Origin: an uncultured Arachnia sp.
GTDB taxonomy: Bacteria; Actinomycetota; Actinomycetes; Propionibacteriales; Propionibacteriaceae
NCBI GenBank assembly: GCA_947499145.1
Contig: CANMNB010000002.1
Span: forward strand, 62,001-126,000
Length of the DNA: 64,000 nt
Direction: 5' to 3'
Within the stretch, counting starts at the first letter, position 1; the number at the start of each line of letters is the position of its first letter. A model generated the notes under the pieces. That model had not been told where the DNA came from. It saw only the letters and a list, made by a program, of their open reading frames with translations, and did not search any database. Below, piece by piece: positions 1-64,000 of this stretch. The position numbers were made by a program, and so were the translations under genes.

Positions 1-1003
1 CCTGGGTCAGGGGCAGCACGCAGTTGAAGCAGATGCCCATCCGGCAGCCGGAGGGCATGAGCACCCCGGCGTCCTCACCGGCGTCGAGGAGGGTGGTGCC
101 GGCGTCTGCCTGCAGGGTGACGCCGGTTTCGCTGTAGGTGACCGCGCCCCCCTCGCCGATGGCGTGGATGGCGGGTCGGAAGCGCTCGACGTAGAGCTGG
201 TCGGCCACGCCGGCGTCGGCCCAGTGGGCCTCGGCGTCGTCGAGCAGCGCGGTGGGCCCACAAACCCAGCACTGGCGGTTGCGCCAGTCGGGCACGACGT
301 CGTCGAGCGCGGACACGGGAAGGATGCCCTGCTCCTGGGTGAAGCGGGTGACCAGGCGGATGCGGCCGGCCGCAGCCATCGCCTCGAGCTCGCGACGGAA
401 CAGCATCTCGGCACTGGTAGGGGCGGAGTGGACGACCACGACATCGCGCGGGAGTCGGTCGTTGCGGAGCATCCCCATCACGGGGGTGATGCCACTGCCG
501 GCCGTCAGGAAGAGTGCCTTGTCGGGCGCTGGGTTGGGGACGACGAAGTCCCCCGTGGCTTGGTCGAGCAGGATGACGGTACCGGGACGCAGGTGGCGCA
601 GGACGTGGTTCGAGACCTTGCCGTCCGGGATGGCGCGGACGGTGATGGTGATGGTGTCAGAGCCCAGCGGGCTGGTGATGGAGTAGGCCCGCCAGTGGCG
701 AACACCGTCCACGTCCAGCCCAATGCGGGTGTACTGGCCCGGCTGGTGGGGACGCCAACCGCGGCCAGGCTTGATCTCCACCGTGGTGGCCGACGCGGTC
801 TCCGGACGGACGGCGACCACCCGGCCGCGCAGGTCGGCGCCGGAGCGAAGGGGGTCGATGAGGTCGAGGAAGTCCTCGGGCACGAGCGGTGTGGCCAGCG
901 CCTCGGCGACGCGGCGGGCTCCAGTACCGACTGTCCGCATGGCACGGCGCATCGGCGAAACCTGCGCCTGTGGCCCGGCGACGACGTCGCTTCCTGCGGT
1001 CAT
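1..1003 (-). CDS. ferredoxin reductase with C-terminal 2Fe-2S domain (partial)
   Basis: The frame runs off the left edge; 334 codons are visible. After an N-terminal segment (1-60) comes a flavodoxin-reductase FAD domain with the FAD-binding motif RAYSIT (about 118-123). An NAD(P)-binding domain follows with AGSGITPVMGML (about 167) and WVCGPTALL. At the end a plant-type ferredoxin domain begins, with cysteines in CRMGICFNC. The order FAD-NAD-2Fe2S is that of actinobacterial electron-transfer partners of fatty-acid desaturases or monooxygenases (Rv3230c-like). A desaturase gene may therefore lie beyond the edge, but that is an inference. The start is ATG at 1003. A -10-like TAGGAT lies 6 nt upstream, so the mRNA is probably leaderless and the palindrome at 1012-1027 probably controls it. 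Confidence 0.85.
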   Translation of the reverse strand, partial: MTAGSDVVAGPQAQVSPMRRAMRTVGTGARRVAEALATPLVPEDFLDLIDPLRSGADLRGRVVAVRPETASATTVEIKPGRGWRPHQPGQYTRIGLDVDGVRHWRAYSITSPLGSDTITITVRAIPDGKVSNHVLRHLRPGTVILLDQATGDFVVPNPAPDKALFLTAGSGITPVMGMLRNDRLPRDVVVVHSAPTSAEMLFRRELEAMAAAGRIRLVTRFTQEQGILPVSALDDVVPDWRNRQCWVCGPTALLDDAEAHWADAGVADQLYVERFRPAIHAIGEGGAVTYSETGVTLQADAGTTLLDAGEDAGVLMPSGCRMGICFNCVLPLTQ

Positions 1004-1009
1004 CACCCA

Positions 1010-1027
1010 ATCCTACGGTACCGTAGG
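1010..1027 (-). promoter_or_regulatory. leaderless promoter with overlapping 16-bp palindromic operator
   Basis: On the minus strand TAGGAT (1010-1015) sits 6 nt before the ATG at 1003. The perfect palindrome CCTACGGTACCGTAGG (1012-1027) overlaps this -10 box. A bound protein would block RNA polymerase, so this is probably the operator of a TetR-like or similar repressor of the ferredoxin reductase. The regulator is not in the window. Confidence 0.6.
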
Positions 1028-1222
1028 TTCGCCCTTCGGCCGACGTCTGAGGGGTGGGCGTGCACGAGGGGGGCCAGAGCGAGGCCGGAACGGCACATAC
1101 GTCCGCGCCGGGCACGAATCGGCCCCTTTCGGGCACGCCCCGCCGGTCCACCACCCACGCCCGCCGAAATCACCAGTTGTCTCGCCCGCGCGGCGCGGCA
1201 TCATTGGGGGCAGGAGGTACGG

Positions 1223-2572
1223 ATGACGGAATCGAACGAGCCCACGCGACCGCTCGGCGCGCAGGCGCAGCCCATGGGCGGTGGGGCGGCCGAGCAGCAC
1301 GCGCCCTCCAGTGCCCAGGGACAGCCTCGTGGCACCTGGGGTGCTCCGGGTCCGGGCGACAACGTCCGCCCACAGTTCGTACCCGGAGGGAGCCACCCCA
1401 CCCCGCCGTCCTGGACGCCCGGCCCCGGCGCAGCGAGCCCTCCCCCGCGTCCACAGCCCCAGCGTCGCGTCGGGATGGCAGGATTGCTCGCCGTCGCCGT
1501 GCTGTCCGCCGGCATCGGTGGCGGAGTGGGTGTGGCAGCGGACCGCTGGCTCGACGAGCAGGACCAGGCCGCCGTCATGGAGACCTCCTCGGGAACTCCC
1601 CAAGTGGTGCAGGGCGATCCGACGGCACCCGACTGGGCGGCCACGGCCGAGGCGGTCTCCGACGCCGTCGTCGCGATCCAACTCACCGGCTCGCAGGGCG
1701 GCGGGGGTGCGGGGTCGGGGGTCATCATCGACGCCGACGGCACCATCGTCACCAACAACCACGTCATCTCTGGCGGCGGGGCGGGCGCAGCCATCACGGT
1801 CGTCCTGGGTGCCGCGGTCTACGACGCCGAGGTCGTGGGCACCGATCCATCCACCGACCTGGCCGTCATTCGGCTGGTGGATCCCCCGACGGACCTCGCC
1901 GTGATGGAATTCGGGGACTCCGACGGTCTGCGCGTCGGCGATCCCGTCATGGCGATCGGCAACCCGCTGGGTCTGGCCGACACGGTCACCACGGGGATCG
2001 TCTCGGCCTTGAACCGGCCAGTCACCACGCGCGCCGTCACCGACGGGGACACGGCCTCCTCAACCGGCAACGGCACTGTCGTCACCGCCGCCATCCAGAC
2101 CAACGCAGCCATCAATCCCGGTAACTCGGGCGGCGCTCTCGTCGACGCCGAGGGCAGGCTCGTCGGCATCCCCTCGTCCATCGCCACGCTGACCTCCAAC
2201 GCCTCCGGCCAGGGAGGGAACATCGGAATCGGGTTCGCGATCCCCGTGAACCAGGCGCGCATCATCGTCGACCAATTGCTCTCCACCGGCACCGCCCGGC
2301 ACCCGCAGCTCGGCGTGACGGTGGGCGACGTCGTGTCAGGACCCCGACTCGGAGCCGAGATCGGCGAGGTCGTCCCCGACTCCGCCGCCGCCGAGGCCGG
2401 GATCCAGCCGGGCGACGTGGTGGTCTCCATGGACGGCGTCCCCGTCACCTCCTCGGAGTCCCTCGTGGCCCTGGTCCGTGGCGCGAAGATCGGCGAGCCT
2501 GCCGAGTTCGGCATTCTCCGCGACGGTGAGGAGCTGTCCGTCACCGCCCTCCTGCGGGCGGCCGACAACTGA
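1223..2572 (+). CDS. HtrA/DegP-type trypsin-like serine protease with PDZ domain
   Basis: A 449-residue membrane-anchored envelope protease. Residues 1-83 are a Pro/Gly/Gln-rich cytoplasmic tail. One membrane span follows (about 84-106, starting MAGLLAVAV). The trypsin-like domain has the full triad: His in TNNHVI (about 180), Asp in STDLAVI (about 211) and Ser in GNSGGAL (about 302). A C-terminal PDZ domain (about 365-445, LGVTVGDVVSG to the end) closes the protein. This is the PepD/HtrA layout of actinobacteria, which degrades or refolds damaged exported proteins. The start was chosen at the ATG preceded by AGGAGG (1212-1217); the longer open frame upstream is antisense to the reductase. 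Confidence 0.93.
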   Translation: MTESNEPTRPLGAQAQPMGGGAAEQHAPSSAQGQPRGTWGAPGPGDNVRPQFVPGGSHPTPPSWTPGPGAASPPPRPQPQRRVGMAGLLAVAVLSAGIGGGVGVAADRWLDEQDQAAVMETSSGTPQVVQGDPTAPDWAATAEAVSDAVVAIQLTGSQGGGGAGSGVIIDADGTIVTNNHVISGGGAGAAITVVLGAAVYDAEVVGTDPSTDLAVIRLVDPPTDLAVMEFGDSDGLRVGDPVMAIGNPLGLADTVTTGIVSALNRPVTTRAVTDGDTASSTGNGTVVTAAIQTNAAINPGNSGGALVDAEGRLVGIPSSIATLTSNASGQGGNIGIGFAIPVNQARIIVDQLLSTGTARHPQLGVTVGDVVSGPRLGAEIGEVVPDSAAAEAGIQPGDVVVSMDGVPVTSSESLVALVRGAKIGEPAEFGILRDGEELSVTALLRAADN

Positions 2573-2591
2573 GGGTCTTAGGGTTGCGGCC

Positions 2592-3455
2592 ATGATCTGC
2601 CGTGTCGTGATGGTCTCTCCGGCGCCCATCCTGGAGGAACTGGTCGCCCTGGTCCCGGACCCCGGTGACCGGCTCGTCACGAGCACCGACTACGGCCACG
2701 TGGTGAGCATCCTCACCGACCATCCCGATCCCGACGCCCTTCGTGACGAACTCCGGGACTCCAGCGACGGCGTCGCCACCGCGGTCATCACCGGCCGGCT
2801 CGCGACGGAACCTGCCCGGTTGGTGCTCTGCGACGTCGACTCCACCTTCACCACCACCGAGGCCGTGGACCTGCTGGCCGAGTACGCCGGGACCGCCCGG
2901 CAGGTGGCGGAGATCACGGAGCGCGCCATGCGCGGGGAGCTCGACTTCGAGCAGTCCTTGCGCGCCCGCGTCGCGACACTGCGAGGGCTCCCCACCACAG
3001 TCCTCGACGAGGTTCGCCCACGCATGACCCCCTCCCCCGGGGCGCACGCGCTGGTGGACGCCGCTCACCAGGCCGGGGCAGTGTTCGGGCTCACCTCCGG
3101 CGGCTTCAGCCAACTGGTCGGCCCCTTGGCGGAGCAGCACGGGGTCGACTTCTTCAACGCCATCGAGCTGGGCACCGAGCGGGCCGACGGGGTGGAGCGC
3201 CTGAGCGGGGAACCCGTCGGACCGGTCGTGGACCGGGCGCAGAAGGCCCGCGACTTGGCACGGTTCGCGGCGGAGCACGGCGTGCCCGGGGAACTGACGG
3301 TCGCCGTCGGTGACGGCGCCAACGACCTCGACATGCTGGCGGCGGCCGCGCTGGGCATCGCCTACTGCGCCAAGCCCGTCACCGCAGCCGCCGCCGACGT
3401 GGCCGTCGGCTTCCCCCGCCTCGATGCCGTCGCCGCGTTCGCGTTCCTGCGCTGA
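2592..3455 (+). CDS. serB: phosphoserine phosphatase SerB
   Basis: A 287-residue HAD-superfamily enzyme that removes phosphate from O-phosphoserine in the last step of serine synthesis. An N-terminal ACT-like region (1-75) precedes the catalytic domain. Motif I is DVDST (nucleophile Asp81, acid/base Asp83), motif II is the Ser/Thr in TSGGFS, motif III includes the Lys in RAQKAR, and motif IV is VGDGANDLDML. Instead of the usual 'LI' after DVDST it has 'FTTTEAVD'. The start is the ATG 7 nt after TAGGGT (2579-2584), a leaderless promoter pattern; no Shine-Dalgarno sequence is visible. It lies 19 bp after htrA but appears to have its own promoter. A strong hairpin follows. Confidence 0.92.
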   Translation: MICRVVMVSPAPILEELVALVPDPGDRLVTSTDYGHVVSILTDHPDPDALRDELRDSSDGVATAVITGRLATEPARLVLCDVDSTFTTTEAVDLLAEYAGTARQVAEITERAMRGELDFEQSLRARVATLRGLPTTVLDEVRPRMTPSPGAHALVDAAHQAGAVFGLTSGGFSQLVGPLAEQHGVDFFNAIELGTERADGVERLSGEPVGPVVDRAQKARDLARFAAEHGVPGELTVAVGDGANDLDMLAAAALGIAYCAKPVTAAAADVAVGFPRLDAVAAFAFLR

Positions 3456-3459
3456 ATCC

Positions 3460-3489
3460 CAGGGGTCCCCGCTCCCGCCGGGACCCCTG
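3460..3489 (+). terminator. hairpin downstream of serB
   Basis: A perfect 10-bp stem, CAGGGGTCCC (3460-3469) and GGGACCCCTG (3480-3489), with a 10-nt loop, begins 4 nt after the serB stop. No T-tract follows, as is common in high-GC actinobacteria. Confidence 0.65.
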
Positions 3490-3534
3490 CGGATAGGGTG
3501 AGAACCGCATTCCCACCCATGTCAAGGAGGAAAG

Positions 3535-5052
3535 ATGTCGGGTCGTATCCATAACGAGGCACTGCGTTCCAAGGTCATGTCCGCGCCGGATGCAGCTGCT
3601 CTCGTCGAGAACGGCTGGAGCATAGGCTTCTCCGGCTTCACCGGAGCCGGCTATCCCAAGGAGTTCCCCGAGGCTCTCGCCGCCCGTATCGACGCGGCAA
3701 ATCGCCACGGCGAGGAGCTCCGCGTCAATGTCCTCACCGGAGCCTCCACTGCACCGGAGCTCGACGGCGCCCTGGCCCGCACCGGCGGCATCAACTTCCG
3801 CGCGCCGTACCAGTCGGACCCGGACATGCGCGCCGCCATCAACAACGGCACCTCGTACTACTCCGACATCCACCTGTCCCACATGGGACCGCAGGTCTCG
3901 CAGGGCTTCCACGGCCCAATGCACCTGGCGGTCGTCGAGGTCACTGCGATCACGGAGGACGGCGAGCTCGTCCCGTCGTCGTCCGTGGGCATGAACCGCA
4001 CGTACCTGGACTACGCGGACAAGGTGGTCCTGGAGGTGAACACGTGGCAGTCCGAGGAACTGTTCGGGATGCACGACATCTACTACCCGATCGGCGAGCT
4101 GCCCCCGAACCGTCCGGCGCTCCCCATCACCCATCCCGGTGACCGCATCGGCAGCAAGACCCTCAAGGTGGACCCGGACAAGATCATCGCGATCATCGAG
4201 ACCGACGCGCCGGACCGCAACACGCCCTTCAAGCCGCTCGACCACGATTCGCTGGCGATCGCCGGGCACCTGCTCGACTTCCTGGGCGCGGAGGTCAAGG
4301 CCGGCCGGCTGCCGAAGAACCTGCTGCCCCTGCAGTCCGGCGTCGGCAACATCGCCAACGCCGTGCTCGCCGGCCTGCTCGAGGGTCCCTTCGAGCAGCT
4401 GACCTCGTACACCGAGGTCATCCAGGACGGGATGGTCGAGCTCCTCGACTCCGGCAAGCTGACCGTCGCCTCGGCCACCGCGTTCTCGCTCAGCCCCAAC
4501 GCCGCGAACAAGATGAATGACGAGGCCGCAAAGTACCGGGACAAGATCATCCTGCGGCCCCAGGACGTGTCCAACCACCCCGAGGCCATCCGCCGTATGG
4601 GCGTCATCTCCTGCAACGGCATGATCGAGGCCGACATCTACGGCAACGTGAACTCCACGCACGTCATGGGCTCCCGCATGCAGAACGGCATCGGCGGTTC
4701 CGGCGACTTCACGCGCAACGCCTACTTCAGCTCGTTCGTGACCCCGTCGACGGCCAAGGGTGGCGCGATCTCCTGCATCGTCCCGATGGTCAACCATGTG
4801 GACCACACCGAGCACGACGTGTCGGTGCTCATCACCGAGCAGGGTCTGGCCGACCTGCGCGGCCTGGCACCGCGGCAGCGGGCGCAGAGGATCATCGATA
4901 ACTGCGCGCACCCCGACTACAAGGAGCCGCTGCGCGAGTACGTCAAGCTCGCCGAGAAGAAGGCCAACGGAATGCACACGCCGCACGACCTGGCCACCGC
5001 ACTCGGCTGGCACGTCCGCTTCCTCGAGACGGGGACGATGGTCCAGCACTGA
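3535..5052 (+). CDS. succinyl-CoA:acetate CoA-transferase (acetyl-CoA hydrolase/transferase family)
   Basis: A 505-residue class I CoA-transferase, the usual length for succinate CoA-transferases of the AarC/Cat1 group. It probably moves CoA between succinyl-CoA and acetate, linking the TCA/propionate branch to acetate release or uptake. The predicted catalytic glutamate in YTEVIQDG falls at residue 294, the number of the active-site Glu in Acetobacter AarC. The oxyanion-hole motif GVGNIANAV (about 270) and the C-terminal GIGGSGDFTRNAY are present. The start is ATG with AAGGAGG (3526-3532) upstream. It is monocistronic, with a REP cluster behind it. Acetyl-CoA hydrolase activity is the main alternative. 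Confidence 0.92.
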   Translation: MSGRIHNEALRSKVMSAPDAAALVENGWSIGFSGFTGAGYPKEFPEALAARIDAANRHGEELRVNVLTGASTAPELDGALARTGGINFRAPYQSDPDMRAAINNGTSYYSDIHLSHMGPQVSQGFHGPMHLAVVEVTAITEDGELVPSSSVGMNRTYLDYADKVVLEVNTWQSEELFGMHDIYYPIGELPPNRPALPITHPGDRIGSKTLKVDPDKIIAIIETDAPDRNTPFKPLDHDSLAIAGHLLDFLGAEVKAGRLPKNLLPLQSGVGNIANAVLAGLLEGPFEQLTSYTEVIQDGMVELLDSGKLTVASATAFSLSPNAANKMNDEAAKYRDKIILRPQDVSNHPEAIRRMGVISCNGMIEADIYGNVNSTHVMGSRMQNGIGGSGDFTRNAYFSSFVTPSTAKGGAISCIVPMVNHVDHTEHDVSVLITEQGLADLRGLAPRQRAQRIIDNCAHPDYKEPLREYVKLAEKKANGMHTPHDLATALGWHVRFLETGTMVQH

Positions 5053-5077
5053 GCGCCTGACCTCGACCACGATCCAC

Positions 5078-5245
5078 GAGTAGGGCACGAAGCGCCCGTG
5101 TCGACTGGAACAACCCGCACCTCGACACGCCGCCTCCGGCGGCTACTCGGTGATCGTGCCCACCACACCCGCTCGTGGAGTAGCGTCGCCCAGCGACGCG
5201 TGTCGAAACGACACCACCTCGACACGCCGCCTCCGGCGGCTACTC
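5078..5245. repeat. REP/BIME-like cluster, two inverted pairs
   Basis: Four hairpin units share the flanks GAGTAG and TGTCGA. Forward units lie at 5078-5104 and 5178-5206; reverse-complement units lie at 5122-5148 and 5219-5245. Each unit holds a short hairpin directly after GTAG, for example CGTCGC-cca-GCGACG in 5178-5206 and CCGCC-gga-GGCGG in the reverse units. Stem sequences differ between units but pairing is kept. Forward and reverse units face each other 12-17 nt apart. This is the architecture of REP sequences (5' GTAG plus hairpin) paired as BIMEs. It may also act as a 3' mRNA stabiliser for the CoA-transferase. Confidence 0.8.
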
Positions 5246-5295
5246 GGCGACCGTGGGCAGGCCACGCCCGGCGGTTTCGTGGGAGACTGGCCGCC

Positions 5296-6495
5296 GTGAG
5301 CACTCGGGACTTCCTCGCCAGCATCGACGACGAGCTCGTGGCCCTGCGCCGCGAACTGCACCAGATCCCAGAAGTGGGGCTGCAACTCCCGCAGACCCAG
5401 GCGCGCATCCTCGCCGCCCTCGAGGGGCTGCCCCTGGAGATCACCACAGGAGCATCGGTGAGCAGCGTCGTCGCGGTCCTGCGCGGCGGGCTGCCGACCG
5501 ACGGCGAGCGCCCCGTCGTGCTGCTGCGCGGCGACATGGACGCCCTGCCCGTCGAAGAACTCACGGGCGAGGAGTTCGCCAGCAGAAACGGCAACATGCA
5601 CGCGTGCGGCCACGACCTGCACATGACGATCCTGGTCGGCGCCCTCCGGGCCCTCTGCGAGGCTCGGGACCAACTGGCTGGTGACGTCGTCTTCATGTTC
5701 CAGCCCGGCGAGGAGGGCCTGGACGGCGCGCGCTACATGATCGAGGAGGGAGTACTCGAGGCGGCCGGTCCGCGGCCGATCGCGGCCTACGCCATCCACG
5801 TCTGGTCCTCGCTCGAGCCCAGCGGGACCTTCTCCACCAAGCCAGGGACCGTCATGGCCTCCTCCGACGTGGCGAGCGTCAGGGTCGTCGGCCATGGCGG
5901 GCATGGATCCACCCCGCACCGCGCAACGGATCCCGTCCCGGCCCTGGCCGAGATGGTCACGGCGACCCATGCCCTGGTCACGCGACGCTTCAACGTCTTC
6001 GACCCGGTCGTGGTCACCGTCGGCCGACTGTCGGCCGGGACGATCGCCAACGTCATCCCGGAGGACGGCAGCTTCGACGCGACCCTGCGCACGTTCTCCC
6101 ACACTGCCCGGGACCGGCTCTTGGGAGAGCTGCCCCGGATGGTCCAGGGGATCGCCCACGCGCACGGCGTCGAGGCAGAATTCACCCTCACCGAGCAGTA
6201 CCCCGTCACCGTCAACGACCCGGAGCACGCCGACTTGGTGGCCGCCACCGTCACGGACCTCTTCGGTGAGGACCGCCACGCCCGTTGGAGCGAGCCCCTG
6301 GCTGGCGCCGAGGACTTCTCGCGCGTCCTGGAGGCGGTCCCCGGGTGCTTCATCGGCCTGTCCGCGTGCCCACCCGACGCGGATCCGGACACCGCCCCCT
6401 TCAACCACTCGGCTTACGCCCGATTCGACGACTCCGTCGTGGCCGACGGCGCCAACCTCCTGGCGGAACTGGCCCTGCGACGCCTGCGGGCCTGA
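5296..6495 (+). CDS. M20D-family amidohydrolase (hippurate / N-acyl amino acid hydrolase-like)
   Basis: A 399-residue metallopeptidase-like enzyme that cleaves amide bonds of N-acylated amino acids; the substrate cannot be read from sequence. Metal and catalytic motifs of the M20D clan are present: RGDMDALPVEE (about 80-90), the ACGHD motif with metal-binding Cys104, FQPGEEG with catalytic Glu pair, a His in YAIHVW, and AEDFSRVLE near the C terminus. The dimerisation (lid) domain sits at about 195-305 (VRVVGHGGHGSTPH). The start chosen is GTG at 5296, where homology begins; the open frame upstream runs through the REP cluster and should not be translated. The Shine-Dalgarno sequence is weak (GGGAGA). 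Confidence 0.88.
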   Translation: MSTRDFLASIDDELVALRRELHQIPEVGLQLPQTQARILAALEGLPLEITTGASVSSVVAVLRGGLPTDGERPVVLLRGDMDALPVEELTGEEFASRNGNMHACGHDLHMTILVGALRALCEARDQLAGDVVFMFQPGEEGLDGARYMIEEGVLEAAGPRPIAAYAIHVWSSLEPSGTFSTKPGTVMASSDVASVRVVGHGGHGSTPHRATDPVPALAEMVTATHALVTRRFNVFDPVVVTVGRLSAGTIANVIPEDGSFDATLRTFSHTARDRLLGELPRMVQGIAHAHGVEAEFTLTEQYPVTVNDPEHADLVAATVTDLFGEDRHARWSEPLAGAEDFSRVLEAVPGCFIGLSACPPDADPDTAPFNHSAYARFDDSVVADGANLLAELALRRLRA

Positions 6496-6530
6496 CGGTC
6501 GACACGGTTACGCTGGCTCGAGGAGGTGAC

Positions 6531-7106
6531 ATGGAACCGACCAAGGAGATCGCGACTCTCCCGCCGCTGCCCGTCCTGACGGACCGGGACCCGCCCAGCC
6601 CGCGTACCGGTGAACCCCGCCGCCCCTGGCCGGTTGCGGTCGCTCACGTGTTGTTCCAGCTGGCGGTGGCGGGCGTCGCACTCGCTTACGCGGTCCACTG
6701 GTGGCTGGCAGCCCACCCCGAGAGCTACCCCACGTCCGCCCGCCTCATCGAGTGGTTGGCCCCCGATCCCGGCAAGTGGTTGTCCCTGACCGTGGAGGGG
6801 GTGCTGGCCATCATCGTCGCGGTCACCGGCGGCGCGCTGGGGGTCGCCGGGTTCCAGGCCTGGAACGGCTGGCGCTGGTCCCGGTGGGCAGGACTCGTTG
6901 CCGTGGGACTGACCGGCGGGCTCGTCGCGTTGCTCAATTGGTGGGCCGCCATACCCCTCGGACTGGCAGTCGTGGCGGCCGCTCTACCGTTCCTGCCGCG
7001 CTCCACACGCTTCTTCGCGCAGTTCGCCAAGCAGCGGGAGCACCGCCCGGAGCCGTACCGCAGGCCGCAACAGATCACCTACGGTCGGCTTCCCCGCTAC
7101 CGCTAA
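6531..7106 (+). CDS. predicted four-span membrane protein, unknown function
   Basis: A 191-residue protein. It has a polar Pro-rich N terminus (1-38) and hydrophobic segments at about 40-62, 85-110, 118-138 and 142-158. The C-terminal tail is basic with several Gln, Arg and Tyr. I recognise no family. The start is ATG with an excellent AGGAGGTGA upstream (6521-6528), so translation is well supported. The gene lies 35 bp behind the amidohydrolase and may be co-transcribed with it. Confidence 0.75.
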   Translation: MEPTKEIATLPPLPVLTDRDPPSPRTGEPRRPWPVAVAHVLFQLAVAGVALAYAVHWWLAAHPESYPTSARLIEWLAPDPGKWLSLTVEGVLAIIVAVTGGALGVAGFQAWNGWRWSRWAGLVAVGLTGGLVALLNWWAAIPLGLAVVAAALPFLPRSTRFFAQFAKQREHRPEPYRRPQQITYGRLPRYR

Positions 7107-7125
7107 CCCCGTAGACTCAGCGCCC

Positions 7126-7695
7126 ATGGCCTCCAGCGACCGCATCATCAACGCCGGCCTCCGCCTCGTGCGAGGGCTCGTCCGAGACCAACTCCGACGC
7201 CGCACGCAACGGTCCGAGCAACGATCGCACGCCACCTTCCGCCGCCCCTCGCAGGCACCCCGCCCCGATGTGCGAGACGAGGTGAGCGCCCACGACTACC
7301 CGGGCGACTTCACCGGCCGGCCGACGATCTCCTACGCCCCCTTCCACGACGAGCAGCCAGACCCCGGCGAGATCGTGTGGACGTGGGTCCCCTACGAGGA
7401 GGACCACTCCCAGGGCAAGGACCGCCCGGTGCTCATCATCGGACGTGACGGCCCGTGGCTCCTCGCGCTGCAGATGACCAGTCAGGACCACGATCGCGAC
7501 GCGGCACAGGAGGCCTCGCAGGGTCGCTACTGGGAGGACATCGGCAGCGGGGACTGGGACCGCGACGGACGCCCCAGCGAGGTGCGGGTCAACCGGCTGA
7601 TCCGCGTCGCACCGCAAGAAGTGCGCCGCATCGGCGCCGTGCTGGGCGAGGACCGATTCAATCGTGTGGCCCGGGCGGTGCTCGAGCACTCCTGA
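7126..7695 (+). CDS. PemK/MazF-like (CcdB-fold) protein without visible antitoxin
   Basis: A 189-residue protein. Residues 1-60 are basic and Arg-rich. Residues about 80-185 carry a PemK-like fold: GEIVWTWVPYEEDHSQGKDRPVLIIG matches the conserved N-terminal strand-loop of PemK/MazF (in particular the K/DRPVLII strand), and later VRVNRLIRV matches the 'k.s.v..d.i..' strand. Unlike true toxins it has a long N-terminal extension and no small antitoxin gene beside it, so a housekeeping RNA-binding or RNase-like role is as likely. The start is ATG at 7126, 8 nt after TAGACT (7112-7117), a leaderless pattern. Confidence 0.7.
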   Translation: MASSDRIINAGLRLVRGLVRDQLRRRTQRSEQRSHATFRRPSQAPRPDVRDEVSAHDYPGDFTGRPTISYAPFHDEQPDPGEIVWTWVPYEEDHSQGKDRPVLIIGRDGPWLLALQMTSQDHDRDAAQEASQGRYWEDIGSGDWDRDGRPSEVRVNRLIRVAPQEVRRIGAVLGEDRFNRVARAVLEHS

Positions 7696-7717
7696 CCCGC
7701 CCCGGTAGGCTGACGGC

Positions 7718-8404
7718 GTGCATGACCTCGATTCCCAGACCCGGATCTCCGCCGATGCCGTGGTCTTCGACCTCGACGGGACCCTGGCGGACACCGTCTC
7801 CCTGATCGAGGACACCATCCACATGGTGCTCACCGACGACGGCCACCAGCCCGACCGCCACACGATCCGTTCCTTCATCGGCCGCCCCCTGGACATCGCT
7901 CTGGCGGAACTGACCGGCTACGACGTCTCCCACAACCGCATCGCGGCACTCGTGAAGACCTACCGCACGGCCTTCCTGCCCGCGGTCTCCGAGGCCGGCG
8001 AGTCACTCCTCCTGCCCGGAGTCCCGGACATGCTCCGACGCCTACGTGAGGCCGGGTACGCCATCGGGGTCGTCACGGCGAAGACCACGACGGGAGCCGA
8101 GCACCTGCTCCAGACGCTGGGGATCCGGTCCCTGGTTGACGTCCTGGTCGGCACCGAGCGCGTCAAGCACGGCAAGCCGGCCCCGGACTCGGGCCTGCTC
8201 GCGCTCGAGGAACTGGGGTCCGAGCCGTCGGAGACCTGGTACGTCGGTGACGCGGTCAGCGACATGGAGATGGCGATCGCCGCGGGGATGCGCCCCATGG
8301 GCGTGACCACAGGGGTGGCGGACCGGGACGAGCTGGTGGCTGCCGGCGCTGAAGCGGTGGCGGGATCGACGTCGGAAATCGCCGACATCGTGCTCGGCGA
8401 CTGA
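7718..8404 (+). CDS. HAD-family hydrolase, phosphoglycolate phosphatase-like
   Basis: A 228-residue soluble haloacid-dehalogenase phosphatase. Motif I is FDLDGTLADT (about 18-27), followed by a helical cap (about 30-95). Motif II is the Thr in VVTAKTT, motif III the Lys in VKHGKPAPD (about 150), and motif IV is YVGDAVSDMEMA (about 175). This is the Gph/PGP or pyrophosphatase (PpaX) subgroup; the substrate is uncertain. The start is GTG 6 nt after TAGGCT (7706-7711), a leaderless pattern. It lies 22 bp after the PemK-like gene. Confidence 0.85.
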   Translation: MHDLDSQTRISADAVVFDLDGTLADTVSLIEDTIHMVLTDDGHQPDRHTIRSFIGRPLDIALAELTGYDVSHNRIAALVKTYRTAFLPAVSEAGESLLLPGVPDMLRRLREAGYAIGVVTAKTTTGAEHLLQTLGIRSLVDVLVGTERVKHGKPAPDSGLLALEELGSEPSETWYVGDAVSDMEMAIAAGMRPMGVTTGVADRDELVAAGAEAVAGSTSEIADIVLGD

Positions 8405-8416
8405 TCCGAACAGCAG

Positions 8417-8490
8417 TGGAGCGGGCGACGGGAATCGAACCCGCGTGTCCAGCTTGGGAAGCTGGCGCTCTACCATTGAGCTACGCCCGC
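8417..8490 (-). tRNA. tRNA-Gly (anticodon CCC)
   Basis: The minus strand from 8490 folds as a complete cloverleaf. The acceptor arms are GCGGGCG and CGCCCGC. The D arm is GCTC-AATGGTA-GAGC. The anticodon stem CCAGC/GCTGG has the loop TTCCCAA, giving anticodon CCC. The T arm is GCGGG-TTCGATT-CCCGT. The discriminator is T and CCA is encoded (8417-8419). The length is typical. Confidence 0.96.
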
Positions 8491-8582
8491 GTGCCTGTGA
8501 CAGCGGCCCCAGCTTAGCGGAAGGCGTCGCACCGACGCACCTCGACCCGGGGCATGTGGACCTCACCCCGGCTCATCCAACG

Positions 8583-9026
8583 CTACTTGTGGATGTCCTG
8601 CACCAGTTCCACCGGTGTCCCGTCGGGGTCCTTCAGATAAGCCACCTTGTTTCCTGCCCACGGCCCCATGGCAACCGTCTGGGGCGGGGAATTGAACTCC
8701 ACCGTGTCCTTCAACTGGGCGTAGATCGCATCGACGTCGTCGACATTCAGTGCGACGTGCATCGCCCCGGCGTCCCGATTGGGGCGGGAGTTGGCCTTCT
8801 CCCCCTGCGGGGACTTGTACTCCAGCAGCTCGAGGACGCAGTCGTCCATCGGCAGGAACGCCACGCGGATGACGGCGCCCTCCTCCTCGACCAGTTCGCT
8901 CAGCCAGTCGCCCTCGATGGTGAAGATCCACTCCTGCGGGGGCTGACCGAAGCCCATTGAGGTGTAGAACTCGATTGATCGGTCGAGGTCGGAGACCGTA
9001 ATTCCCACGTGGTTCAACAGGCCCAT
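8583..9026 (-). CDS. VOC (glyoxalase/bleomycin resistance) family protein
   Basis: A 147-residue protein made of two beta-alpha-beta-beta-beta modules. The first begins LNHVGITVSDLDRSIEFYTSMGF and the second AMHVALNVDDVDAIYAQL; it ends with YLKDPDGTPVELVQ. His6, Glu in LELLEY, His in MHVALN and Glu in VELVQ are candidate metal ligands. It is probably a metal-dependent lyase or dioxygenase; the substrate is unknown. The start is ATG with GAGGAA (minus strand) upstream. Confidence 0.85.
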   Translation of the reverse strand: MGLLNHVGITVSDLDRSIEFYTSMGFGQPPQEWIFTIEGDWLSELVEEEGAVIRVAFLPMDDCVLELLEYKSPQGEKANSRPNRDAGAMHVALNVDDVDAIYAQLKDTVEFNSPPQTVAMGPWAGNKVAYLKDPDGTPVELVQDIHK

Positions 9027-9104
9027 GGTTCCTCATTCCTCCTGGGTCGGCTTGGCCGTTCCGGCTTCGCCATTCATCCTGTCAGACCCAGCCAACGGGC
9101 GCAG

Positions 9105-9118
9105 TAAAACCGCTTCAA
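9105..9118 (+). promoter_or_regulatory. LacI-type operator upstream of the mutarotase gene
   Basis: TAAAACCGCTTCAA lies 45 bp before the start at 9163. Its complement shares the 11-nt core TTGAAGCGGTT with the site at 11392-11405, in front of the LacI-flanked ABC operon. The central CG and the TTGAA half-site fit a LacI-family operator. The LacI protein at 10243-11292 is the obvious candidate regulator. Confidence 0.6.
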
Positions 9119-9162
9119 TCATTTCCCGCACCGACCTCCACCGACGCTGTTACCGTCGGGCC

Positions 9163-10260
9163 ATGGTCACTCGAATCGTTCTCCGTCCCGAGATGTTCAC
9201 CCGGGAGCCACGCCTGCTCCTGTCCACGGGGTACGCCGAGCTGTCCGCTCATCGGTACGGGACCGACGTAGCCGCCGTGCGGCTCGTCACCGACCGGACC
9301 GAGCTGGTCTGGCTCCCCTTCCACGGCCAGCAGATCTGGCGATACACCGTCGACGGGGAGGACCTCACGATGCGCACGCACTTCGACGAACCGACGGGTT
9401 CCACCGTCTTCGAAGAGAACTACGGCGCATTCCTGCTCCACTGCGGGCTCACCGGCATCGGGCACCCGTCCGCCGAGGACACCCATGCCCTGCACGGAGA
9501 ACTCCCGCACGCCACCTACGATGAGGCCGAGGTGGTCATCGATGACCCGCACCAGGCTGTCAGTCTGACCGGGTCCTGCCGCCTGCGGCGCACCCATTCC
9601 ATGGACGTCGTGTTCCGGCCGACAGTCACTGTGACCGGGACGGACCCACTCCTCAGGATCACGGCACAGCTCCAGAACCTGCGGCAGACGAGCTTCTCGT
9701 ACTCCTACATGTGCCACATCAACTACCCCGTCTTCGACGGATCGCGCCTGGAACAGAGCCTGGAACTGGACGGCGACAGGTTCCGGCTGGTGCCGGATGG
9801 CGGGCAGGACGACCAAACGGCCGCCTACACGGCGTCGATCGCCGCGGATCCGGAGGTGTCCAACAGTCTGAGCAGTGCCCAACCCATCACGCCCGAGTAC
9901 TGCGCCATCATCCGGCCTCGTGGTGACGCCGACGGCTGGGCGCGCTTCCTCCAGGTCCGTCCCGACAGCAGCTCCGCCTACGTGGGGTTCGACACCCGAA
10001 CGCTCCCGATGGCCGTGCGGTGGATCTCCAACACCGGCGACGAGTCGGCCGCAGGGTTCTGCCTTCCCTCGACGTCGCACCATCTGGGCCGATCTCGCGC
10101 GGAGGCAGACGGGCTCATGCGGGACGTCCCCGGTGGGGCGGAGGTCACGATGACCGTCGAGACGGGACTGCTCAACCCGGAGGACACCGAGGCCATGCGT
10201 GCCCGGATCCGAGCAGTAGTCGACCGAGCGACCGACGGCGGGTCAGCCGGGGGGTTGTGA
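9163..10260 (+). CDS. aldose 1-epimerase / DUF4432-family sugar mutarotase-like protein
   Basis: A 365-residue protein with the beta-sandwich galactose-mutarotase-like fold of the DUF4432 group. LVWLPFHGQQIWRY (about 46), a conserved HGELPHATYDEAEV (about 108) and YMCHINYPVFDG (about 180) are typical, with His residues placed to bind a sugar. Such proteins interconvert sugar anomers or related carbohydrate forms. The start at 9163 lies 6 nt after TACCGT (9151-9156), a leaderless pattern. The stop overlaps the convergent lacI stop by 18 bp. The shared operator at 9105 suggests co-regulation with the ABC operon starting at 11503. Confidence 0.75.
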   Translation: MVTRIVLRPEMFTREPRLLLSTGYAELSAHRYGTDVAAVRLVTDRTELVWLPFHGQQIWRYTVDGEDLTMRTHFDEPTGSTVFEENYGAFLLHCGLTGIGHPSAEDTHALHGELPHATYDEAEVVIDDPHQAVSLTGSCRLRRTHSMDVVFRPTVTVTGTDPLLRITAQLQNLRQTSFSYSYMCHINYPVFDGSRLEQSLELDGDRFRLVPDGGQDDQTAAYTASIAADPEVSNSLSSAQPITPEYCAIIRPRGDADGWARFLQVRPDSSSAYVGFDTRTLPMAVRWISNTGDESAAGFCLPSTSHHLGRSRAEADGLMRDVPGGAEVTMTVETGLLNPEDTEAMRARIRAVVDRATDGGSAGGL

Positions 10261-11292
10261 GGACTTCCTGACCACGAGCGCGGGATGGAGGAGCACCTGC
10301 TGATGGCGGTGCTCCGGGTCGGAGGCGTGGGAGATCAGGAGTTGGGCGGCGGTGTAGCCCAGCTGCTGGATCGGTTGTCTGACCGATGTCAGGGGCACGA
10401 CCCAGTCGGCGGCGAACTCGACGTCGTCGTAGCCCACCAGGGCCACGTCGTCGGGCACCTTGACGCCCGCTCGCCCCAGCGCCCGGAACACCCCGAAGGC
10501 GAGCATGTCGTTGCCGCAGATGATCCCCGTCGGCAGTTCACCCGATTCCAGGAGCTCCTCCGCGGCCATGACGCCGCCCTGGATCCCGATGTCGTCGACG
10601 TTGAGCTGCGTGAGGACGTCGTCGGGGTCCAGGCCATGGCTTTCGATGGCGTGACGGATACCCAGGACGCGTTGCTGCATTTGCCTGAGGCCCGCCGGTC
10701 CACCGACGAAGGCCAGCCTCCGGTGACCGAGGTCGAGGAGGTGTTGGGCCGCGAGACCCCCGCCCACGACGTCGTCGACCGCGACCGCGCAGCCGCGCTC
10801 AATCCCCATGTGGTCGAGGACCACCACCGGGAGCGCAGGATCAAGGCGATCCAGGACGTTGTCAGTCCCTGAGGCGGGACTGAGGAGCGCGCCGCGCACC
10901 CGCTGCGCCGCCAGCATCCGCAGCAGGCCGATCTCCTTGTCGCGATCGTTCTCCGAGTTGCACAGCATGACGACGAAGCCCGCCTCCCGCGCGGCACGCT
11001 CCACCGAGTGGGCGATCTCCATGTAGAAGGGGCTCATCAGGTCCAGCACAACTAGGGCGATGACGTTGCTGGGGGCCCCTGTCAGCACACGCGCCTGCAG
11101 GTTGGGGACGAACCCGAGCTCGCGGATGGCGCCGAGGACGGCATCCCTCGTCGCCGGTGCCACGCGCTCCGGATGGTTCAGCGTGTTGGACACGGTCCCC
11201 ACGGAAACGCCCGCCAGCGCAGCCACGTCCCGGATGCGCACGGAGGCGGCCCTTCCGCTGGCCTCGGACGAGGCGGCGGCGGATTTCTTCAT
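10243..11292 (-). CDS. LacI-family transcriptional repressor of the adjacent sugar ABC operon
   Basis: A 349-residue regulator. The N-terminal helix-turn-helix and hinge (about 18-70) read RIRDVAALAGVSVGTVSNTL and end in the NLQARVLTG hinge helix. The periplasmic-binding-like effector domain spans about 75-345. It is divergent from the ABC operon, with about 210 bp between, and convergent with the mutarotase. Both flanking genes carry the same TTGAAGCGGTT operator, so it probably represses both and is released by the imported sugar or its phosphate. Start: ATG at 11292, 4 nt after AGGAG; GTG at 11295 is also possible. Confidence 0.9.
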   Translation of the reverse strand: MKKSAAASSEASGRAASVRIRDVAALAGVSVGTVSNTLNHPERVAPATRDAVLGAIRELGFVPNLQARVLTGAPSNVIALVVLDLMSPFYMEIAHSVERAAREAGFVVMLCNSENDRDKEIGLLRMLAAQRVRGALLSPASGTDNVLDRLDPALPVVVLDHMGIERGCAVAVDDVVGGGLAAQHLLDLGHRRLAFVGGPAGLRQMQQRVLGIRHAIESHGLDPDDVLTQLNVDDIGIQGGVMAAEELLESGELPTGIICGNDMLAFGVFRALGRAGVKVPDDVALVGYDDVEFAADWVVPLTSVRQPIQQLGYTAAQLLISHASDPEHRHQQVLLHPALVVRKSSQPPG

Positions 11293-11391
11293 CACGCTCC
11301 TGACTGATCAGACCAAAGATAACGAACCCGTATCAATTCGCGAACGCCGCTTCACAGAACAGCGGTCGCGGAGTAGCGTGACCAACGACGG

Positions 11392-11405
11392 TTGAAGCGG
11401 TTCAA
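11392..11405 (+). promoter_or_regulatory. LacI-type operator before the sugar ABC operon
   Basis: TTGAAGCGGTTCAA is a near-perfect 14-bp palindrome (one mismatched pair) with the central CG typical of LacI operators. It is 98 bp before the substrate-binding protein gene and 100 bp before lacI, so it can control both divergent units. A weaker look-alike, GAACGCCGCTTCAC, lies at 11342-11355. Confidence 0.65.
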
Positions 11406-11502
11406 TCACAGGATGGCACGACGCGGGGTCGCGCCACGCGGGCAACAGGGCCCGAGCCTGGAGGATCCGAACCCTCTGAGAACAACGTCGAAAGGAAGCA
11501 AG

Positions 11503-12603
11503 ATGAAGCAGCGACGCTTGATCGGCAAGCTGATCGGAGTAGCGGCGGCCGCCAGCCTGGCTCTCACCGCGTGCGGCGGCGACACCACCGAACCCACCGA
11601 TCCCGCAGAAACCGACGTGGAGACCACCGCGGCGGCCGAAGGCGAGGCAACAGCGGGCGAGGACGCGGCAGCGGGCGACGGCGACTACACCATCGCGATC
11701 GTCCCCAAGGATTCCACCAACCCGTGGTTCGTGCGCATGGAGCAGGGCGTGGAGCGGTACGCCGAGGAGACCGGGATGGACGTCTTCCAGCGGGGTCCTG
11801 CCGAAACCGACGCCACCATGCAGTCCCAGGTCATCCGCGACCTCATTGCCCAGGACGTCGACGCCATCGGTGTCGTGCCCGTTGACCCGGGCGCCCTCGA
11901 GCCGGTGCTCAAGGAGGCCATGGACGCCGGCATCGTCGTGGTCACCCACGAGGGCGCCAGCCAGCAGAACACCATGTACGACATCGAGGCGTTCAACAAC
12001 AGCGACTACGGCGCCTTCATCATGGACAACCTGGCCGAGGCCATGGGCGAGGAGGGGCTCTACACCACGATGGTGGGCCACGTGACCAACGCGTCGCACA
12101 ACGAGTGGGCCGACGGTGGCGTCGCACGAGCCCAGGAGGCCTACCCGAACATGACGCTCCTCGAGGAGGAGCCCCGAGTCGAGTCGCAGGACGACGGCGA
12201 GACGGCCTACCAGAAGGCCAAGGAACTCCTGAAGAAGTACCCGGACCTCAAGGGCATCATGGGCACTTCGTCGTTCGACGCCCCCGGCGTGGCACGCGCC
12301 ATCGAGGAGCTCGGCCTCAAGGACAAGGTCTTCACTGCGGGTACCGGCATGCCGGCCGACAACGCCCAGATCCTGAAGGACGGTTCGGTCTCGGCTCTCA
12401 CGCTGTGGGATCCGGCTGACGCCGGCTACGCCATGGCCTCGCTGGCCACCCAGATCCTGAACGGCGAGGAGATCGCCGATGGCGTGGACCTCGGGGTCGA
12501 CGGATACGAGGACATGAAGTTCGCCGAGGGGAGCGACAAGGTCCTCGAGGGCTCGGGCTGGATTGTCATCACCGCCGACAACGTGGACGACTTCGGGTTC
12601 TGA
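11503..12603 (+). CDS. sugar ABC transporter substrate-binding lipoprotein (type I fold)
   Basis: A 366-residue exported receptor. Residues 1-24 form a lipoprotein signal with lipobox LTAC, Cys being the new N terminus. An acidic Thr/Ala linker (25-60) follows, then a type I periplasmic-binding fold starting YTIAIVPKDSTNPWFVRMEQG (ribose/AI-2/rhamnose receptor group). It is the first gene of SBP-ATPase-permease-permease-isomerase, and it is followed by two strong hairpins that should raise its expression over the downstream genes. The ligand is probably a pentose, tetritol or rare sugar, judging by the RpiB-type isomerase. The start is ATG with AAAGGAAG upstream. Confidence 0.9.
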   Translation: MKQRRLIGKLIGVAAAASLALTACGGDTTEPTDPAETDVETTAAAEGEATAGEDAAAGDGDYTIAIVPKDSTNPWFVRMEQGVERYAEETGMDVFQRGPAETDATMQSQVIRDLIAQDVDAIGVVPVDPGALEPVLKEAMDAGIVVVTHEGASQQNTMYDIEAFNNSDYGAFIMDNLAEAMGEEGLYTTMVGHVTNASHNEWADGGVARAQEAYPNMTLLEEEPRVESQDDGETAYQKAKELLKKYPDLKGIMGTSSFDAPGVARAIEELGLKDKVFTAGTGMPADNAQILKDGSVSALTLWDPADAGYAMASLATQILNGEEIADGVDLGVDGYEDMKFAEGSDKVLEGSGWIVITADNVDDFGF

Positions 12604-12616
12604 TCCCGATTGCGAT

Positions 12617-12646
12617 TGGCGTGCCGGACTCCGCTCCGGCACGCCA
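12617..12646 (+). terminator. intercistronic hairpin 1 behind the SBP gene
   Basis: A perfect 12-bp stem, TGGCGTGCCGGA (12617-12628) and TCCGGCACGCCA (12635-12646), with a 6-nt loop lies 13 nt after the SBP stop. It is probably a partial terminator or 3' stabiliser that gives excess binding protein relative to transporter. Confidence 0.6.
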
Positions 12647-12663
12647 CCCGTCCCACAACTGTG

Positions 12664-12694
12664 GAGGGGGCAGGGGTTCACCCCCTGCCTCCTC
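12664..12694 (+). terminator. intercistronic hairpin 2 before the ATPase gene
   Basis: A second hairpin has a 13-bp stem containing one G-T pair. The arms are GAGGGGGCAGGGG (12664-12676) and CCCCTGCCTCCTC (12682-12694), with a 5-nt loop. It ends 20 nt before the ATPase start. Confidence 0.55.
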
Positions 12695-12714
12695 CCCTGA
12701 CTAAAGGACCACGG

Positions 12715-14229
12715 ATGACGGCTGACACAGTCATCTCGGTGCGCAACCTCAGCAAATCCTTTGCCGGGGTGCAGGCGCTCGACGACATTAACCTGGACAT
12801 CACCGCCGGAGAGATCCACTGCCTCGCCGGCGAGAACGGCAGTGGCAAGTCCACGCTCATCAAGATCATCTCTGGCGTCTACGCACCCGACGGCGGAACC
12901 ATCGAACTGGGCGGCAAGAGCTACGACAAGCTCAGCCCCATCGAGGCCATCCACAACGGCATCCAGGTGATCTACCAGGACTTCTCGATCTTCCCGAACC
13001 TCAGCGTCATGGAGAACCTCGCGCTCACCACGGAGCTCGCGGAGAACCGCAAGATCGTGAACTGGAAGCGCTTCCGGCGCATCGCCGAGGAGGCGGTCTC
13101 GAAGATCAACTTCAAGGTGGATCTCGATGCGGTCGTAGGGGACCTCTCGGTCGCCGACAAGCAGCTGGTCGCCATCTCGCGAGCCCTCATGACGGACACC
13201 CGCCTCATCATCATGGACGAGCCCACCACCGCCCTGACGAACCGTGAGGTCGAGGCGCTGTTCCGCGTGATCCTGGACCTGAAGGAGCGCGGCATCGCCA
13301 TCCTCTTCGTCAGCCACAAGCTCGGCGAGGTCTTCGAGATCAGCGAGCGCTTCACGATCATCCGCAACGGCAAGCAGGTCATCACCAGCCTGCCCGAGGG
13401 GCTGGACCACAAGAAGTTCGCCCATTACATGACCGGCAAGGACGTGGAGGACCTCGGTTTCCCCGAGGACAGCGAAATCGGCCAGCCCGTGCTCGAGGTC
13501 AGCAATCTCTCCCTGAGCCGGGCCTACGACGACGTCAGCTTCACCCTGCACCGCGGGGAAATCCTTGGCATCACCGGCCTGTTGGGCTCCGGCCGCACCG
13601 AACTCGCCCTCTCCCTGTTCGGGGTCTTCCCCGCGGAGAGCGGCGACATCCGCATCAACGGGAAGCCTGTCACCATCGACAGCATCTCCCGCGCCATCGA
13701 CCTCGGAATCGGCTACGTCCCCGAGGATCGGCTCACCGAAGGGCTCGCACTCGAGCGCTCCATCGCCGACAACATCGTGGTCTCCGAGATCGACTCGATG
13801 ACCTCCCGGGTGGGACTCCTCGACTCCTCCCGCCGTCGGCAGGAGGTCGACCGGTGGGTTGACGAGCTCCGCATCGCGACGAAGAACCCGGACAACCCGG
13901 TCAACACACTCTCGGGAGGCAACCAGCAACGCGTCGTCCTCGCGAAGTGGCTGGCGACGAACCCGGACATCCTCATCCTCAACGGCCCGACGGTGGGCGT
14001 GGACATCGGCTCCAAGGCCGAGATCCACCGGATCCTGCACGACCTCGCGTCCAAGGGAATGGGGATCATCGTCATTTCCGACGACATCCCGGAGCTGGTC
14101 CAGACCTGCAAGCGGGTGCTGCTGCTGCACGAGGGACGCATCACCAACGAGGTGGACCCTCGTTCCGTGACAGAGCAGCAGCTCTCCGACATGATCACCG
14201 GCGGACCCCTCGACGTGGAGGCGAACTGA
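12715..14229 (+). CDS. sugar ABC transporter ATPase (two ATP-binding domains)
   Basis: A 504-residue RbsA/MglA-like ATPase. Domain 1 has Walker A GENGSGKST (about 40), a signature replaced by LSVADKQLVAISRAL, and Walker B LIIMDEPT. Domain 2 has GLLGSGRTE in place of a canonical Walker A, the signature LSGGNQQRVVLAKWL and ILILNGPTVGVD, where the usual Asp-Glu of Walker B is Asn-Gly. Asymmetry of this kind is common in the family, but loss of the Walker B Glu in domain 2 suggests that only one site hydrolyses well. Start ATG at 12715. It overlaps the permease by ATGA. Confidence 0.9.
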   Translation: MTADTVISVRNLSKSFAGVQALDDINLDITAGEIHCLAGENGSGKSTLIKIISGVYAPDGGTIELGGKSYDKLSPIEAIHNGIQVIYQDFSIFPNLSVMENLALTTELAENRKIVNWKRFRRIAEEAVSKINFKVDLDAVVGDLSVADKQLVAISRALMTDTRLIIMDEPTTALTNREVEALFRVILDLKERGIAILFVSHKLGEVFEISERFTIIRNGKQVITSLPEGLDHKKFAHYMTGKDVEDLGFPEDSEIGQPVLEVSNLSLSRAYDDVSFTLHRGEILGITGLLGSGRTELALSLFGVFPAESGDIRINGKPVTIDSISRAIDLGIGYVPEDRLTEGLALERSIADNIVVSEIDSMTSRVGLLDSSRRRQEVDRWVDELRIATKNPDNPVNTLSGGNQQRVVLAKWLATNPDILILNGPTVGVDIGSKAEIHRILHDLASKGMGIIVISDDIPELVQTCKRVLLLHEGRITNEVDPRSVTEQQLSDMITGGPLDVEAN

Positions 14230-15242
14230 TGTCTGACTTCTTCCGCAAGCTCCTCCGGTCGAACGAGTTCTACCTCCTGCTCGTGATTGTGGCGTTGGCC
14301 GTGCTCATCGAGGTGCGCAGTGGCCAGTTCTTCACCGCGAACAACTTGGTCGACCTCGCGAACGCCATGGTCGTTCCCGGGCTCTTCGCCGTCGGCACCT
14401 ACATGGTGCTGGTCTCCGGCGGCATCGACGTCTCCTTCCCGGCCTTGGCCTCACTGGCGGTGTATGCCGTCACCAGGGTCCTCGTCGACAACGGATACGA
14501 GGGCGCAATCTGGCTCCCGTTCCTCATGGTGATCGCACTGGGTGCCCTGCTCGGCGCCTTCAACGGATCCTTCGCTGCGCGTCTCGCCGTACCGACGCTG
14601 ATCATCACGCTGGGCACCGCCAACGTCTTCAAGGGGGTCATGCAAGGCGCCCTCGAGTCCGTGCAGATCCCCACATTGCCGCCGTCCATGGCGGAGTTCG
14701 GGCGCGCCACCCTCTTCATCGCACGAAACCCGCAATCCGGGCTCACGTCGAGCATGCCGGTGGCGTTCCTGCTGCTCGTGGTCGTCGTGGCCATCGCCTT
14801 CCTCATCATGCGCTACACCATGTTCGGCAGGGGTGTCTACGCCATCGGCGGTGACGAGGCCTCCGCAATCCGGGCGGGCTTCAAGGTCCGCCGGATCAAG
14901 TTCTGGCTCTATGTGATCGCCGGGACGATCGCCGCCCTCGCCGGGCTGGTGCGCACGTCGATGATGGGCCAGATGCACCCGACCAACCTCCTGGGGATGG
15001 AGATCATGGTTATCGCGGCGGTTGTCCTCGGCGGCACCGCCATCACGGGCGGCACCGGAACACTGACCGGGGTGATGCTCGGCACGCTGTTGATCGTGAT
15101 CGTGCAGAACTCGATGATCCTCATCGGGATCCCCACCTACTGGCAGCGCGTCGCGCTCGGCGTCCTCATCATCGCGGGCACCGGCATCTCGGCGGTCCAA
15201 CTGAACCGTCGACGCAAGCGCAACCGCATCGTGGCGGCATGA
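14229..15242 (+). CDS. sugar ABC transporter permease 1
   Basis: A 337-residue inner-membrane permease of the RbsC/AraH type with about 9-10 hydrophobic segments. It carries the family motif VSGGIDVSFPALASL (about 60-75) and AGLVRTSMMGQ near the C-terminal half. The start codon overlaps the ATPase stop (ATGA), so translation is coupled. It pairs with the next gene to form a heterodimeric channel, the arrangement seen in autoinducer-2, rhamnose and erythritol-type importers. Confidence 0.9.
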   Translation: MSDFFRKLLRSNEFYLLLVIVALAVLIEVRSGQFFTANNLVDLANAMVVPGLFAVGTYMVLVSGGIDVSFPALASLAVYAVTRVLVDNGYEGAIWLPFLMVIALGALLGAFNGSFAARLAVPTLIITLGTANVFKGVMQGALESVQIPTLPPSMAEFGRATLFIARNPQSGLTSSMPVAFLLLVVVVAIAFLIMRYTMFGRGVYAIGGDEASAIRAGFKVRRIKFWLYVIAGTIAALAGLVRTSMMGQMHPTNLLGMEIMVIAAVVLGGTAITGGTGTLTGVMLGTLLIVIVQNSMILIGIPTYWQRVALGVLIIAGTGISAVQLNRRRKRNRIVAA

Positions 15243-15256
15243 GAGGGGATGGACCC

Positions 15257-16315
15257 ATGACCACGACCACAGCACCCACCGGCCCCACCTTCGGCGAGCG
15301 ACTGATGTCCGTCACGCGCCGGGATCCCCACGTCACCCGACTCGTCGTGATCCTGGTCTCGTTGCTGCTGTTGTTCCTGGCCCTCAAGCCGGACAACTTC
15401 ACCAACGTCGCCACGTGGAACTCGATGGCCGTCCAGTTCCCCGAGTTCGGACTGATGGCGCTCGGAGTGATGGTGACGATGATCACGGGGGGCATCGACC
15501 TCTCGGTGGTGGGCATCGCCAATATGACGTCGATCATCGCCGCAACCATCATGTTGACGCTCATCGCCGACGGCGCCTCCGGCGGCTCGGTCGCCGTCGC
15601 GATCCTCGTGGCGATGGGCGCGTCGATCCTGACCGGAGCCATTGCCGGGGCCATCAACGGCATCCTCGTCGCGAAGGTCAAGATCCCGGCGATCCTGGTC
15701 ACCCTCGGCACGCTGGAACTGTTCACAGGCGTGGCCATCGTCATCACGGCGGGACGCCCCATCAGCGGGTTGCCCATGAGCTACAGCAACTTCATGGCGG
15801 GCGACGTGTTCGGGGTGCCGATGCAGCTCATCGTGTTCCTGCTCGCCGTCCTGGTCATCGCCTTCATCATGCGACGAACGACGTTCGGGACGAAGCTGTA
15901 CATGCTCGGCACCAATGCCACGAACGCCAAGTTCAGCGGCCTGAACACCACGTGGCTGCTCGTTCGCACCTACATGCTGTCGGGAGTCATGGCCTCCGTC
16001 GCCGGCCTGGTGATGCTGGCCAACTACAACTCGGCGAAGGCCGACTACGGCGTGGTCTACACGTTGCTCACCGTGCTCATCGTCGTGCTCGGTGGGGTCA
16101 ATCCGAATGGCGGCAGTGGCCGCCTCATCGGGGTCGTCCTCGCGGTGATCACTCTCCAGGTGCTCTCCTCGGGTCTGAACCTCTTCCCCCAAATCAGCAA
16201 TTTCTACCGCGACCTGATCTGGGGTGGCGTGCTGCTCCTCGTCATCTCCACGAGTGACATGGGCGGTCGCAAACTGTTCCGTCGCCGCAACCGGAAGGAG
16301 CCAACGGCGTCATGA
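15257..16315 (+). CDS. sugar ABC transporter permease 2
   Basis: A 352-residue RbsC-like permease with about 9-10 spans and the motif ITGGIDLSVVGIANM (about 75). It differs clearly from permease 1, so the importer probably uses a heterodimer. The start chosen is ATG 15257, 8 nt after AGGGGA; an earlier in-frame ATG at 15239 overlaps the previous stop and would add 6 residues. Its stop overlaps the isomerase start. Confidence 0.9.
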   Translation: MTTTTAPTGPTFGERLMSVTRRDPHVTRLVVILVSLLLLFLALKPDNFTNVATWNSMAVQFPEFGLMALGVMVTMITGGIDLSVVGIANMTSIIAATIMLTLIADGASGGSVAVAILVAMGASILTGAIAGAINGILVAKVKIPAILVTLGTLELFTGVAIVITAGRPISGLPMSYSNFMAGDVFGVPMQLIVFLLAVLVIAFIMRRTTFGTKLYMLGTNATNAKFSGLNTTWLLVRTYMLSGVMASVAGLVMLANYNSAKADYGVVYTLLTVLIVVLGGVNPNGGSGRLIGVVLAVITLQVLSSGLNLFPQISNFYRDLIWGGVLLLVISTSDMGGRKLFRRRNRKEPTAS

Positions 16316-16875
16316 AGACAACCAAGGACAAGAAGGTAGTGATGGGGGCCGACTTCGCCGGCTTCCACCTCAAGGAGCATGTCAAGACGCACCTCGAGGC
16401 CAAGGGCTGGGAGGTCACCGACCTCACCCCCGACAAGGACTCGGCCCCCATGTACCACCGTGTGGGCTTCCTGGTCGGATCGCGCATCTCCGAGGGCGAG
16501 TTCGAGAAGGCACTACTGTTCTGCGGCACCGGCATGGGCATCCACGTGGCGGCGAGCAAGTGCCCCCACGTACACGCGGCGGTGGCGGAGAACGTGCGCA
16601 GCGCTAAGCGAGCGGCCACGGCCAACAACTGCAACGTGCTGGCCATGGGCGGATTCTGGACGGCACCGCGCCTGGGCCAGGCCATGGCCGACGCCTTCCT
16701 CGAACACTCGCTGGGAGACGGATACGAGGCTTGGGACGGATTCTACGAGTACCACCTCATCGGCTACGAGGAGTGTGAGAACTTCGACTACGAGGCCTAC
16801 CGCGCCAACGGGTTCCAGGTTCCCAACCCGCGCGATGTGGAGCTCGGACCCGAGCCTCGCGGCCTTGCTTACTGA
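16312..16875 (+). CDS. RpiB/LacA/LacB-family sugar-phosphate isomerase
   Basis: A 187-residue member of the RpiB family. It opens VVMGADFAGFHLKEHV; the active-site loop is LLFCGTGMGIHVAASK (CGTG with Cys about 68). RpiB enzymes interconvert aldose and ketose phosphates (ribose-5-P, allose-6-P, galactose-6-P, tetrose-4-P). It is longer than classical RpiB (about 150), with a Tyr/Glu-rich C-terminal tail from about 140 (DGFYEYHLIGYEECENF), as in tetrose-phosphate isomerases of tetritol pathways. It overlaps the permease (ATGA) and is the only catabolic enzyme of this operon, so the kinase or dehydrogenase must be encoded elsewhere. Confidence 0.85.
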   Translation: MKTTKDKKVVMGADFAGFHLKEHVKTHLEAKGWEVTDLTPDKDSAPMYHRVGFLVGSRISEGEFEKALLFCGTGMGIHVAASKCPHVHAAVAENVRSAKRAATANNCNVLAMGGFWTAPRLGQAMADAFLEHSLGDGYEAWDGFYEYHLIGYEECENFDYEAYRANGFQVPNPRDVELGPEPRGLAY

Positions 16876-16925
16876 ACTGACCTCCAGCAGCCGAACGAAC
16901 TGACTGGGACACACCCGGAACGTGA

Positions 16926-16963
16926 AACGTCGGGGGTGGGCATGTGAGCCCACCCCCGACGTT
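16926..16963. terminator. bidirectional terminator between two convergent sugar operons
   Basis: A perfect 16-bp stem, AACGTCGGGGGTGGGC (16926-16941) and GCCCACCCCCGACGTT (16948-16963), with loop ATGTGA and then CTTT. It sits between the convergent stops at 16875 and 16980. Confidence 0.85.
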
Positions 16964-16979
16964 CTTTGCTGTGCGCGGA

Positions 16980-18104
16980 TCAGCCCTCGAGGAGAGCCAT
17001 GCGATCGGGATCGTCGGCAAAGACCTCGGCGGCGTTGTCCTTGGTCACGACCACCGGATCCAGCTGGTAGATGTTCACGTCCACCTGGCCATTGTTGGCG
17101 GTCTCCTCCGTGGCAGGCAGTTCCTCGCCGGACTGCAACACCTGGATGAGCTCAACCGTCTTCGCGACGAGGTCATTGGTGGGCTTGGCGACGGTCGAGT
17201 ACTGCTCCCCCGCGGCGATGGAGATGATCGACTCGTTCTCCGCGTCGAGACCGGTCACGACCGGGAGGTCCATGCCAGCCTGCTTCACCGACGTCAGGAT
17301 GGCGCGCGCGATGCCGTCGTTGGGCGAGAGAACCCCGTGGATCGGCTGGTCCGAGTAGTTGCCGGACAGCAGCGAGTCCATCCGGGCCTGGGCCTTGGCG
17401 TTGTCCCAGTCGGGCGTTGCGACCTGCGTGAAGTCCTGCTGTCCGGAGACCACGACGAGGGTTCCATCATCGATCTTGGGCTGCAGCACGCTCATGGCTC
17501 CGGTGAAGAAGTTGGGGGCGTTGGGGTCCGCCGGTCCGCCACCGAAGAGCTCGATGTTGTACGGGCCGGGGCCCGTCGCCTCGAGACCTTCAAGGAGTGA
17601 CTCACCCTGGAGTTCGCCGGTGCGGACGGAACCGAACTGGACGACACCGTCGATGGCCGTGGTGTTCTCGATCAGGCGGTCGTATCCGATCACCTCGATG
17701 CCGGCGTCATGCGCCTTCTCGAGCACGGAGCCCAGCTGGGTCCCATCCACCGGCCCCACGACGATCACCTCGGCACCCTGCTCGATCATCGCCTCGATCT
17801 GCTGCTGCTGCTGCGGCACCTTGTTGTCCGCAGCCTGGATGAGCGGGTTGAAACCGGCAGCCTCGAGCTGCTCGGCAAACATCACCTCGGCCTCCTTCCA
17901 GTTCTGCGTGCCGAGCCACGGCAGGGCGACACCGACCGTCGCATCGGCGGCGAATCCCTCACCGGTTGCCTCGGCGGCGACCGACGCGTCGGTGGTGGCT
18001 CCGGGTTCGGGGGTGGTCGTGCCTTCACGGCCCTCGCCACAAGCCGTCAAGGCCATCGAGGTGACCAGGAGGCCAGTCAGGAGGCCAGCTGCCTTCATCT
18101 TCAT
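16980..18104 (-). CDS. multiple-sugar ABC substrate-binding lipoprotein (ChvE/XylF-like)
   Basis: A 374-residue exported receptor. Its signal peptide ends in lipobox LTAC (Cys about 23), followed by a Thr/Ala/Pro linker and a type I binding fold (VGVALPWLGTQNWKEAEVMF from about 58). PNDGIARAIL and GLDAENESI match ChvE/XylF-type pentose/hexose receptors. It is the last gene of an ATPase-permease-SBP operon read leftwards. The 134-bp gap to the permease holds the perfect palindrome GGGCATCGATGCCC (18153-18166) and other small hairpins that may tune its mRNA. Start ATG 18104 with AAAGGA upstream. Confidence 0.9.
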   Translation of the reverse strand: MKMKAAGLLTGLLVTSMALTACGEGREGTTTPEPGATTDASVAAEATGEGFAADATVGVALPWLGTQNWKEAEVMFAEQLEAAGFNPLIQAADNKVPQQQQQIEAMIEQGAEVIVVGPVDGTQLGSVLEKAHDAGIEVIGYDRLIENTTAIDGVVQFGSVRTGELQGESLLEGLEATGPGPYNIELFGGGPADPNAPNFFTGAMSVLQPKIDDGTLVVVSGQQDFTQVATPDWDNAKAQARMDSLLSGNYSDQPIHGVLSPNDGIARAILTSVKQAGMDLPVVTGLDAENESIISIAAGEQYSTVAKPTNDLVAKTVELIQVLQSGEELPATEETANNGQVDVNIYQLDPVVVTKDNAAEVFADDPDRMALLEG

Positions 18105-18238
18105 TGCAGTTCCTTTCAAAGGTGGTCCCGGCCGGACTGTCCGGTTCGGGATGGGCATCGATGCCCGGGCGGCGCGCGTTGGGCGCACTGGGCCGGGGAG
18201 ACGTCGGTGACGACGCCACCCTGGGTTGTGGTGACGAA

Positions 18239-19537
18239 TTACTGCTGCCGTGAGGTCGGGATCGTGTCGGAGGCGTCCACCACCGGCCCCTCGTCCACGG
18301 GGACGGCGGGTTCCAGGACCGGAGCAGGCTCGCTGCGGAAGCGCCGCGTGAGGCTCCCGATCAGGGACGGCCGTCCCTGTTGCTTGTTGTAGACGTCGAA
18401 TGCGACGGCCGCCAGGAGCACCAGCCCCTTGATCACCTGGGTCTGGTCGGCACCGACACCCAGCAGCATGAGTCCGCTGTTGAGCACGGCCATCACCAGG
18501 CCGCCGATCATCGAGCCGATGACGGTACCGATGCCGCCCGAGACGGCAGCGCCACCGATGAAGACCGCCGCGATCGCGTCGAGTTCCCACATCGTCCCGT
18601 CCGACGGGCCTGCAGCAGTGGCACGGCCGACGAAGAGGATGCCGGCGATGGCTGCGAGGAAGCTCATGTTCAGCATCACGAGGAAGTACGTCCTGGCAGT
18701 GTTGACGCCGGACAGCGCGGCTGCGGCCTTGTTTCCGCCGACGGCGTAGATGTGGCGTCCGAAGCGGGTGCGCTGCGTCAAGACGTGGTAGATGATCACC
18801 AGGATCACGAGGATCACTCCCGGGATCGGGAATGATGTGCCGGGGCGACCGCTACCGAACAGCCAGGTGACGTAGCCGATCACCACGACGATGAGGGCGA
18901 TCCGCACCAAGCTTGCCCACAGGGGCGCCTCGGCACCGCGCTCGAGAGCGTGGGCGCGCCGCTTGAACTCACTCCAGATGAACCACGCGGAGGCCAGGAT
19001 CCCGAGGAGCAGGGTGGAGTTGTTCAGACCGGTGAACGAAGGCCCCCACTCGGGAAGGTAGCCGGCACCGAAGAACTTGTATTCGCTGGGCACGGGGACC
19101 GAGATGGACTGGGACATCCAAATGACCAGTCCGCGGAAGATCATCATGCCCGCGAGGGTGGTGATGAAGCCGGGGATGCCGACCTTGGCGAGCCAGAAGC
19201 CGTGCCAGGCACCGATGAGGGCGCCAGCCAACAGGCCCGCGAGGATGCCCGCCCACCATGGGAACCCATAGGTGGCGGTGGTCAACGCCGTCGTCATTCC
19301 CACGAACCCCGCCACGGAGCCGACGGAGAGGTCGATCTGGCCGATGACGATGACCATCACCATGCCGATCGCAAGGATGAGTACGTAGGCGTTGCCGGAG
19401 ATGAGGTTCTGGAAGTTCGACGAGGTCAGCATCCGGCCGCCGGACGCGAGATCGAAGATGACGGCCAGGAGCACCAGCGCCAGGGCCATCGTGTATTGCT
19501 GGAGGTTGCTCCCGAGGACTTGCTTGAGTGCCTTCAT
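18239..19537 (-). CDS. mmsB: multiple-sugar ABC permease (MmsB/GguB/XylH-like)
   Basis: A 432-residue permease, longer than RbsC (about 320) and matching the XylH/GguB size class. It has about 10-12 hydrophobic segments and the motif VIGQIDLSVGSVAGFVGM (about 65). A central charged loop (SEFKRRAHALERG, about 190) is typical of XylH-like proteins, and the C-terminal tail is polar. It lies 22 bp downstream of the ATPase gene and is clearly in the same operon. Confidence 0.88.
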   Translation of the reverse strand: MKALKQVLGSNLQQYTMALALVLLAVIFDLASGGRMLTSSNFQNLISGNAYVLILAIGMVMVIVIGQIDLSVGSVAGFVGMTTALTTATYGFPWWAGILAGLLAGALIGAWHGFWLAKVGIPGFITTLAGMMIFRGLVIWMSQSISVPVPSEYKFFGAGYLPEWGPSFTGLNNSTLLLGILASAWFIWSEFKRRAHALERGAEAPLWASLVRIALIVVVIGYVTWLFGSGRPGTSFPIPGVILVILVIIYHVLTQRTRFGRHIYAVGGNKAAAALSGVNTARTYFLVMLNMSFLAAIAGILFVGRATAAGPSDGTMWELDAIAAVFIGGAAVSGGIGTVIGSMIGGLVMAVLNSGLMLLGVGADQTQVIKGLVLLAAVAFDVYNKQQGRPSLIGSLTRRFRSEPAPVLEPAVPVDEGPVVDASDTIPTSRQQ

Positions 19538-19559
19538 TCTTATTCGTTTCCGTTCCGGG

Positions 19560-21119
19560 TCAGGCCGACAACGCTGCGGCAGAAGTGGTGCTGGTGGTGG
19601 TCATGCGACGCATGAGGGTTTCCTGATCGGCATCGGCAGCCGCCAGCTCCCCGGTGATCCGGCCCTCACAGATGGTGTAGATCCGGTCACAGATACCGAG
19701 CAACTCCGGCAGCTCGGAGGAGATCACGACCACTGCCTTGCCGGAGTCGGCGAGCGCGTGGATGAGCTTGTAGATCTCGTACTTGGCACCGACGTCGATG
19801 CCGCGCGTGGGTTCGTCGAGGATGAGCAGCTGGGGTTCCGGGTACATCCACTTGGCGAGGACGACCTTCTGCTGGTTGCCGCCCGAGAGGGTCGCCACGC
19901 CCACGTCGACGCTGGGCGCCTTGATCCGCAGCTCGGAGCGGTACTTCTCAGCGACGGCTGACTCCTTGCGGGGACTCAGCAGGAAGCGCGTCACGATGTC
20001 CTTGAGGTTCGCCGAGACGATCGTGCTCTTGATGTCATCGATCAGGTTGAGGCCCAGGCTCTTGCGGTCCTCGGTCACGTACGCGATCCCCCGATCGATG
20101 GCCTGGGACACGGTGTGCGTCTCGATCCGCTCACCGCCCAGGAACATCTCGCCCGACAGCCACCTCCCGTAGGAGCGCCCGAAGATGGAGCGCGCGAGCT
20201 CGGTGCGTCCAGCACCCATCAGCCCCGCGAAGCCCACCACTTCCCCGGCCCGGACGGTGAAGCCTGCGTCCCGGGCGACCAGCCGTCCGGGCATGGACGG
20301 ATGCTCGACGTTCCAACCCCGGACCTCGAAGAGCACGTCGCCGATGTGGGGCGTACGCGCGGGATACCGGTTCTCAATCGACCGACCGACCATCGCGCGG
20401 ATGATGCGGTCCTCGTCGACCTCGCCAGCAACGACGTCATAGGTCTCCACGGTGCGGCCGTCACGAATGACGGTGACGGCATCGGAGACGGCGGCGATTT
20501 CATTGAGCTTGTGGGAGATCATGATCTGCGTGATTCCCTTGGCCTTCAACCCGCGCATCAGTTCGAGGAGGTTGTGGGAGTCGTCTTCGTTCAGGGCCGA
20601 CGTCGGCTCGTCGAGGATCAGGAGCTTCACGTTCTTGGCCAATGCCTTGGCGATCTCGATCAGTTGCTGCTGACCCACCCCCAGTGTCTTGACCGGAGTA
20701 TCGGGATCGATGTCGAGCCCGACGCGCGCCAGCAACTCCAACGCCCGCAACCGCGCGGCCTGCCAGTCGATCAGGAGACCTGACATGACCTCTGACCCGA
20801 GGAAGAGGTTCTCCGTCACCGACAGTTCGGGGATCAGCGCCAATTCCTGGTGGATGATGACGATGCCGCGCTCCTCGGAGGCCTTGATACCGCTGAAACG
20901 GACCACCTCGGACTCCAGGGCGATCTCTCCGTCATAGGTGCCGTGGGGGTAAACGCCGGAGAGCACCTTCATCAGGGTGGACTTGCCCGCGCCGTTCTCG
21001 CCGCAGATGGCGTGGATGTCCCCCCGGCGGACGTTCATGGTGACCCCGTCGAGTGCTTTGACACCCGGAAACTCCTTGGTGATTCCCCGCATCGACAGCA
21101 ACACATGCCCTTGGTCCAT
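19560..21119 (-). CDS. mmsA: multiple-sugar ABC ATPase (MmsA/GguA-like)
   Basis: A 519-residue double ATPase. Domain 1 has GENGAGKST (about 41), signature LGVGQQQLIEIAKAL and Walker B LLILDEPTSALN. Domain 2 has GLMGAGRTE, signature LSGGNQQKVVLAKWM and LLILDEPTRGIDVG. It is the first gene of the leftward operon and its promoter region contains the 13-bp inverted repeat at 21227-21261 shared with the divergent ROK gene. Start ATG, CAGGT upstream. Confidence 0.9.
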   Translation of the reverse strand: MDQGHVLLSMRGITKEFPGVKALDGVTMNVRRGDIHAICGENGAGKSTLMKVLSGVYPHGTYDGEIALESEVVRFSGIKASEERGIVIIHQELALIPELSVTENLFLGSEVMSGLLIDWQAARLRALELLARVGLDIDPDTPVKTLGVGQQQLIEIAKALAKNVKLLILDEPTSALNEDDSHNLLELMRGLKAKGITQIMISHKLNEIAAVSDAVTVIRDGRTVETYDVVAGEVDEDRIIRAMVGRSIENRYPARTPHIGDVLFEVRGWNVEHPSMPGRLVARDAGFTVRAGEVVGFAGLMGAGRTELARSIFGRSYGRWLSGEMFLGGERIETHTVSQAIDRGIAYVTEDRKSLGLNLIDDIKSTIVSANLKDIVTRFLLSPRKESAVAEKYRSELRIKAPSVDVGVATLSGGNQQKVVLAKWMYPEPQLLILDEPTRGIDVGAKYEIYKLIHALADSGKAVVVISSELPELLGICDRIYTICEGRITGELAAADADQETLMRRMTTTSTTSAAALSA

Positions 21120-21226
21120 ACCTGCCCCACGTCCCCTTCGACTAGGTGGGAGTGCGACGATCCCTGTCGCTACCCCGATGAACCGAACGCTAGGTCCACC
21201 GACACCTTGTCGTCAACTCTTGAACC

Positions 21227-21261
21227 CAATCGTTACCAAACCGTGACGTTGGTAACGATTG
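21227..21261. promoter_or_regulatory. 13-bp inverted-repeat operator in the mmsA / ROK divergent promoter
   Basis: CAATCGTTACCAA (21227-21239) and TTGGTAACGATTG (21249-21261) are perfect inverted repeats with a 9-nt spacer. They lie between the divergent genes starting at 21119 and 21378. It is probably the binding site of the ROK regulator next to it, or of the LacI protein at 23310. Confidence 0.7.
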
Positions 21262-21377
21262 CAGTTGCTGTGACTAGCGGTTTTGCAGATACGATCACTC
21301 ACCGCATCGTGGGCCGGTTGAGTTTTCAGTCCAAACTCACCCGATGGTCGTTCGGCCGCCCCTGATAGCCTGTGAGC

Positions 21378-22553
21378 GTGAACAGCGTGGCACGGGCTCC
21401 CGGCTCCCAGCCCTCGCTGCGCGAAGCCAACAGCGCGCGCATCGTTGAAGCTGTGAAGGCGTACGGCCGCATCACGCAGGTCGAGTTGGCGAGCGCGACG
21501 GGGCTGTCCGCGGCCACCGTGTCCAACATCGTCAAGCAACTGCAGGACCAGGGACTCGTGGAGACCAGCGCCACGACGCGCTCGGGTCGGCGAGCCCAGC
21601 TGGTGTCCCTCGCAACCTCAACGGCTCTGGCCGTGGGAATCCACATCGGTCCCCGCTCGCTGGACCTCGTGATAGCCGATGCCACACTTGAGGTCCGCGC
21701 CTCCAAGAGGCTCCCGCTCCCGCCGGACCACCGATCCGACACCACCCTCGACCGAGCCGCAATGCTCATCGCGGATGTCGCCGACGAGGTGGGCGCGTCC
21801 ATGGACCGGATCGCGGGCGTCGGGCTCGCCCTGCCCTCCAGTGTGGGCATGGGCCGCCGTCGCGACGCCTACCAACTCCCCGGCTGGTCTGAGGTTGACG
21901 TGCACCAGCTCCTGGAGGCCCGCATCCAGCGGCCGGTGATCGTCCTCAAGGAGGCCGACGCCGGGGCTCTGGCCGAGTCCAGGTTGGGTTCGCTCCGCGG
22001 GGCTCGGAACGCCATCTACGTGCACGCCTCACACGACACGGAGGCCAGCCTCCTGTTCTCGGGCACCGTCCACGGCGGTCTCGGTGGCGCCGCAGGTGCG
22101 CTCGGCCACGTCCAGGTGGACCCCTCGGGGCGTATCTGCGCGTGCGGCGCACGAGGGTGCCTGACCACCCGCGTCTCGGGAGAGGCGTTGGCCGAACTGG
22201 TCCGGATGAGCCACGGACCCATGGATCTGCGGGCGATCGTGAGGGCGGCCCGCGACGGTGATCCGGGATGCCGGCAGGTCGTGACGGACGCCGCCAGCTT
22301 GATCGGGATCGCCCTCGCGGACCTCGCCACCGTCCTGGCTCCGGACCGGATCACCTTCGGCGGCGAGTTGACAACGATCGGGGAGGCCTTCGTGACGCCG
22401 CTACGCCATGCCCTCAGCGCGCGACCCCTGTTGCCCTCGGTTGACCAACTCCTGGTGGAGCCGGCCTTTCCGATGGATGGCTCCGCACGAGGTGCCCTCG
22501 TCGCGCTGCAGGACACGATCATCCCCTCACCTGCCCGATCGATGGAAGGATGA
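21378..22553 (+). CDS. ROK-family transcriptional regulator (NagC/XylR-like)
   Basis: A 391-residue protein. A MarR-like winged helix lies at about 15-75 (ARIVEAVKAYGRITQVELA). The ROK sugar-kinase-like domain follows, with the zinc motif CACGARGCL (about 258) preceded by a His in GHVQVDPSG. The kinase ATP motif is degenerate, so it should be a sensor and not an enzyme. It is divergent from the mmsAB-type operon and probably represses it. GTG 21378 is 6 nt after TAGCCT (21366-21371), a leaderless pattern; GTG 21372 is in frame but touches the -10 box. Confidence 0.88.
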   Translation: MNSVARAPGSQPSLREANSARIVEAVKAYGRITQVELASATGLSAATVSNIVKQLQDQGLVETSATTRSGRRAQLVSLATSTALAVGIHIGPRSLDLVIADATLEVRASKRLPLPPDHRSDTTLDRAAMLIADVADEVGASMDRIAGVGLALPSSVGMGRRRDAYQLPGWSEVDVHQLLEARIQRPVIVLKEADAGALAESRLGSLRGARNAIYVHASHDTEASLLFSGTVHGGLGGAAGALGHVQVDPSGRICACGARGCLTTRVSGEALAELVRMSHGPMDLRAIVRAARDGDPGCRQVVTDAASLIGIALADLATVLAPDRITFGGELTTIGEAFVTPLRHALSARPLLPSVDQLLVEPAFPMDGSARGALVALQDTIIPSPARSMEG

Positions 22554-22557
22554 CGAC

Positions 22558-23328
22558 ATGCAATCGCCCAGTCCGATCCTTGCTCTCGAGGGCGTGAGCA
22601 AGAGCTTCGGCGGTGTTCAGGCGCTCGTCGATGTGGATCTGCGCCTCTTCCCGGGGGAAGTCGTGGCGCTCGTCGGGGACAACGCCGCAGGCAAGTCCAC
22701 CGTCGCCCGCATGATCTCCGGCGTCTACCAACCGGACGCGGGCCGCGTGCTCTTCGACGGCAGAGCCGTCAGCATCCCGTCGGCCCAGGCAGCGTTTGCC
22801 ATGGGCATCGCGGCGGTGTTCCAGGAGTTCGCCCTCGCCGAGAATCTGGACGTGACGTCCAACATCTTCCTGGGACGTGAGTTGAATGGCCCCGGCGGGT
22901 TGCTTGACGTCCAGCGCATGGATGACCTGGCGCGCTCCTACCTCCGACAGCTCAACGCCCGCATCCCGGACCTCCGCACGCCGCTCGTCCACCTGTCAGC
23001 GGGCCAGCGCCAATGCGTGGCCATCGCCCGCACCCTGGTGAGCCGTCCCCGCATCGTTGTGCTGGACGAGCCGACGGCCTCACTGTCGGTCAGCCAGACG
23101 GCGGAGGTACTCAGTTACGTCGAGAGCCTGCGTGACCTCGGCCTCGGCGTCCTCCTCATCAGCCACAACCTCAATGACGTTCGGGCCGTGGCCGACCGAA
23201 TCGAGGTACTCCGGCACGGTCGCAACAACGGCTCGTTCCTGGCGCCCACCGCCACCTACGAGGAAGTCCTGTCCGCCATCACCGGGGCTACCTCGCACAG
23301 GAAGCATCCGTGGACCGCCGGCCGATGA
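22558..23328 (+). CDS. single-domain sugar ABC ATPase (FrcA-like), no permease beside it
   Basis: A 256-residue ATP-binding protein. Walker A is GDNAAGKST (about 40), the signature LSAGQRQCVAIART (where most ABC proteins read LSGGQ; FrcA of the fructose importer also has AGQRQ), and Walker B is RIVVLDEPTAS. Unlike RbsA/MglA it has one domain. It lies 4 bp behind the ROK gene and runs into the LacI gene, with no permease or receptor in the set. It may energise a transporter encoded elsewhere. Start ATG with GGAAGGA upstream. Confidence 0.85.
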   Translation: MQSPSPILALEGVSKSFGGVQALVDVDLRLFPGEVVALVGDNAAGKSTVARMISGVYQPDAGRVLFDGRAVSIPSAQAAFAMGIAAVFQEFALAENLDVTSNIFLGRELNGPGGLLDVQRMDDLARSYLRQLNARIPDLRTPLVHLSAGQRQCVAIARTLVSRPRIVVLDEPTASLSVSQTAEVLSYVESLRDLGLGVLLISHNLNDVRAVADRIEVLRHGRNNGSFLAPTATYEEVLSAITGATSHRKHPWTAGR

Positions 23329-24332
23329 CCCGGCCCACCATGAAGGACGTGGCCGAGGCTGCCGGCGTGGCCGTCACCACTGTCTCCCGAGTCGTCAACC
23401 AGGACCCGCTGGTGGCCGACGGCACCCGCGACCGCGTGCTGGCCGCGATTGCGAAGCTCCACTACCAGCCTGACCTCCATGCCGGCCAACTGCGCCGCCG
23501 GGGGCGTACCAATACCTTGGGTCTCCTGGTCGGGAACGTGGCCAACCCATTCTCCGGGGCCGTGCACCGGGCCGTTGAGGACGTCGCTCGACAGCGCCAC
23601 GTGGCCGTGTTCGCCTCCAGTCTCGACGACGATCCCTCACGCGAGCGGGAAGCTGTCGAGGCCTTCCTCCGGCGTCGGGTGGACGGACTGATCCTCACCA
23701 CCGTCGGAGATGACCAGGCCTATCTCGGCAGAGAGATCGAGCGCGGCACGCCCATCGTGTTCGTCGACCGTCGGCCGTCCGGGTTGGTGGCCGACACGGT
23801 GATCTCGAACAATTACGACGGGGCCCGGATTGCCGTGTCACACTTGGCCGACCAGGGACACCGTCGGATCGCCTTCCTCGGCGACGACGAGACGATCTTC
23901 ACCGCACGGGAGCGCCGTCGGGGCTTCCTCGACGAATGTCGCGCCCGGGGTCTGGACATGACACCCGAGTTCCTCGTGGGCAACCTCCGAAACGAACACG
24001 AGTCCGCCGCTGCCACAGCCCAGCTCATGGCCCTCCCCACCCCGCCCACCGCCCTGTTCCCCGCACAGAACCTGATCTCCATGGGAGTGATCGCTGCCTT
24101 GCAGGCAGGCGGAGCCGCGACCAGCATCGCCGTGGTCGGGTTCGACGACATTCCCACCAGCGATTTGCTTGATCCACCCCTCACCGTGGTGGCACAGGAT
24201 CCTCGGCGGATCGGGGAGGAGGCGGCCAAGATCGTGTTCGCCAGGCTCGACGGCGAGGTGCGCGCACCGAAGGAGATCGTCATCCCCACCCGGCTCGTCG
24301 TCCGGGGCTCGGGAGAGGTTCATCCACGCTGA
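23310..24332 (+). CDS. LacI-family transcriptional regulator
   Basis: A 340-residue regulator. The helix-turn-helix MKDVAEAAGVAVTTVSRVVN (about 11-30) is followed by the hinge AGQLRRRG and an effector domain (about 63-335). GTG 23310 has AGGAAG 5 nt upstream and lies inside the ATPase gene. ATG 23325 overlaps the ATPase stop and is the alternative, 5 codons shorter. It is co-transcribed with the ROK regulator and ATPase, giving one transcript with two sugar regulators of different families. Confidence 0.88.
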   Translation: MDRRPMTRPTMKDVAEAAGVAVTTVSRVVNQDPLVADGTRDRVLAAIAKLHYQPDLHAGQLRRRGRTNTLGLLVGNVANPFSGAVHRAVEDVARQRHVAVFASSLDDDPSREREAVEAFLRRRVDGLILTTVGDDQAYLGREIERGTPIVFVDRRPSGLVADTVISNNYDGARIAVSHLADQGHRRIAFLGDDETIFTARERRRGFLDECRARGLDMTPEFLVGNLRNEHESAAATAQLMALPTPPTALFPAQNLISMGVIAALQAGGAATSIAVVGFDDIPTSDLLDPPLTVVAQDPRRIGEEAAKIVFARLDGEVRAPKEIVIPTRLVVRGSGEVHPR

Positions 24333-24385
24333 CATTCAGACTTCAGTCGGATGAGGCCACCGCTGCACGCCCGTAGACTGGACCC

Positions 24386-25036
24386 GTGACCACCCCCTCC
24401 CACCCCCATCCCGAGGGCATCCGCCAGATGCGCTGTTCCGACGAGGACAGGGAACTGGTCGCGCGCGTCCTGGGCAACGCCTTCGCCGAGGGACGCCTGA
24501 CCAGGGAGGAGCACGAGGAGCGGATCACGCAGGCCTACGGCGCGCGGACTTTCGGAGACCTCAATCCACTGGTGGCCGATCTCGTCCCGGTGGCCCACCA
24601 GTTCCCGGCCCCGAGGTCACCACAGCCCGTCGCGGCACGGCCCGGCCCTCGTCCGCCACTACCTCTCGCCGAGTTCCGGTCCGGAACCGCCATCCTCTCC
24701 AGCTACAAACCCGGCGGCCCGCTGGACGTGGGGCCGAGCGTCAGCGTCACCACGTTCATGGGTGACGCGAAGATCGACCTCGTCGGCGCACGCTTCCAGC
24801 ACGCGGAGACCGTCATCCACGTGAACTGTGTATTGGGCGACGTCAAGATCCGCATCGGTGAGGGCGTGACCATCGTCGACAACGTCACCACCATCCTCGG
24901 CGACTACAAGTGCAGCGGCGCAGTGCCTCGGCCCGGCGGACCGATCGTCCGCATCGCCGGCTACTCCATGCTGGGTGACATCAAGGTCCTCGGCCCCGAC
25001 AGCCCCGCCCGCAAGTACGAACGGTTCGTGAGATGA
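24386..25036 (+). CDS. DUF1707 protein with LiaF-like C-terminal domain
   Basis: A 216-residue protein. The N-terminal DUF1707/SHOCT-like module is MRCSDEDRELVARVLGNAFAEGRLTREEHEERITQAYGA (about 13-51; only the pattern is diagnostic). A Pro-rich linker follows, then a C-terminal beta-rich domain (about 105-205) with repeats such as TFMGDAKIDL, CVLGDVKIRI and SMLGDIKVLG, typical of cell-wall-stress LiaF/DUF2154 proteins. No membrane span is visible. It overlaps the PH-domain gene (ATGA). It starts with GTG 6 nt after TAGACT (24374-24379). Confidence 0.82.
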   Translation: MTTPSHPHPEGIRQMRCSDEDRELVARVLGNAFAEGRLTREEHEERITQAYGARTFGDLNPLVADLVPVAHQFPAPRSPQPVAARPGPRPPLPLAEFRSGTAILSSYKPGGPLDVGPSVSVTTFMGDAKIDLVGARFQHAETVIHVNCVLGDVKIRIGEGVTIVDNVTTILGDYKCSGAVPRPGGPIVRIAGYSMLGDIKVLGPDSPARKYERFVR

Positions 25037-25527
25037 GCTCGATGGCCCCCTTGTTCGCCCCTCCCGGCATCGAGTGGCGTCGCCTCTCGCCGCAGTACCT
25101 CAAGCTGAAGCTCCTGATGATCGCCACGGTATGGCCCATCCTGATCGCCATCGTGGTGGCTCCACTCGCGTGGCTCGAATGGCAGTCCTGGTGGATGGTG
25201 CTCCTGGGCCTCGTGGTGGTCTGGGCCTGGCGGATCTGGCGTGCCCCCCGTGCCTACCGGCGGTGGGGTTATGCCGAGACCGACACCGACGTGTACCTCA
25301 CGCGAGGTCTCGCGTGGCGGCAGCTGACATGCGTGCCCTACGGGCGGATGCAGCTGGTCAACGTCCAGTCGGGTCCCATCGAACGCGCATTCGGTCTCGC
25401 CAGCGTCGAGATGGTCACCTCCTCGACCAGCGGCTCCATCTCCATCCCGGGCCTGACCCCGAGCGACGCAGCCGAACTGCGCGACCGTCTGATCGAGCGC
25501 GGCGAGCTGCTCCAGACCGGCATCTGA
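25033..25527 (+). CDS. bacterial PH-domain (bPH2, YdbS-like) membrane protein
   Basis: A 164-residue protein. Two hydrophobic segments (about 28-50 and 53-68) precede a bPH2 domain (about 75-160) with GYAETDTDVYLTRGLAWR, VPYGRMQLVNVQSGPIER and FGLASVEM. It overlaps both neighbours by four bases or fewer and forms a YdbS/YdbT-type pair with the next gene; in Bacillus such pairs protect against membrane-active agents. Function here is inferred from that family. Confidence 0.85.
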   Translation: MSSMAPLFAPPGIEWRRLSPQYLKLKLLMIATVWPILIAIVVAPLAWLEWQSWWMVLLGLVVVWAWRIWRAPRAYRRWGYAETDTDVYLTRGLAWRQLTCVPYGRMQLVNVQSGPIERAFGLASVEMVTSSTSGSISIPGLTPSDAAELRDRLIERGELLQTGI

Positions 25528-27176
25528 TGGCCGAGCAGGACCAGCCGCGCCGGGCCGTCGAGATGCCGCCGGACGCTCCGGATTTTGAGGCTCCGCCGGA
25601 CTACGCGCCTCCCCCGGACCGCCCGGCCCCGCAGGGCGACGCGCCGCCCGAGTGGCCACCACCCGCGCCGTCCCACCACTGGGACCCGCCTGCACCTGGC
25701 ACCGGGAGCGACCTGCAGCCAGTCATCGCGGAGGGGTGGGCGCCGCCCGCCGTGGACCTCCCGAAGGCGGTGGAGCGTCCCCATCCTCTGACCGGGGTGG
25801 CCAAGAGCTGGATCGCCCTCTTCGGCCTCGTCTTCGTCTTCGGCCGCGACCTGGCCGAGAACGGCGTCGACTCCCTGCGCGAGATCGGGCCCTTCGGGTG
25901 GATGATCGGCCTCGGGATCCTCGGTGTGGTCGTCGTCAACCTCGTCCTCGGGCTCATCGAGTGGCGCACCACCACCTTCGTCGCCGACGACGAGGAGTTC
26001 CGCATCGAACGGAACTTCCTGTCCAAGGAGTCGAGCCGACTCAGCTACGCCAAGATCCAGTCCGTCGACATCGAACGCTCACTGCCGGCACGCATGCTGG
26101 GGCTCGCGAGCGTGCAGATCGACGTCGGCGGCTCAGGTGGCCAGAAGCTCGAGTTCCTCGGTCGCGAACGGGCAGAGGCACTGCGCGATCACCTGCTCGC
26201 GCGCATGAAGGCGATGGTCGACGTCCAGCCGGACGCCGCCAAGCAGAAGGAGCCGGCTCCCGGGGTGCCGAACGCGTCCGCCCCCATCCCAGCGGAGTCC
26301 GAGGAGCTCGTCACGGTCGCGCCGGGCACGCTGCTCAAGGGGGTCCTGGTCTCCTCTTTCCTGCCATTCCTGCTCTTGGGGCTGGGTTTCATCGTCGTCA
26401 TGCTGTTCGTCGTCCGCGAGTTCAGCTTCGCCGCCATGTTCGGCGTCGTCTTCGGTGTCGGTGGATACCTGTGGCGCGAACTGGTGACCAACTGGGACTT
26501 CACCGTGAACAGGGTCCCCGACGGCCTTCACGTCCGGAGAGGCCTCTTCACCAAGGTCTCCCGCAGCCTCAAGGCCGACCGCATCCAAGCCGTCGCCATC
26601 CGACAGGACTTCATGCAGCGCCTGACGGGTCTCTATCGCATGCGGGTGACCGTGCTCGGGACGTCGATCCTCGACAGCAACGCCGAGACCACCTCCACGG
26701 TCCTCCCCTACGGCACCATCGACGATGTCCGCGCGGTTCTCCATGCCTTCTGGCCCGGCGTCGACCTCGACGCGGTCGAACTCCACCCGCAGCCCCCTCG
26801 CGCCCGTTGGTTGACGCCGCTGGGATTCCGCCAGCACCGCTGGGGCGCCAACTCACAGCTGGTGGTGACCCACCACGGCTGGGTGGACCACACGATCTCG
26901 GTCGTGCCGCACCGTCGCATGCAGTCGATAGGCCTCCTGCAGGGTCCGTTGCAGCGGCGACTGCGTCTGGCCCGCGTCAGCATCCACACCACCGACGGCC
27001 CGGTGTCCGTGGAGGCCTACCATCTCGACGAGGTGGAGGCCAGGCGTTTCGTCGACGAGCAGGTCGAGCGAGCCCGGATCGCCCGGGAGACGCCGGGTGC
27101 GCCCGCATACCTGACGGCACCCATCGCCGAGCCCGCATCTGGCCCTGCCCTCCACGAGTGGCCACCACCCCGCTAG
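25527..27176 (+). CDS. multi-PH-domain (YdbT-like) membrane protein
   Basis: A 549-residue protein. The N terminus (1-75) is very rich in Pro and Asp. Three bPH2 modules alternate with membrane segments: PH1 about 145-230 (FRIERNFLSKESSRLSYAKI), membrane spans about 270-320, PH2 about 330-415 (GLHVRRGLFTKVSRSLKADR), and PH3 about 440-525 (GWVDHTISVVPHRRMQSIGL). The start overlaps the previous stop (TGATG). Extra PH repeats relative to one-module relatives are normal for YdbT. Confidence 0.85.
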   Translation: MAEQDQPRRAVEMPPDAPDFEAPPDYAPPPDRPAPQGDAPPEWPPPAPSHHWDPPAPGTGSDLQPVIAEGWAPPAVDLPKAVERPHPLTGVAKSWIALFGLVFVFGRDLAENGVDSLREIGPFGWMIGLGILGVVVVNLVLGLIEWRTTTFVADDEEFRIERNFLSKESSRLSYAKIQSVDIERSLPARMLGLASVQIDVGGSGGQKLEFLGRERAEALRDHLLARMKAMVDVQPDAAKQKEPAPGVPNASAPIPAESEELVTVAPGTLLKGVLVSSFLPFLLLGLGFIVVMLFVVREFSFAAMFGVVFGVGGYLWRELVTNWDFTVNRVPDGLHVRRGLFTKVSRSLKADRIQAVAIRQDFMQRLTGLYRMRVTVLGTSILDSNAETTSTVLPYGTIDDVRAVLHAFWPGVDLDAVELHPQPPRARWLTPLGFRQHRWGANSQLVVTHHGWVDHTISVVPHRRMQSIGLLQGPLQRRLRLARVSIHTTDGPVSVEAYHLDEVEARRFVDEQVERARIARETPGAPAYLTAPIAEPASGPALHEWPPPR

Positions 27177-27187
27177 GCTGAGCGCCC

Positions 27188-28012
27188 ATGAGCACCATTC
27201 TGGGTATCGACGTGGGCGGCTCCGGCATCAAGGGCGCGCCGGTGGATCTGGACAAGGGCGAGTGGGCTGAACCCCGCCTCAGGATCCCGACGCCCAAGAA
27301 GTCCACGCCGGACGCCGTCGGTGATGCCATCGCCGAGATCGTCGACCACTTCTCCGGCAGCATCGGCGACGCCCCCATCGGGATCGCCATTCCCGGCCCG
27401 GCCGTGCACGGCAAGGTCGTGTTCATGGCCAACCTGCACAAGTCCTGGGTGGGGCTCGAGGCCGAGAAGTTCTTCAGCGACAAGCTGGGCCGGGCCGTCA
27501 CCATGGTGAACGACGCCGACGCCGCAGGGCTCGCCGAGGTCCGCTACGGTGCCGCCAAGGACCACCCCGGACTGGTGATCATGACGACGCTCGGCACCGG
27601 CATCGGGTCAGCCATCATCTACCGCGGTGTGCTGATCCCCAACGCCGAACTGGGCCACGTCGAGCTGGACGGTCACGACGCCGAGACCCGCGCCGCGTCG
27701 TCGGTGAAGGACCGAGAGGGCCTGTCGTACCCCGAGTACGCCGAACGCTTGCAGCGCTACTACAGCTACCTGGAGCTCATCTTCTCGCCCGACCTGTTCG
27801 TCGTCGGCGGTGGCATCTCCCGCGACAGCGACAAATTCCTGCCGTTGTTGGACCTGCGCACCCCCATCGTCCCGGCGCAACTGAGGAACCGGGCCGGGAT
27901 CGTCGGGGCGGCCGCTGCCGCGGCTGATGCCCTCGAGCACCCGGACCCGATGGACTACGAGAGCCGCGAGCGGGAGGCGGAAGAAGCCGTCAGCAAGCCT
28001 GCCGACGCCTGA
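27188..28012 (+). CDS. ppgK: polyphosphate glucokinase (ROK family)
   Basis: A 274-residue kinase that phosphorylates glucose using inorganic polyphosphate (and usually ATP). It has the N-terminal phosphate-binding [15 protein letters not shown], sugar-binding [13 protein letters not shown] with catalytic Asp, GTGIGSAI, the ELGHVELDG motif, and the characteristic [13 protein letters not shown] segment of actinobacterial PpgK. It feeds glucose-6-P to Pgi (37669). The start is ATG 8 nt after TAGGCT (27174-27179). It is convergent with argS, 15 bp between stops. Confidence 0.93.
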
Positions 28013-28027
28013 CCCGCCGGCGGACCG

Positions 28028-29671
28028 TCACATCCGCTCGGGCGCGTCGATTCCAAGCAGGTCGAGGCCCGTACCCAGCACGAGCTTGGTGGCCGCGCAC
28101 AGCGCCAGGCGCGACGAGCGCACCTCGCCCTCGGACTTGAGCACGGGGCACACCTCGTAGAAGTGGGCCAGCGCCCCGGCAAGGTCGTAGAGGTAGCCGC
28201 ACAGCTTGTGCGGCTGCAGCGTCACTGCCACCTCGTCGACGATCTCCCCGAATCGACTGAGCAGCAGGGCCAGCGTCTGCTCCGCAGGCTCGTCCAGCAC
28301 GGTGACGGCGCCGTAGCCGTAGCCCTCGGCCTCCGCCCTGCGCAGGATCTGGCACACGCGAGCGTGGGCGTACTGCAGGTAGGGACCGGTATCACCAGTC
28401 GTCTGGACCATGCGCTCGGCGTCAAAGGTGTAGTCCTTCTGCAACCCGCTCGAGAGGTCCGCGTACTTGATGGCGGCGAGCGCGACGTTGGGCGCCGCCT
28501 CCGCCTCCGCCATGTCCAGCAATACGTTGAGGGAGACCGCCGTGCCCTCGCGGGTGGAGAACTTCTTGCCGTCCGCGCCCAGCACCTGGCCGAAGCCGAC
28601 GTGCTCCGCCGTGACGCCCTCGGGCAGGTAGCCGGCCATCCGGGCGACGGCGAAGACCTGCTCGAAGTGGAACGTCTGGGGGGCACCCACCACGTAGATG
28701 ATCCGGTCGGCGTCGAGCTCCCCCACCCGGCGACGGATGGCCGCGAGGTCGGTGGTGGCGTAGCCGTAGCCGCCGCGCTGGTTGCGGATGATGGCCGGGG
28801 CGTTGAAGCCGGGCACGAATACCACCAGGGCGCCATCGTCGACGACGGCGATGCCGCGGGACTCGAGGTCGTCGCAGACCCGCGGCAGGTCGTCGTTGTA
28901 GGTGGACTCGCCCGCCAGGTGCTCGTTGGTCAGCAGGACGTTCATTCGGTCGTAGGTGGCGTTGAAGCCGGCCAGTGAGACGTCGATCAACTGCTGCCAG
29001 ATCCGAAGCGTTTCGTCATCGCCCGCCTGGAGCTTCACGACGCGGTCGCGAGACCGGGTGGCGAACTCCTCGTCCGCCTTGAGGTGCGCGTTGGCGCGCT
29101 GGTACAGGGCTTCAGCCGAGGCGAGGTCCAGCGTCGACGGGTCGAGGTCTTCGTCCAGGATCTGCTCCACCAGCATGCCGAACTGGCGTCCCCAGTCGCC
29201 GATGTGGTTCTGCGGGATGACCTCGTGGCCCAGCGCCTTGAGGACCCGGTGGAAACAGTCGCCGATGATCGTGGAGCGCAGGTGGCCCACGTGCATCTGC
29301 TTGGCGACATTGGGCGCGGAGTAGTCGATGACCACGCGCTGCGGCTGCTCGCTCCGGTTGAGGCCCCGGTTGGGGTCCTCGAGGAGTGCCGTGGCCGAGT
29401 GTGCCAGCACGTCGGCGCGGATCCGGAAGTTGATGAACCCGGGTCCCGCGATCTCGAGGGGCTCGCAGAGGTCACTGACGTCCAGCTTCTCGACGATCGA
29501 CGCCGCCACCTCACGGGGTGGCCGCCCCTCCTGCTTCGCCAGCCGCAACGCGACGTTGGACTGGAAGTGTCCGAACTGGGGCTTGGTGGCGGGTCGCATC
29601 TCGGGGTCGACGCCGGTGACGTCACGGACCCGGGCGTCCAGCAGCGCGGGGAGGGATTGCATGGGCGTCAT
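28028..29671 (-). CDS. argS: arginyl-tRNA synthetase
   Basis: A 547-residue class I synthetase charging tRNA-Arg. It shows the N-terminal Add1 domain (1-110), the HIGH-type motif HVGHLRS (about 128), and the FSTREGT segment that takes the place of KMSKS in many ArgS proteins. A C-terminal anticodon-binding helical domain follows (TGPYLQYAHARVC onward) and the protein ends IDAPERM. ATG 29671 and ATG 29662 are both possible; neither has a strong ribosome site. Confidence 0.95.
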   Translation of the reverse strand: MTPMQSLPALLDARVRDVTGVDPEMRPATKPQFGHFQSNVALRLAKQEGRPPREVAASIVEKLDVSDLCEPLEIAGPGFINFRIRADVLAHSATALLEDPNRGLNRSEQPQRVVIDYSAPNVAKQMHVGHLRSTIIGDCFHRVLKALGHEVIPQNHIGDWGRQFGMLVEQILDEDLDPSTLDLASAEALYQRANAHLKADEEFATRSRDRVVKLQAGDDETLRIWQQLIDVSLAGFNATYDRMNVLLTNEHLAGESTYNDDLPRVCDDLESRGIAVVDDGALVVFVPGFNAPAIIRNQRGGYGYATTDLAAIRRRVGELDADRIIYVVGAPQTFHFEQVFAVARMAGYLPEGVTAEHVGFGQVLGADGKKFSTREGTAVSLNVLLDMAEAEAAPNVALAAIKYADLSSGLQKDYTFDAERMVQTTGDTGPYLQYAHARVCQILRRAEAEGYGYGAVTVLDEPAEQTLALLLSRFGEIVDEVAVTLQPHKLCGYLYDLAGALAHFYEVCPVLKSEGEVRSSRLALCAATKLVLGTGLDLLGIDAPERM

Positions 29672-29727
29672 TGTCCCACGCGCGACGGTGTGCTCCACAA
29701 CCGAGCGCCCGGGCTCAGTGCGGACGC

Positions 29728-30147
29728 CTAACGGCGCCGGGCGTCGCGGACTGCGTCGCGCACCTGCCCCGCGAAACGGTCGGCACCTCGGCAGCGGAAC
29801 CGCACGACGGCACCCGGCACGGTGGCGGTGATCTCGCCCCCGAGAGGAAGCGAGCGGGTGTCGAGATGGGTGATGCCTCGGAGGTCGAGCTCCAGGGAGG
29901 CGTCCTCCCCCAGCAGCAGGCGGACGGGTGGCAGCGCCTCGAACTGCAGGGTGGCGGCAGTCAGTGTGGCTCGTCCAGGCATCCAGCGGCTGCCCCACGC
30001 CTGACGGATGCGCCACGCCACCTGACCCCACGACGTCGGGGCCAGCTGGGCGGTGCCGTCGGCCGCGGCGAGGCTGGGCTGCCACTGGGTCCCGGCCGCG
30101 ATCACCTGCGCGTCGACCAGTCGGGTGGCGATCACCTCCGGAGCCAT
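29728..30147 (-). CDS. conserved small protein, possibly GRAM/PH-like fold
   Basis: A 139-residue soluble protein of unknown role. The middle and end look like a beta-rich GRAM/PH module: SRWMPGRATLTAATLQFEAL, then LELDLRGITHLDTRSLPLGG, then a last helix FAGQVRDAVRDAR. The start ATG 30147 has GGAGG 4 nt upstream; longer in-frame starts run into the promoter of the divergent aldo/keto reductase. The domain guess is from pattern only. Confidence 0.6.
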   Translation of the reverse strand: MAPEVIATRLVDAQVIAAGTQWQPSLAAADGTAQLAPTSWGQVAWRIRQAWGSRWMPGRATLTAATLQFEALPPVRLLLGEDASLELDLRGITHLDTRSLPLGGEITATVPGAVVRFRCRGADRFAGQVRDAVRDARRR

Positions 30148-30256
30148 GGCACCTCCCTCCGCATCCCAGCTTATGGTCCGGAGGCCCGGCTCGTCTCGGG
30201 GTGCTGGTGTTGGGGTGTTGAATGGTTCCAGCACTGATCCGAGGAGACGCAGACAC

Positions 30257-31087
30257 ATGACCACTTGGCCCCTGACCAGCCTCAACGACGGCACCATCAT
30301 CCCCCAGCTCGGGCTGGGGACCTTCCAGATGTCCGACGACGAGGCCGAGCGCGCGGTTCTGGCCGCCTTCGAGGCGGGGTATCGCCACATCGACACCGCC
30401 GCCATCTACCGCAATGAGGTCGGGGTGGGACGCGCGATCGCCGCGTCCGGCCTGCCACGGGACGAGATCTTCGTCACCACGAAGCTGTGGAACAAGGCAC
30501 AGGGCCGGGAGAACGCTCGGACCGGGATCTCGCGGAGCCTCGAGAAGCTCGGTCTGGACCGCGTCGACCTCTACCTCATCCACTGGCCCTGCCCGAAGCA
30601 GGACAAGTACGTCGAGTCGTGGGGAGAGCTCATCGACTTCCGCTCCGAGGGCCTCACCACCAGCATCGGGGTGTCGAACTTCCTGCCGGAGCACCTCGAC
30701 GCCATCGTCGACGACACCGGCATCACGCCGGCAGTCAACCAGATCGAACTTCACCCCACCTTCCAGCCGCACGACCTGATCAACCAGTGCTCGGACATGG
30801 GAGTCGTGGTGGAGACCTGGAGCCCGCTCGGCGCGTCGCAGGACCTGACCAACCCGACGATCGCGCAGGTCGCGGAGGACCTCGACGCGACACCGGCCCA
30901 AGTCATCATCGCCTGGCATCTCGGCCGCGGCTTCGTCTGCATCCCGAAGTCGAAGGACCCCCAGCGTGTGGCAGCCAACGCCCGGGCGCTGGACCTGCGC
31001 CTCACGACCGAGCAGATGGAGGCGATCGACGGCCTTGATGTCGGCAACCGCATCGGGGGGCACCCGCTCGAGGTCGAGCCCACCTGA
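30257..31087 (+). CDS. aldo/keto reductase (2,5-diketogluconate reductase-like)
   Basis: A 276-residue NADPH-dependent carbonyl reductase with a (beta/alpha)8 barrel. Diagnostic motifs are GLGTFQMSDDEAERAV, GYRHIDTAAIYRNE (Asp and Tyr of the catalytic tetrad), VTTKLWNK (Lys), YLIHWPCP (His) and the cofactor loop IPKSKDPQRVAANA. This is the AKR3/AKR5 group; the physiological substrate is unknown. The start is ATG with GGAGACGCAG upstream. Confidence 0.92.
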   Translation: MTTWPLTSLNDGTIIPQLGLGTFQMSDDEAERAVLAAFEAGYRHIDTAAIYRNEVGVGRAIAASGLPRDEIFVTTKLWNKAQGRENARTGISRSLEKLGLDRVDLYLIHWPCPKQDKYVESWGELIDFRSEGLTTSIGVSNFLPEHLDAIVDDTGITPAVNQIELHPTFQPHDLINQCSDMGVVVETWSPLGASQDLTNPTIAQVAEDLDATPAQVIIAWHLGRGFVCIPKSKDPQRVAANARALDLRLTTEQMEAIDGLDVGNRIGGHPLEVEPT

Positions 31088-31110
31088 CGCCCCCACCTCC
31101 GGACCAGCTG

Positions 31111-31698
31111 ATGGACGTGGAAACGGGTCGGCGACGGGGACCTCGGCTGAGGGTCGTCGGAACCTCCGGAGCCGGCAAGACCCGGCTCGCGCGGCACGCG
31201 GCCGACATCCTGGGTGTCGGCCACCTCGAGCTCGACGCCGTTTTCTGGGACACCGGCTGGACCTACCGGGACCCGGCCGAGGCCAGGGACAGGATCCGGG
31301 AGTTCCTGGCGAAACACCCCGAGGGCTGGGTGGTGGACGGCAACTGGAACTCACGGCTCGAGGTCCTGCTCGACCCGGGCACACCGGAGGGGGCTGACTC
31401 GTGGGTCTGGCTGGACCAGCCCCGCTGGGTGGTCATGTGGCGGGTGATCCGGCGCACGCTGGCGCGCGGCCTCTTCCGGCGCGAGCTCTGGCACGGGAAC
31501 CGGGAGAACGTGTCCTCGATGTTCCGCCGGGACCCGCAGCAGAACATCGTGCGCTGGGCCTGGACGACGTACGAGACCAACCGCCAGCGCATGCTCGATC
31601 GAGTCAGCACCGGGGCACCGGTGGTGTGGCTCCGTGGACAGCGCGAGGTCGACGTCTGGCTCGCGTCGCTGCTCAGGCAGACGCGACGCGAGCCCTGA
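31111..31698 (+). CDS. P-loop kinase-like protein (adenylate kinase / FlaR 'topology modulation' type)
   Basis: A 195-residue P-loop protein. Walker A is VVGTSGAGKTRLARH (about 15-29), followed by HLELDAVFWDTGW, WVVDGNWNS (Walker B-like Asp) and a basic, Trp-rich lid region (RRELWHGNRENVSSMF). This family is annotated as adenylate kinase-like or DNA topology modulation protein; the real substrate is unknown. It lies 23 bp after the aldo/keto reductase, likely the same transcript, and converges with the FGGY kinase. Confidence 0.75.
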   Translation: MDVETGRRRGPRLRVVGTSGAGKTRLARHAADILGVGHLELDAVFWDTGWTYRDPAEARDRIREFLAKHPEGWVVDGNWNSRLEVLLDPGTPEGADSWVWLDQPRWVVMWRVIRRTLARGLFRRELWHGNRENVSSMFRRDPQQNIVRWAWTTYETNRQRMLDRVSTGAPVVWLRGQREVDVWLASLLRQTRREP

Positions 31699-31709
31699 CG
31701 GGACCTGCC

Positions 31710-33359
31710 TCAGTTCTCGAGGGCGTCGATCGCCGCGCGTTGTACCACCAGACCGGCCCGGTAACGGCCCATGAACTCCTCGAAGCCGGCGACGTCCGCA
31801 GGGTCCGGCTCCAGCGTCTCCACGGCGGCGTCGGCGAAGACCTTCTCGCCCAGGTAGTCACCGAGGGCCTGGCCCTCACCGTCGACCAGATAGCGCGCCA
31901 AGAGGGCCATGCCCCAGGCCCCGCCCTCGCCCGCGACCTCGCCCACCGAGACGGGGGCGTTGATCGCGGCGGCCAGGTAGCGCTGGGCCACGCCGGCGGT
32001 GCGGAACAGGCCACCGTGGGCGAACATGGCGTCCAGCTCGACGCCTTCGTCCTTCAGCAGCACATCGAGACCGACGCGGAGGGCGCCGAGGGAGGCGTAG
32101 AGGTGGGTGCGCATGAAGTTCGCGAGCGTGAACCGGCTGGAGGCGCTACGGGTGAACAGCGGACGTCCCGACTCCATCCCGACGACGTGCTCACCGGCCA
32201 GGTAGTTGTACGCGAGCATGCCGCCGCCGTCGGGCTCCCCCGCCAGCGAGGCGCGATAGAGGGTGCCGAAGAGGGTCTGCTGGTCCACGCCGGTCCCGAG
32301 TGCCTGCGCCACCTCGCCGAAGAGCGATACCCAGGCGTTGAGATCGACGGTGCCGTTGTTGCAGTGCGCCATGCCGACGAGATCCCCGGCCGGCGTCGTG
32401 ACCAGGTCGATCTCCTCGTGGACACGGCTGAGATCACGCTCGAGCACGACCATGGCGAAGACGCTGGTCCCGGCGGACACGTTCGCGGTGCGTGGGGCCA
32501 CGGAATTGGTCGCCACCATCCCGGTGCCCGCGTCGCCCTCCGGTGGCGCCATCGGAACACCGGACCGGAGCGTGCCGGTCGGGTCGAGCAGCGCTGCGCC
32601 GTCAGGGGTCAGCCGACCTGCGGCTTCACCTGCCGACGCGACCCGCGGCAGGATGTCCGCGAGCTTCCAGCCGTACCTGCGGTCGGCGACCTGCTCGTCG
32701 AACTGCTGCTGCATGCGCTCGTTGAAGCCACCGGTGCCCAGGTCGATCGGGAACATCCCGGATGCCTCGCCAACTCCCAGCACCTGTTCCCCGGAGAGCC
32801 GCCAATGCACGTACCCGGCCAGGGTCGTGAGGTGCGCGATCCTGCCGACGTGCTCCTCGCGGCCCAACACGGCCTGGTACAGGTGGGCGACGCTCCAACG
32901 CTGCGGGATGTTGTACTCGAACAACGAGGTCAGCGCCTTGGAGGCCTCCCCCGTGATGGTGTTCTGCCAGGTGCGGAAGGGAGTCAGCAACTGACCGTCG
33001 GCGTCGAAAGCCAGGTAGCCATGCATCATGCCGGAGATACCGAGGGCTGCGAGCCTCTCCAGCTTCACGCCGTACCGGCGATCCACCTCGGCGACGAGAT
33101 CGGCGTACGCAGCCTTCAGGCCCGCCCAGATCGCGTCGTCGTCGTAGGTCCAAATCCCGTTCTCGTGCTTGCTGGCCCACTCGAACCCGCCGCTCGCGAT
33201 CGGGGTCCTGTCGTCACCGATCAGGACCGCCTTGATCCTGGTGGAGCCGAACTCGATGCCCAGCACTCCCCTGCCCTCGGTCACGACTGCGCGTGCCTGA
33301 TCCTCGTTGACCACGTCCCACCAAACCTTTCGGATGCCATCGATGTACGTCGGGACCAT
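31710..33359 (-). CDS. FGGY-family carbohydrate kinase (xylulo-/ribulokinase-like)
   Basis: A 549-residue sugar kinase. Domain I starts with the phosphate-binding GIEFGSTRIKAVLIG (about 34) and has ISGMMHGYLAFD; the conserved substrate Asp region and GEASGMFPID follow. Domain II has ANVSAGTSVFAM and the adenosine motif FAHGGLFRTAGVAQRYLAAA. An L-ribulose or D-xylulose-type substrate is likely. It could supply the missing kinase for one of the importers, though it is not beside them. The start at 33359 is the longest; a GTG about 16 codons further in is an alternative. Confidence 0.82.
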   Translation of the reverse strand: MVPTYIDGIRKVWWDVVNEDQARAVVTEGRGVLGIEFGSTRIKAVLIGDDRTPIASGGFEWASKHENGIWTYDDDAIWAGLKAAYADLVAEVDRRYGVKLERLAALGISGMMHGYLAFDADGQLLTPFRTWQNTITGEASKALTSLFEYNIPQRWSVAHLYQAVLGREEHVGRIAHLTTLAGYVHWRLSGEQVLGVGEASGMFPIDLGTGGFNERMQQQFDEQVADRRYGWKLADILPRVASAGEAAGRLTPDGAALLDPTGTLRSGVPMAPPEGDAGTGMVATNSVAPRTANVSAGTSVFAMVVLERDLSRVHEEIDLVTTPAGDLVGMAHCNNGTVDLNAWVSLFGEVAQALGTGVDQQTLFGTLYRASLAGEPDGGGMLAYNYLAGEHVVGMESGRPLFTRSASSRFTLANFMRTHLYASLGALRVGLDVLLKDEGVELDAMFAHGGLFRTAGVAQRYLAAAINAPVSVGEVAGEGGAWGMALLARYLVDGEGQALGDYLGEKVFADAAVETLEPDPADVAGFEEFMGRYRAGLVVQRAAIDALEN

Positions 33360-33429
33360 TGTCCCGCCTGCGGCCGTATCCGTACACCCGGGGGCGCCGA
33401 TTCCACCGGGTCGTCGCTATCGTGACCAC

Positions 33430-34773
33430 ATGCGCATCTCTGTCATCGGCTGCGGCTACCTCGGAGCCGTGCACGCCGCCTGCATGGCCGAGCTCGGACA
33501 CGACGTCGTCGGCCTGGACGTCGATGAAGCGAGGATCGAGTCGCTGGCTGCCGGCCGTGCCCCGTTCCACGAGCCCGGCTTCCCAGAGCTCCTGGCCCGC
33601 AACGTGGAATCGGGCCGACTGCGCTTCACCACCGACCCGTCGCTGATCGCCGACTCAGAGATCCACTTCATCGGCGTGGGAACGCCGCAACTCGACGGGG
33701 CGCTGGCAGCGGACCTACGCTACGTGGACGCCGCCATCGAGACGGTGATGGACCATGCCGCTCCGCGTACCGAGGGACGACCGGTGCTGGTGGCCGGCAA
33801 GTCCACGGTGCCCGTCGGGACGGCCCAGCGCCTGGCCGACCGTCTGGCCGGGTCAGGGAAGAACATCATCCTGGCCTGGAACCCGGAATTCCTGCGCGAG
33901 GGCTACGCCGTCCAGGACACGCTGCACCCCGATCGTCTGGTTTATGGGCTGCCCGAGGACCGCGGCCAGGGGGACGTCGCCAAGGCGATACTCGATGAGT
34001 GCTACGCCACCCCGCTGGCCGACGGGACCCCCCTGGTGGTGGCCAACTACCCCACGGCGGAACTGGTGAAGGTGGCTGCCAACTCGTTCCTGGCCACGAA
34101 GATCTCGTTCATCAACGCCATGGCCGAGCTGTGCGAAGCCACTGGTGGCGACGTCAGCCGCTTGGCCGAGGCCATCGGCCACGACGACCGCATCGGCAAG
34201 AAGTTCCTCCAGGCCGGTATCGGCTTCGGCGGCGGCTGCCTCCCCAAGGACATCCGCGCCTTCATGGCGCGGGCGGAGGAGCTGGGCGTCGATGAGGCCC
34301 TCACGTTCCTGCGCGAGGTCGACGCCATCAATCTCCGCCGACGCCACCACGCCGTCGAACTGGCCGAGGAGGCCGCCGGCGGCTCCGTCGCGGGGGCACG
34401 GGTCGCGGTGCTCGGGATCACGTTCAAACCGGACACCGACGACCTCCGCGACTCCCCCGCGCTCGACATCGCCATGCGCCTGCGCGACCGGGGCGCGCGT
34501 CTGGTGGTGGCCGACCCCGCCGCCGGCGACGAGCTGCGCCGCCGCCACCCCGGGCTCGATGTCGCCGACTCCGTCGAGGACGCGGTCCGCGAGGCCGACG
34601 TCGTCATGGTGCTGACCCCGTGGAGGGACTATCTGGACCTCGACCCCGAGGCCCTCGGGGACCTGGTGGCCACCCGCACCATCATCGACGGCCGCAACGT
34701 CCTCGACCCCCGACGCTGGCACGACGCCGGCTGGAACTACCACGGCATGGGGCGTGGCGTGTCCGCTTGGTGA
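33430..34773 (+). CDS. UDP-glucose / nucleotide-sugar 6-dehydrogenase
   Basis: A 447-residue NAD-dependent enzyme oxidising UDP-glucose to UDP-glucuronate for exopolysaccharide. The Rossmann motif GCGYLGAVHAACMAELGHD is at residues 7-25. The central helical part has NPEFLREGYAV and the catalytic Cys (about 270) lies in GFGGGCLPKDI. The C-terminal UDP-binding domain has GITFKPDTDDLRDSP. The start is ATG 6 nt after TATCGT (33418-33423), a leaderless pattern. Confidence 0.93.
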   Translation: MRISVIGCGYLGAVHAACMAELGHDVVGLDVDEARIESLAAGRAPFHEPGFPELLARNVESGRLRFTTDPSLIADSEIHFIGVGTPQLDGALAADLRYVDAAIETVMDHAAPRTEGRPVLVAGKSTVPVGTAQRLADRLAGSGKNIILAWNPEFLREGYAVQDTLHPDRLVYGLPEDRGQGDVAKAILDECYATPLADGTPLVVANYPTAELVKVAANSFLATKISFINAMAELCEATGGDVSRLAEAIGHDDRIGKKFLQAGIGFGGGCLPKDIRAFMARAEELGVDEALTFLREVDAINLRRRHHAVELAEEAAGGSVAGARVAVLGITFKPDTDDLRDSPALDIAMRLRDRGARLVVADPAAGDELRRRHPGLDVADSVEDAVREADVVMVLTPWRDYLDLDPEALGDLVATRTIIDGRNVLDPRRWHDAGWNYHGMGRGVSAW

Positions 34774-34879
34774 GACGCCGGCTGGGGGTTGCGCCCAGCG
34801 CGAACCCCTGCGCCGTCGATTCGTTCCCGACGACTCGCTCTTGGTTCAATGGTGGGGTCACACCATCGGGAGCACTCGG

Positions 34880-35890
34880 ATGATCACCGTCACCGACCTG
34901 TACAAGGTCTACCAGCAGGGCACGCGCGAGGTGCGCGCCCTCGACGGCGTCTCGCTGACGGTCCCCGCCGGTTCCGTCCACGGGATCATCGGTCACTCCG
35001 GCGCAGGCAAGTCGACGCTGGTGCGCTGTCTCACGATGCTGGACAAGCCGACATCGGGGACCATCGAGATCAACGGGGTCGACCTGACCGCCGCACGGGC
35101 CGGGTCCCTGCGCAGCGCCCGACGCAGGATCGGACTGGTCTTCCAGCAGGCCAACCTGTTCGACTCCCGGACCATCGCCGACAACGTCGGCTACCCCCTC
35201 GAGCTGGTCAACACTCCCCGGGCGCCGCGCCAGGCCAAGGTCAAGGAGCTGCTCGGGCTGGTCGGTCTCGCGGACTCCGCAGACGCCTACCCGGCGCAAC
35301 TCTCGGGAGGCATGCGGCAGCGGGTCGGCATCGCCCGTGCACTGGCCACCGACCCGGACGTCCTGTTGTGCGACGAGCCCACCTCAGCCCTCGACCCCCG
35401 CACCACCGACGAGATCCTCGAGTTGATCCGCTCCCTGCGCGGACGGGACGGACTGGCTGTGCTCGTCATCACCCACGAGATGCATGTGGTGAAGTCCATC
35501 TGTGATTCCGTGTCGCTGCTGGAGGATGGGCGCATCATCGAGTCCGGGCCCCTGACCCAGGCGGTCCGGAAACTGGATGGTCGACTCAGCCAGGCGCTGC
35601 TCGGAATTCCACCCCACGCCGACGTCGCGCACACCGACGGCGTGCTGGTCGACGTCCTCTCCTCCGGCGAGCACGCCACACGGCCCGTCGTCGCGCACAC
35701 CTCCCGCGAGGTCGGGGCGGAGCTGAACATCCTGGCGGGATCGGTGGAACACTTGGCCGGCACCACCTTCTCCCACCTGCGCATCGAGGTCCCGGCGGGA
35801 ACGGACCCCCGTGCTGTCATTGCGTCGCTGCAGGCCCAAGGCGCGGACGCCCGGCTCACCAGCGAACTGCACCCGGAGGGGCTGCGATGA
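34880..35890 (+). CDS. metN: methionine ABC transporter ATPase MetN
   Basis: A 336-residue ATPase. Walker A is GHSGAGKST (about 38), signature LSGGMRQRVGIARAL (about 140) and Walker B VLLCDEPTSALDP. A C-terminal NIL domain (about 255-336, HLRIEVPAGTDPRAVIASLQ) senses methionine in the cytosol. metN-metI-metQ overlap or lie close, a standard D/L-methionine importer. No SAM riboswitch was found in the 106 bp before it. Confidence 0.93.
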   Translation: MITVTDLYKVYQQGTREVRALDGVSLTVPAGSVHGIIGHSGAGKSTLVRCLTMLDKPTSGTIEINGVDLTAARAGSLRSARRRIGLVFQQANLFDSRTIADNVGYPLELVNTPRAPRQAKVKELLGLVGLADSADAYPAQLSGGMRQRVGIARALATDPDVLLCDEPTSALDPRTTDEILELIRSLRGRDGLAVLVITHEMHVVKSICDSVSLLEDGRIIESGPLTQAVRKLDGRLSQALLGIPPHADVAHTDGVLVDVLSSGEHATRPVVAHTSREVGAELNILAGSVEHLAGTTFSHLRIEVPAGTDPRAVIASLQAQGADARLTSELHPEGLR

Positions 35891-36573
35891 CGCTTCTCGA
35901 GACGTTCGACCTGTTCTCCAACCCGGCGCTGCGCAAGGCGCTGGGGCCGGCGCTGGTGGAGACCCTCCAGATGGTCGGGATCTCGGGCATCGCGACCGTG
36001 CTCCTGGGACTGCCGCTCGGAGTCATCCTCTTCGTCGTCCGACCCGGCGGCATGGCCGCCACCCGCGTCGCCGACGTCGCACTGTCCAGCGTGCTCGTCA
36101 ACATCACGCGGTCCTTCCCCTACGCCATCCTCATGGTGTCCCTCATCCCCTTCACACGGTGGCTGGTGGGCACGTCGGTGGGCCCGATCGCGGCCAGTGT
36201 GTCCTTGGCGATCGCGGCGATCCCGTTCTTCGCCCGCCTCGTCGAGACCGCGCTGCGCGACGTGCACGTCGGCAAGATCGACGCAGCACACGCGATGGGC
36301 TCCAGCCGCCTGCAGACGATCACCAAGGTCCTGATCCCCGAGGCCATGCCCACTCTCGTCGCCGGGGTCACGACCACCTTGGTGACGATCGTCGGGTACT
36401 CCGCGATGGCCGGCCTCATCGGCGGCGGTGGGCTCGGCCGCCTCGCCTACAACTACGGGTTCCAGCGCTACCAGCTGGACGTGATGATCGTGACCGTGCT
36501 GGTACTCATCCTCATCGTCCAGCTGATCCAGTTCGTCGGCGACCGCGTCAGCCACGCCGTCGACCACCGCTGA
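35887..36573 (+). CDS. metI: methionine ABC transporter permease MetI
   Basis: A 228-residue permease with 5-6 spans and the ABC contact loop EAMPTLVAGVTTTLVTIVGY (about 160-180). It starts within the metN stop (ATGA). Confidence 0.92.
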   Translation: MTLLETFDLFSNPALRKALGPALVETLQMVGISGIATVLLGLPLGVILFVVRPGGMAATRVADVALSSVLVNITRSFPYAILMVSLIPFTRWLVGTSVGPIAASVSLAIAAIPFFARLVETALRDVHVGKIDAAHAMGSSRLQTITKVLIPEAMPTLVAGVTTTLVTIVGYSAMAGLIGGGGLGRLAYNYGFQRYQLDVMIVTVLVLILIVQLIQFVGDRVSHAVDHR

Positions 36574-36667
36574 CCCACCGGTTTCCCGCCTGTCGCGGGA
36601 TCGGCCAGAACCTGGCCACATGACCGGCCAACCTGTTGTTGGCCCCGAGCAGTAAGGAGTGACCCTC

Positions 36668-37504
36668 ATGCGCAAGCTGAGTCACGTCATCGCCGCCTCA
36701 TTGGCGGCCACCCTCGCCCTGAGCTCCTGCGGGTCCGACCCCGACGGCGGAGCGACGCCCGTCGAGGGCGACACCAGCACGGTCGTCGTCGGAGCAAGCC
36801 CCGTCCCGCACGCGAAGATCCTCGAGTTCGTCCAGAGTGAGCTCGCCGCCGACGCGGGCATCGAGATCGAGATCCGGGAGTTCGACGATTACGTCCTCCC
36901 CAACGAGGCGCTGGCCGCTGGCGACATCGACGCCAACTACTTCCAGCACCTGCCCTACCTGGAGAACCAGATGGAGGAGAAGGGCTTCGAGTTCGAGCAC
37001 GGCGACGGGATCCACATCGAGCCCTTCGCCCTGTTCTCCGACAAGCACGACGACGCCTCCGCCGTCCCCGACGGCGCCGTGGTCGCACTGACGAACGACC
37101 CGTCGAACCAGTACCGGGGTCTGAAGCTGATGGAGTCGGTGGGCCTGCTGTCAGGCATCGAAGAGGGCGCCTCGGTCCTGACGTTGACCGACGAGCAGAA
37201 CCCCAAGGGTCTGCAGTTCGAGGAGAACCAGCCCGAGGTCATCGTCCAGCAGCTGGAGGATCCCCAGGTGGACGTCGCGCTGATCAACGGCAACTTCATC
37301 CTCACCGCCGGACTCAGCACGGACGAGGCGATCGCCGTCGAGGCCGTCGAGGGCAACCCCTACGCCAACATCCTGGTCTGGCGCGCTGACAACGAGAACC
37401 CCGGTGTGGAAACGCTGGAGGAGTTGCTGCACTCCGACGAGGTGGCCGACTTCATCTCCACCGAGTGGCCGTCCGGCGACGTGCTGCCCGGCGCTGTCGG
37501 CTGA
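36668..37504 (+). CDS. metQ: methionine-binding lipoprotein MetQ/NlpA
   Basis: A 278-residue receptor. The signal peptide ends in LSSC (Cys about 20). The NlpA fold starts VVVGASPVPHAKILEFVQ and has AGDIDANYFQHLPYLENQ and VALTNDPSNQYRGLKLMESVGLL (each conserved in methionine receptors). ATG 36668 is preceded by AAGGAG; a GTG 9 bp earlier is in frame but too close to the ribosome site. A REP cluster lies 15 bp after the stop. Confidence 0.93.
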   Translation: MRKLSHVIAASLAATLALSSCGSDPDGGATPVEGDTSTVVVGASPVPHAKILEFVQSELAADAGIEIEIREFDDYVLPNEALAAGDIDANYFQHLPYLENQMEEKGFEFEHGDGIHIEPFALFSDKHDDASAVPDGAVVALTNDPSNQYRGLKLMESVGLLSGIEEGASVLTLTDEQNPKGLQFEENQPEVIVQQLEDPQVDVALINGNFILTAGLSTDEAIAVEAVEGNPYANILVWRADNENPGVETLEELLHSDEVADFISTEWPSGDVLPGAVG

Positions 37505-37519
37505 CGATCCGCGGTCCCC

Positions 37520-37621
37520 GAGTAGGGCACGCAGTGCCCGTGTCGAGGGGAAGCCACATGCCTCGACATGCCGCCTCCGGCGGCTACTCGGCGACCGAGG
37601 GCAATACGCCGGCGGCTACTC
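37520..37621. repeat. second REP/BIME-like cluster
   Basis: This is the same family as 5078-5245. The forward unit 37520-37546 holds the perfect hairpin GGGCAC-gca-GTGCCC between GAGTAG and TGTCGA. The reverse unit 37563-37589 has CCGCC/GGCGG. A truncated reverse unit lies at 37608-37621, and the reverse units are followed by the direct repeat CGGCGACCGAGG. It lies between metQ and the convergent pgi end. Confidence 0.8.
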
Positions 37622-37668
37622 GGCGACCGAGGGGCAACAGCACGGGGCCCCTCGGTCGATCGTCGCTG

Positions 37669-39342
37669 TCAGTCCCGGTGCTCCAGGTACCACGTGACCA
37701 GGGCCTGCGTGGAGCCATCCTGTGAGGCAAGGGCCTCGGCGTCGCCGAAGATGGCCGGTGCGATCTCCAGCGCGAGCTTCTTGCCCAGCTCGACGCCCCA
37801 CTGGTCGAACGAGTCGATGCCCCACACAACTCCCTGCACGAAGGTGATGTGCTCGTAGAGGGCGATGAGCTGGCCCACCACCGAGGGGGTGAGCGCCGGC
37901 GCCATGATCGACGTCGTGGGCCGGTTGCCCTCGAACACACGCGCGGCGACGACCTCCTCGGCCGTGCCCTCCGCGCGGACCTCCGCCTCCGTCTTGCCGA
38001 AGGCAAGGGCAGCGGTCTGGGCGAAGAAGTTCGCCAGGAACATGCCGTGGACGTCGGTGTCGCCGTCCTGGAGGGGGCGTGCCGGGTTTGCGACGGCGAT
38101 GAAGTCGGCAGGGATGAGCCGGGTGCCCTGGTGGATCAGCTGGTAGAAGGCGTGCTGGCCGTTGGTGCCCGGCTCCCCCCAGAAAATCTCCCCGGTGTCG
38201 GTGGTGACCGGGGTGCCGTCCCAGCGCACGGATTTCCCGTTGGACTCCATCGTCAACTGCTGGAGGTAGGCGGCGAACCGGTGGAGGTACTGGGCGTAGG
38301 GCAGGACGGCGTGGCTGGCGGCGTCGAAGAAGTTGACGTACCAGACGTTGAGGAGGCCCATGAGCAGCGGGACGTTGCGCGCAGGTTCAGTCGTGCGGAA
38401 GTGCTCGTCCACGGCGTGGAAACCGGCGAGGAAGTCCCGGAAGCCGGCCGGTCCGATCGCGATGGCGATGGGGAGTCCCACGGCGGAGTCGACGGAGTAG
38501 CGCCCGCCGACCCAGTTCCAGAAGCCGAAGGCGTTCTCCGGATCGATGCCGAAGTCAGCCACCTTGTCGAGGGCCGTGGACACGGCGACGAAGTGCTTGG
38601 CGACAGCGGCGCGGTTCCCCTCGTCCGTGCCGTCAACGGCGCCCGCCTCAGCGAGTCCGTCCACCAACCACTGGCGGGCCAGTCGGGCGTTGGTCAGGGT
38701 TTCAAGCGTGGTGAACGTCTTGGACGCGACGATGAAGAGCGTCGTCTCCGGGTCGAGGTCAGCGGTGGTCTCGAACACGTCGGCGGGGTCGATGTTGGAG
38801 ATGAAGCGGCACTCCAGGCCGTCCTGCTTGTAGGGCAACAGCGCCTCGTAGACCATGACCGGGCCGAGGTCCGAGCCACCGATCCCGATGTTGACGACGG
38901 TGCTAATGCGCTTGCCCGTGACCCCGAGCCACTCGCCCGAGCGGACCTTGTCGGCGAACGCGTACATCCGGTCGAGCACCTCGTGCACGTCGGCGACGAC
39001 GTCCTGCCCGTCCACGACGAGCTCCGCATCGCGAGGAAGGCGGAGTGCGGTGTGGAGGACGGCCCGGTCCTCGGTGACGTTGATGCGCTCTCCCGCGAAC
39101 ATGGCGTCGCGCCGGTCGGAGACGTTCACCTGTTCCGCCAGCCGCAACAGGGCAGCAACCACATCGTGGGTGATGAGGTTCTTCGAGAGGTCGACGTGGA
39201 GGTCGGCCACGTGGAACGAGAACTCCGACGCACGGTTGGGTTCGTTGGCGAACCACTCCCTCAGGTTCGGACGCATGTCGTCCTTCAGCTGACGGAGGTC
39301 GGACCAGGCGTTGGTCGTGGTGGGATCGACGGGTGCGCTCAT
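37669..39342 (-). CDS. pgi: glucose-6-phosphate isomerase
   Basis: A 557-residue homodimeric enzyme of glycolysis/gluconeogenesis. It has [16 protein letters not shown], the phosphate loop [10 protein letters not shown], the catalytic Glu/His region ([17 protein letters not shown]) and the signature [18 protein letters not shown], and it ends with a Lys-rich C-terminal segment ([14 protein letters not shown]). TAGGCT (39350-39355, minus) lies 7 nt before the ATG, a leaderless pattern. Confidence 0.96.
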
Positions 39343-39384
39343 GCGCCCCAGCCTAGTGGCCGGGGCGGCATGGGCGACAGGAGG

Positions 39385-40521
39385 TCAGCGGACGCTGATG
39401 TGCACGTGGTCGTAGTGGTTGGCCGAGGTGGAGCCACGGTCCGAGAACGAGCGCCAGCCCTCGCCCGCTCGCTGTGCTGTCCAGATCTTCTGGGCGTAGA
39501 GCACCTCGATGATTCCCAGCGATCCCGAGTTGTTCCTCGCCCAGTTCGCGACGTCCCAACCCGCGTCTCCCGAGATCATCACGTCGATCGCCTGACCCGT
39601 GGAGTGGTAGCTGCCACCCCCGGATCGCGTGCCCCCGTAGTTGTTGATGCCCGGGAAGGCCGCGCACAGTTCGCGGAGCACATTGGCGGTGCGCGAGGTG
39701 AGGCCCGACATGATGGACTGCGCCGACGAGGGGCAGGAGGCGCTGGAGCCGCTGGACGACGAAGCACTCGAGCCTCCGGAGCTGGACTCCGCGGCCTTTG
39801 CGGGCTCGGGCTCCGGCTCCGGGGCTGGCTCCTGGTCGGTCAGGAAGCTTGCCTTGATCCAGACCGCCGCACCGTCCCAGCGCAGCTGCTGCCACCCGTC
39901 CATGGTGGCGGTGGTGATCGTCAGCTTTCGGCCCGGGGCCACGGTGGTGACCTTGGCGTAGCCGGTACCCGGACCCGTGCGCAGGTTCACGGCGGTGGTG
40001 GCCCAGCGGGTCCCTGCACTCTCGGCGAGGCCGGGGAGCTTCGGGGCGGGGGCCGTTGTCGGCTCCGGCGACGGCGCCTGCGTGGTCTCCGTCGGGGTCG
40101 GCTCGGGCGTGGGCTCCGGGGCGGGTGTGGGTTCCTGCGTCGGTGTGGGGCTTGCGCTCGGGCTCGGCGAGGCGCTGGGCGACGGCGACGGGCTGACCGA
40201 CGGAGTGGGTGAGCTGGACGAGGAGGCGCTGGGCGACACCGTCACGGCTGCGAGAGGGGCGCGTTCTCCGCTGCGGCTGGTGCGCTGCAGCGCGGGCTGG
40301 TGCTGCGGGTCAGCGACGCTGACGGAGGTGGTCTCCCCCAGCGGCACGAATGTCAGCACCGTCGTGGCGGCCATGAGGGACAGTACCGAGACGGGCGCCA
40401 TGGCCCGTCTGATGGCGTTGCGGACGGTGCGCGCCCTGCCGCGTCGGGCCTCGATCGTGACGTCGGGCTGGAGTGAGTTGTCGACGTCGATCGCCGCTCG
40501 TTTGGGGTGTGTCACCGCCAC
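39385..40521 (-). CDS. secreted SH3-domain protein with ARB_07466-type C-terminal domain
   Basis: A 378-residue exported protein. The basic N terminus is followed by one hydrophobic segment (about 41-65). A long low-complexity Pro/Ser/Thr/Glu region (about 95-165) probably spans the wall. A bacterial SH3 domain (about 170-230) has AVNLRTGPGTGYAKV. A second Ser-rich linker leads to a C-terminal ARB_07466-like domain (about 270-378) with SYHSTGQAIDVMI and NHYDHVHISVR, whose His and Asp residues resemble M15/VanY zinc peptidases. It probably acts on peptidoglycan. The start is GTG with AGGAAAG upstream. Confidence 0.85.
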   Translation of the reverse strand: MAVTHPKRAAIDVDNSLQPDVTIEARRGRARTVRNAIRRAMAPVSVLSLMAATTVLTFVPLGETTSVSVADPQHQPALQRTSRSGERAPLAAVTVSPSASSSSSPTPSVSPSPSPSASPSPSASPTPTQEPTPAPEPTPEPTPTETTQAPSPEPTTAPAPKLPGLAESAGTRWATTAVNLRTGPGTGYAKVTTVAPGRKLTITTATMDGWQQLRWDGAAVWIKASFLTDQEPAPEPEPEPAKAAESSSGGSSASSSSGSSASCPSSAQSIMSGLTSRTANVLRELCAAFPGINNYGGTRSGGGSYHSTGQAIDVMISGDAGWDVANWARNNSGSLGIIEVLYAQKIWTAQRAGEGWRSFSDRGSTSANHYDHVHISVR

Positions 40522-40584
40522 TCGCTTTCCTGAGAATTTCCAAGACTTCTCTCAGATTAGCTTGTGGTTCCGATATTCCCAAGC

Positions 40585-41190
40585 TCAGCGGCGACCAGCC
40601 TTGACGAACGCGGGGCATCGGTCACGCAGGTTGCCCAGGTCCCCACCGCGGAGCGCATCAGCCAGGAGGACGTCGTCGACGCACACGGCAGGCGCGCCTG
40701 CTTTCAACCATTCGCTGGCCGCGAAGGCCCCTACACCTCCCCGCGGCACCAGATGGTCCACGAGGCCGAGCGGAGCCAACCGCTTCGCCATGACGTGCCC
40801 GACGACGTCGGCGGGGTACAGGGTGACGCCGGCAACCTCCATGCCCAGAGCGGCGCGGATCTCCGCCGGCGTCATCGCCTGCGGGTAGACGGCCGCGCCC
40901 GTGGCTGCGGCCGACGCGACGAGGAAGGCGTCAGCCGAGTCCAGGAGTAGGAATCCAGCCCCGGCCTCGGTTGCATCCTGGGCATGGGCGGGTGTCGCGA
41001 CGCCGTGGGCCCCGAACCGGGCCCGCGCACCGAAGATCTGCGTGAGCTCTCCGAAGTCGGCGTGACCGGCCGGCAGCGTCAGTGTGCGGAGTCCCTCCTG
41101 GACCAGCACCTCGATCGGGCCGACGAGGTCGTCCAGCGGGCTGTCATCAAGGCAGACGATCATTCCGCTGAGCGGTGGCGCGACGGTCAT
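40585..41190 (-). CDS. KDPG/KHG aldolase-like protein lacking the catalytic residues
   Basis: A 201-residue protein with the Eda (2-keto-3-deoxy-6-phosphogluconate aldolase) fold. Matches include DATEAGAGFLLL, MTPAEIRAALGMEVAG and VPRGGVGAFAASEWLKAGAPAV. The Schiff-base Lys of Eda (EFKFFPA in E. coli) is Thr here (GVTLYPA), and the catalytic Glu (VLEVTLR) is also Thr (TLTLPA). It should not be an active class I aldolase and may be a binding or regulatory paralogue. It is divergent from the MFS transporter. Start ATG 41190; the ribosome site is weak. Confidence 0.75.
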   Translation of the reverse strand: MTVAPPLSGMIVCLDDSPLDDLVGPIEVLVQEGLRTLTLPAGHADFGELTQIFGARARFGAHGVATPAHAQDATEAGAGFLLLDSADAFLVASAAATGAAVYPQAMTPAEIRAALGMEVAGVTLYPADVVGHVMAKRLAPLGLVDHLVPRGGVGAFAASEWLKAGAPAVCVDDVLLADALRGGDLGNLRDRCPAFVKAGRR

Positions 41191-41303
41191 GGACCCATCA
41201 TGCCGTGACGATGCCGCAGGCACACGCCGGTCGGCCTGTGCCCCCATCGACCGCATCCCGGAGAGTTCGGGTCCTTCGTTGGGCGGTCCCTATAGTTCCG
41301 CGC

Positions 41304-42665
41304 ATGCGACTGACTCGTACGGACCGGCTGGACCGTCTCCCCTACACGCGCAAGCACAACCAGCTGCTCCTCGGTTCGGGCGTGGGCTGGGCGCTGGACG
41401 CCATGGACATCGGGCTCATCTCCTTCATCATGGCCGCGCTCGTTGCCGAGTGGCAGCTGGGCGACACCGAGCTCTCGTTGCTGGGATCCATCGGCTTCGT
41501 GGGCATGGCGGTGGGTGCGTCGCTGGGCGGGCTCCTGGCCGACAGGATCGGCCGACGCCAGGTCTTCGCACTCACCATGCTCATCTACGGGATCGCGACA
41601 GGCCTGTCGGCTCTCTCCACCGGGCTGGCCATGCTCATCGTCCTGCGCTTCATCGTCGGGCTGGGGCTGGGCGCGGAGCTGCCGGTGGCGTCGACGCTGG
41701 TCTCGGAGTTCGCGCCCAAGCGGATCCGCGGCCGCGTCGTCGTGGCGCTGGAGTCCTTCTGGGCCGTCGGCTGGCTCGCCGCGGCGTCGATCGGCTACCT
41801 CCTCGTCCCGAACGTCGAGAGCGGCTGGCGCTGGGCACTCGCCCTCGGCGCCATCCCCGCGGTCTGGTCGCTGGTCATCCGCTACGGGCTCCCGGAGTCC
41901 GTCCGCTTCCTCGAGGGCAAGGACCGCCACACGGAGGCCGAGGAGGTGGTGCAGGAGTTCGAGTCGGCTGCCGGTATCACCACTGCAGACCACGAGAAGG
42001 CCGCGGAGGTATTCGATGAGTCCCGCAAGGTCTCGTGGCGGGAGTTGTGGAGCCCTCGGTTCCGCCGCGCCACGATCGGGCTCTGGCTGGTCTGGTTCGG
42101 CGTGAACTTCGCCTACTACGGCGCTTTCATCTGGCTGCCCACCCTGCTGCACCAGAACGGAATGACCCTGGTCAAGTCGTTCGAGTTCACCCTCTACATG
42201 ACGCTCGCCCAGCTCCCGGGCTACCTCGTCGCCGCCATCCTGGTGGAACTGTGGGGACGAAAGCCGACACTCGCCACCTTCCTGGGTGGCTCCGCCGTCG
42301 GCGCGATCCTCTTCGGGATGGCACCCCAGATCAGCGACGCTTTGGCCCCGGGCATTGAGTCCGCCGCCTACGCCATCACCCTGGCCGCCGGCTGCACGCT
42401 GTCCTTCTTCAACCTCGGCGCGTGGGGGGCGCTCTACGCCATCACTCCCGAGGTGTACCCGACGGCTGTTCGCGCCTCCGGCGCCGGCGCCGCGACGGCG
42501 TTCGGTCGCCTAGCCGCGATGTCGGCTCCCCTGCTCGTACCCGTCCTCAACCGCGCGGGCGGCCTGCCTGTGTTGTTCATCGTCTTCGGGGCGATGTTCC
42601 TCATGGCCATGGCTGCGGCCTTCCTCCTGCCCGAATACCGTGGCGAGGCGCTCGAAGAGGTGTGA
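41304..42665 (+). CDS. MFS transporter, NiaP/sugar-proton symporter-like
   Basis: A 453-residue, 12-span major facilitator. N-half motifs are GWALDAMDIGLISFIM and GGLLADRIGRRQVF (MFS motif A); a helix-linking PESVRFLEGK occurs before the central loop, and YAITPEVYPTAVRASG near helix 10 is the motif of the NiaP/synaptic-vesicle-2 group. The substrate may be nicotinate, an aromatic acid or a sugar. The promoter box TATAGT (41291-41296) is 7 nt before the ATG, so the mRNA is leaderless. Confidence 0.85.
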   Translation: MRLTRTDRLDRLPYTRKHNQLLLGSGVGWALDAMDIGLISFIMAALVAEWQLGDTELSLLGSIGFVGMAVGASLGGLLADRIGRRQVFALTMLIYGIATGLSALSTGLAMLIVLRFIVGLGLGAELPVASTLVSEFAPKRIRGRVVVALESFWAVGWLAAASIGYLLVPNVESGWRWALALGAIPAVWSLVIRYGLPESVRFLEGKDRHTEAEEVVQEFESAAGITTADHEKAAEVFDESRKVSWRELWSPRFRRATIGLWLVWFGVNFAYYGAFIWLPTLLHQNGMTLVKSFEFTLYMTLAQLPGYLVAAILVELWGRKPTLATFLGGSAVGAILFGMAPQISDALAPGIESAAYAITLAAGCTLSFFNLGAWGALYAITPEVYPTAVRASGAGAATAFGRLAAMSAPLLVPVLNRAGGLPVLFIVFGAMFLMAMAAAFLLPEYRGEALEEV

Positions 42666-42689
42666 CCCGTTAGTAGTTACAGTGGATAT

Positions 42690-42709
42690 TGTCACCGCGA
42701 CCGGTGACA
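42690..42709 (+). other. hairpin between MFS stop and terminator
   Basis: TGTCACC-gcgacc-GGTGACA forms a perfect 7-bp stem 24 nt after the MFS stop, ahead of the stronger terminator hairpin. It may be an operator or RNA-stabilising element; no gene starts here. Confidence 0.35.
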
Positions 42710-42716
42710 TGACTGG

Positions 42717-42765
42717 CTCCCGCCCGCAGCGACGTTCCCCCCGTCCGCGGGCGGGAGTTCTTGTT
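42717..42765 (+). terminator. terminator of the MFS gene
   Basis: CTCCCGCCCGC (42717-42727) pairs perfectly with GCGGGCGGGAG (42747-42757) across a 19-nt loop, followed by TTCTTGTT. This is one of the few hairpins here with a T-rich tail. Confidence 0.75.
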
Positions 42766-42886
42766 CGCCACAATTCGGGTGGGGTGTGTGCACTTCTGGT
42801 TGGCTGACCAACCACGATCGCACAATACCTCGTCGGTCGGCTGCGCGTCGGGCGGCGGGAACCCGCCCAGCGCTAGGGTTCGGGAC

Positions 42887-43066
42887 ATGACGTCATCCCC
42901 GAACGACCGGATGGTCGAAGGCCGCGAGCAGTTGCTCCCCGAGGAGCAGGCGGTCGGCAGCGACGACCCCGAGGAGCAGGCGCGGGTGATCCTGGAGGAC
43001 TCCGAGGAGCGCATCCTCCACCCGGAGAAGACCCGACGGGAGTCCTCGCAGACCCCCGACCAGTGA
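42887..43066 (+). CDS. small acidic protein, unknown function
   Basis: A 59-residue, Glu-rich soluble protein (MTSSPNDRMVEGREQLLP at the start, helical Glu/Arg pattern after). No domain is recognised. It is supported by a TAGGGT -10 box (42874-42879) 7 nt before the ATG, the same leaderless spacing as known genes here. Confidence 0.65.
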   Translation: MTSSPNDRMVEGREQLLPEEQAVGSDDPEEQARVILEDSEERILHPEKTRRESSQTPDQ

Positions 43067-43108
43067 CCCTCGCACCGTCTCAGCGGCATCCTGTGGGGCC
43101 GCCGAGAC

Positions 43109-43453
43109 TCACGAACCTGGGCGCGTCCCTGCGACGGCACTCAGCACTGACGCTTGCGCGTCTCCCGGCGTGGCGGGGAGGACGTGGATGCCCATCGTGC
43201 GCATCATGCGGGCCATCCCCTCGCCCATGTGGTCGACGCCCACGGCTTCGACGGCCTGCTCCTTGAGGAAGCGGACCACCCGGGCATGGTGGGATCCGTG
43301 CGTGCCGGCATCGTGGGACTCGTCCCACCGCACCTCGTGAACGGACCAGGTGGCAACGCGTCCATCGCGGACGTCCGCCACACCGACCGACCGGGCCTTC
43401 CCCCAGGTGTGCCCACTCATACCGTCCTCGGTCACTGGTGTCGCGACGATCAT
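43109..43453 (-). CDS. NifX/NifB-family Fe-Mo cluster-binding-like protein
   Basis: A 114-residue protein matching the dinitrogenase iron-molybdenum cofactor domain: MIVATPVTEDGMSGHTWG at the N terminus, an RVVRFLKEQAVEAVG helix-strand, and GEGMARMMRTMGIHVLPA near the end. No nitrogenase genes are present; such stand-alone proteins in actinobacteria have unknown roles. ATG 43453 is chosen because AGGAG is 7 nt upstream; ATG 43459 is too close to it. Confidence 0.78.
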   Translation of the reverse strand: MIVATPVTEDGMSGHTWGKARSVGVADVRDGRVATWSVHEVRWDESHDAGTHGSHHARVVRFLKEQAVEAVGVDHMGEGMARMMRTMGIHVLPATPGDAQASVLSAVAGTRPGS

Positions 43454-43587
43454 CGCCATGCTCCTCTACTGATTGCCTGCGATCGATGGTAGGCCCGGCG
43501 ACTCCCGGTGACCGTCCAGCCCCAACGTTGGTCACGGGACTCCCCGGATCCGCAACCGAACCTGCAGCGTCGTCCTACTCTGGAGAG

Positions 43588-44592
43588 ATGAGCGCCGATA
43601 CCGCCTGTCGACGCATCTCCGTCAAGCCCGGGGAGGCCGACTCCCCACGGGTCGAACGCCTCGACGGTGTGTGGCGGGTGAGGTCCGCCGAGGCCGTCCG
43701 CCAGATCCTCCGCGAACGCGACGCCACTGCACAGGCTGGATTCAACTCCGAGTCCATCCCCGACGGGACCATGGCCGATGAGCCCATCCTCTTCATGGAC
43801 GGCGAGCCGCACCGCCAGCAGCGCAGCAAGATCGCGCGGTATTTCGCACCGAAGACGGTTGCGAGCCGCTATCGCGACCTCATGGAGGCCAGGGCCGACA
43901 CTCTCGTGGCCGAGATGGTGGCCGCCGGCCACGCCCAACTCGACGACGTGTCCCTGCGCTACTCGACAGAGGTGGCCGCGAAAGTCATCGGACTCACCAA
44001 CTCGCGCATCGACCGCATGGCCCGGCGCCTGGAACGCCTGTTCGACCAGCCGCCCCACGACCCCGCCGCATCCGGCGCAGAATCGCGTCTCAAGGCGGTG
44101 CTCCGCCAGCTCCGCGGCACCGTCCCGATGGCGTGGTTCTACGTGTGGGACGTGCGGCCCGCGATCCGCGAGCGGAAGAGGCAGCCGCAGGAGGACGTCA
44201 TCAGCCACCTCCTCAAGGAGGGCTACGGCATCCCGGCCATCCTCATCGAGTGCGTCACCTACGGCGCCGCCGGCCGCACCTACACCGTCGAGCCAGGGGA
44301 TCTGCTGGACCTGTTCATCCGCCAGGCCAACGGGGACCCGGAGACAGTCGGCGATGCGCCACTCGACCTGTGTCCGGCGCGGCCCCTCCCCCGCGGGATC
44401 GGGCCCGAGGTCATGAGCTTCGGCGACGGCCCGCACAAGTGCCCCGGGAACGCCCTGGCGATCCAGGAGACCGACATCCTGCTGACGCGGTTGTTCGCCC
44501 ACCGCGTGACGTTGATCCGTGAGCCACGTCTGGGGTGGGACGACATCATCTCCGGCTACGCACTGCGCGACGTCGCGGTGGCCGTGGGCTGA
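43588..44592 (+). CDS. cytochrome P450-like protein with internal deletion
   Basis: A 334-residue protein, about 65-70 short of bacterial P450s. The N half (helices A-H) is intact (FMDGEPHRQQRSKIARYF), and the heme loop FGDGPHKCPGNALA with axial Cys (about 285) is present. Between ECVTYGAAG (helix I) and RTYTVEPGDLLDL (before the meander) the rest of helix I with its conserved Thr and the K helix with the ExxR motif are missing, without a frameshift. It may still bind heme but is unlikely to be a normal monooxygenase. TACTCT (43576-43581) lies 6 nt before the ATG. Confidence 0.8.
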   Translation: MSADTACRRISVKPGEADSPRVERLDGVWRVRSAEAVRQILRERDATAQAGFNSESIPDGTMADEPILFMDGEPHRQQRSKIARYFAPKTVASRYRDLMEARADTLVAEMVAAGHAQLDDVSLRYSTEVAAKVIGLTNSRIDRMARRLERLFDQPPHDPAASGAESRLKAVLRQLRGTVPMAWFYVWDVRPAIRERKRQPQEDVISHLLKEGYGIPAILIECVTYGAAGRTYTVEPGDLLDLFIRQANGDPETVGDAPLDLCPARPLPRGIGPEVMSFGDGPHKCPGNALAIQETDILLTRLFAHRVTLIREPRLGWDDIISGYALRDVAVAVG

Positions 44593-44647
44593 TCCCGGCT
44601 GGGGGCGAGTCGGGTCCCAGCGCCCCGGGGCCCATCACCCACCGGGG

Positions 44648-46264
44648 CTACCAACCCATGGGATAGCCGTCAGCCCGCGGCTCCGACCCTGCGACGAGGA
44701 CGCTCCCCGCGTCGTCGGCGTCCAGCCGCCAGATGGCCTGGCCACGCCCGAAGACCGCAGTACTCGACGCCACGTCGACGTCGTGGCCCAGCCCCCTGAG
44801 TCGCGTCACCACTTCGTCCGGTGCTGCCGCCTCCACGTGCACCCGGCCTGTTCCCGGATCCCAGAACCAGCGCGGGCGTCCGAGGGCGGTCTGGGGGTCG
44901 TCTCCGCGGTCGACGGCGTGGAGGACCATCTGCACGTGGCCCTGTGCCTGCATGTCGCCTCCCATCACGCCGAACGGCCCGACGGGGGCGCCGGCGCGGG
45001 TGAGGAATCCGGGGATGATCGTGTGGAACGGCCGTTTGCCGGGCGCCAGCTCGTTGGGATGCCCTGGCTCGAGGGAGAACCCGGCGCCGCGGTTCTGCAG
45101 CGAGATGCCGGTGCCCGGGACGACCACTCCCGACCCGAACCCGTGGAAGTTGCTCTGGATAAAACTCACCATCATGCCGCTGTCGTCGGCCGTGCACAGG
45201 TAGACGGTGTCCGACGAACGGGGATCCCGGGCCTTTGGCGATGCGGCTCGCTGGCCGATGGCGGCCCGTCGGTCGGCCGCGTGCTCGGATGAGAGCAGGG
45301 CCGAGACTGGCACGTCGACGACTCCCGGATCCCCGACCAGTGCATGCGCGTCGGTCAGCGCCAGCTTCACCGCCTCGATCTGCCGGTGCCAGTCGGCAGC
45401 CTCCTCGGGCGTGAACCCGTCGAGGACGTTCAGTGCGATGAGGGCGGCGATGCCTTGGGTGTTCGGCGGGATCTCCCAGACCTCGTGGTTGCGGTACCGG
45501 GCGCTGATGGGCGCGACCCATTCACTGCGATGACCGGCGAGGTCCTTCGCAGCGAGCCGCCCTCCGGTCGCTGAAGCGAAGGCAACGATGCGCTCGGCGA
45601 GTTCCCCGCGGTAGAAGTCCTCGCCGCCGGTGTCGCCGATGGCGGTGAGCGTGGCGGCCATCTCCGGGCTGCGCCACACCTCGGCGACGCCGGGCGCCCG
45701 GCCACCTGGCGCGAACAGCGGCAGAAAGCCCCTAGCGCTCGGCTCCGACTGACGCGACTGCGCCGCCGCGACACCACGTCCCCACCCCCAGGCGACGACC
45801 CCGGAGACCGGGAAGCCCTCGTCAGCCAAGGCGACGGCGGGCGCCAGGACCTCGGAGAACCCCAGCCGCCCGAAGCGCTGGTGCAGGTCCGCCCAGGCGC
45901 GGACCGCCCCGGGGACGGTGACGGCCTCCCACCCCGTCGTCGGCATGACGGTCTGGCCGTCGCGGCGCAGTCGATCCGCTGACGCCGCGGCGGGGGCGCG
46001 ACCGGAGCCGTTGAGTCCATGGAGCCGCTCACCGTCCCAGACCAGGGCAAACGCATCGGAGCCAAGTCCGTTGCTGCACGGTTCCACCACCGTCAGGCAC
46101 GCCGCCATGGCGATCGCCGCGTCGATGGCGTTGCCGCCGCTGCGCAGGATCGAGAGGCCCGCCTCAGCGGCGAGGGGCTGGGACGTGGCGACGGCGCCTC
46201 GACGGGCGAACAGGGGCTGGCGTCGGCCAGGTTCCGCGAGGGCTGACAGGTGCATGATCACCAT
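44648..46264 (-). CDS. gamma-glutamyltransferase family protein (YwrD-like)
   Basis: A 538-residue Ntn-hydrolase precursor that self-cleaves into large and small subunits. The predicted nucleophile is the Thr in SSDTVYLCTADDSG (about 345). The small subunit has ISLQNRGAGFSLEPGHPN, RPFHTIIPGFL and FGVMGGDMQAQGH. No signal peptide is seen, unlike periplasmic GGT, so a cytosolic role in glutathione or gamma-glutamyl peptide or cephalosporin-like amide hydrolysis is likely. ATG 46264 and ATG 46255 are both possible; AGGGCC precedes the first. Confidence 0.88.
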   Translation of the reverse strand: MVIMHLSALAEPGRRQPLFARRGAVATSQPLAAEAGLSILRSGGNAIDAAIAMAACLTVVEPCSNGLGSDAFALVWDGERLHGLNGSGRAPAAASADRLRRDGQTVMPTTGWEAVTVPGAVRAWADLHQRFGRLGFSEVLAPAVALADEGFPVSGVVAWGWGRGVAAAQSRQSEPSARGFLPLFAPGGRAPGVAEVWRSPEMAATLTAIGDTGGEDFYRGELAERIVAFASATGGRLAAKDLAGHRSEWVAPISARYRNHEVWEIPPNTQGIAALIALNVLDGFTPEEAADWHRQIEAVKLALTDAHALVGDPGVVDVPVSALLSSEHAADRRAAIGQRAASPKARDPRSSDTVYLCTADDSGMMVSFIQSNFHGFGSGVVVPGTGISLQNRGAGFSLEPGHPNELAPGKRPFHTIIPGFLTRAGAPVGPFGVMGGDMQAQGHVQMVLHAVDRGDDPQTALGRPRWFWDPGTGRVHVEAAAPDEVVTRLRGLGHDVDVASSTAVFGRGQAIWRLDADDAGSVLVAGSEPRADGYPMGW

Positions 46265-46353
46265 GATGGCCCTGAAGCGCAGTCGGCGAAGGACACTGAC
46301 CGGGCCCGGCTCCGTGGCCATTAGGTCTTGCTGCGCCCTGCTGCCCTGCGCTC

Positions 46354-46788
46354 TCAGTCGTCGATCTGGGCCGCACCCTGCCGCTGCAATGAAGCCAACC
46401 CCTCACGGATCGCCTGCACAGCCTCGGGCGGATGGCCGGCCCAGTCGACCAACTCTCCCACGACCCACGGTGGCTCCCTGGACCTGAACGAGCGAGTCGG
46501 GTTCCCCGGAAATCTCTTGTCTGTGACGTTGGGGTCGTCCTCAAAAGGACCGAGTGGCTCGACCATGTAGATGCGGCCCGGTCCCTCACCGGCGGACAGT
46601 TCGGCACCCCACGTTGCTGCGTCCAACGTTTCCGTGCAGTAGACGTAGTTCATCAAGCGACCAGCCTCGAAGTTCGACTCCCGCCCGGGCGTCAGGAGAT
46701 CGCCGACTGACAGGTCGGCCTTGGTGCCGTGCAGGAACTTCCCAGGCAGGTAGACCTCGAAGGGCACGGGCCCTCTCGCCTCGTTCAT
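46354..46788 (-). CDS. arr: rifampin ADP-ribosyltransferase Arr
   Basis: A 144-residue enzyme that inactivates rifamycins by transferring ADP-ribose from NAD to the drug. FLHGTKADLSVGDLL, NYVYCTETLDAATWGAEL, GEGPGRIYMVEP and FEDDPNVTDKRFPGNPTRS are family hallmarks. His20, Tyr50 and Asp84/85 correspond to the His-Tyr-Asp active site of Mycobacterium smegmatis Arr (19-49-84). Start ATG 46788 gives the family length; the open frame extends upstream without support. It is the last gene before the accessory island. Confidence 0.92.
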   Translation of the reverse strand: MNEARGPVPFEVYLPGKFLHGTKADLSVGDLLTPGRESNFEAGRLMNYVYCTETLDAATWGAELSAGEGPGRIYMVEPLGPFEDDPNVTDKRFPGNPTRSFRSREPPWVVGELVDWAGHPPEAVQAIREGLASLQRQGAAQIDD

Positions 46789-46977
46789 GTGCCAGAGACT
46801 AATGGTGGGATCGGCGCGAGCCTCGCGTTCGTCAGTCGAGCACGCGATCGTGACATGCGTCGAGCTTTCCGGTTCACACGTCAGATGGCCGAGCACGCGA
46901 TAAAACAGCCTGTGGGACTACTCGCTTCAGTGCGGCCACACTACAGGGAGCGTGACGGAGGACCGACCGGGACAGCA

Positions 46978-47020
46978 AACCCCCAGTCAGGGCGGTATCT
47001 CTACCAAGTGACTGGGGGTT
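46978..47020. terminator. 12-bp perfect hairpin near the island left edge
   Basis: AACCCCCAGTCA (46978-46989) and TGACTGGGGGTT (47009-47020) pair perfectly over a 19-nt loop. It could terminate transcription from either side. The rest of 46789-47069 holds no gene that I can support. Confidence 0.55.
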
Positions 47021-47069
47021 CCACGTTGTGCGCGAGAGAGGAGTTGAACTTCCTCGCAACTTCCGCTGA

Positions 47070-47385
47070 CTAGTGACGATGCTCTCCGAGAGCCTGCAAA
47101 GTCGCTTTCGTGCGGTCAACGTGCGGCGAACTACCGGCCGACACTGCGTCGTAGAGGTAGTGGCGCGGGCCCCCTCCGCGGTCAGGCGGGCTCCGCGAGT
47201 AGCAGGAGCCGCACGTGGTCAGGGCGCCATCGCTCTCGCCGTTTGGTATACCAAGGATCCTCTCTGATCACAAGAACACAGCAGCGCCCCAGAGGCACGC
47301 GGCCGACAGCCTCTTCAGCGGACTCCGTGAGGCGGGTTCGCCGATCCGGATGCGAGCAAAGAGAGTCCGCCGAATCTCGGATCAC
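47070..47385 (-). pseudogene. frameshifted uracil-DNA-glycosylase-like hypothetical gene (remnant)
   Basis: From GTG 47385 the minus strand encodes a plausible N terminus with LVIREDPWYTKRRERW and VRLLLLAEPA, then a stop at about 47182. The same theme resumes in another frame: PDRGGGPRHYLYDAVSAG and SPHVDRTKATLQALG, stopping at 47070. The 'RLLLLAEPAPD...HYLYD' pattern resembles UDG-like hypothetical proteins. One frameshift plus loss of the C-terminal part suggests a decayed gene at the border of the island. The interval 47386-47501 shows nothing else. Confidence 0.4.
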
Positions 47386-47513
47386 CCAGGATGTGTGAAC
47401 GCACTCATCTGCCGCGGTCAGAGCGCTCGATTGGTCCGATGATCGAGCCCCACGGACGCTGGCGGCACGGGTTGGAGAGGCGGAGTTGCTGGCAGTAGGG
47501 ATAGGATCGCTTT

Positions 47514-47888
47514 ATGGTGATGACAACTCTCATGGACGATTTCTCGTTGGGGTCTGAGGAGAGGGCGGCGGCGGATGCGGCGGCGTGCTTGTTCAACGGG
47601 TTCGCGGACCGGTCTCGGCTGGTGATCGTGCAGCACCTGTTGCTGGGGGAGCACCGGGTGGTCGACCTGACGCGGCATCTTGACTTGGCGCAGTCGACGG
47701 TGAGCAAACACTTGGCGTGCCTGCTCGATTGCGGCATCGTCCAGGTGCGAGCCCAGGGGCGGGCATCGGTGTACTCCCTCGCCCATCCTGAGGCAGTTTT
47801 GGAGTTGTTGTCTGCGGCGGAGCGGCTCCTTGGCTTGACGGGTGATGCGGTGACCCTATGCCCACGGTTCGGGAGGGGGTCGTCATGA
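47514..47888 (+). CDS. CmtR-like ArsR/SmtB-family Cd/Pb-sensing repressor
   Basis: A 124-residue winged-helix repressor. The recognition helix region STVSKHLACLLDCGIV carries two Cys four apart (about 67 and 71) and a third lies in VTLCPRF (about 117). This Cys pattern matches mycobacterial CmtR, where two helix cysteines and a C-terminal cysteine bind Cd/Pb. It is translationally coupled to two efflux genes, which it should repress until metal binds. TAGGAT (47502-47507) lies 6 nt before the ATG. Confidence 0.88.
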   Translation: MVMTTLMDDFSLGSEERAAADAAACLFNGFADRSRLVIVQHLLLGEHRVVDLTRHLDLAQSTVSKHLACLLDCGIVQVRAQGRASVYSLAHPEAVLELLSAAERLLGLTGDAVTLCPRFGRGSS

Positions 47889-48610
47889 GTTCGTGTGCGC
47901 GGGCTGCGGCGTCGCCGCTCTCGGCGGAGCGTCGGGAGGCGTTGGGTCGTCGGGCGCAGCTGTTGGCGGGAGCGTCGGTGGCGTACAACGCGGTTGAGGC
48001 TGTGGTCGCGGTTGTGGCGGGTGCGGCTGCTTCCTCGACGGCGCTGGTGGGTTTCGGTCTTGACTCGACCGTGGAGGTTGCCAGCGGGTTGATCATCTTG
48101 TGGCAGTTCCGTCATCGAATGCCGGAGGCGAGGGAGGCTCAGGCGCTCCGGTTGATCGCGTTGTCGTTCTTCGCTCTGGCAGGGTACGTGGTGTTCGAGG
48201 CGGTGGGGGCTCTGGTTGCGCACGAACCGCCGGATGGGTCGAGCGTGGGGGTGGTCATCGCGGCGCTGTCGCTGGTGATCATGCCTTTCCTGTCGTGGGC
48301 TCAGCGTCGCACCGGACGTGAGCTGGGGTCCGGCAGCGTGGTCGCGGACTCCAAGCAGACGCTGTTGTGCACGTACCTCTCCGCGGTCTTGCTTTTCGGG
48401 CTGGTCGCCAACATGGCGTGGGGTTGGTGGTGGGCGGACCCGGTCGCGGCCCTGGTGATCAGCGCGGTGGCGGTCCGAGAGGGTGTGGAGGCTTGGCGCG
48501 GCGAGCAGTGTGGGTGTGCGCCAGCCCCGCTTGCCACGCACGAGCCTGACTCCTGTTGCACCAGCGCGCCCGCCACGGTGGGAGCCCGCGGTGAGGGCGT
48601 CGAGCCATGA
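47885..48610 (+). CDS. cation-efflux family membrane protein 1
   Basis: A 241-residue CDF-like transporter with 5-6 spans. Helix 2 has VGFGLDSTVEVAS, and a later helix carries SVVADSKQTLLCTYLS, equivalents of the Asp/His metal sites of CDF proteins. The C-terminal tail is Cys-rich (QCGCAPAPLATHEPDSCC) and may collect soft metals. There is no large cytoplasmic C-terminal CDF domain. It overlaps the repressor and the next gene by ATGA. Confidence 0.82.
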   Translation: MSSCARAAASPLSAERREALGRRAQLLAGASVAYNAVEAVVAVVAGAAASSTALVGFGLDSTVEVASGLIILWQFRHRMPEAREAQALRLIALSFFALAGYVVFEAVGALVAHEPPDGSSVGVVIAALSLVIMPFLSWAQRRTGRELGSGSVVADSKQTLLCTYLSAVLLFGLVANMAWGWWWADPVAALVISAVAVREGVEAWRGEQCGCAPAPLATHEPDSCCTSAPATVGARGEGVEP

Positions 48611-49524
48611 GTGGCAACCACGGGCACGACCACACCGCGGGCCTGGCCGATCATCGCGGGAGGCTGGCTGTCGTACTGGGCATCACCGTCACGGTCCTGA
48701 TCGTCGAGGTGGTCGGTGCCGTCATCTCGGGCAGTCTGGCTCTGCTCGCCGACGCCGGTCACATGCTCACCGATGTCGCCGGGCTGACCATGGCCATGGT
48801 CGCCGCAACCCTGTCCCGACGCCCCGCGACCCCGTTTCGCACTTGGGGGTTCCTGCGCGCCGAGATACTAGGAGCTGCCGCGCAGGCCCTGCTCCTGCTC
48901 GCCGTGGGGGTCTTCATCCTGATCGAGGCCATCCAACGGCTACGTCAGCCGCCCGAGGTCACGTCCACCGCGATGGTGGTCTTCGGAGTGATCGGTCTGC
49001 TCGGCAACGTCCTCGGAATGTTCATCCTGGCCCGGGCTCGCGCGGCCAACCTCAACATGCGCGCCGCCTTCCTCGAGGTCGTCAACGACGCGCTGGGTTC
49101 CGTGGCTGTCCTCGTTGCCGCAGTGGTCATCGCCACCACCGGCTTCGACCGCGCGGATGCCATTGCCTCGCTGGTCATTGTCGCGCTCATCGTTCCCCGC
49201 ACCCTCCGCCTCCTGCGCGATGCGGTGCACGTCCTCATGGAGTCCACCCCGCCCGGGCTCGACCTCGCAGCCGTGCGCACGAGCATCCTCCAGCTGTCCC
49301 ACGTCCACGACGTGCACGACCTGCACGCCACCCAGGTCGCCACCGGCATCCCTGTTCTCACCGCGCACGTGGTCATCGACGACGAGTGCTTCCGCGACAA
49401 GCACGCCCTCCAACTCCTCGACGCCGTCCAAGAGCGTCTCCGCGACGATTTCGACATCGAGCACTCCACGATCCAACTCGAAGGACCCAACCACGCCGCC
49501 CACGAGCACCCCGTCCACGACTGA
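48607..49524 (+). CDS. CzcD-like cation diffusion facilitator
   Basis: A 305-residue Zn/Cd/Co efflux protein. The His-rich N terminus (GNHGHDHTAGLADH) precedes six spans. Metal sites HxxxD occur in LLADAGHMLTDVAG (helix 2) and VVNDALGS (helix 5). The C-terminal cytoplasmic ferredoxin-like domain (about 205-290) has VHDVHDLHATQV. It is the third gene of a coupled repressor-efflux-efflux operon. Confidence 0.9.
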   Translation: MSGNHGHDHTAGLADHRGRLAVVLGITVTVLIVEVVGAVISGSLALLADAGHMLTDVAGLTMAMVAATLSRRPATPFRTWGFLRAEILGAAAQALLLLAVGVFILIEAIQRLRQPPEVTSTAMVVFGVIGLLGNVLGMFILARARAANLNMRAAFLEVVNDALGSVAVLVAAVVIATTGFDRADAIASLVIVALIVPRTLRLLRDAVHVLMESTPPGLDLAAVRTSILQLSHVHDVHDLHATQVATGIPVLTAHVVIDDECFRDKHALQLLDAVQERLRDDFDIEHSTIQLEGPNHAAHEHPVHD

Positions 49525-49700
49525 CCCCTCCCACCCAGCCGACCATGACCCGACGCGCCCAGCCGCTCTGTGCTGCTCACACTTCGTCCCACCAGTCCTT
49601 GAAACCCGCGACATGCAGAGCCCGGCTGCGAACATCCGCTATTGCCGCTGCCGGGGCGATCGGGCGCACGGGCGACGTGGTCGCCGGGTACCCTCGCTGC

Positions 49701-50019
49701 ATGAGCATCGTGACGGCGGAGAGTATGTCGCTGCGTGCCGCGATCGATGCCCACCGCGATGCCTTGGACGGTATTCTGCGTCGCTATCGCGCAGCAACCC
49801 GAGACTGTTCGGGTCCGTGGCCCGCGGCGACGCCACAGGCGACAGTGACATCGATCTACTGATCGACTTGCTGCCGGGCGGGGAAACGACCTGCTCCGAG
49901 TTGCTGGCGTCGCCGAAGAGTTGAGCCAGGTCCTGAGGGCGAGGGTCGACGTCGTGGCCGCGTCACTGCTGCGGGATGACGTGACGTCCAGCGCTCCAGC
50001 CGACGCGGTGCCAGTGTGA
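49701..50019 (+). pseudogene. frameshifted MNT-type nucleotidyltransferase (MntA/antitoxin-like)
   Basis: Three frames together give one small nucleotidyltransferase. Frame 1 from ATG 49701 (MSIVTAESMSLRAAIDAH to about 49795) gives the first helix. Frame 2 has RLFGSVARGDATGDSDIDLL, the GS-x-DxD catalytic motif. Frame 3 has ELSQVLRARVDVVAASLLR and stops at 50019. Two frameshifts (about 49795-49805 and 49885-49900) break it. TACCCT 6 nt before the ATG shows a former leaderless promoter. Intact homologues are antitoxins of HEPN toxins; no HEPN gene follows. Confidence 0.65.
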
Positions 50020-50121
50020 CCCGATCCGATCCCAACAGGTTGGTCATCGATCCAGATCCCGCGTCCGTCTCAGGCAGAACCCTTCGCTCAGCGGCTGGCG
50101 GCAGAACGCAACCCCGCCGCC

Positions 50122-50361
50122 GTGATCAAGCCCGACGGCAAGGTCACCCGCGGCCACCAGCGCGCCAAGACATTCCAGGTTCGCCTGAACATCGAAAAGT
50201 TGGAGACGTCGACGCGCCCGGCCGAACAGCGCGAGTTTCCCGTGTCCACTCGGACTCGCGACCTCCTCCTGTCACAACTGACAGGCCAAGACGAGTCCGC
50301 CAAGGCCCTGATCGACAGGATCCGCGCAGAACTCGACGACCTCGCAACCCGTGTGGCCTGA
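50122..50361 (+). CDS. hypothetical protein, possibly truncated
   Basis: 79 residues from a GTG with no clear ribosome site. The frame stays open upstream to 50020 without an ATG, so it may be the 3' part of a broken gene. It is a charged, helical sequence (VTRGHQRAKTFQVRLNIEKL, then DESAKALIDRIRAELDDL). No family is recognised. Confidence 0.35.
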   Translation: MIKPDGKVTRGHQRAKTFQVRLNIEKLETSTRPAEQREFPVSTRTRDLLLSQLTGQDESAKALIDRIRAELDDLATRVA

Positions 50362-50457
50362 CTGGCCACAGAAAGCTGTCTCCGCGTGGCGCGGTGCTCA
50401 CTCCAGTCCGAAGTAGCCCGGGTGGGTGAGAAAACGCCCGTTACAGCGCCACGGTCA

Positions 50458-50613
50458 TCAGATCCTCCAGGCCCGGGTGCGGAGTCCGTCGTCGTCGAGC
50501 TCGAAGATCCGGGCGCGGGGATCACGGTAAGGACTGGGGAGTGGGGCCATGAGCACTTGGACGCCGCCGCTGCGCAGTCCCGCCAAGAGGTTGGCGACCT
50601 TGATCCGGGTCAT
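50458..50613 (-). CDS. possible 51-residue protein downstream of arsC
   Basis: A short frame from ATG 50613, beginning MTRIKVANLLAGLRSGGV and ending with ELDDDGLRTRAWRI. It starts 24 nt after the arsC stop on the same strand. The ribosome site is weak and no family is recognised. The interval 50362-50457 shows nothing. Confidence 0.3.
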   Translation of the reverse strand: MTRIKVANLLAGLRSGGVQVLMAPLPSPYRDPRARIFELDDDGLRTRAWRI

Positions 50614-50637
50614 GAACGAGAGCCCATTGGTTCGTCA

Positions 50638-51042
50638 TCAAGTGGGCAGCAATTCGCTGATGAGCTCCTCGACGCGACGCCGGATCTCGTCGCGGATGGG
50701 TCGCACGGCGTCGATGCCTTGACCTGCCGGATCGTCCAAGGTCCAGTCCTCGTACCGCGTCCCGGGGAAGAACGGGCACGCGTCGCCACATCCCATCGTG
50801 ACAACCACGTCCGAGACCTCCACTGCTTCCGAGGTGAGGACCTTCGGCTGCTCTGCGGAGATGTCGATGCCTTCCTCGGCCATTGCGGCCACAGCGGCCG
50901 GATTGATCGTTTCAGCGGGGGCGGAGCCGGCAGAGCGAACTTCGATCCGACCCTCGCCCAGGTGCCTGAGGTAGCCGGCTGCCATCTGGGAACGGCCTGC
51001 ATTGTGGACGCAGACGAAAAGGACGCTTGGCTTGGGGGTCAT
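50638..51042 (-). CDS. arsC: thioredoxin-type arsenate reductase ArsC
   Basis: 134 residues with the low-molecular-weight phosphatase fold. The P-loop is FVCVHNAGRSQMAAGY (nucleophile Cys about 12), followed by GCGDACPFFPGTRYEDW, which holds the second redox Cys, and a general-acid Asp in DWTLDDPAG. It reduces arsenate to arsenite. It lies 11 bp behind the ArsR-ArsC fusion gene, so two ArsC modules are made from one transcript. Confidence 0.92.
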   Translation of the reverse strand: MTPKPSVLFVCVHNAGRSQMAAGYLRHLGEGRIEVRSAGSAPAETINPAAVAAMAEEGIDISAEQPKVLTSEAVEVSDVVVTMGCGDACPFFPGTRYEDWTLDDPAGQGIDAVRPIRDEIRRRVEELISELLPT

Positions 51043-51053
51043 TGGATGGCCTT

Positions 51054-52043
51054 TCAGGTCGTAGGGAGCCCCAGCTCGACGAGCAGGGTGCGTAGTTTCT
51101 CCGAGATTCGCTCGCGGATGGCGTGCACCTCTCCCAAGGGGAGGCCGGCCGGGTCGGGGAGGTCCCAATCCAGGTAGCGTTTCCCTGGGTAGATGGGGCA
51201 GGAATCCCCGCAGCCCATGGTGACCACGACGTCGGCTGCACGGACCACGTCGTCGGTAAGCGGCTTGGGGAATTCTTGGCCGATCTCAAGCCCGAGTTCG
51301 CCGAGCGACTCCACGACGGCGGGGTTGATCTCGGATGCTGGTTTCGAGCCGGCGGATCGCACGTGCACGCGTCCGGGGGCCATCGCCGCCAGAAGGGCTG
51401 CGGCCATCTGGGAGCGGCCCGCGTTGTGGGTGCAGACAAACAGCACCTCGGGGATCGGTTTGGCGAGGATGCCCCGCGACTGGGCCAAGGCGGTCAGGCG
51501 TTCCTTTGCGAATCTGACGGCGAACAGCGGCACGTACGTCTTGATCCTGGCCGTACGGTACAGCGTCTGGAACGACTCGTGCACGTAGCGGTCCACCGTC
51601 TCTCGGGCGAAGACGCCGGAGTAACGATACGCCAGCTCCTCAATCCCTCGGGCGAGGACATGCTCCACCGTGCTGTCCGCGGGCAGGTCGATCTGACCTG
51701 GGCCGTGTATCGCTGGCTGTGGCCCTTGAGCAAACGAGTGCAGCGCCTCGGCCATATCAGTCAGCTCCGACGGGACAACGCGATAGTAGACCGACGTGCC
51801 TTCCTTCCGGCGGGAGAGCAGCCCAGCCTCGTGGAGGACCTTGAGGTGATGGCTGATCGTTGGCTGCGACACGTCGACAGCCGCAGTGAGCGCGTAGACG
51901 CTGGATTCCCCACAAGGGTCTGCGGCAATCACACGCACTAAGCGTAGACGGACTGGATCCGCCAGCGCCTTCAAGGCCGCGGATAGCTGATCGAGCGGAC
52001 CGTCCGCCATCGGGAGACCTGCGCCAGACGTCAGTATCGACAT
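51054..52043 (-). CDS. ArsR-helical domain-ArsC fusion protein
   Basis: A 329-residue three-domain protein. Residues about 13-100 are an ArsR winged helix (LSAALKALADPVRLRLVRVI, recognition helix SQPTISHHLKVLHEAG). Residues about 115-190 are the three-helix bundle found ahead of some actinobacterial ArsC enzymes (STVEHVLARGIEELAYRYS). Residues about 198-329 are an LMW-phosphatase-type arsenate reductase (FVCTHNAGRSQMAAA, Cys about 204; GCGDSCPIYPGKRY). The regulator is thus physically joined to the enzyme. ATG 52043 lies inside a large palindrome; ATG 52010 would leave that palindrome upstream as operator and keep the whole HTH. Confidence 0.9.
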   Translation of the reverse strand: MSILTSGAGLPMADGPLDQLSAALKALADPVRLRLVRVIAADPCGESSVYALTAAVDVSQPTISHHLKVLHEAGLLSRRKEGTSVYYRVVPSELTDMAEALHSFAQGPQPAIHGPGQIDLPADSTVEHVLARGIEELAYRYSGVFARETVDRYVHESFQTLYRTARIKTYVPLFAVRFAKERLTALAQSRGILAKPIPEVLFVCTHNAGRSQMAAALLAAMAPGRVHVRSAGSKPASEINPAVVESLGELGLEIGQEFPKPLTDDVVRAADVVVTMGCGDSCPIYPGKRYLDWDLPDPAGLPLGEVHAIRERISEKLRTLLVELGLPTT

Positions 52044-52077
52044 GCATCAATAATGATGCATGTCGATACTCTGGCGC
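52021..52077. promoter_or_regulatory. 57-bp near-perfect palindrome, ArsR-type operator
   Basis: The core AGTATCGACATGCATCA (52033-52049) and TGATGCATGTCGATACT (52054-52070) is a perfect 17-bp inverted repeat with 4-nt centre ATAA. Outer arms GCGCCAGA (52021-52028) and TCTGGCGC (52070-52077) also pair. It covers the annotated start of the ArsR-ArsC gene, which supports the later start at 52010. It could also form a cruciform or terminator after arsA. Confidence 0.75.
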
Positions 52078-52154
52078 AATCCCAGCCACGTGCCCGCCGA
52101 AACTCTCCCGGAAATGCGGCGCCGATCCGCCCGACTCCGAGATCTCGGAGCACT

Positions 52155-53912
52155 TCAGGACGCCAATGCGGCCAAGCGCTGGGGGCCTACGGGCTCTTCT
52201 TGCAGCAGGGGAACAATGGCCAGCCTGGTTGCCCGCTCCCGTACGGCACTGATGGGGCCCTGCTCCTGATTAGCCCGGTGGCGCAGAAGTGGTGAGTGGG
52301 TGTTTGCGGCGGTCAGCGATTGGTTGATAACCCAGGCCCACGGCTGGATGCCGGCTCGCTTCAGGTCATCCTCGAGAATGCTTGCCTCCAGAACGGGTGT
52401 GGTCTCCGGCAGGGTCACGAGGAGGATCTTCGTGTAGTCAGGATCCTGCAACCGCATGAACGGCGTCGTGTACTGCGTGCCGCTATCCATGTTGCGCGCA
52501 ATCTCGCGATGGTAGGAGCCGGCCGCGTCCATCAACAGCAGCGTGTGACCCGTTGGGGCGGTGTCCATCACCACGAACCTTCGGCGCGCCTCGCTGACAA
52601 GGTGGGAGAACTGCTGGAAGACCGCCACCTCTTCCGTGCACGGCGACAAGAGATCCTCAGCGAGCAACGCGCGCCCGGCATCATCCAAGTTCTTGCCCTT
52701 GGTGTTCATGACGTGCTCTCGGTAGTCCTTCACCGCCTGGTCGGGGCTGACCTGCGACATGACGAGATTCGGGAGTTCCTGACCGGCTCCGAGCGCGTTC
52801 TCCAGATGTCCTGCCGGATCGGTGGTGGTCAGGTGCACATCATGTCCCAACTCCGCGAGCCGGGCCGCCACTGCGGCAGCAATAGTCGTCTTTCCCACTC
52901 CACCCTTCCCCATGCACATGATCAGGCCGCGCCCGTCAGATGCAATCTGGTCGATCATGGCATCCAACGAGGGGCCGTCGCCATGACTCAGGGGGATGGG
53001 GCTGTCCGGCGGGACGTCGGACGCGTCCTGGAAGAGGGAGCGGATGGCGTCGAGGCCTACCATGTTCTCCGGCTTGAGCTCAATGATGTCCCTTGGAACA
53101 TCGGCAAGACTCGCGGGCATGTCCTCGATGGCACTGCGTTCGCGGTCCCGGATGGCCAGAACAAGGCTGTCGTCTTCGTCGGGGGCATCAGGGAGCACGG
53201 CGTTGATGACGACATTGCTCGCCCGGATACCGGTCCCCGTCAACTCCTCAGCGGTCCTTGCGATTTCCGCCAGACTGGAAACCTGAGCGCGAGCCACAAG
53301 CACCAACCTGGTGAGGGAAGGGTCAGCCAGAGCCCCCACTGCACCGCTGTACAGGTCGCGCTGCTTCTCGAGCCCGGAAAGAGGGCCCAGACAGGAAGCG
53401 TCTCCCTTCCCTGCCTCGAGGAAGCCGGTCCAATCGCCGGGCAGCTTGAGCAGGCGAATGGTGTGGCCGGTGGGGGCGGTGTCGAAGATGACGTTGTCGT
53501 AGTCCGCGACAAGAGCGGGATCCGCCAACAAGGCCGTGAACTCGTTGAACGAAGCGATCTCCGTGGTGCATGAACCGGAGAGCTGTTCGGTGATCGAGGC
53601 GATTTCTGGCTCCGGAAGCAGTCCGCGGACCGGGCTGATGATTCTCTCGCGATACTCAGCGGCCGCCTGCTCCGGGTCGATCTCAAGTGCATCCAGGCCA
53701 GGAACCGAGGTCACGGGCGAGATGGTGTTGCCAATCGTTTGGTCAAAGACCTGCCCCACGTTGGAGGCGGGATCGGTGCTGACCAGCAGCACTCGTCGCC
53801 CTTCGCCAGCCAGCTGCACCGCCGTGGCGCATGCGATGGACGTCTTGCCGACCCCACCCTTGCCGGTGAAGAACAGGAAGCGGGTCGGTTCAGTCAAGAA
53901 GCGCAGCGTCAT
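52155..53912 (-). CDS. arsA: arsenical pump-driving ATPase ArsA
   Basis: A 585-residue ATPase of two homologous halves. Walker A motifs are TGKGGVGKTSIA (about 16) and MGKGGVGKTTIA (about 336). Switch/signal motifs VSTDPASN and TTTDPAGH follow each, and DTAPTGHT occurs in both halves. Metalloid-binding cysteines are in GSCTTEIASF, GDASCLG and LSPCTEEVAVF, matching Cys113/172/422 of E. coli ArsA. It energises arsenite export through a membrane partner, but no arsB or acr3 is in the window. Confidence 0.95.
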   Translation of the reverse strand: MTLRFLTEPTRFLFFTGKGGVGKTSIACATAVQLAGEGRRVLLVSTDPASNVGQVFDQTIGNTISPVTSVPGLDALEIDPEQAAAEYRERIISPVRGLLPEPEIASITEQLSGSCTTEIASFNEFTALLADPALVADYDNVIFDTAPTGHTIRLLKLPGDWTGFLEAGKGDASCLGPLSGLEKQRDLYSGAVGALADPSLTRLVLVARAQVSSLAEIARTAEELTGTGIRASNVVINAVLPDAPDEDDSLVLAIRDRERSAIEDMPASLADVPRDIIELKPENMVGLDAIRSLFQDASDVPPDSPIPLSHGDGPSLDAMIDQIASDGRGLIMCMGKGGVGKTTIAAAVAARLAELGHDVHLTTTDPAGHLENALGAGQELPNLVMSQVSPDQAVKDYREHVMNTKGKNLDDAGRALLAEDLLSPCTEEVAVFQQFSHLVSEARRRFVVMDTAPTGHTLLLMDAAGSYHREIARNMDSGTQYTTPFMRLQDPDYTKILLVTLPETTPVLEASILEDDLKRAGIQPWAWVINQSLTAANTHSPLLRHRANQEQGPISAVRERATRLAIVPLLQEEPVGPQRLAALAS

Positions 53913-53916
53913 GGTC

Positions 53917-54276
53917 TCAGAGCCTTGCGTTCAAGGGGCCAACGCTGGCGCCCAGCCGCTGCTGCATCGTGACGCCCAAGCCGGCGTAGCGGGCGAGAGC
54001 GTCTCTGCTGGGGTACCCGCCGGTGAAGACCGTCACCCCATCGACCAGGACGAGCGGCAGACCTTCTGAGCCAGCCACCTTGAGGAAACCCATCACAGCC
54101 GGGTTCTCGACGAAGGATGCCGCGTCGCTGGCCAGGTTGTGCCGACTGATGTCGACGCCCTGACGCTTGAGAAAGTCAAGATCGGCGCTGAAGTCCACCA
54201 GCGACTGATCCACATCCTCGCCACATACGCCTGTGTTGCAGCACAGGGCCGGCTCGAACACACGAATACTCGCCAT
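53917..54276 (-). CDS. arsD: arsenic metallochaperone ArsD
   Basis: 119 residues. With ATG 54276 the arsenite-binding cysteines fall at 12, 13 and 18 (FEPALCCNTGVCG), exactly as in E. coli ArsD; ATG 54279 would shift them. It hands arsenite to ArsA, whose gene begins 4 bp downstream. It is divergent from arsR (54427). Confidence 0.93.
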   Translation of the reverse strand: MASIRVFEPALCCNTGVCGEDVDQSLVDFSADLDFLKRQGVDISRHNLASDAASFVENPAVMGFLKVAGSEGLPLVLVDGVTVFTGGYPSRDALARYAGLGVTMQQRLGASVGPLNARL

Positions 54277-54295
54277 CATTTTCCCTCTCACAAGA

Positions 54296-54410
54296 CATCG
54301 ATTGTCATCGATTCGAACTGTAGCCTACTCGAATCGACGACTGTCAATCTGAACCGAGAGCCCATCGTTCAACTCGACACGGGTCCCGGTCGTATCCATC
54401 GGTATCGATG
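54296..54410. promoter_or_regulatory. divergent arsD / arsR promoter with repeated operator motifs
   Basis: The direct repeats CATCGATTG (54296-54304) and CATCGATTC (54306-54314) are followed by the inverted repeat TCGATTCGA (54308-54316) and TCGAATCGA (54329-54337). A further CATCG-gtat-CGATG lies at 54397-54410, just before arsR. These are good candidates for ArsR binding on both promoters. Confidence 0.6.
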
Positions 54411-54426
54411 TGGCAGACTCTAGGAC

Positions 54427-54792
54427 ATGACCCGCGTTCTGCCGACTCTCGAGTGTGTCCCGGCCAGCCTTGGGCATCTCATGGCGCCCCAAGACGCTCT
54501 GGAACTGAGTGAGGTCTTGAAGGCGCTGGCAGATCCGGTGAGGTTGCGGCTGCTGCGCTTCGTGGCCGAAGCCCCGGACACGACAGCCTGCGCTTGCCAC
54601 TTGCCCCCGGCGCTGGGGATATCCCAGCCGACGCTCTCACACCACCTCAAGAGGCTCGTCGAGGCGGGACTCTTGATCCGGGAGCAGCGGGGCCGCTGGG
54701 CGCACTATCGCACCCATCCGGCTTCGCTGGCTCCGTTGATCGAGGTGCTGACAGCTCTGGCTGGCACACCCGAGGACGCGTCACCGCGATAG
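54427..54792 (+). CDS. arsR: ArsR-family arsenite-responsive repressor
   Basis: 121 residues with a winged helix (LSEVLKALADPVRLRLLRFV, recognition helix ISQPTLSHHLKRLVEAG). Candidate metalloid ligands are Cys10 (TLECVP) and the two Cys of ACACHL just before the recognition helix (about 56-58). It is divergent from arsDA and upstream of two ylbF genes, so it probably controls both transcripts. Confidence 0.9.
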   Translation: MTRVLPTLECVPASLGHLMAPQDALELSEVLKALADPVRLRLLRFVAEAPDTTACACHLPPALGISQPTLSHHLKRLVEAGLLIREQRGRWAHYRTHPASLAPLIEVLTALAGTPEDASPR

Positions 54793-54857
54793 TCCGGTCA
54801 GGCGCGATGGAAGCACCACACACCACCCAGTCACACCACCAAGGAGACCCCACGGAC

Positions 54858-55253
54858 ATGCTTACCTCAACCATTGACGCGCCGGCGGAGGCCGAGGCGC
54901 TCGCCGCCGCGAGAACGTTCGGGGAGGCGCTGAAGGCGAGCCCTGAGTTCGCCGCCGTGCTTGCCGCCGACGCGGCCCTCTCACAGGACCCCGCGGCCAA
55001 CGCCGCCATCGCGGCCTTCGACCGCCTCCAGCAAAGCCTGCGCGCCGAGATCACCACGGGGGCACTCCAGGAGTCGCAGCGGGCCGAACTCGCACGCTGT
55101 CAGCAGGATATGTACGACGTCCCGTCGGTAGCTGCCTACGTCGCAGCCACGGAGGCCTTCCAGACGGCGTGTCAAGCCACCTCGTCCATTGTGAGCGAGA
55201 TCATCGGAATCGACTTCGCCGCCAACAGCCGCTCCGGCGGCTGCTGCGGCTGA
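54858..55253 (+). CDS. YlbF-family protein with C-terminal Cys-Cys, arsenic-linked
   Basis: A 131-residue all-helical protein of the Com_YlbF type: ALAAARTFGEALKASPEFAA, then AAIAAFDRLQQSLRAEI, then a last helix pair VAAYVAATEAFQTACQATSS. It ends SGGCCG (Cys129, Cys130), with further Cys at about 80 and 107. In Bacillus the YlbF-YmcA-YaaT complex carries Fe-S clusters and guides RNase Y. Here the gene lies 65 bp behind arsR in the same direction, and the cysteine tail suggests metalloid or cluster binding (inference). AAGGAG is upstream. Confidence 0.78.
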   Translation: MLTSTIDAPAEAEALAAARTFGEALKASPEFAAVLAADAALSQDPAANAAIAAFDRLQQSLRAEITTGALQESQRAELARCQQDMYDVPSVAAYVAATEAFQTACQATSSIVSEIIGIDFAANSRSGGCCG

Positions 55254-55267
55254 TAGGACTAACCATC

Positions 55268-55642
55268 ATGCTTTCACCAGAACTTCGCACTGCGGCCGAG
55301 TCCTTCGGCGAAGCGCTTCGTCACGCTCCAGTGGTGGCGACGTACGTCGCTGCGTCGGATGCGCTGAACGCCGATCCCGACGCACAGGCGGTCATGCTCG
55401 CCCTGAGGGGACCTCAGGAGCGTTTCATGAATGCCCAGCGTTCAGGGGCAGCCCTGACGCAGGAACAGGTGGACCAGCTCCGAGCAGCGCAAGCAGCTGT
55501 CCGAAGCAATGAGACGATCATGAACCACCTCCGCGCCACCAGCGCGATCAAGGCATACCTTCCGACAGCAGCAGGCGAAGTCAGCGCGACCCTGGGCGCC
55601 GATTATGCGGGCATGATCGCGCCAGCTGCGGCCAGTTGTTGA
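55268..55642 (+). CDS. second YlbF-family protein, arsenic-linked
   Basis: 124 residues, a paralogue of the preceding gene: LRTAAESFGEALRHAPVVATY, then QEQVDQLRAAQAAVRSNETI, then a terminal helix ending AASC (Cys124). It has one C-terminal Cys where the first has two. It starts 14 bp after the first gene stops, so the two are co-transcribed and may form a heteromer. Confidence 0.78.
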   Translation: MLSPELRTAAESFGEALRHAPVVATYVAASDALNADPDAQAVMLALRGPQERFMNAQRSGAALTQEQVDQLRAAQAAVRSNETIMNHLRATSAIKAYLPTAAGEVSATLGADYAGMIAPAAASC

Positions 55643-56199
55643 CAGGACCCCCCACACCAGCGCTCGCCGCTGGCCCGGTCGTGCGTCGTCAACGGGATGC
55701 TCGAATGCGTGTGTTCTGGGAAGGGCGGAGTCCTTCTGAGTCGTGCTCACGCTGACTCCGTCGAGGGCGAAGTTGTGCGCCGTCATAGCGGCGGATCCAG
55801 TCGGCCGAGTTGAGGTAACCGATCATGAGAACCTAGGGCATCTACGGGATCAGGAAGCCCCAAGGGTCCCGGATGGGCGCCGAGCTCGACAAGCACGGCG
55901 GTCGCCTCGACGTGTCTCGTGCATCGGGCCCCGAAAGACACCGGGAGGCGCATCCGGCCCAGCGACCGCGCCCCACGATTGAGCACGGGACACCTCCTCG
56001 CCGAGCAAACCGACAAGAGTCTCCGCCACCCCAGCTTGACACCCTCAGCCCCTGCCCAGCATCACTGCCGGCGGCGAGGACGTGTCCCCCAGCAGCCCTT
56101 GGTCATCATCGCCCCAACGATGGAACCCTTCTTGCTGCGTCCCGTAAGCGCTGTGCGACCAAACCGAGCCCGCCTTCAGCGGAGAAGGGGCGCGCACTA
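55643..56199. other. gene-poor stretch
   Basis: No convincing gene. A small hairpin CCAGCG-ctcgc-CGCTGG (55657-55673) may end the ylbF transcript. On the minus strand near 55690-55815 a short run (MIGYLNSADWIRRYDGAQLR) vaguely recalls the end of a transposase, too weak to call. Confidence 0.4.
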
Positions 56200-56221
56200 C
56201 AGTTCAATGAGGATTGAACTG
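56200..56221. promoter_or_regulatory. 9-bp inverted-repeat operator before the TauE/SafE gene
   Basis: CAGTTCAAT-gagg-ATTGAACTG is a perfect inverted repeat 19 bp before the start at 56241. Its size and place fit an ArsR-family operator; it differs from the motifs at 52021, 54296 and 57068. Confidence 0.6.
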
Positions 56222-56240
56222 AGCCTGAGGGGAGAGCGTC

Positions 56241-57005
56241 GTGGAGGGTTGGACCTTGTATCTGGTGCTCTCATTGGTAGTTCTAGGACTGTCCTTTCTC
56301 TCCGGGATGATGGGCTTGGGCGTAGCCTTCATCGCCACCCCCGTGCTGGCCATCTTCGGTCTCGAACTCAAGCACGAAATCATGCCCCTGTCGCTGTGGC
56401 TGAACGGCGTGACGGCCATATCCGGCGCGGTGGCCTTCGCAAGGAAGGGCATGGTTGACTGGCGCACGGCTCTACCGTTACTCGCGGTGACCACCATCGC
56501 CGCGCCAATAGGAGTGTGGCTCCTCAACTTCACTTCGACCACCGTGCTGTGGTGGCTGTACGTAGCGGTACTTCTATTCCTCGCGTGGCGAATGGCGTTC
56601 CCACCGGCGCAGGACGATTCAGCACCCCTCGGGATCACCGATCGGACGCGCTGGAAAGCCACAGGAGCCAGCTCGGGCATCGGCGTATTCGCAGGCCTCC
56701 TCGGAGTCGGCCCCGGCTTTCTCATGATGCCGACGCTGGTCCTTCTCGGCTTGACCGCCCGAACAGCAGCCGCCACGAACAGTGTGGTGGTGACGCTGCC
56801 CTCGTTCTCTGCGTTCCTGACGCACCTGCCCTCGGCGCGCTTCGATTGGATCCTGCTGCTACTGACGACCATCGCCGCAATCGTCGGCGCCCAGTGGGGA
56901 GCCCTCTTCATGGCAAAGCGCGTCAAGAGCCTCACACTGACCCGTGTATTCGCAGTGGCCCTGGTTCTTCTCGCCGCTCAACGAGTCTGGTCACTGCTGA
57001 CTTGA
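56241..57005 (+). CDS. TauE/SafE-family anion permease
   Basis: A 254-residue protein with about 8 spans in two halves. The repeats FLSGMMGLGVAFIATPVL (N half) and VFAGLLGVGPGFLMMPTL (C half) are the family's paired motifs. Relatives export sulfite, sulfonates or other anions. Here it sits between arsenic genes with its own operator-like repeat. It could export an arsenic or sulfur oxyanion or partner ArsA, both inferences. The start is GTG with GAGGGGAG upstream; ATG 56262 is possible. Confidence 0.85.
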   Translation: MEGWTLYLVLSLVVLGLSFLSGMMGLGVAFIATPVLAIFGLELKHEIMPLSLWLNGVTAISGAVAFARKGMVDWRTALPLLAVTTIAAPIGVWLLNFTSTTVLWWLYVAVLLFLAWRMAFPPAQDDSAPLGITDRTRWKATGASSGIGVFAGLLGVGPGFLMMPTLVLLGLTARTAAATNSVVVTLPSFSAFLTHLPSARFDWILLLLTTIAAIVGAQWGALFMAKRVKSLTLTRVFAVALVLLAAQRVWSLLT

Positions 57006-57067
57006 CCGCACCAGCAAGAGCGATCCAGTGGTCTCGGCCTGACTGGGTATCAGTAGCAGTTGGTGTT

Positions 57068-57091
57068 ACCAACGGATGTTGGTGATAGGCT
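57068..57091 (+). promoter_or_regulatory. operator and leaderless promoter of the second arsR
   Basis: ACCAAC-ggat-GTTGGT (57068-57083) is a perfect 6-bp inverted repeat directly before TAGGCT (57086-57091), which is 6 nt before the ATG at 57098. This is consistent with autorepression. Confidence 0.6.
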
Positions 57092-57097
57092 AGCCGT

Positions 57098-57487
57098 ATG
57101 GAGCACACGTTGGAGGTAGCCCTGTTCGGCACCCCCGACTTGGGAGACCGCGATTATGCCCGCCTCCTGGCATCCAAACTGAAGGCTTTGGCGGACGAAA
57201 ACCGACTTGCCCTCATCCTCCTCTTGGCGCAGGGTCCCCACACGGTGGGGCAGTTGCAGGAGAACACAGGGTTGGGCCAGACCTTGGTCAGCCATCATCT
57301 GGGGCTACTGAGGGAACACGGGTTGGTCAGCGTGGCCGCCAGAGGGCGAAGCAACATCTATTCCCTGTGCTGCGACCAGCTGGGAGAGCCAGTGCGGCTG
57401 CTAGCAACGTTGGCCGCGTTGACGCCAGGAGGCGTCGCTGCGTGCTGCGAGGCCGGACCGCGGGATACCACCAAACCTGTCCCCTGA
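57098..57487 (+). CDS. ArsR/SmtB-family repressor
   Basis: 129 residues with a winged helix (LASKLKALADENRLALILLL; recognition helix GQTLVSHHLGLLREHG). Cys-Cys pairs occur at SLCCDQ (about 89-90) and AACCEAG (about 119-120), a soft-metal or As/Sb sensing pattern outside the helix positions used by CmtR. It is followed after 92 bp by an ABC exporter that it probably controls. Confidence 0.87.
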   Translation: MEHTLEVALFGTPDLGDRDYARLLASKLKALADENRLALILLLAQGPHTVGQLQENTGLGQTLVSHHLGLLREHGLVSVAARGRSNIYSLCCDQLGEPVRLLATLAALTPGGVAACCEAGPRDTTKPVP

Positions 57488-57579
57488 TCCGCAGTCCGGG
57501 CTCGGCATCGCAAGGACCCGGACGTGCATCCATCACCGCCCCTTCGAGGCTGGGGACTCGTCTCAACTGTTAGGAAAGC

Positions 57580-59424
57580 ATGCGTAGTCTCCTGAGGCTC
57601 TTACACCTGGCTCGAGAGCTCTGGCCCTACTACGTGGGGATTGCCTTGGCGGCGCTGGCAATTGCGGGGACTGCACTCGTCACACCGTTCATCATCAAAG
57701 CCGCGACGGACGAGATCGTTCTGCAGATGCAGGGACAGGGCGGCGGAGCGGCGGAATTGCTCTGGCTGGCCGGGGGGTTGCTGTTGGTCGAACTCGTGAG
57801 CACAGTCGTCGCCAACGCGGGCGGCTACCTGGGCGATGTTATGTCGGTCAAGCTAAGGGCCATCCTGTCGTCTCGCTACTACGCCAAGATGCTCACTCTG
57901 CCGCAACGCTTCTTCGATGGCCAGCTCACCGGAACCGTGATCAACCGACTCACCAGATCGATCACCGAGACCTCCCAGTTCTTCCAAATGTTCGCCAACA
58001 CCTTCCTCCCATTGCTGCTCACCGTGCTGGCGGTGCTCATAGTGACGGCCACCTACTCTGTCTGGCTGGCGATCCTGCTGGTGGTCATCTATCCCATCTT
58101 CATGTGGCTCACCGCCTTGACGTCCAAGCATTGGCAACCGCTTGAGCAACAAAAGAACCAGCACTTCGACATCGCCGGTGGGCGCTTCGCTGAAGCCATC
58201 GGACAGATCCGCGTGGTGAAGAGCTTCACCGCCGAGTTGCGCGAACTGCGGGTCTTCAACGAGCGTTACGTGAGGACGGTCGAGGTCACGCACGGCCAAT
58301 CCCGCTACTGGCACCTCATGGACGTTGCCCGTCGCGGTGCCTTCGCCCTCATCTTCTTCGGGATCTACGCCATCATCTTCACCTCCACGGCCTCCGGCGC
58401 GTTCAGCCTTGGCGCCATGGTCTTGTTGATTCAGCTCGTGGCGATGGCGAAGCAACCTGTCAGCATGATGAGCTACCTCGTCGACAGCTCCCAGCGCGCG
58501 ATCGCGGGCTCCACCAGCTACATTGAGGCGCTCGATGAACTGCCCGAGCCCCATGCTCCATTCGGACAGGAAGCCGCACTCAGCTTCACCAGACCTGCGG
58601 GCAACGGAGCGACTCAGGCCGCGGTAGCACCTTGGCAAGCGGCAAGTGCCGGCCCAGCCATTTCTCTGGGGCACGTGTCGTTCTCCTACGACGGCGCTTC
58701 AGAGGTCCTGCAGGACGTGACCTTCTCAGTTGCGCCCGGTGAACGGGTAGCCCTCGTCGGGGAATCGGGAGGCGGAAAGACCACTCTCGTCAACCTGCTC
58801 CTCGGGCTCTACCGACCGGATGCCGGCGACGTGCAAGTCCTCGGCAGTGATGTCACCCGCCTGCCTCTCCAGCAGCTTCGCGCACAGATCGGCGTCGTCT
58901 TCCAGGACTCTGCCCTCTTCTCCGGCACCATTCGGGAGAACATCGCCTACGGGCGGCCGGACGCGACCGCTGCCCAGATCGAGGACGCTGCACGCCGCGC
59001 CAATGCGCACGAGTTCGTCTCCCGCCTGACCCACGGCTATGACTCCGAAATTGGCGAGCGTGGCATCAAACTTTCGGGCGGCCAGAAACAGCGGGTGGCG
59101 GTAGCACGAGCGCTACTTAAGGACGCACCCATACTGGTTCTCGACGAGGCCACCTCCGCCCTCGACTCCAAGGCCGAACGACTCGTGCAGGCAGGACTTG
59201 ATGCGCTCATGGCTGATCGCACGACCCTCATCATCGCCCACCGGCTATCGACGATCTCATCGGTGGACAGGATCATCACGCTGCGCCAGGGGCGAGTGGA
59301 CGAGATCGGTACACCAGCTCAGCTTGCCCAGTCGGGCGGCATTTACGCCGAACTGCTGGCGCTACAAGCCTCCGCGAGCAAAGCCGACCGCAAGCGTCTT
59401 CACGCCTATGACATCACCGGGTGA
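57580..59424 (+). CDS. ABC exporter (fused permease and ATPase)
   Basis: A 614-residue half-transporter working as a dimer. Six spans lie in residues 1-325 (exporter coupling-loop region NRLTRSITETSQFFQ). The ATPase domain from about 350 has Walker A GESGGGKTT (about 393), Q-loop VVFQDSALF, signature LSGGQKQRVAVARAL (about 497), Walker B ILVLDEATSALD and H-loop IAHRLST. The substrate is unknown; the position behind arsR suggests export of a metalloid or metalloid-thiol conjugate, as Atm1-like exporters do, but that is an inference. Confidence 0.88.
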   Translation: MRSLLRLLHLARELWPYYVGIALAALAIAGTALVTPFIIKAATDEIVLQMQGQGGGAAELLWLAGGLLLVELVSTVVANAGGYLGDVMSVKLRAILSSRYYAKMLTLPQRFFDGQLTGTVINRLTRSITETSQFFQMFANTFLPLLLTVLAVLIVTATYSVWLAILLVVIYPIFMWLTALTSKHWQPLEQQKNQHFDIAGGRFAEAIGQIRVVKSFTAELRELRVFNERYVRTVEVTHGQSRYWHLMDVARRGAFALIFFGIYAIIFTSTASGAFSLGAMVLLIQLVAMAKQPVSMMSYLVDSSQRAIAGSTSYIEALDELPEPHAPFGQEAALSFTRPAGNGATQAAVAPWQAASAGPAISLGHVSFSYDGASEVLQDVTFSVAPGERVALVGESGGGKTTLVNLLLGLYRPDAGDVQVLGSDVTRLPLQQLRAQIGVVFQDSALFSGTIRENIAYGRPDATAAQIEDAARRANAHEFVSRLTHGYDSEIGERGIKLSGGQKQRVAVARALLKDAPILVLDEATSALDSKAERLVQAGLDALMADRTTLIIAHRLSTISSVDRIITLRQGRVDEIGTPAQLAQSGGIYAELLALQASASKADRKRLHAYDITG

Positions 59425-59619
59425 CGCCAGAGACGCCTCCATGTCTGATCTCTGATCAGGGAGACCCATTCTGTCCCGTGGACGCCTGCCATCCATAACC
59501 ATCGGGACCTTGGCTCTGAGAACCTTGGGCGACACGTGTACCCCCAGGTTCGAAGTAGCACACACCTCTTGCACTGTCGGTGCCGCCGCGTCGCGGTGCG
59601 GTCGGGGTTCTTGGGGGGT

Positions 59620-62600
59620 ATGACGGCGTCGTTGCACAAGCTGACGGCCGGGTCGGGCTATGACTACCTGACCCGGCAGGTCGCGGCGATGGACTCCACC
59701 GGGAAAGGTCGGACGTCGTTGGCGTCGTACTACTCCGAGAAGGGCGAGGTACCCGGCCGCTGGGTCGGAACCGCACTGGCAGCGTTGGAGGTGCCGGTTG
59801 GCTCGGCGGTGACGGCCGAGCAGATGCGGGCCCTGTTCGGTGCCGGGATGCATCCCGACATGGCGGCCCGGCTCGCCGCACTCCCAGTCGATGCGTCCCC
59901 CGAGCAGGTCCGCGACGCTGCACGGCTCGGGGCACCGTTCAAGGTCCACTCGGCGGCGACCAGGTTCCAGGAGGAGGTCGCCGACCGCAGCGCCCAGTGG
60001 GCCACCAAACACGGCCTGGACGGCGGTGAGGTGCCGTTGGATGTTCTGGCGGAGATCCGCAACGACATCGCCCGGGAACAGTTCATCACCCGGATCGGCC
60101 GCACCCCCAACGCTGTGGAGTTGTCCTCGGAAGTGGCGAGGTTGTCGCGGAACCCGACCACCGCCTGCGCCGGCTACGACATCACCTTCACACCGGTGAA
60201 GTCCGTCTCAACCCTCTGGGCCGTCGCCCCGCAGGCGATGGCCGCCCAGATCGAGCAGGCCCACGACGCCGCCGTCGCTGACGCGCTGCGGTACCTGGAG
60301 CAGCGGGTGTTGTTCTCCCGCCGCGGCGCCGCAGGAATCCGGCAGGTCGAGGTCACCGGACTGATCGGCGCCGCGTTCACCCACCGCGACTCCCGCGCCG
60401 GAGACCCCAACCTCCACACCCACGTCGCCATCGCCAACAAAGTCCAAACCCTCGACGGGGCATGGCTCGCCATCGACGGCCGACCCCTCCACGCCGGGAT
60501 GGTCAGCATCTCCGAGGTCTACAACACCCAACTCGAAGCCCACCTCACCCAGAGGCTGGGGCTGCGGTTCGCCGCCGGACCCCACCGGGACCCGTCGAAA
60601 CGCCCCGTCCGCGAGATCATCGGAGTCCCGTCCGCGCTGCGGGAAGCGTGGTCCAGCCGCCGAGCCGCAATCGAAACCCGACAAGCCGAACTCGCCACCA
60701 TCTTCCAAGAGGACCACGGCCGCCCACCCACCCCGGTGGAGGCGTTGAAACTGGCGCAGCAGGCAACGTTGGAGACCCGGGAGGCGAAGCACGAACCCCG
60801 CACCCTGGCCGAGCAGCGCGCCGCCTGGCGGGGACAGGCCGACGCCACCCTCGGCCCCGACGGCACGACCCGGATGCTGCGCGCCGTGCAGGCCGCCGCA
60901 ATCACACCAACGCCGTCCGCGACGCCGACCTGGATCGAGCACACAGCGGCCGAGATCGTGACAACGATGGGATCGCAGCGGGCGGCGTGGACGGTGTGGC
61001 ATCTGCGAGCGGAGGCCTCCCGGCGCGCCCGGGAACGTGCCACCTCCCCCGAGCAGGCGGCCAAGCTCACCGAGGATCTGCTGCAGGCCGCCTCCGGCCG
61101 CTGCCTGTCCGTCGACACTTGGCGCGACCCGTTCGCTGACCCCGCCGAACTGCGGCGCTCGACCGGCGAGTCGGTGTACACCACCGTCGGCAGCCAGCGG
61201 TTCACCTCCGCCTCGGTCATCGACGCCGAACAACGAATCCTCACCGCGGCCGCTCGTACAGACGGCCGTGCCGCGGCAGAGGTGGACGTGTCGATCGCCC
61301 TGCTCGCGTCCACCACCCGCGGCGTGACCCTGAACGCCGGTCAGATCGCTTTGGTGCGGGAGATGGCCACCAGCCGACGCCGGGTCGAACTCGCGATGGC
61401 TGCCGCCGGGTCAGGCAAAACCACAGCGCTAGCGGTCCTGGCGGATGCGTGGCGAGAAAGCGGAGGCGAGGTCCTCGGCCTGGCCCCCTCCGCCGTCGCA
61501 GCCCGGCAGCTGGCCGACCAGATCGGCCACGCCACCACCTTGGCGAAACTCGCCCACGAACTCCGCCACAACCCCCGGGACGCTCAAGACCTCGTCGGAC
61601 CCGAGGCGCTGATCATCATCGACGAGGCTGGGATGGCCGATACCCCCACCCTCGCCACCATCATCGACCACGCCATGCACCAAGGTGCGTCCGTGCGGCT
61701 GATCGGCGACGACCACCAACTCGCCGCCATCGGAGCCGGCGGCATCCTCCGCGACATCGTCCACACCTATGGCGCGGTCGAGTTGACCGAGATCCTCCGC
61801 TTCACCGACCCGGCCGAAGCCGCCGCCTCCCTAGCACTCCGCGACGGACGCATCGAGGCACTCGCCTACCACCTCGACCACGACCGCCTCCACCCAGGAA
61901 CCCCCGACACCACCCTCCAGCAAGCCCTGAACGCCTGGCTCCATGACCAAGCAGACGGGAGAGACAGCCTCATGGTCGCCAGCACCCAGAACCAGGTCAC
62001 CATCCTCAATACCCTCGCCCGCGACCACCGGCTCGCCACTGGCCGAGGGGATCCGGGCCCCTCGACGGTCCTGCTTGCTGACGGCAACCACGCGTCCGTC
62101 GGAGACGTCATCGTCACCCGGATGAACGACCGCCGTCTCCGGGTCAGCGCCACCGACTGGGTCAAGAACGGCGACCGCTGGATCATCACCGGCCTCACCC
62201 CCATAGGCCACATCCAAGCCGTCCACCGCAGCAGCGGACTCCGCGTCCTGCTGCCCGCCGACTACGTGGTCGAACACGTTCGCCTCGGCTACGCCCTGAC
62301 CGTCCACGGCGCCCAAGGCATCACGGTCGATGCCTGCCACACCGTCATCACCGGCCGCGAAACCCGTCAGCAGCTCTACGTCGCCCTCACCCGCGGCCGA
62401 CACGCCAACCACGCCTACGTCCACACCGTCGACGCCACCGACGAGAACTCCCCCATCCACCCCAGCACCCTGCAGCCCTCCACCACCGTCGACGTCCTCG
62501 CAGGCGTCCTCGCCCGCGACGGAGCCGCCATCTCCGCCACCACCCAAACCCGGACCAGCGACCAGCCCTCCACCAGACTCGGCCACGCCGCCGCCCGCTA

Positions 62601-63510
62601 CACCGACGCCCTCACCGCCGCCATCGAGCATCTCCACCCCGACCAGGTCCGAGAGCTCGACTCCGAGGCCGACCACATCGTCAGCAACCTCACCGATGCT
62701 CCCGCCTGGCCCACCCTCAGAGGCCACCTCCTCACCCTCGCTGCCCACACCAGTCGTACAGCCAGCGACTGGCTCCGAGCCGTGGCAGCCGACCGCGAAC
62801 TCGACACCGCCGACGACCCCGCCGCCGTCCTCACCTGGCGACTCCCCCACCCCGCCGGAGACGGCCCACTGCCCTGGCTCCCCCCAGTCCCCCCAGCCGT
62901 TACCAATCACGACCAGTGGGGCCCTTACATCACCGCCCGCCGACAGCAAGTCGTCGACTACGCCCAGGAGGTCCGCGACGCCTCCGCTCAGTCCCCACTA
63001 CCCGCCTGGGCAACCCCCGGACAGCACATCGCGGCCAGCCTCATCGCCGAGGTCGAAGTGTGGCGCGCCGCCTGCCAGATCGACCCCGCCGACCGACGGC
63101 CAACCGGACCCACCCAACAAGGCGCCCTCCCCCGTCAGCACCAACACCGACTACAGCGACAGCTCCTCGCGACGGAACCCCAGGATCCCTATCGCCCGCA
63201 GCTCAACGACATCCGCCCCGGCCTTACCACCGACCCATTCGCCTCCATCCTGGCCAGCCGACTCGCTGCCCTCCAACGCAGCGGCCAACCGGTCGACCAG
63301 TACCTGGCCGACGCCGCCACCGAAGACCCCCTCCCCGCCGAACACCCCGCCGCAGCCCTGTGGTGGCGACTCACCCGGCACCTCGACACCGACTCCCAGA
63401 CAGGCGCAAGGTCGGACGCACCCGTCCCGCAGCCGACCTCCACGGCCCAGCGCCTTGCGCAGGAACAGAGCCTCCGCCGCTCCCGAGGTCGGGCGGGGCC
63501 AACACCATGA
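59620..63510 (+). CDS. MobF-family relaxase with C-terminal helicase (TraA/TrwC-like)
   Basis: 1296 residues. The relaxase domain (1 to about 340) starts MTASLHKLTAGSGYDYLTRQ with Tyr14/Tyr16 as nicking tyrosines and has the HUH metal motif in DPNLHTHVAIAN (about 265). The RecD-like helicase follows: Walker A AAAGSGKTTALA (about 595), Walker B IIIDEAGMAD, GDDHQLAAIGAGG and a C-terminal TVHGAQGITVDACH. The C-terminal 350 residues are Pro/His/Thr-rich and variable. It nicks and unwinds the element for conjugal transfer. No coupling or secretion genes are seen, so it may be mobilized by others. Start ATG with GGGGGG upstream. Confidence 0.92.
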   Translation: MTASLHKLTAGSGYDYLTRQVAAMDSTGKGRTSLASYYSEKGEVPGRWVGTALAALEVPVGSAVTAEQMRALFGAGMHPDMAARLAALPVDASPEQVRDAARLGAPFKVHSAATRFQEEVADRSAQWATKHGLDGGEVPLDVLAEIRNDIAREQFITRIGRTPNAVELSSEVARLSRNPTTACAGYDITFTPVKSVSTLWAVAPQAMAAQIEQAHDAAVADALRYLEQRVLFSRRGAAGIRQVEVTGLIGAAFTHRDSRAGDPNLHTHVAIANKVQTLDGAWLAIDGRPLHAGMVSISEVYNTQLEAHLTQRLGLRFAAGPHRDPSKRPVREIIGVPSALREAWSSRRAAIETRQAELATIFQEDHGRPPTPVEALKLAQQATLETREAKHEPRTLAEQRAAWRGQADATLGPDGTTRMLRAVQAAAITPTPSATPTWIEHTAAEIVTTMGSQRAAWTVWHLRAEASRRARERATSPEQAAKLTEDLLQAASGRCLSVDTWRDPFADPAELRRSTGESVYTTVGSQRFTSASVIDAEQRILTAAARTDGRAAAEVDVSIALLASTTRGVTLNAGQIALVREMATSRRRVELAMAAAGSGKTTALAVLADAWRESGGEVLGLAPSAVAARQLADQIGHATTLAKLAHELRHNPRDAQDLVGPEALIIIDEAGMADTPTLATIIDHAMHQGASVRLIGDDHQLAAIGAGGILRDIVHTYGAVELTEILRFTDPAEAAASLALRDGRIEALAYHLDHDRLHPGTPDTTLQQALNAWLHDQADGRDSLMVASTQNQVTILNTLARDHRLATGRGDPGPSTVLLADGNHASVGDVIVTRMNDRRLRVSATDWVKNGDRWIITGLTPIGHIQAVHRSSGLRVLLPADYVVEHVRLGYALTVHGAQGITVDACHTVITGRETRQQLYVALTRGRHANHAYVHTVDATDENSPIHPSTLQPSTTVDVLAGVLARDGAAISATTQTRTSDQPSTRLGHAAARYTDALTAAIEHLHPDQVRELDSEADHIVSNLTDAPAWPTLRGHLLTLAAHTSRTASDWLRAVAADRELDTADDPAAVLTWRLPHPAGDGPLPWLPPVPPAVTNHDQWGPYITARRQQVVDYAQEVRDASAQSPLPAWATPGQHIAASLIAEVEVWRAACQIDPADRRPTGPTQQGALPRQHQHRLQRQLLATEPQDPYRPQLNDIRPGLTTDPFASILASRLAALQRSGQPVDQYLADAATEDPLPAEHPAAALWWRLTRHLDTDSQTGARSDAPVPQPTSTAQRLAQEQSLRRSRGRAGPTP

Positions 63511-63639
63511 CCGTCCTGATGCGCACGATCGCTTGGCGCATGCTAGGTCCGTCTGGCGGCTGACGCTTACGCCACCACGGCTACCTACCCGGGTTCTACA
63601 CAGCACACGAACCCTCCCCGGAGCCCAAGGAGCACGCCC

Positions 63640-63837
63640 GTGGCCAGATCCCCGAACACCACCGCCCCCCAGCCCCGATACGCCACCCTCGCCGAAGCCA
63701 TCGAGTACTGCCGAAGCTCCCGTCGCTCACTCGAACGTCGCCTCGCCGAAGGCAAGCTCACCCGCTACAAGAACGGCTACCGCGTCATCGTCGACCTCAA
63801 CGAAATCGACTCACTCCTCCGCGGCGAGCGGCCCTGA
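63640..63837 (+). CDS. excisionase-like small DNA-binding protein
   Basis: 65 residues, a MerR-like/Xis helix-turn-helix: LAEAIEYCRSSRRSLERRLA, then KLTRYKNGYRVIVDLNEID. Such proteins direct excision together with a tyrosine integrase, whose gene begins 15 bp later. The start is GTG with AAGGAG upstream. Confidence 0.82.
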   Translation: MARSPNTTAPQPRYATLAEAIEYCRSSRRSLERRLAEGKLTRYKNGYRVIVDLNEIDSLLRGERP

Positions 63838-63852
63838 TCCAGGAGAACACAC

Positions 63853-64000
63853 ATGCGATTCGGCTACGTCCGCAAGCTCCCGAGCGCCCGCTACCAAGGG
63901 AGCTACCTCGGGCCAGACGGTCTGCGTCACAACGCGCCCGCGACCTTCACGCACAAGGCCGATGCCCAGGCCTGGATCACGTCCGAGCGCCGACTCATCG
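63853..64000 (+). CDS. phage-type tyrosine integrase, N-terminal fragment (runs off edge)
   Basis: 49 residues are visible: MRFGYVRKLPSARYQGSYLG, then an ATFTHKADAQAWITSERRL stretch. This is the N-terminal AP2-like arm-binding module of actinobacterial integrases. The catalytic domain and attachment site should lie just beyond the window. AGGAGAACAC is upstream. Confidence 0.85.
   Translation, partial: MRFGYVRKLPSARYQGSYLGPDGLRHNAPATFTHKADAQAWITSERRLI

Follow-up and report, generated by a model that had tools for sequence, protein, structure and literature searches.

The locus described here resembles several known arsenic systems. In arsRDABC operons of the R773 type and in arsDA-acr3 operons, ArsA and ArsD occur with ArsR, ArsC and a classical pump, ArsB or Acr3. 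In haloarchaea, the order on pNRC100 of Halobacterium NRC-1 is arsD-arsA-hcsL-hcsS-arsR-arsM, and hcsL lies about 70 bp or less from the ArsA gene in 24 of 24 haloarchaeal plasmid records (10 genera; 9 of the 24 near-identical). In the two haloarchaeal stretches that were read, the annotation shows no ArsB or Acr3 over 6-8 kb. For NRC-1, the available text of two reviews describes increased arsenite sensitivity upon deletion of arsADRC and no effect of an arsB knockout (PMC1447603, PMC3600143). A coupling of ArsA to ArsP was proposed, according to the available text, by Castillo and Saier (2010; PMC2963123), the main text of which does not contain the word YlbF.

We analyzed 64,000 nt (hereafter, the window) from an uncultured Arachnia sp. 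(GCA_947499145.1, contig CANMNB010000002.1, positions 62,001-126,000, forward strand), whose genome comprises 2.88 Mb in 26 contigs (completeness 100%, contamination 0.3%). The features of its ars region and of the surrounding mobile element are as follows:

47025-47049, plus strand: left-hand 25-bp direct repeat (att) of the mobile element
50638-51042, minus strand: ArsC, arsenate reductase of the low-molecular-weight-phosphatase type (PF01451, 78 bits)
51054-52043, minus strand: ArsR-ArsC fusion with a three-helix-bundle domain in the middle (HTH_5, PF21234 and LMWPc)
52155-53912, minus strand: ArsA, two-domain arsenite ATPase (TIGR04291, 805 bits; cut-off 650)
53917-54276, minus strand: ArsD metallochaperone (NF033727, 117 bits; cut-off 90)
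54308-54338, minus strand: conserved ArsR-type operator of arsD, in the divergent arsD / arsR2-ylbF1-ylbF2 control region
54427-54792, plus strand: ArsR2, ArsR/SmtB repressor with Cys10, Cys55 and Cys57 (NF033788, 79 bits)
54858-55253, plus strand: YlbF1, helical protein of the YlbF/YmcA fold with the C-terminus GGCCG (PF06133), homologue of haloarchaeal HcsL
55268-55642, plus strand: YlbF2, second YlbF/YmcA-family protein, with a single terminal Cys (PF06133)
56200-56221, plus strand: palindromic operator CAGTTCAAT-gagg-ATTGAACTG before tauE, of the TTCAA-N6-TTGAA type
56241-57005, plus strand: TauE/SafE permease (PF01925, 145.7 bits)
57098-57487, plus strand: ArsR3, ArsR/SmtB repressor (NF033788, 71 bits)
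57580-59424, plus strand: ABC exporter half-transporter, MsbA-like (under the cut-off of all 25 NCBIfam models listed)
59536-63510, plus strand: TrwC-type relaxase-helicase of the mobile element (PF08751, 289 bits)

The first-pass annotation, whose coordinates for the arsA-arsD-tauE region are correct, had proposed that ArsA and ArsD occur here without ArsB or Acr3. This was confirmed: a search of the whole genome gave no match for Acr3 (TIGR00832, E ≤ 10) or for ArsB (PF02040, E ≤ 1), whereas the same searches matched in 7 (Acr3) and 6 (ArsB) of 14 control genomes. In contrast to the arsRDABC and arsDA-acr3 operons, neither pump was found in the operon, the element or the genome. The single SBF match above cut-off is an SBF_like (PF13593) protein and was rejected as Acr3. 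The proposal of a pump past the right edge of the window is refuted for ArsB and Acr3 by these searches and by the nearby end of the element, which lies about 1.3 kb beyond that edge and consists of an integrase and an identical 25-bp repeat (position 127278 of contig C2) at the end of a tRNA-Leu(CAG) gene. Of the genes between that point and the last position of the contig, which were inspected through their first 60 residues only and were also covered by the genome-wide Acr3 and ArsB searches, one encodes a small SMR-like membrane protein, as judged by eye. As a whole, the earlier interpretation is partly supported; the finding it named as its refutation, acr3 or arsB at another site, did not turn up in these searches.

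ArsA and ArsD are full equivalogs of the proteins of the classical operons. ArsA retains both P-loops and both DTAPTGHT motifs, and its Cys115, Cys174 and Cys425, which we take to be the As(III)-site residues C113, C172 and C422 of R773, are conserved in 59 of 59 aligned ArsA proteins, including two haloarchaeal ones. Its As(III) and ATP sites thus appear intact by sequence, and ATPase activity is putative. ArsD has the N-terminal CCNTGVC but, like both haloarchaeal ArsD proteins, lacks the C-terminal Cys tail seen in all 8 remaining proteins of the 11 aligned. The arsD operator is found in six of six aligned loci (the window, L007-L010 and L070; L011 lies outside the alignment), and its position weight matrix, which was built with the window among its sequences, scores 48.5 there versus at most 13.8 in five shuffled windows. 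Among the reductases, the ArsR-ArsC fusion is above cut-off for both NF033788 and NF046112, and the separate ArsC scores 101 bits to TIGR02689, under the cut-off of 157.6.

We then surveyed 391 genomes drawn from the order, 53 of which carry arsA (57 loci, 50 of them with an arsD no more than 8 kb away). ArsA without Acr3 or full-strength ArsB is a common state, found in 37 of the 53. The ArsA of the window belongs to a nine-row clade (SH-aLRT 100) whose source genomes, eight in the survey plus that of L010, all lack Acr3 and a full-strength ArsB; Acr3 above cut-off or ArsB of at least 200 bits occurs in 0/6 close relatives versus 35/43 others (p = 2e-4 by Fisher test, without correction for kinship). 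What counts as pump-less in the relatives depends on the score limit, as 7/9 clade genomes have a distant relative of the ArsB/CitMHS type, which scores 72-108 bits to PF02040; of the remaining two, G268 has a match of 26 bits and the genome of the window none. Such relatives also occur in 25/33 Acr3-bearing genomes and are therefore no marker of pump loss.

The first-pass annotation overlooked the two ylbF genes (54858-55642). The best PDB matches to the fold of YlbF1 are 2iaz, 2pih (YmcA) and 6prh/6prk (RicA, RicA-RicF), with E values of 5e-3 to 7e-2 and a probability of 1.00. The pair shares this fold with the YlbF/YmcA (RicF/RicA) family but differs from it in the Cys-ended tail and in occurring, among the 391 genomes, only near arsDA. 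The YlbF1/HcsL profile matches in 4/391 genomes, in all four within 1 kb of arsA (P = 3e-4), and the four corresponding ArsA proteins form a subclade of the nine-row clade (SH-aLRT 96). As in the haloarchaeal cluster, a YlbF-fold protein with a terminal CC is followed by a second small Cys-ended protein. YlbF1 aligns with HcsL in an hhalign profile comparison at 97.4% over 111 columns, CC included, and the other HcsL features are present, namely a YlbF-like helical domain, a GGxCC or GGCC C-terminus and proximity of the gene to arsA; however, YlbF1 and YlbF2 score 63.8 and 34.2 bits to the HcsL model NF041416, under its cut-off of 140. YlbF2 occupies the place of HcsS, although it gives no match among those listed at E ≤ 0.01 to the HcsS model (NF041415) and has 124 aa ending in one Cys rather than 62 aa ending in CC. 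A tblastn search of 72,556 plasmid records with YlbF1 (E ≤ 1) returned nine records, all Halobacterium hcsL, as weak matches (E 2e-3, 52% of the query). The window further differs from the haloarchaeal cluster in its ArsA (about 34% identity to that of Halomicrobium) and in the divergent orientation of the ylbF pair, which lies on the strand opposite to arsDA with arsR2 in between. In locus L007, the order is arsD-arsA-ylbF1-ylbF2, followed by a methyltransferase gene and arsR on the other strand.

Given these data, the reading we favor, at a probability just short of even, is that ArsD-ArsA and the Cys-tailed YlbF-fold pair form a pump-less arsenite module rather than one half of a disrupted arsRDABC operon. 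The two ArsC proteins would, by family, reduce arsenate; As(III) would release ArsR2 from the conserved operator and switch on arsDA together with the divergent arsR2-ylbF1-ylbF2. ArsD may then pass As(III) to ArsA, whose intact metal and ATP sites suggest ATP hydrolysis, and the YlbF pair would be a dedicated ArsA partner whose flexible Cys-ended tails accept As(III) and carry or hold it; both As(III) binding and contact with ArsA are putative. The haloarchaeal arsD-arsA-hcsL-hcsS cassette may have the same use. As(III) would either stay bound or exit via a membrane protein other than ArsB and Acr3. Against this module, beyond the model scores, the single Cys of YlbF2 and the divergent arrangement, stand the absence of ylbF near arsA in 5/9 clade members (L181, L188, L189, L190 and L010), the absence of a profile match in 33/37 pump-less arsA genomes, a MATE-family gene on pHmuk01, located about 1.7 kb away from hcsS, and the distant ArsB/CitMHS relatives, which could be the pump in those relatives of the window's genome that have them.

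For the membrane step, an operon of the ArsR-ArsP-ArsE type on contig C6 (locus L215, about 8041-9641) is tentatively the likeliest As(III) exit in the genome. Its ArsP scores 234 bits to PF03773 (cut-off 32.3), and a 79-aa neighbor is an above-cut-off 'MTH895/ArsE family thioredoxin-like' protein. An ArsP-family permease acting in trans could instead be the membrane partner, exporting an ArsA-energized arsenical; TauE would then share its regulon, and the YlbF pair would be an accessory. We consider this possible but rather unlikely. It is consistent with the ArsA-ArsP pairings of Castillo and Saier in that the genome holds an ArsP-family permease and a redox-active-disulfide thioredoxin and that ArsP-Trx-ArsA loci are the sister group of the window's ArsA clade (SH-aLRT 90), and it differs from them in that ArsP is encoded on a different contig together with an ArsR of its own. 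In L007, TauE-ArsR-ArsP-Trx share one cluster with arsD-arsA-ylbF1-ylbF2; ArsP relatives lie near arsA in 5/38 pump-less loci (L168, L171, L172, L185 and L187); and the tauE operator is of the type that also precedes ArsR-ArsP units elsewhere. An ArsP match reaching 200 bits (this limit was set after viewing the list) occurs in 5/8 clade genomes versus 39/383 others (p = 6e-4) and in 15/53 arsA genomes versus 29/338 without arsA (p = 1.6e-4), both uncorrected for kinship. With all matches at E ≤ 1e-20, the clade is still enriched (6/8 versus 123/383, p = 0.018, uncorrected for kinship), but arsA genomes are not (19/53 versus 110/338, p = 0.64). Moreover, G264 (99% complete, with YlbF and arsDA) and G401 give no PF03773 match at E ≤ 1e-20, the genome of L010 gives none at E ≤ 1e-3, and 22/37 pump-less genomes are without an ArsP match; the arsD operator has no copy in L215, and the available part of a review states that Campylobacter jejuni ArsP did not extrude arsenite.

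It is improbable that the pump belongs to another exporter family or that, in relatives, it is a distant ArsB/CitMHS-type protein, encoded away from arsDA and missed by the searches. Candidates would be ArsK, ArsJ, MFS exporters and aquaglyceroporins, and distant ArsB relatives are present in 19/37 pump-less arsA genomes; two of them, when checked, scored only 158 and 150 bits against the ArsB cut-off of 457, and the genome of the window gives nothing to PF02040 at E ≤ 1. Slightly less probable again is decay, by which arsDA would be leftovers of an arsRDA-pump operon that do little after loss of the pump. The opposite directions of arsDA and ylbF and the lack of a called gene in 55643-56240 would fit, as would an arsA split into two pieces with other genes between them in G270 (L164); on the other hand, the catalytic and metal-site residues of ArsA, the arsD operator and the proximity of arsD to arsA are all kept, and the state is common to the whole clade.

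The first-pass annotation had also offered the TauE permease as a replacement for ArsB, which proved a weak choice and is very unlikely. TauE lies in the same island, is 85% identical to the TauE of the L007 ars cluster, and is probably regulated by arsenicals, because an ArsR-type operator precedes its gene. However, its linkage to arsA is inconsistent: a similar TauE is encoded no further than 8 kb from arsA in 2/57 loci of the order and in 1/80 wider loci, therefore in only 2/9 clade members, and none of the 23 plasmid records returned by tblastn covered 80% of TauE. The YlbF-fold genes are linked more tightly than TauE to the window's ArsA, and the C6 ArsP is a better candidate permease. 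Least probable of all, the ABC exporter next to TauE would remove arsenic as a thiol (mycothiol) conjugate with ArsDA only feeding it: ABC export of such conjugates is known in other organisms and arsR3 directly precedes the gene, but its NCBIfam matches listed are all under cut-off, no close homologue lies near arsA in the other 56 loci, and the ABC proteins on the locus maps (L160, L174, L179, L183 and L205) are only 29-36% identical.

Extending the favored pump-less module beyond this genome, we propose, more tentatively, that ArsD-ArsA-Hcs is a distinct arsenite-handling system of haloarchaea and actinobacteria, in which ATP hydrolysis by ArsA would load As(III) onto the Cys tails of YlbF-fold proteins and not drive ArsB or Acr3, and that hcsL and hcsS may be unnoticed components underlying the 'novel arsenite pump' that was inferred for NRC-1. 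Although ArsA is generally presented as a pump motor, no full-strength standard pump was found here or in 37 of 53 arsA genomes drawn from the order, with motor and chaperone nonetheless intact, and an 'arsenite efflux' annotation based on arsA and arsD alone can mislead. A two-gene companion common to haloarchaea and bacteria offers concrete genes for the question posed by the available NRC-1 reviews, in which arsADRC is needed and ArsB is not.

The first-pass annotation described the ArsA and ArsD genes in this window as standing without ArsB or Acr3, and whole-genome profile searches bear this out: in the assembly (2.88 Mb, 26 contigs, 100% complete), there were zero matches to Acr3 (TIGR00832) at E ≤ 10 and zero matches to ArsB (PF02040) at E ≤ 1. 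An SBF-family match over the cut-off on contig C5 was considered as Acr3 and rejected, as it is an SBF_like protein (PF13593/DUF4137, 311 bits). The features of the window, which covers 62001-126000 of contig C2, and of the DNA to its right (L003) are as follows.

47514-49524, at the left end of the element: two cation-efflux (CDF) genes, the first overlapped by an ArsR-type gene
50638-51042, minus strand: ArsC, a separate gene about 11 bases beyond the ArsR-ArsC fusion
51054-52043, minus strand: fusion of ArsR and ArsC, the two parts joined through a three-helix-bundle domain
52155-53912, minus strand: ArsA
53917-54276, minus strand: ArsD
54308-54338: arsD palindromic element, within the divergent region common to arsD and arsR2-ylbF1-ylbF2
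54427-54792, plus strand: ArsR2
54858-55253, plus strand: YlbF1 (YlbF/YmcA family, PF06133)
55268-55642, plus strand: YlbF2 (YlbF/YmcA family, PF06133)
56241-57005, plus strand: TauE
right of TauE, plus strand, in this order: ArsR3, ABC exporter, TrwC-type relaxase
L003 3854-5116, just outside the window: tyrosine integrase
L003 5282-5365: tRNA-Leu(CAG) gene

A 25-bp direct repeat lies at window 47025-47049 and at L003 5279, at the tRNA-Leu(CAG) gene, which gives an element of about 18.3 kb that ends about 1.3 kb beyond the window. The suggestion that the pump lies past the right edge is thereby ruled out for ArsB and Acr3, since neither is found in the genome and the element ends so close by. 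This mobile element (window 47025-64000 plus L003 1-5303) sits in the tRNA-Leu(CAG) gene and carries the TrwC-type relaxase and the tyrosine integrase. No gene was called in the gap of about 600 bp between ylbF2 and tauE (55643-56240), which is possibly the remnant of a mobile gene.

Judged by their sequences, ArsA and ArsD look functional. ArsA scored 805 bits against TIGR04291 (cut-off 650) and ArsD 117 bits against NF033727 (cut-off 90). The putative arsenic-site cysteines (115, 174, and 425 in the window protein) and both DTAPTGHT motifs are kept in 59/59 aligned ArsA rows, as is the second P-loop; the first is kept in 58/59, one row being gapped there (a final Ser in place of Thr was scored as kept). 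The palindromic element upstream of arsD is present in 6/6 loci aligned (the window, L007-L010, and L070), with L011 outside the alignment. At another arsA-linked locus, L164 (genome G270), arsA is split into pieces of 349 and 236 aa that are separated by other genes, and the genome holds a second, whole arsA.

We then asked how common arsA without a pump is. The ArsA scan of genome contigs gave 115 loci, of which the best 80 were taken; six are close to the window ArsA (L007-L011 and L070, 75-83% identity at the best segment) and the remainder show 57-65% identity. Pump searches covered 50 of these 80 loci, in 49 genomes: Acr3 was over the cut-off in 33, and ArsB reached at least 200 bits in two (G021 and G048). 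Acr3 or ArsB was present in 0/6 close genomes vs 35/43 others (Fisher p = 2e-4, kinship ignored). Of 391 genomes sampled from the order, 53 encode ArsA at E ≤ 1e-50 (51 over the cut-off); 15 of the 53 have Acr3 over the cut-off, one (G094) has an ArsB piece (191 bits over 159 positions), and 37 have neither Acr3 nor ArsB, with distant relatives of ArsB (best match in each genome 44-108 bits) left out of the pump count. The pump-less state is common. Gene neighborhoods were also mapped at the window and at 56 fetched arsA loci (57 in all), 38 of them pump-less; within five genes on each side, these 38 share no constant membrane gene beside arsDA, and only ArsP relatives occur at more than two loci (five).

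In a tree of 59 ArsA rows (quick search, supported by SH-aLRT only, no bootstrap), the window protein falls in a clade of nine (SH-aLRT 100) with L162, L182, L185, L181, L188, L189, L190, and L010, and all nine genomes lack Acr3 and full-strength ArsB. Members that carry ylbF genes, four in all, make up a subclade (SH-aLRT 96). The sister group of the nine (SH-aLRT 90 for the 13 rows of both) comprises L172, L187, L209, and L212, whose ArsA is encoded behind ArsR-ArsP-Trx.

A candidate partner of this ArsA that the first-pass annotation overlooked is the pair of YlbF/YmcA-family proteins. YlbF1 ends in GGCCG and YlbF2 in a single Cys. At L007, L008, and L009, the ylbF pair lies directly behind arsD-arsA, whereas in the window it is on the other strand and separated from arsDA by arsR2. 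A profile of YlbF1 and its haloarchaeal counterpart HcsL matched 4/391 genomes, every match within 1 kb of arsA (hypergeometric 3e-4), and among loci L001-L110 it matched, besides the window, only L007-L009 and two haloarchaeal loci. A tblastn search of 72,556 plasmid records with YlbF1 (E ≤ 1) returned nine, all Halobacterium hcsL/hcsS and weak (E 2e-3, half of the query). With NRC-1 HcsL as the query, 24 plasmid records were found, the same 24 as with NRC-1 ArsA at E ≤ 1e-100; hcsL is within about 70 bp of arsA in 24/24 (nine near-identical, ten genera in all). Comparison of the profiles of four bacterial YlbF1 and two HcsL sequences gave 97.4% over 111 columns, the final CC included, a figure that is rough because the sequences are few. 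The predicted structure of YlbF1 (pLDDT 80.7, four sequences) consists of helices alone in a YmcA/RicA-like fold (best Foldseek E 5e-3), and its tail is modelled with low confidence. YlbF1 itself scored 63.8 bits, below the NCBI HcsL cut-off of 140, and YlbF2 had no HcsS match among the matches listed.

Plasmid pNRC100 carries the genes in the order arsD-arsA-hcsL-hcsS-arsR-arsM, and the annotated genes within 8 kb, from an incomplete gene table, include no pump; pHmuk01 is arranged similarly and has a gene of the MATE family some 1.7 kb past hcsS. Review passages on NRC-1 report that deletion of arsADRC increases arsenite sensitivity, that knockout of the chromosomal arsB has no effect, and that a novel pump had been put forward (PMC1447603; PMC3600143). 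No paper on Hcs/YlbF proteins in arsenic resistance was among the matches listed, in a search whose coverage leaves out most subscription papers. Among 11 aligned ArsD proteins, the C-terminal Cys tail is absent in the window and in the haloarchaeal loci L107 and L108; all three encode a CC-tailed YlbF/Hcs protein, and L007-L009 have both tail and YlbF. L007 holds a larger cluster (5816-13788) of TauE, ArsR, ArsP, thioredoxin, amidohydrolase, ArsD, ArsA, YlbF1, and YlbF2, with a Cys-rich, ArsM-like methyltransferase and ArsR on the other strand; no remnants of its ArsP, thioredoxin, amidohydrolase, or methyltransferase were detected in the window at E ≤ 0.01.

As to the membrane step, a non-classical permease, namely TauE, had been proposed in place of ArsB. 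TauE is not supported as an ArsA partner, lying near arsA in only 2/57 loci (the window and L185, from the genome of L007), and the best candidate of this kind is instead ArsP. The window's genome encodes one ArsP-family permease, on contig C6 (PF03773, 234 bits), preceded by an ArsR gene and followed by a 79-aa thioredoxin (NCBIfam: MTH895/ArsE family). Just ahead of this ArsR, ArsP_1 permease, and ArsE-family thioredoxin is a second TauE gene (262 aa), the four genes together occupying 7082-9641 of L215, the region on C6. The tauE operator, TTCAA-N6-TTGAA, has one match in the window vs none in 100 shuffles and also precedes the ArsR-ArsP units of L215, L216, and L217 (in looser form, it occurs at L007, L218, L172, L187, L209, and L212); its presence before both kinds of unit suggests that TauE and the ArsP unit on C6 probably share their regulation. 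When the window, L003, L004, L005, and L215 were scanned for the arsD operator, L215, which holds the ArsP operon, showed no further copy of it.

That this ArsP, encoded away from the element, is the membrane partner of ArsA is possible, with the odds clearly against it. In passages of Castillo and Saier (PMC2963123), ArsA loci that lack ArsB are described, and ArsP, CstA, and Acr3 are put forward as additional partners of ArsA. At a limit of 200 bits, set after the list of scores was seen, ArsP is enriched in clade genomes (5/8 vs 39/383 others, p = 6e-4) and in ArsA genomes (15/53 vs 29/338, p = 1.6e-4). Without the limit, the clade enrichment persists (6/8 vs 123/383, p = 0.018), but ArsA genomes are not enriched (19/53 vs 110/338, p = 0.64; kinship ignored throughout). 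Moreover, ArsP is absent from 22/37 pump-less genomes, from G264 and G401 (E ≤ 1e-20), and from the genome of L010 (E ≤ 1e-3).

An exporter missed by the Acr3 and ArsB searches is improbable as the pump: distant ArsB relatives do occur in 19/37 pump-less genomes, but the window's genome has no PF02040 match, and the two relatives checked fit CitMHS better than ArsB (158 and 150 bits vs the 457-bit ArsB cut-off). Such relatives are no marker of pump loss, since they are over the cut-off in 25/33 Acr3 genomes of the 49-genome set; in the order, they occur in 7/15 Acr3 genomes. Even if each were a pump, 18/53 ArsA genomes, the window's included, would still have none (E ≤ 1e-8), and 13/53 have neither such a relative nor ArsP. 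In the clade, 7/9 genomes carry one (72-108 bits; G264, G348, G258, G391, G401, G419, and that of L010), G268 has a 26-bit match, and the window's genome has none.

Neither YlbF nor ArsP accounts for every clade member: YlbF covers 4/9 and ArsP 6/9 if a truncated match in G419 is counted, and two genomes (G401 and that of L010) have neither. With confidence just short of even, we favor the reading that this is a pump-less ArsD-ArsA module whose dedicated partner, where present, would be the YlbF/Hcs pair, with ArsP the best candidate for the membrane step.
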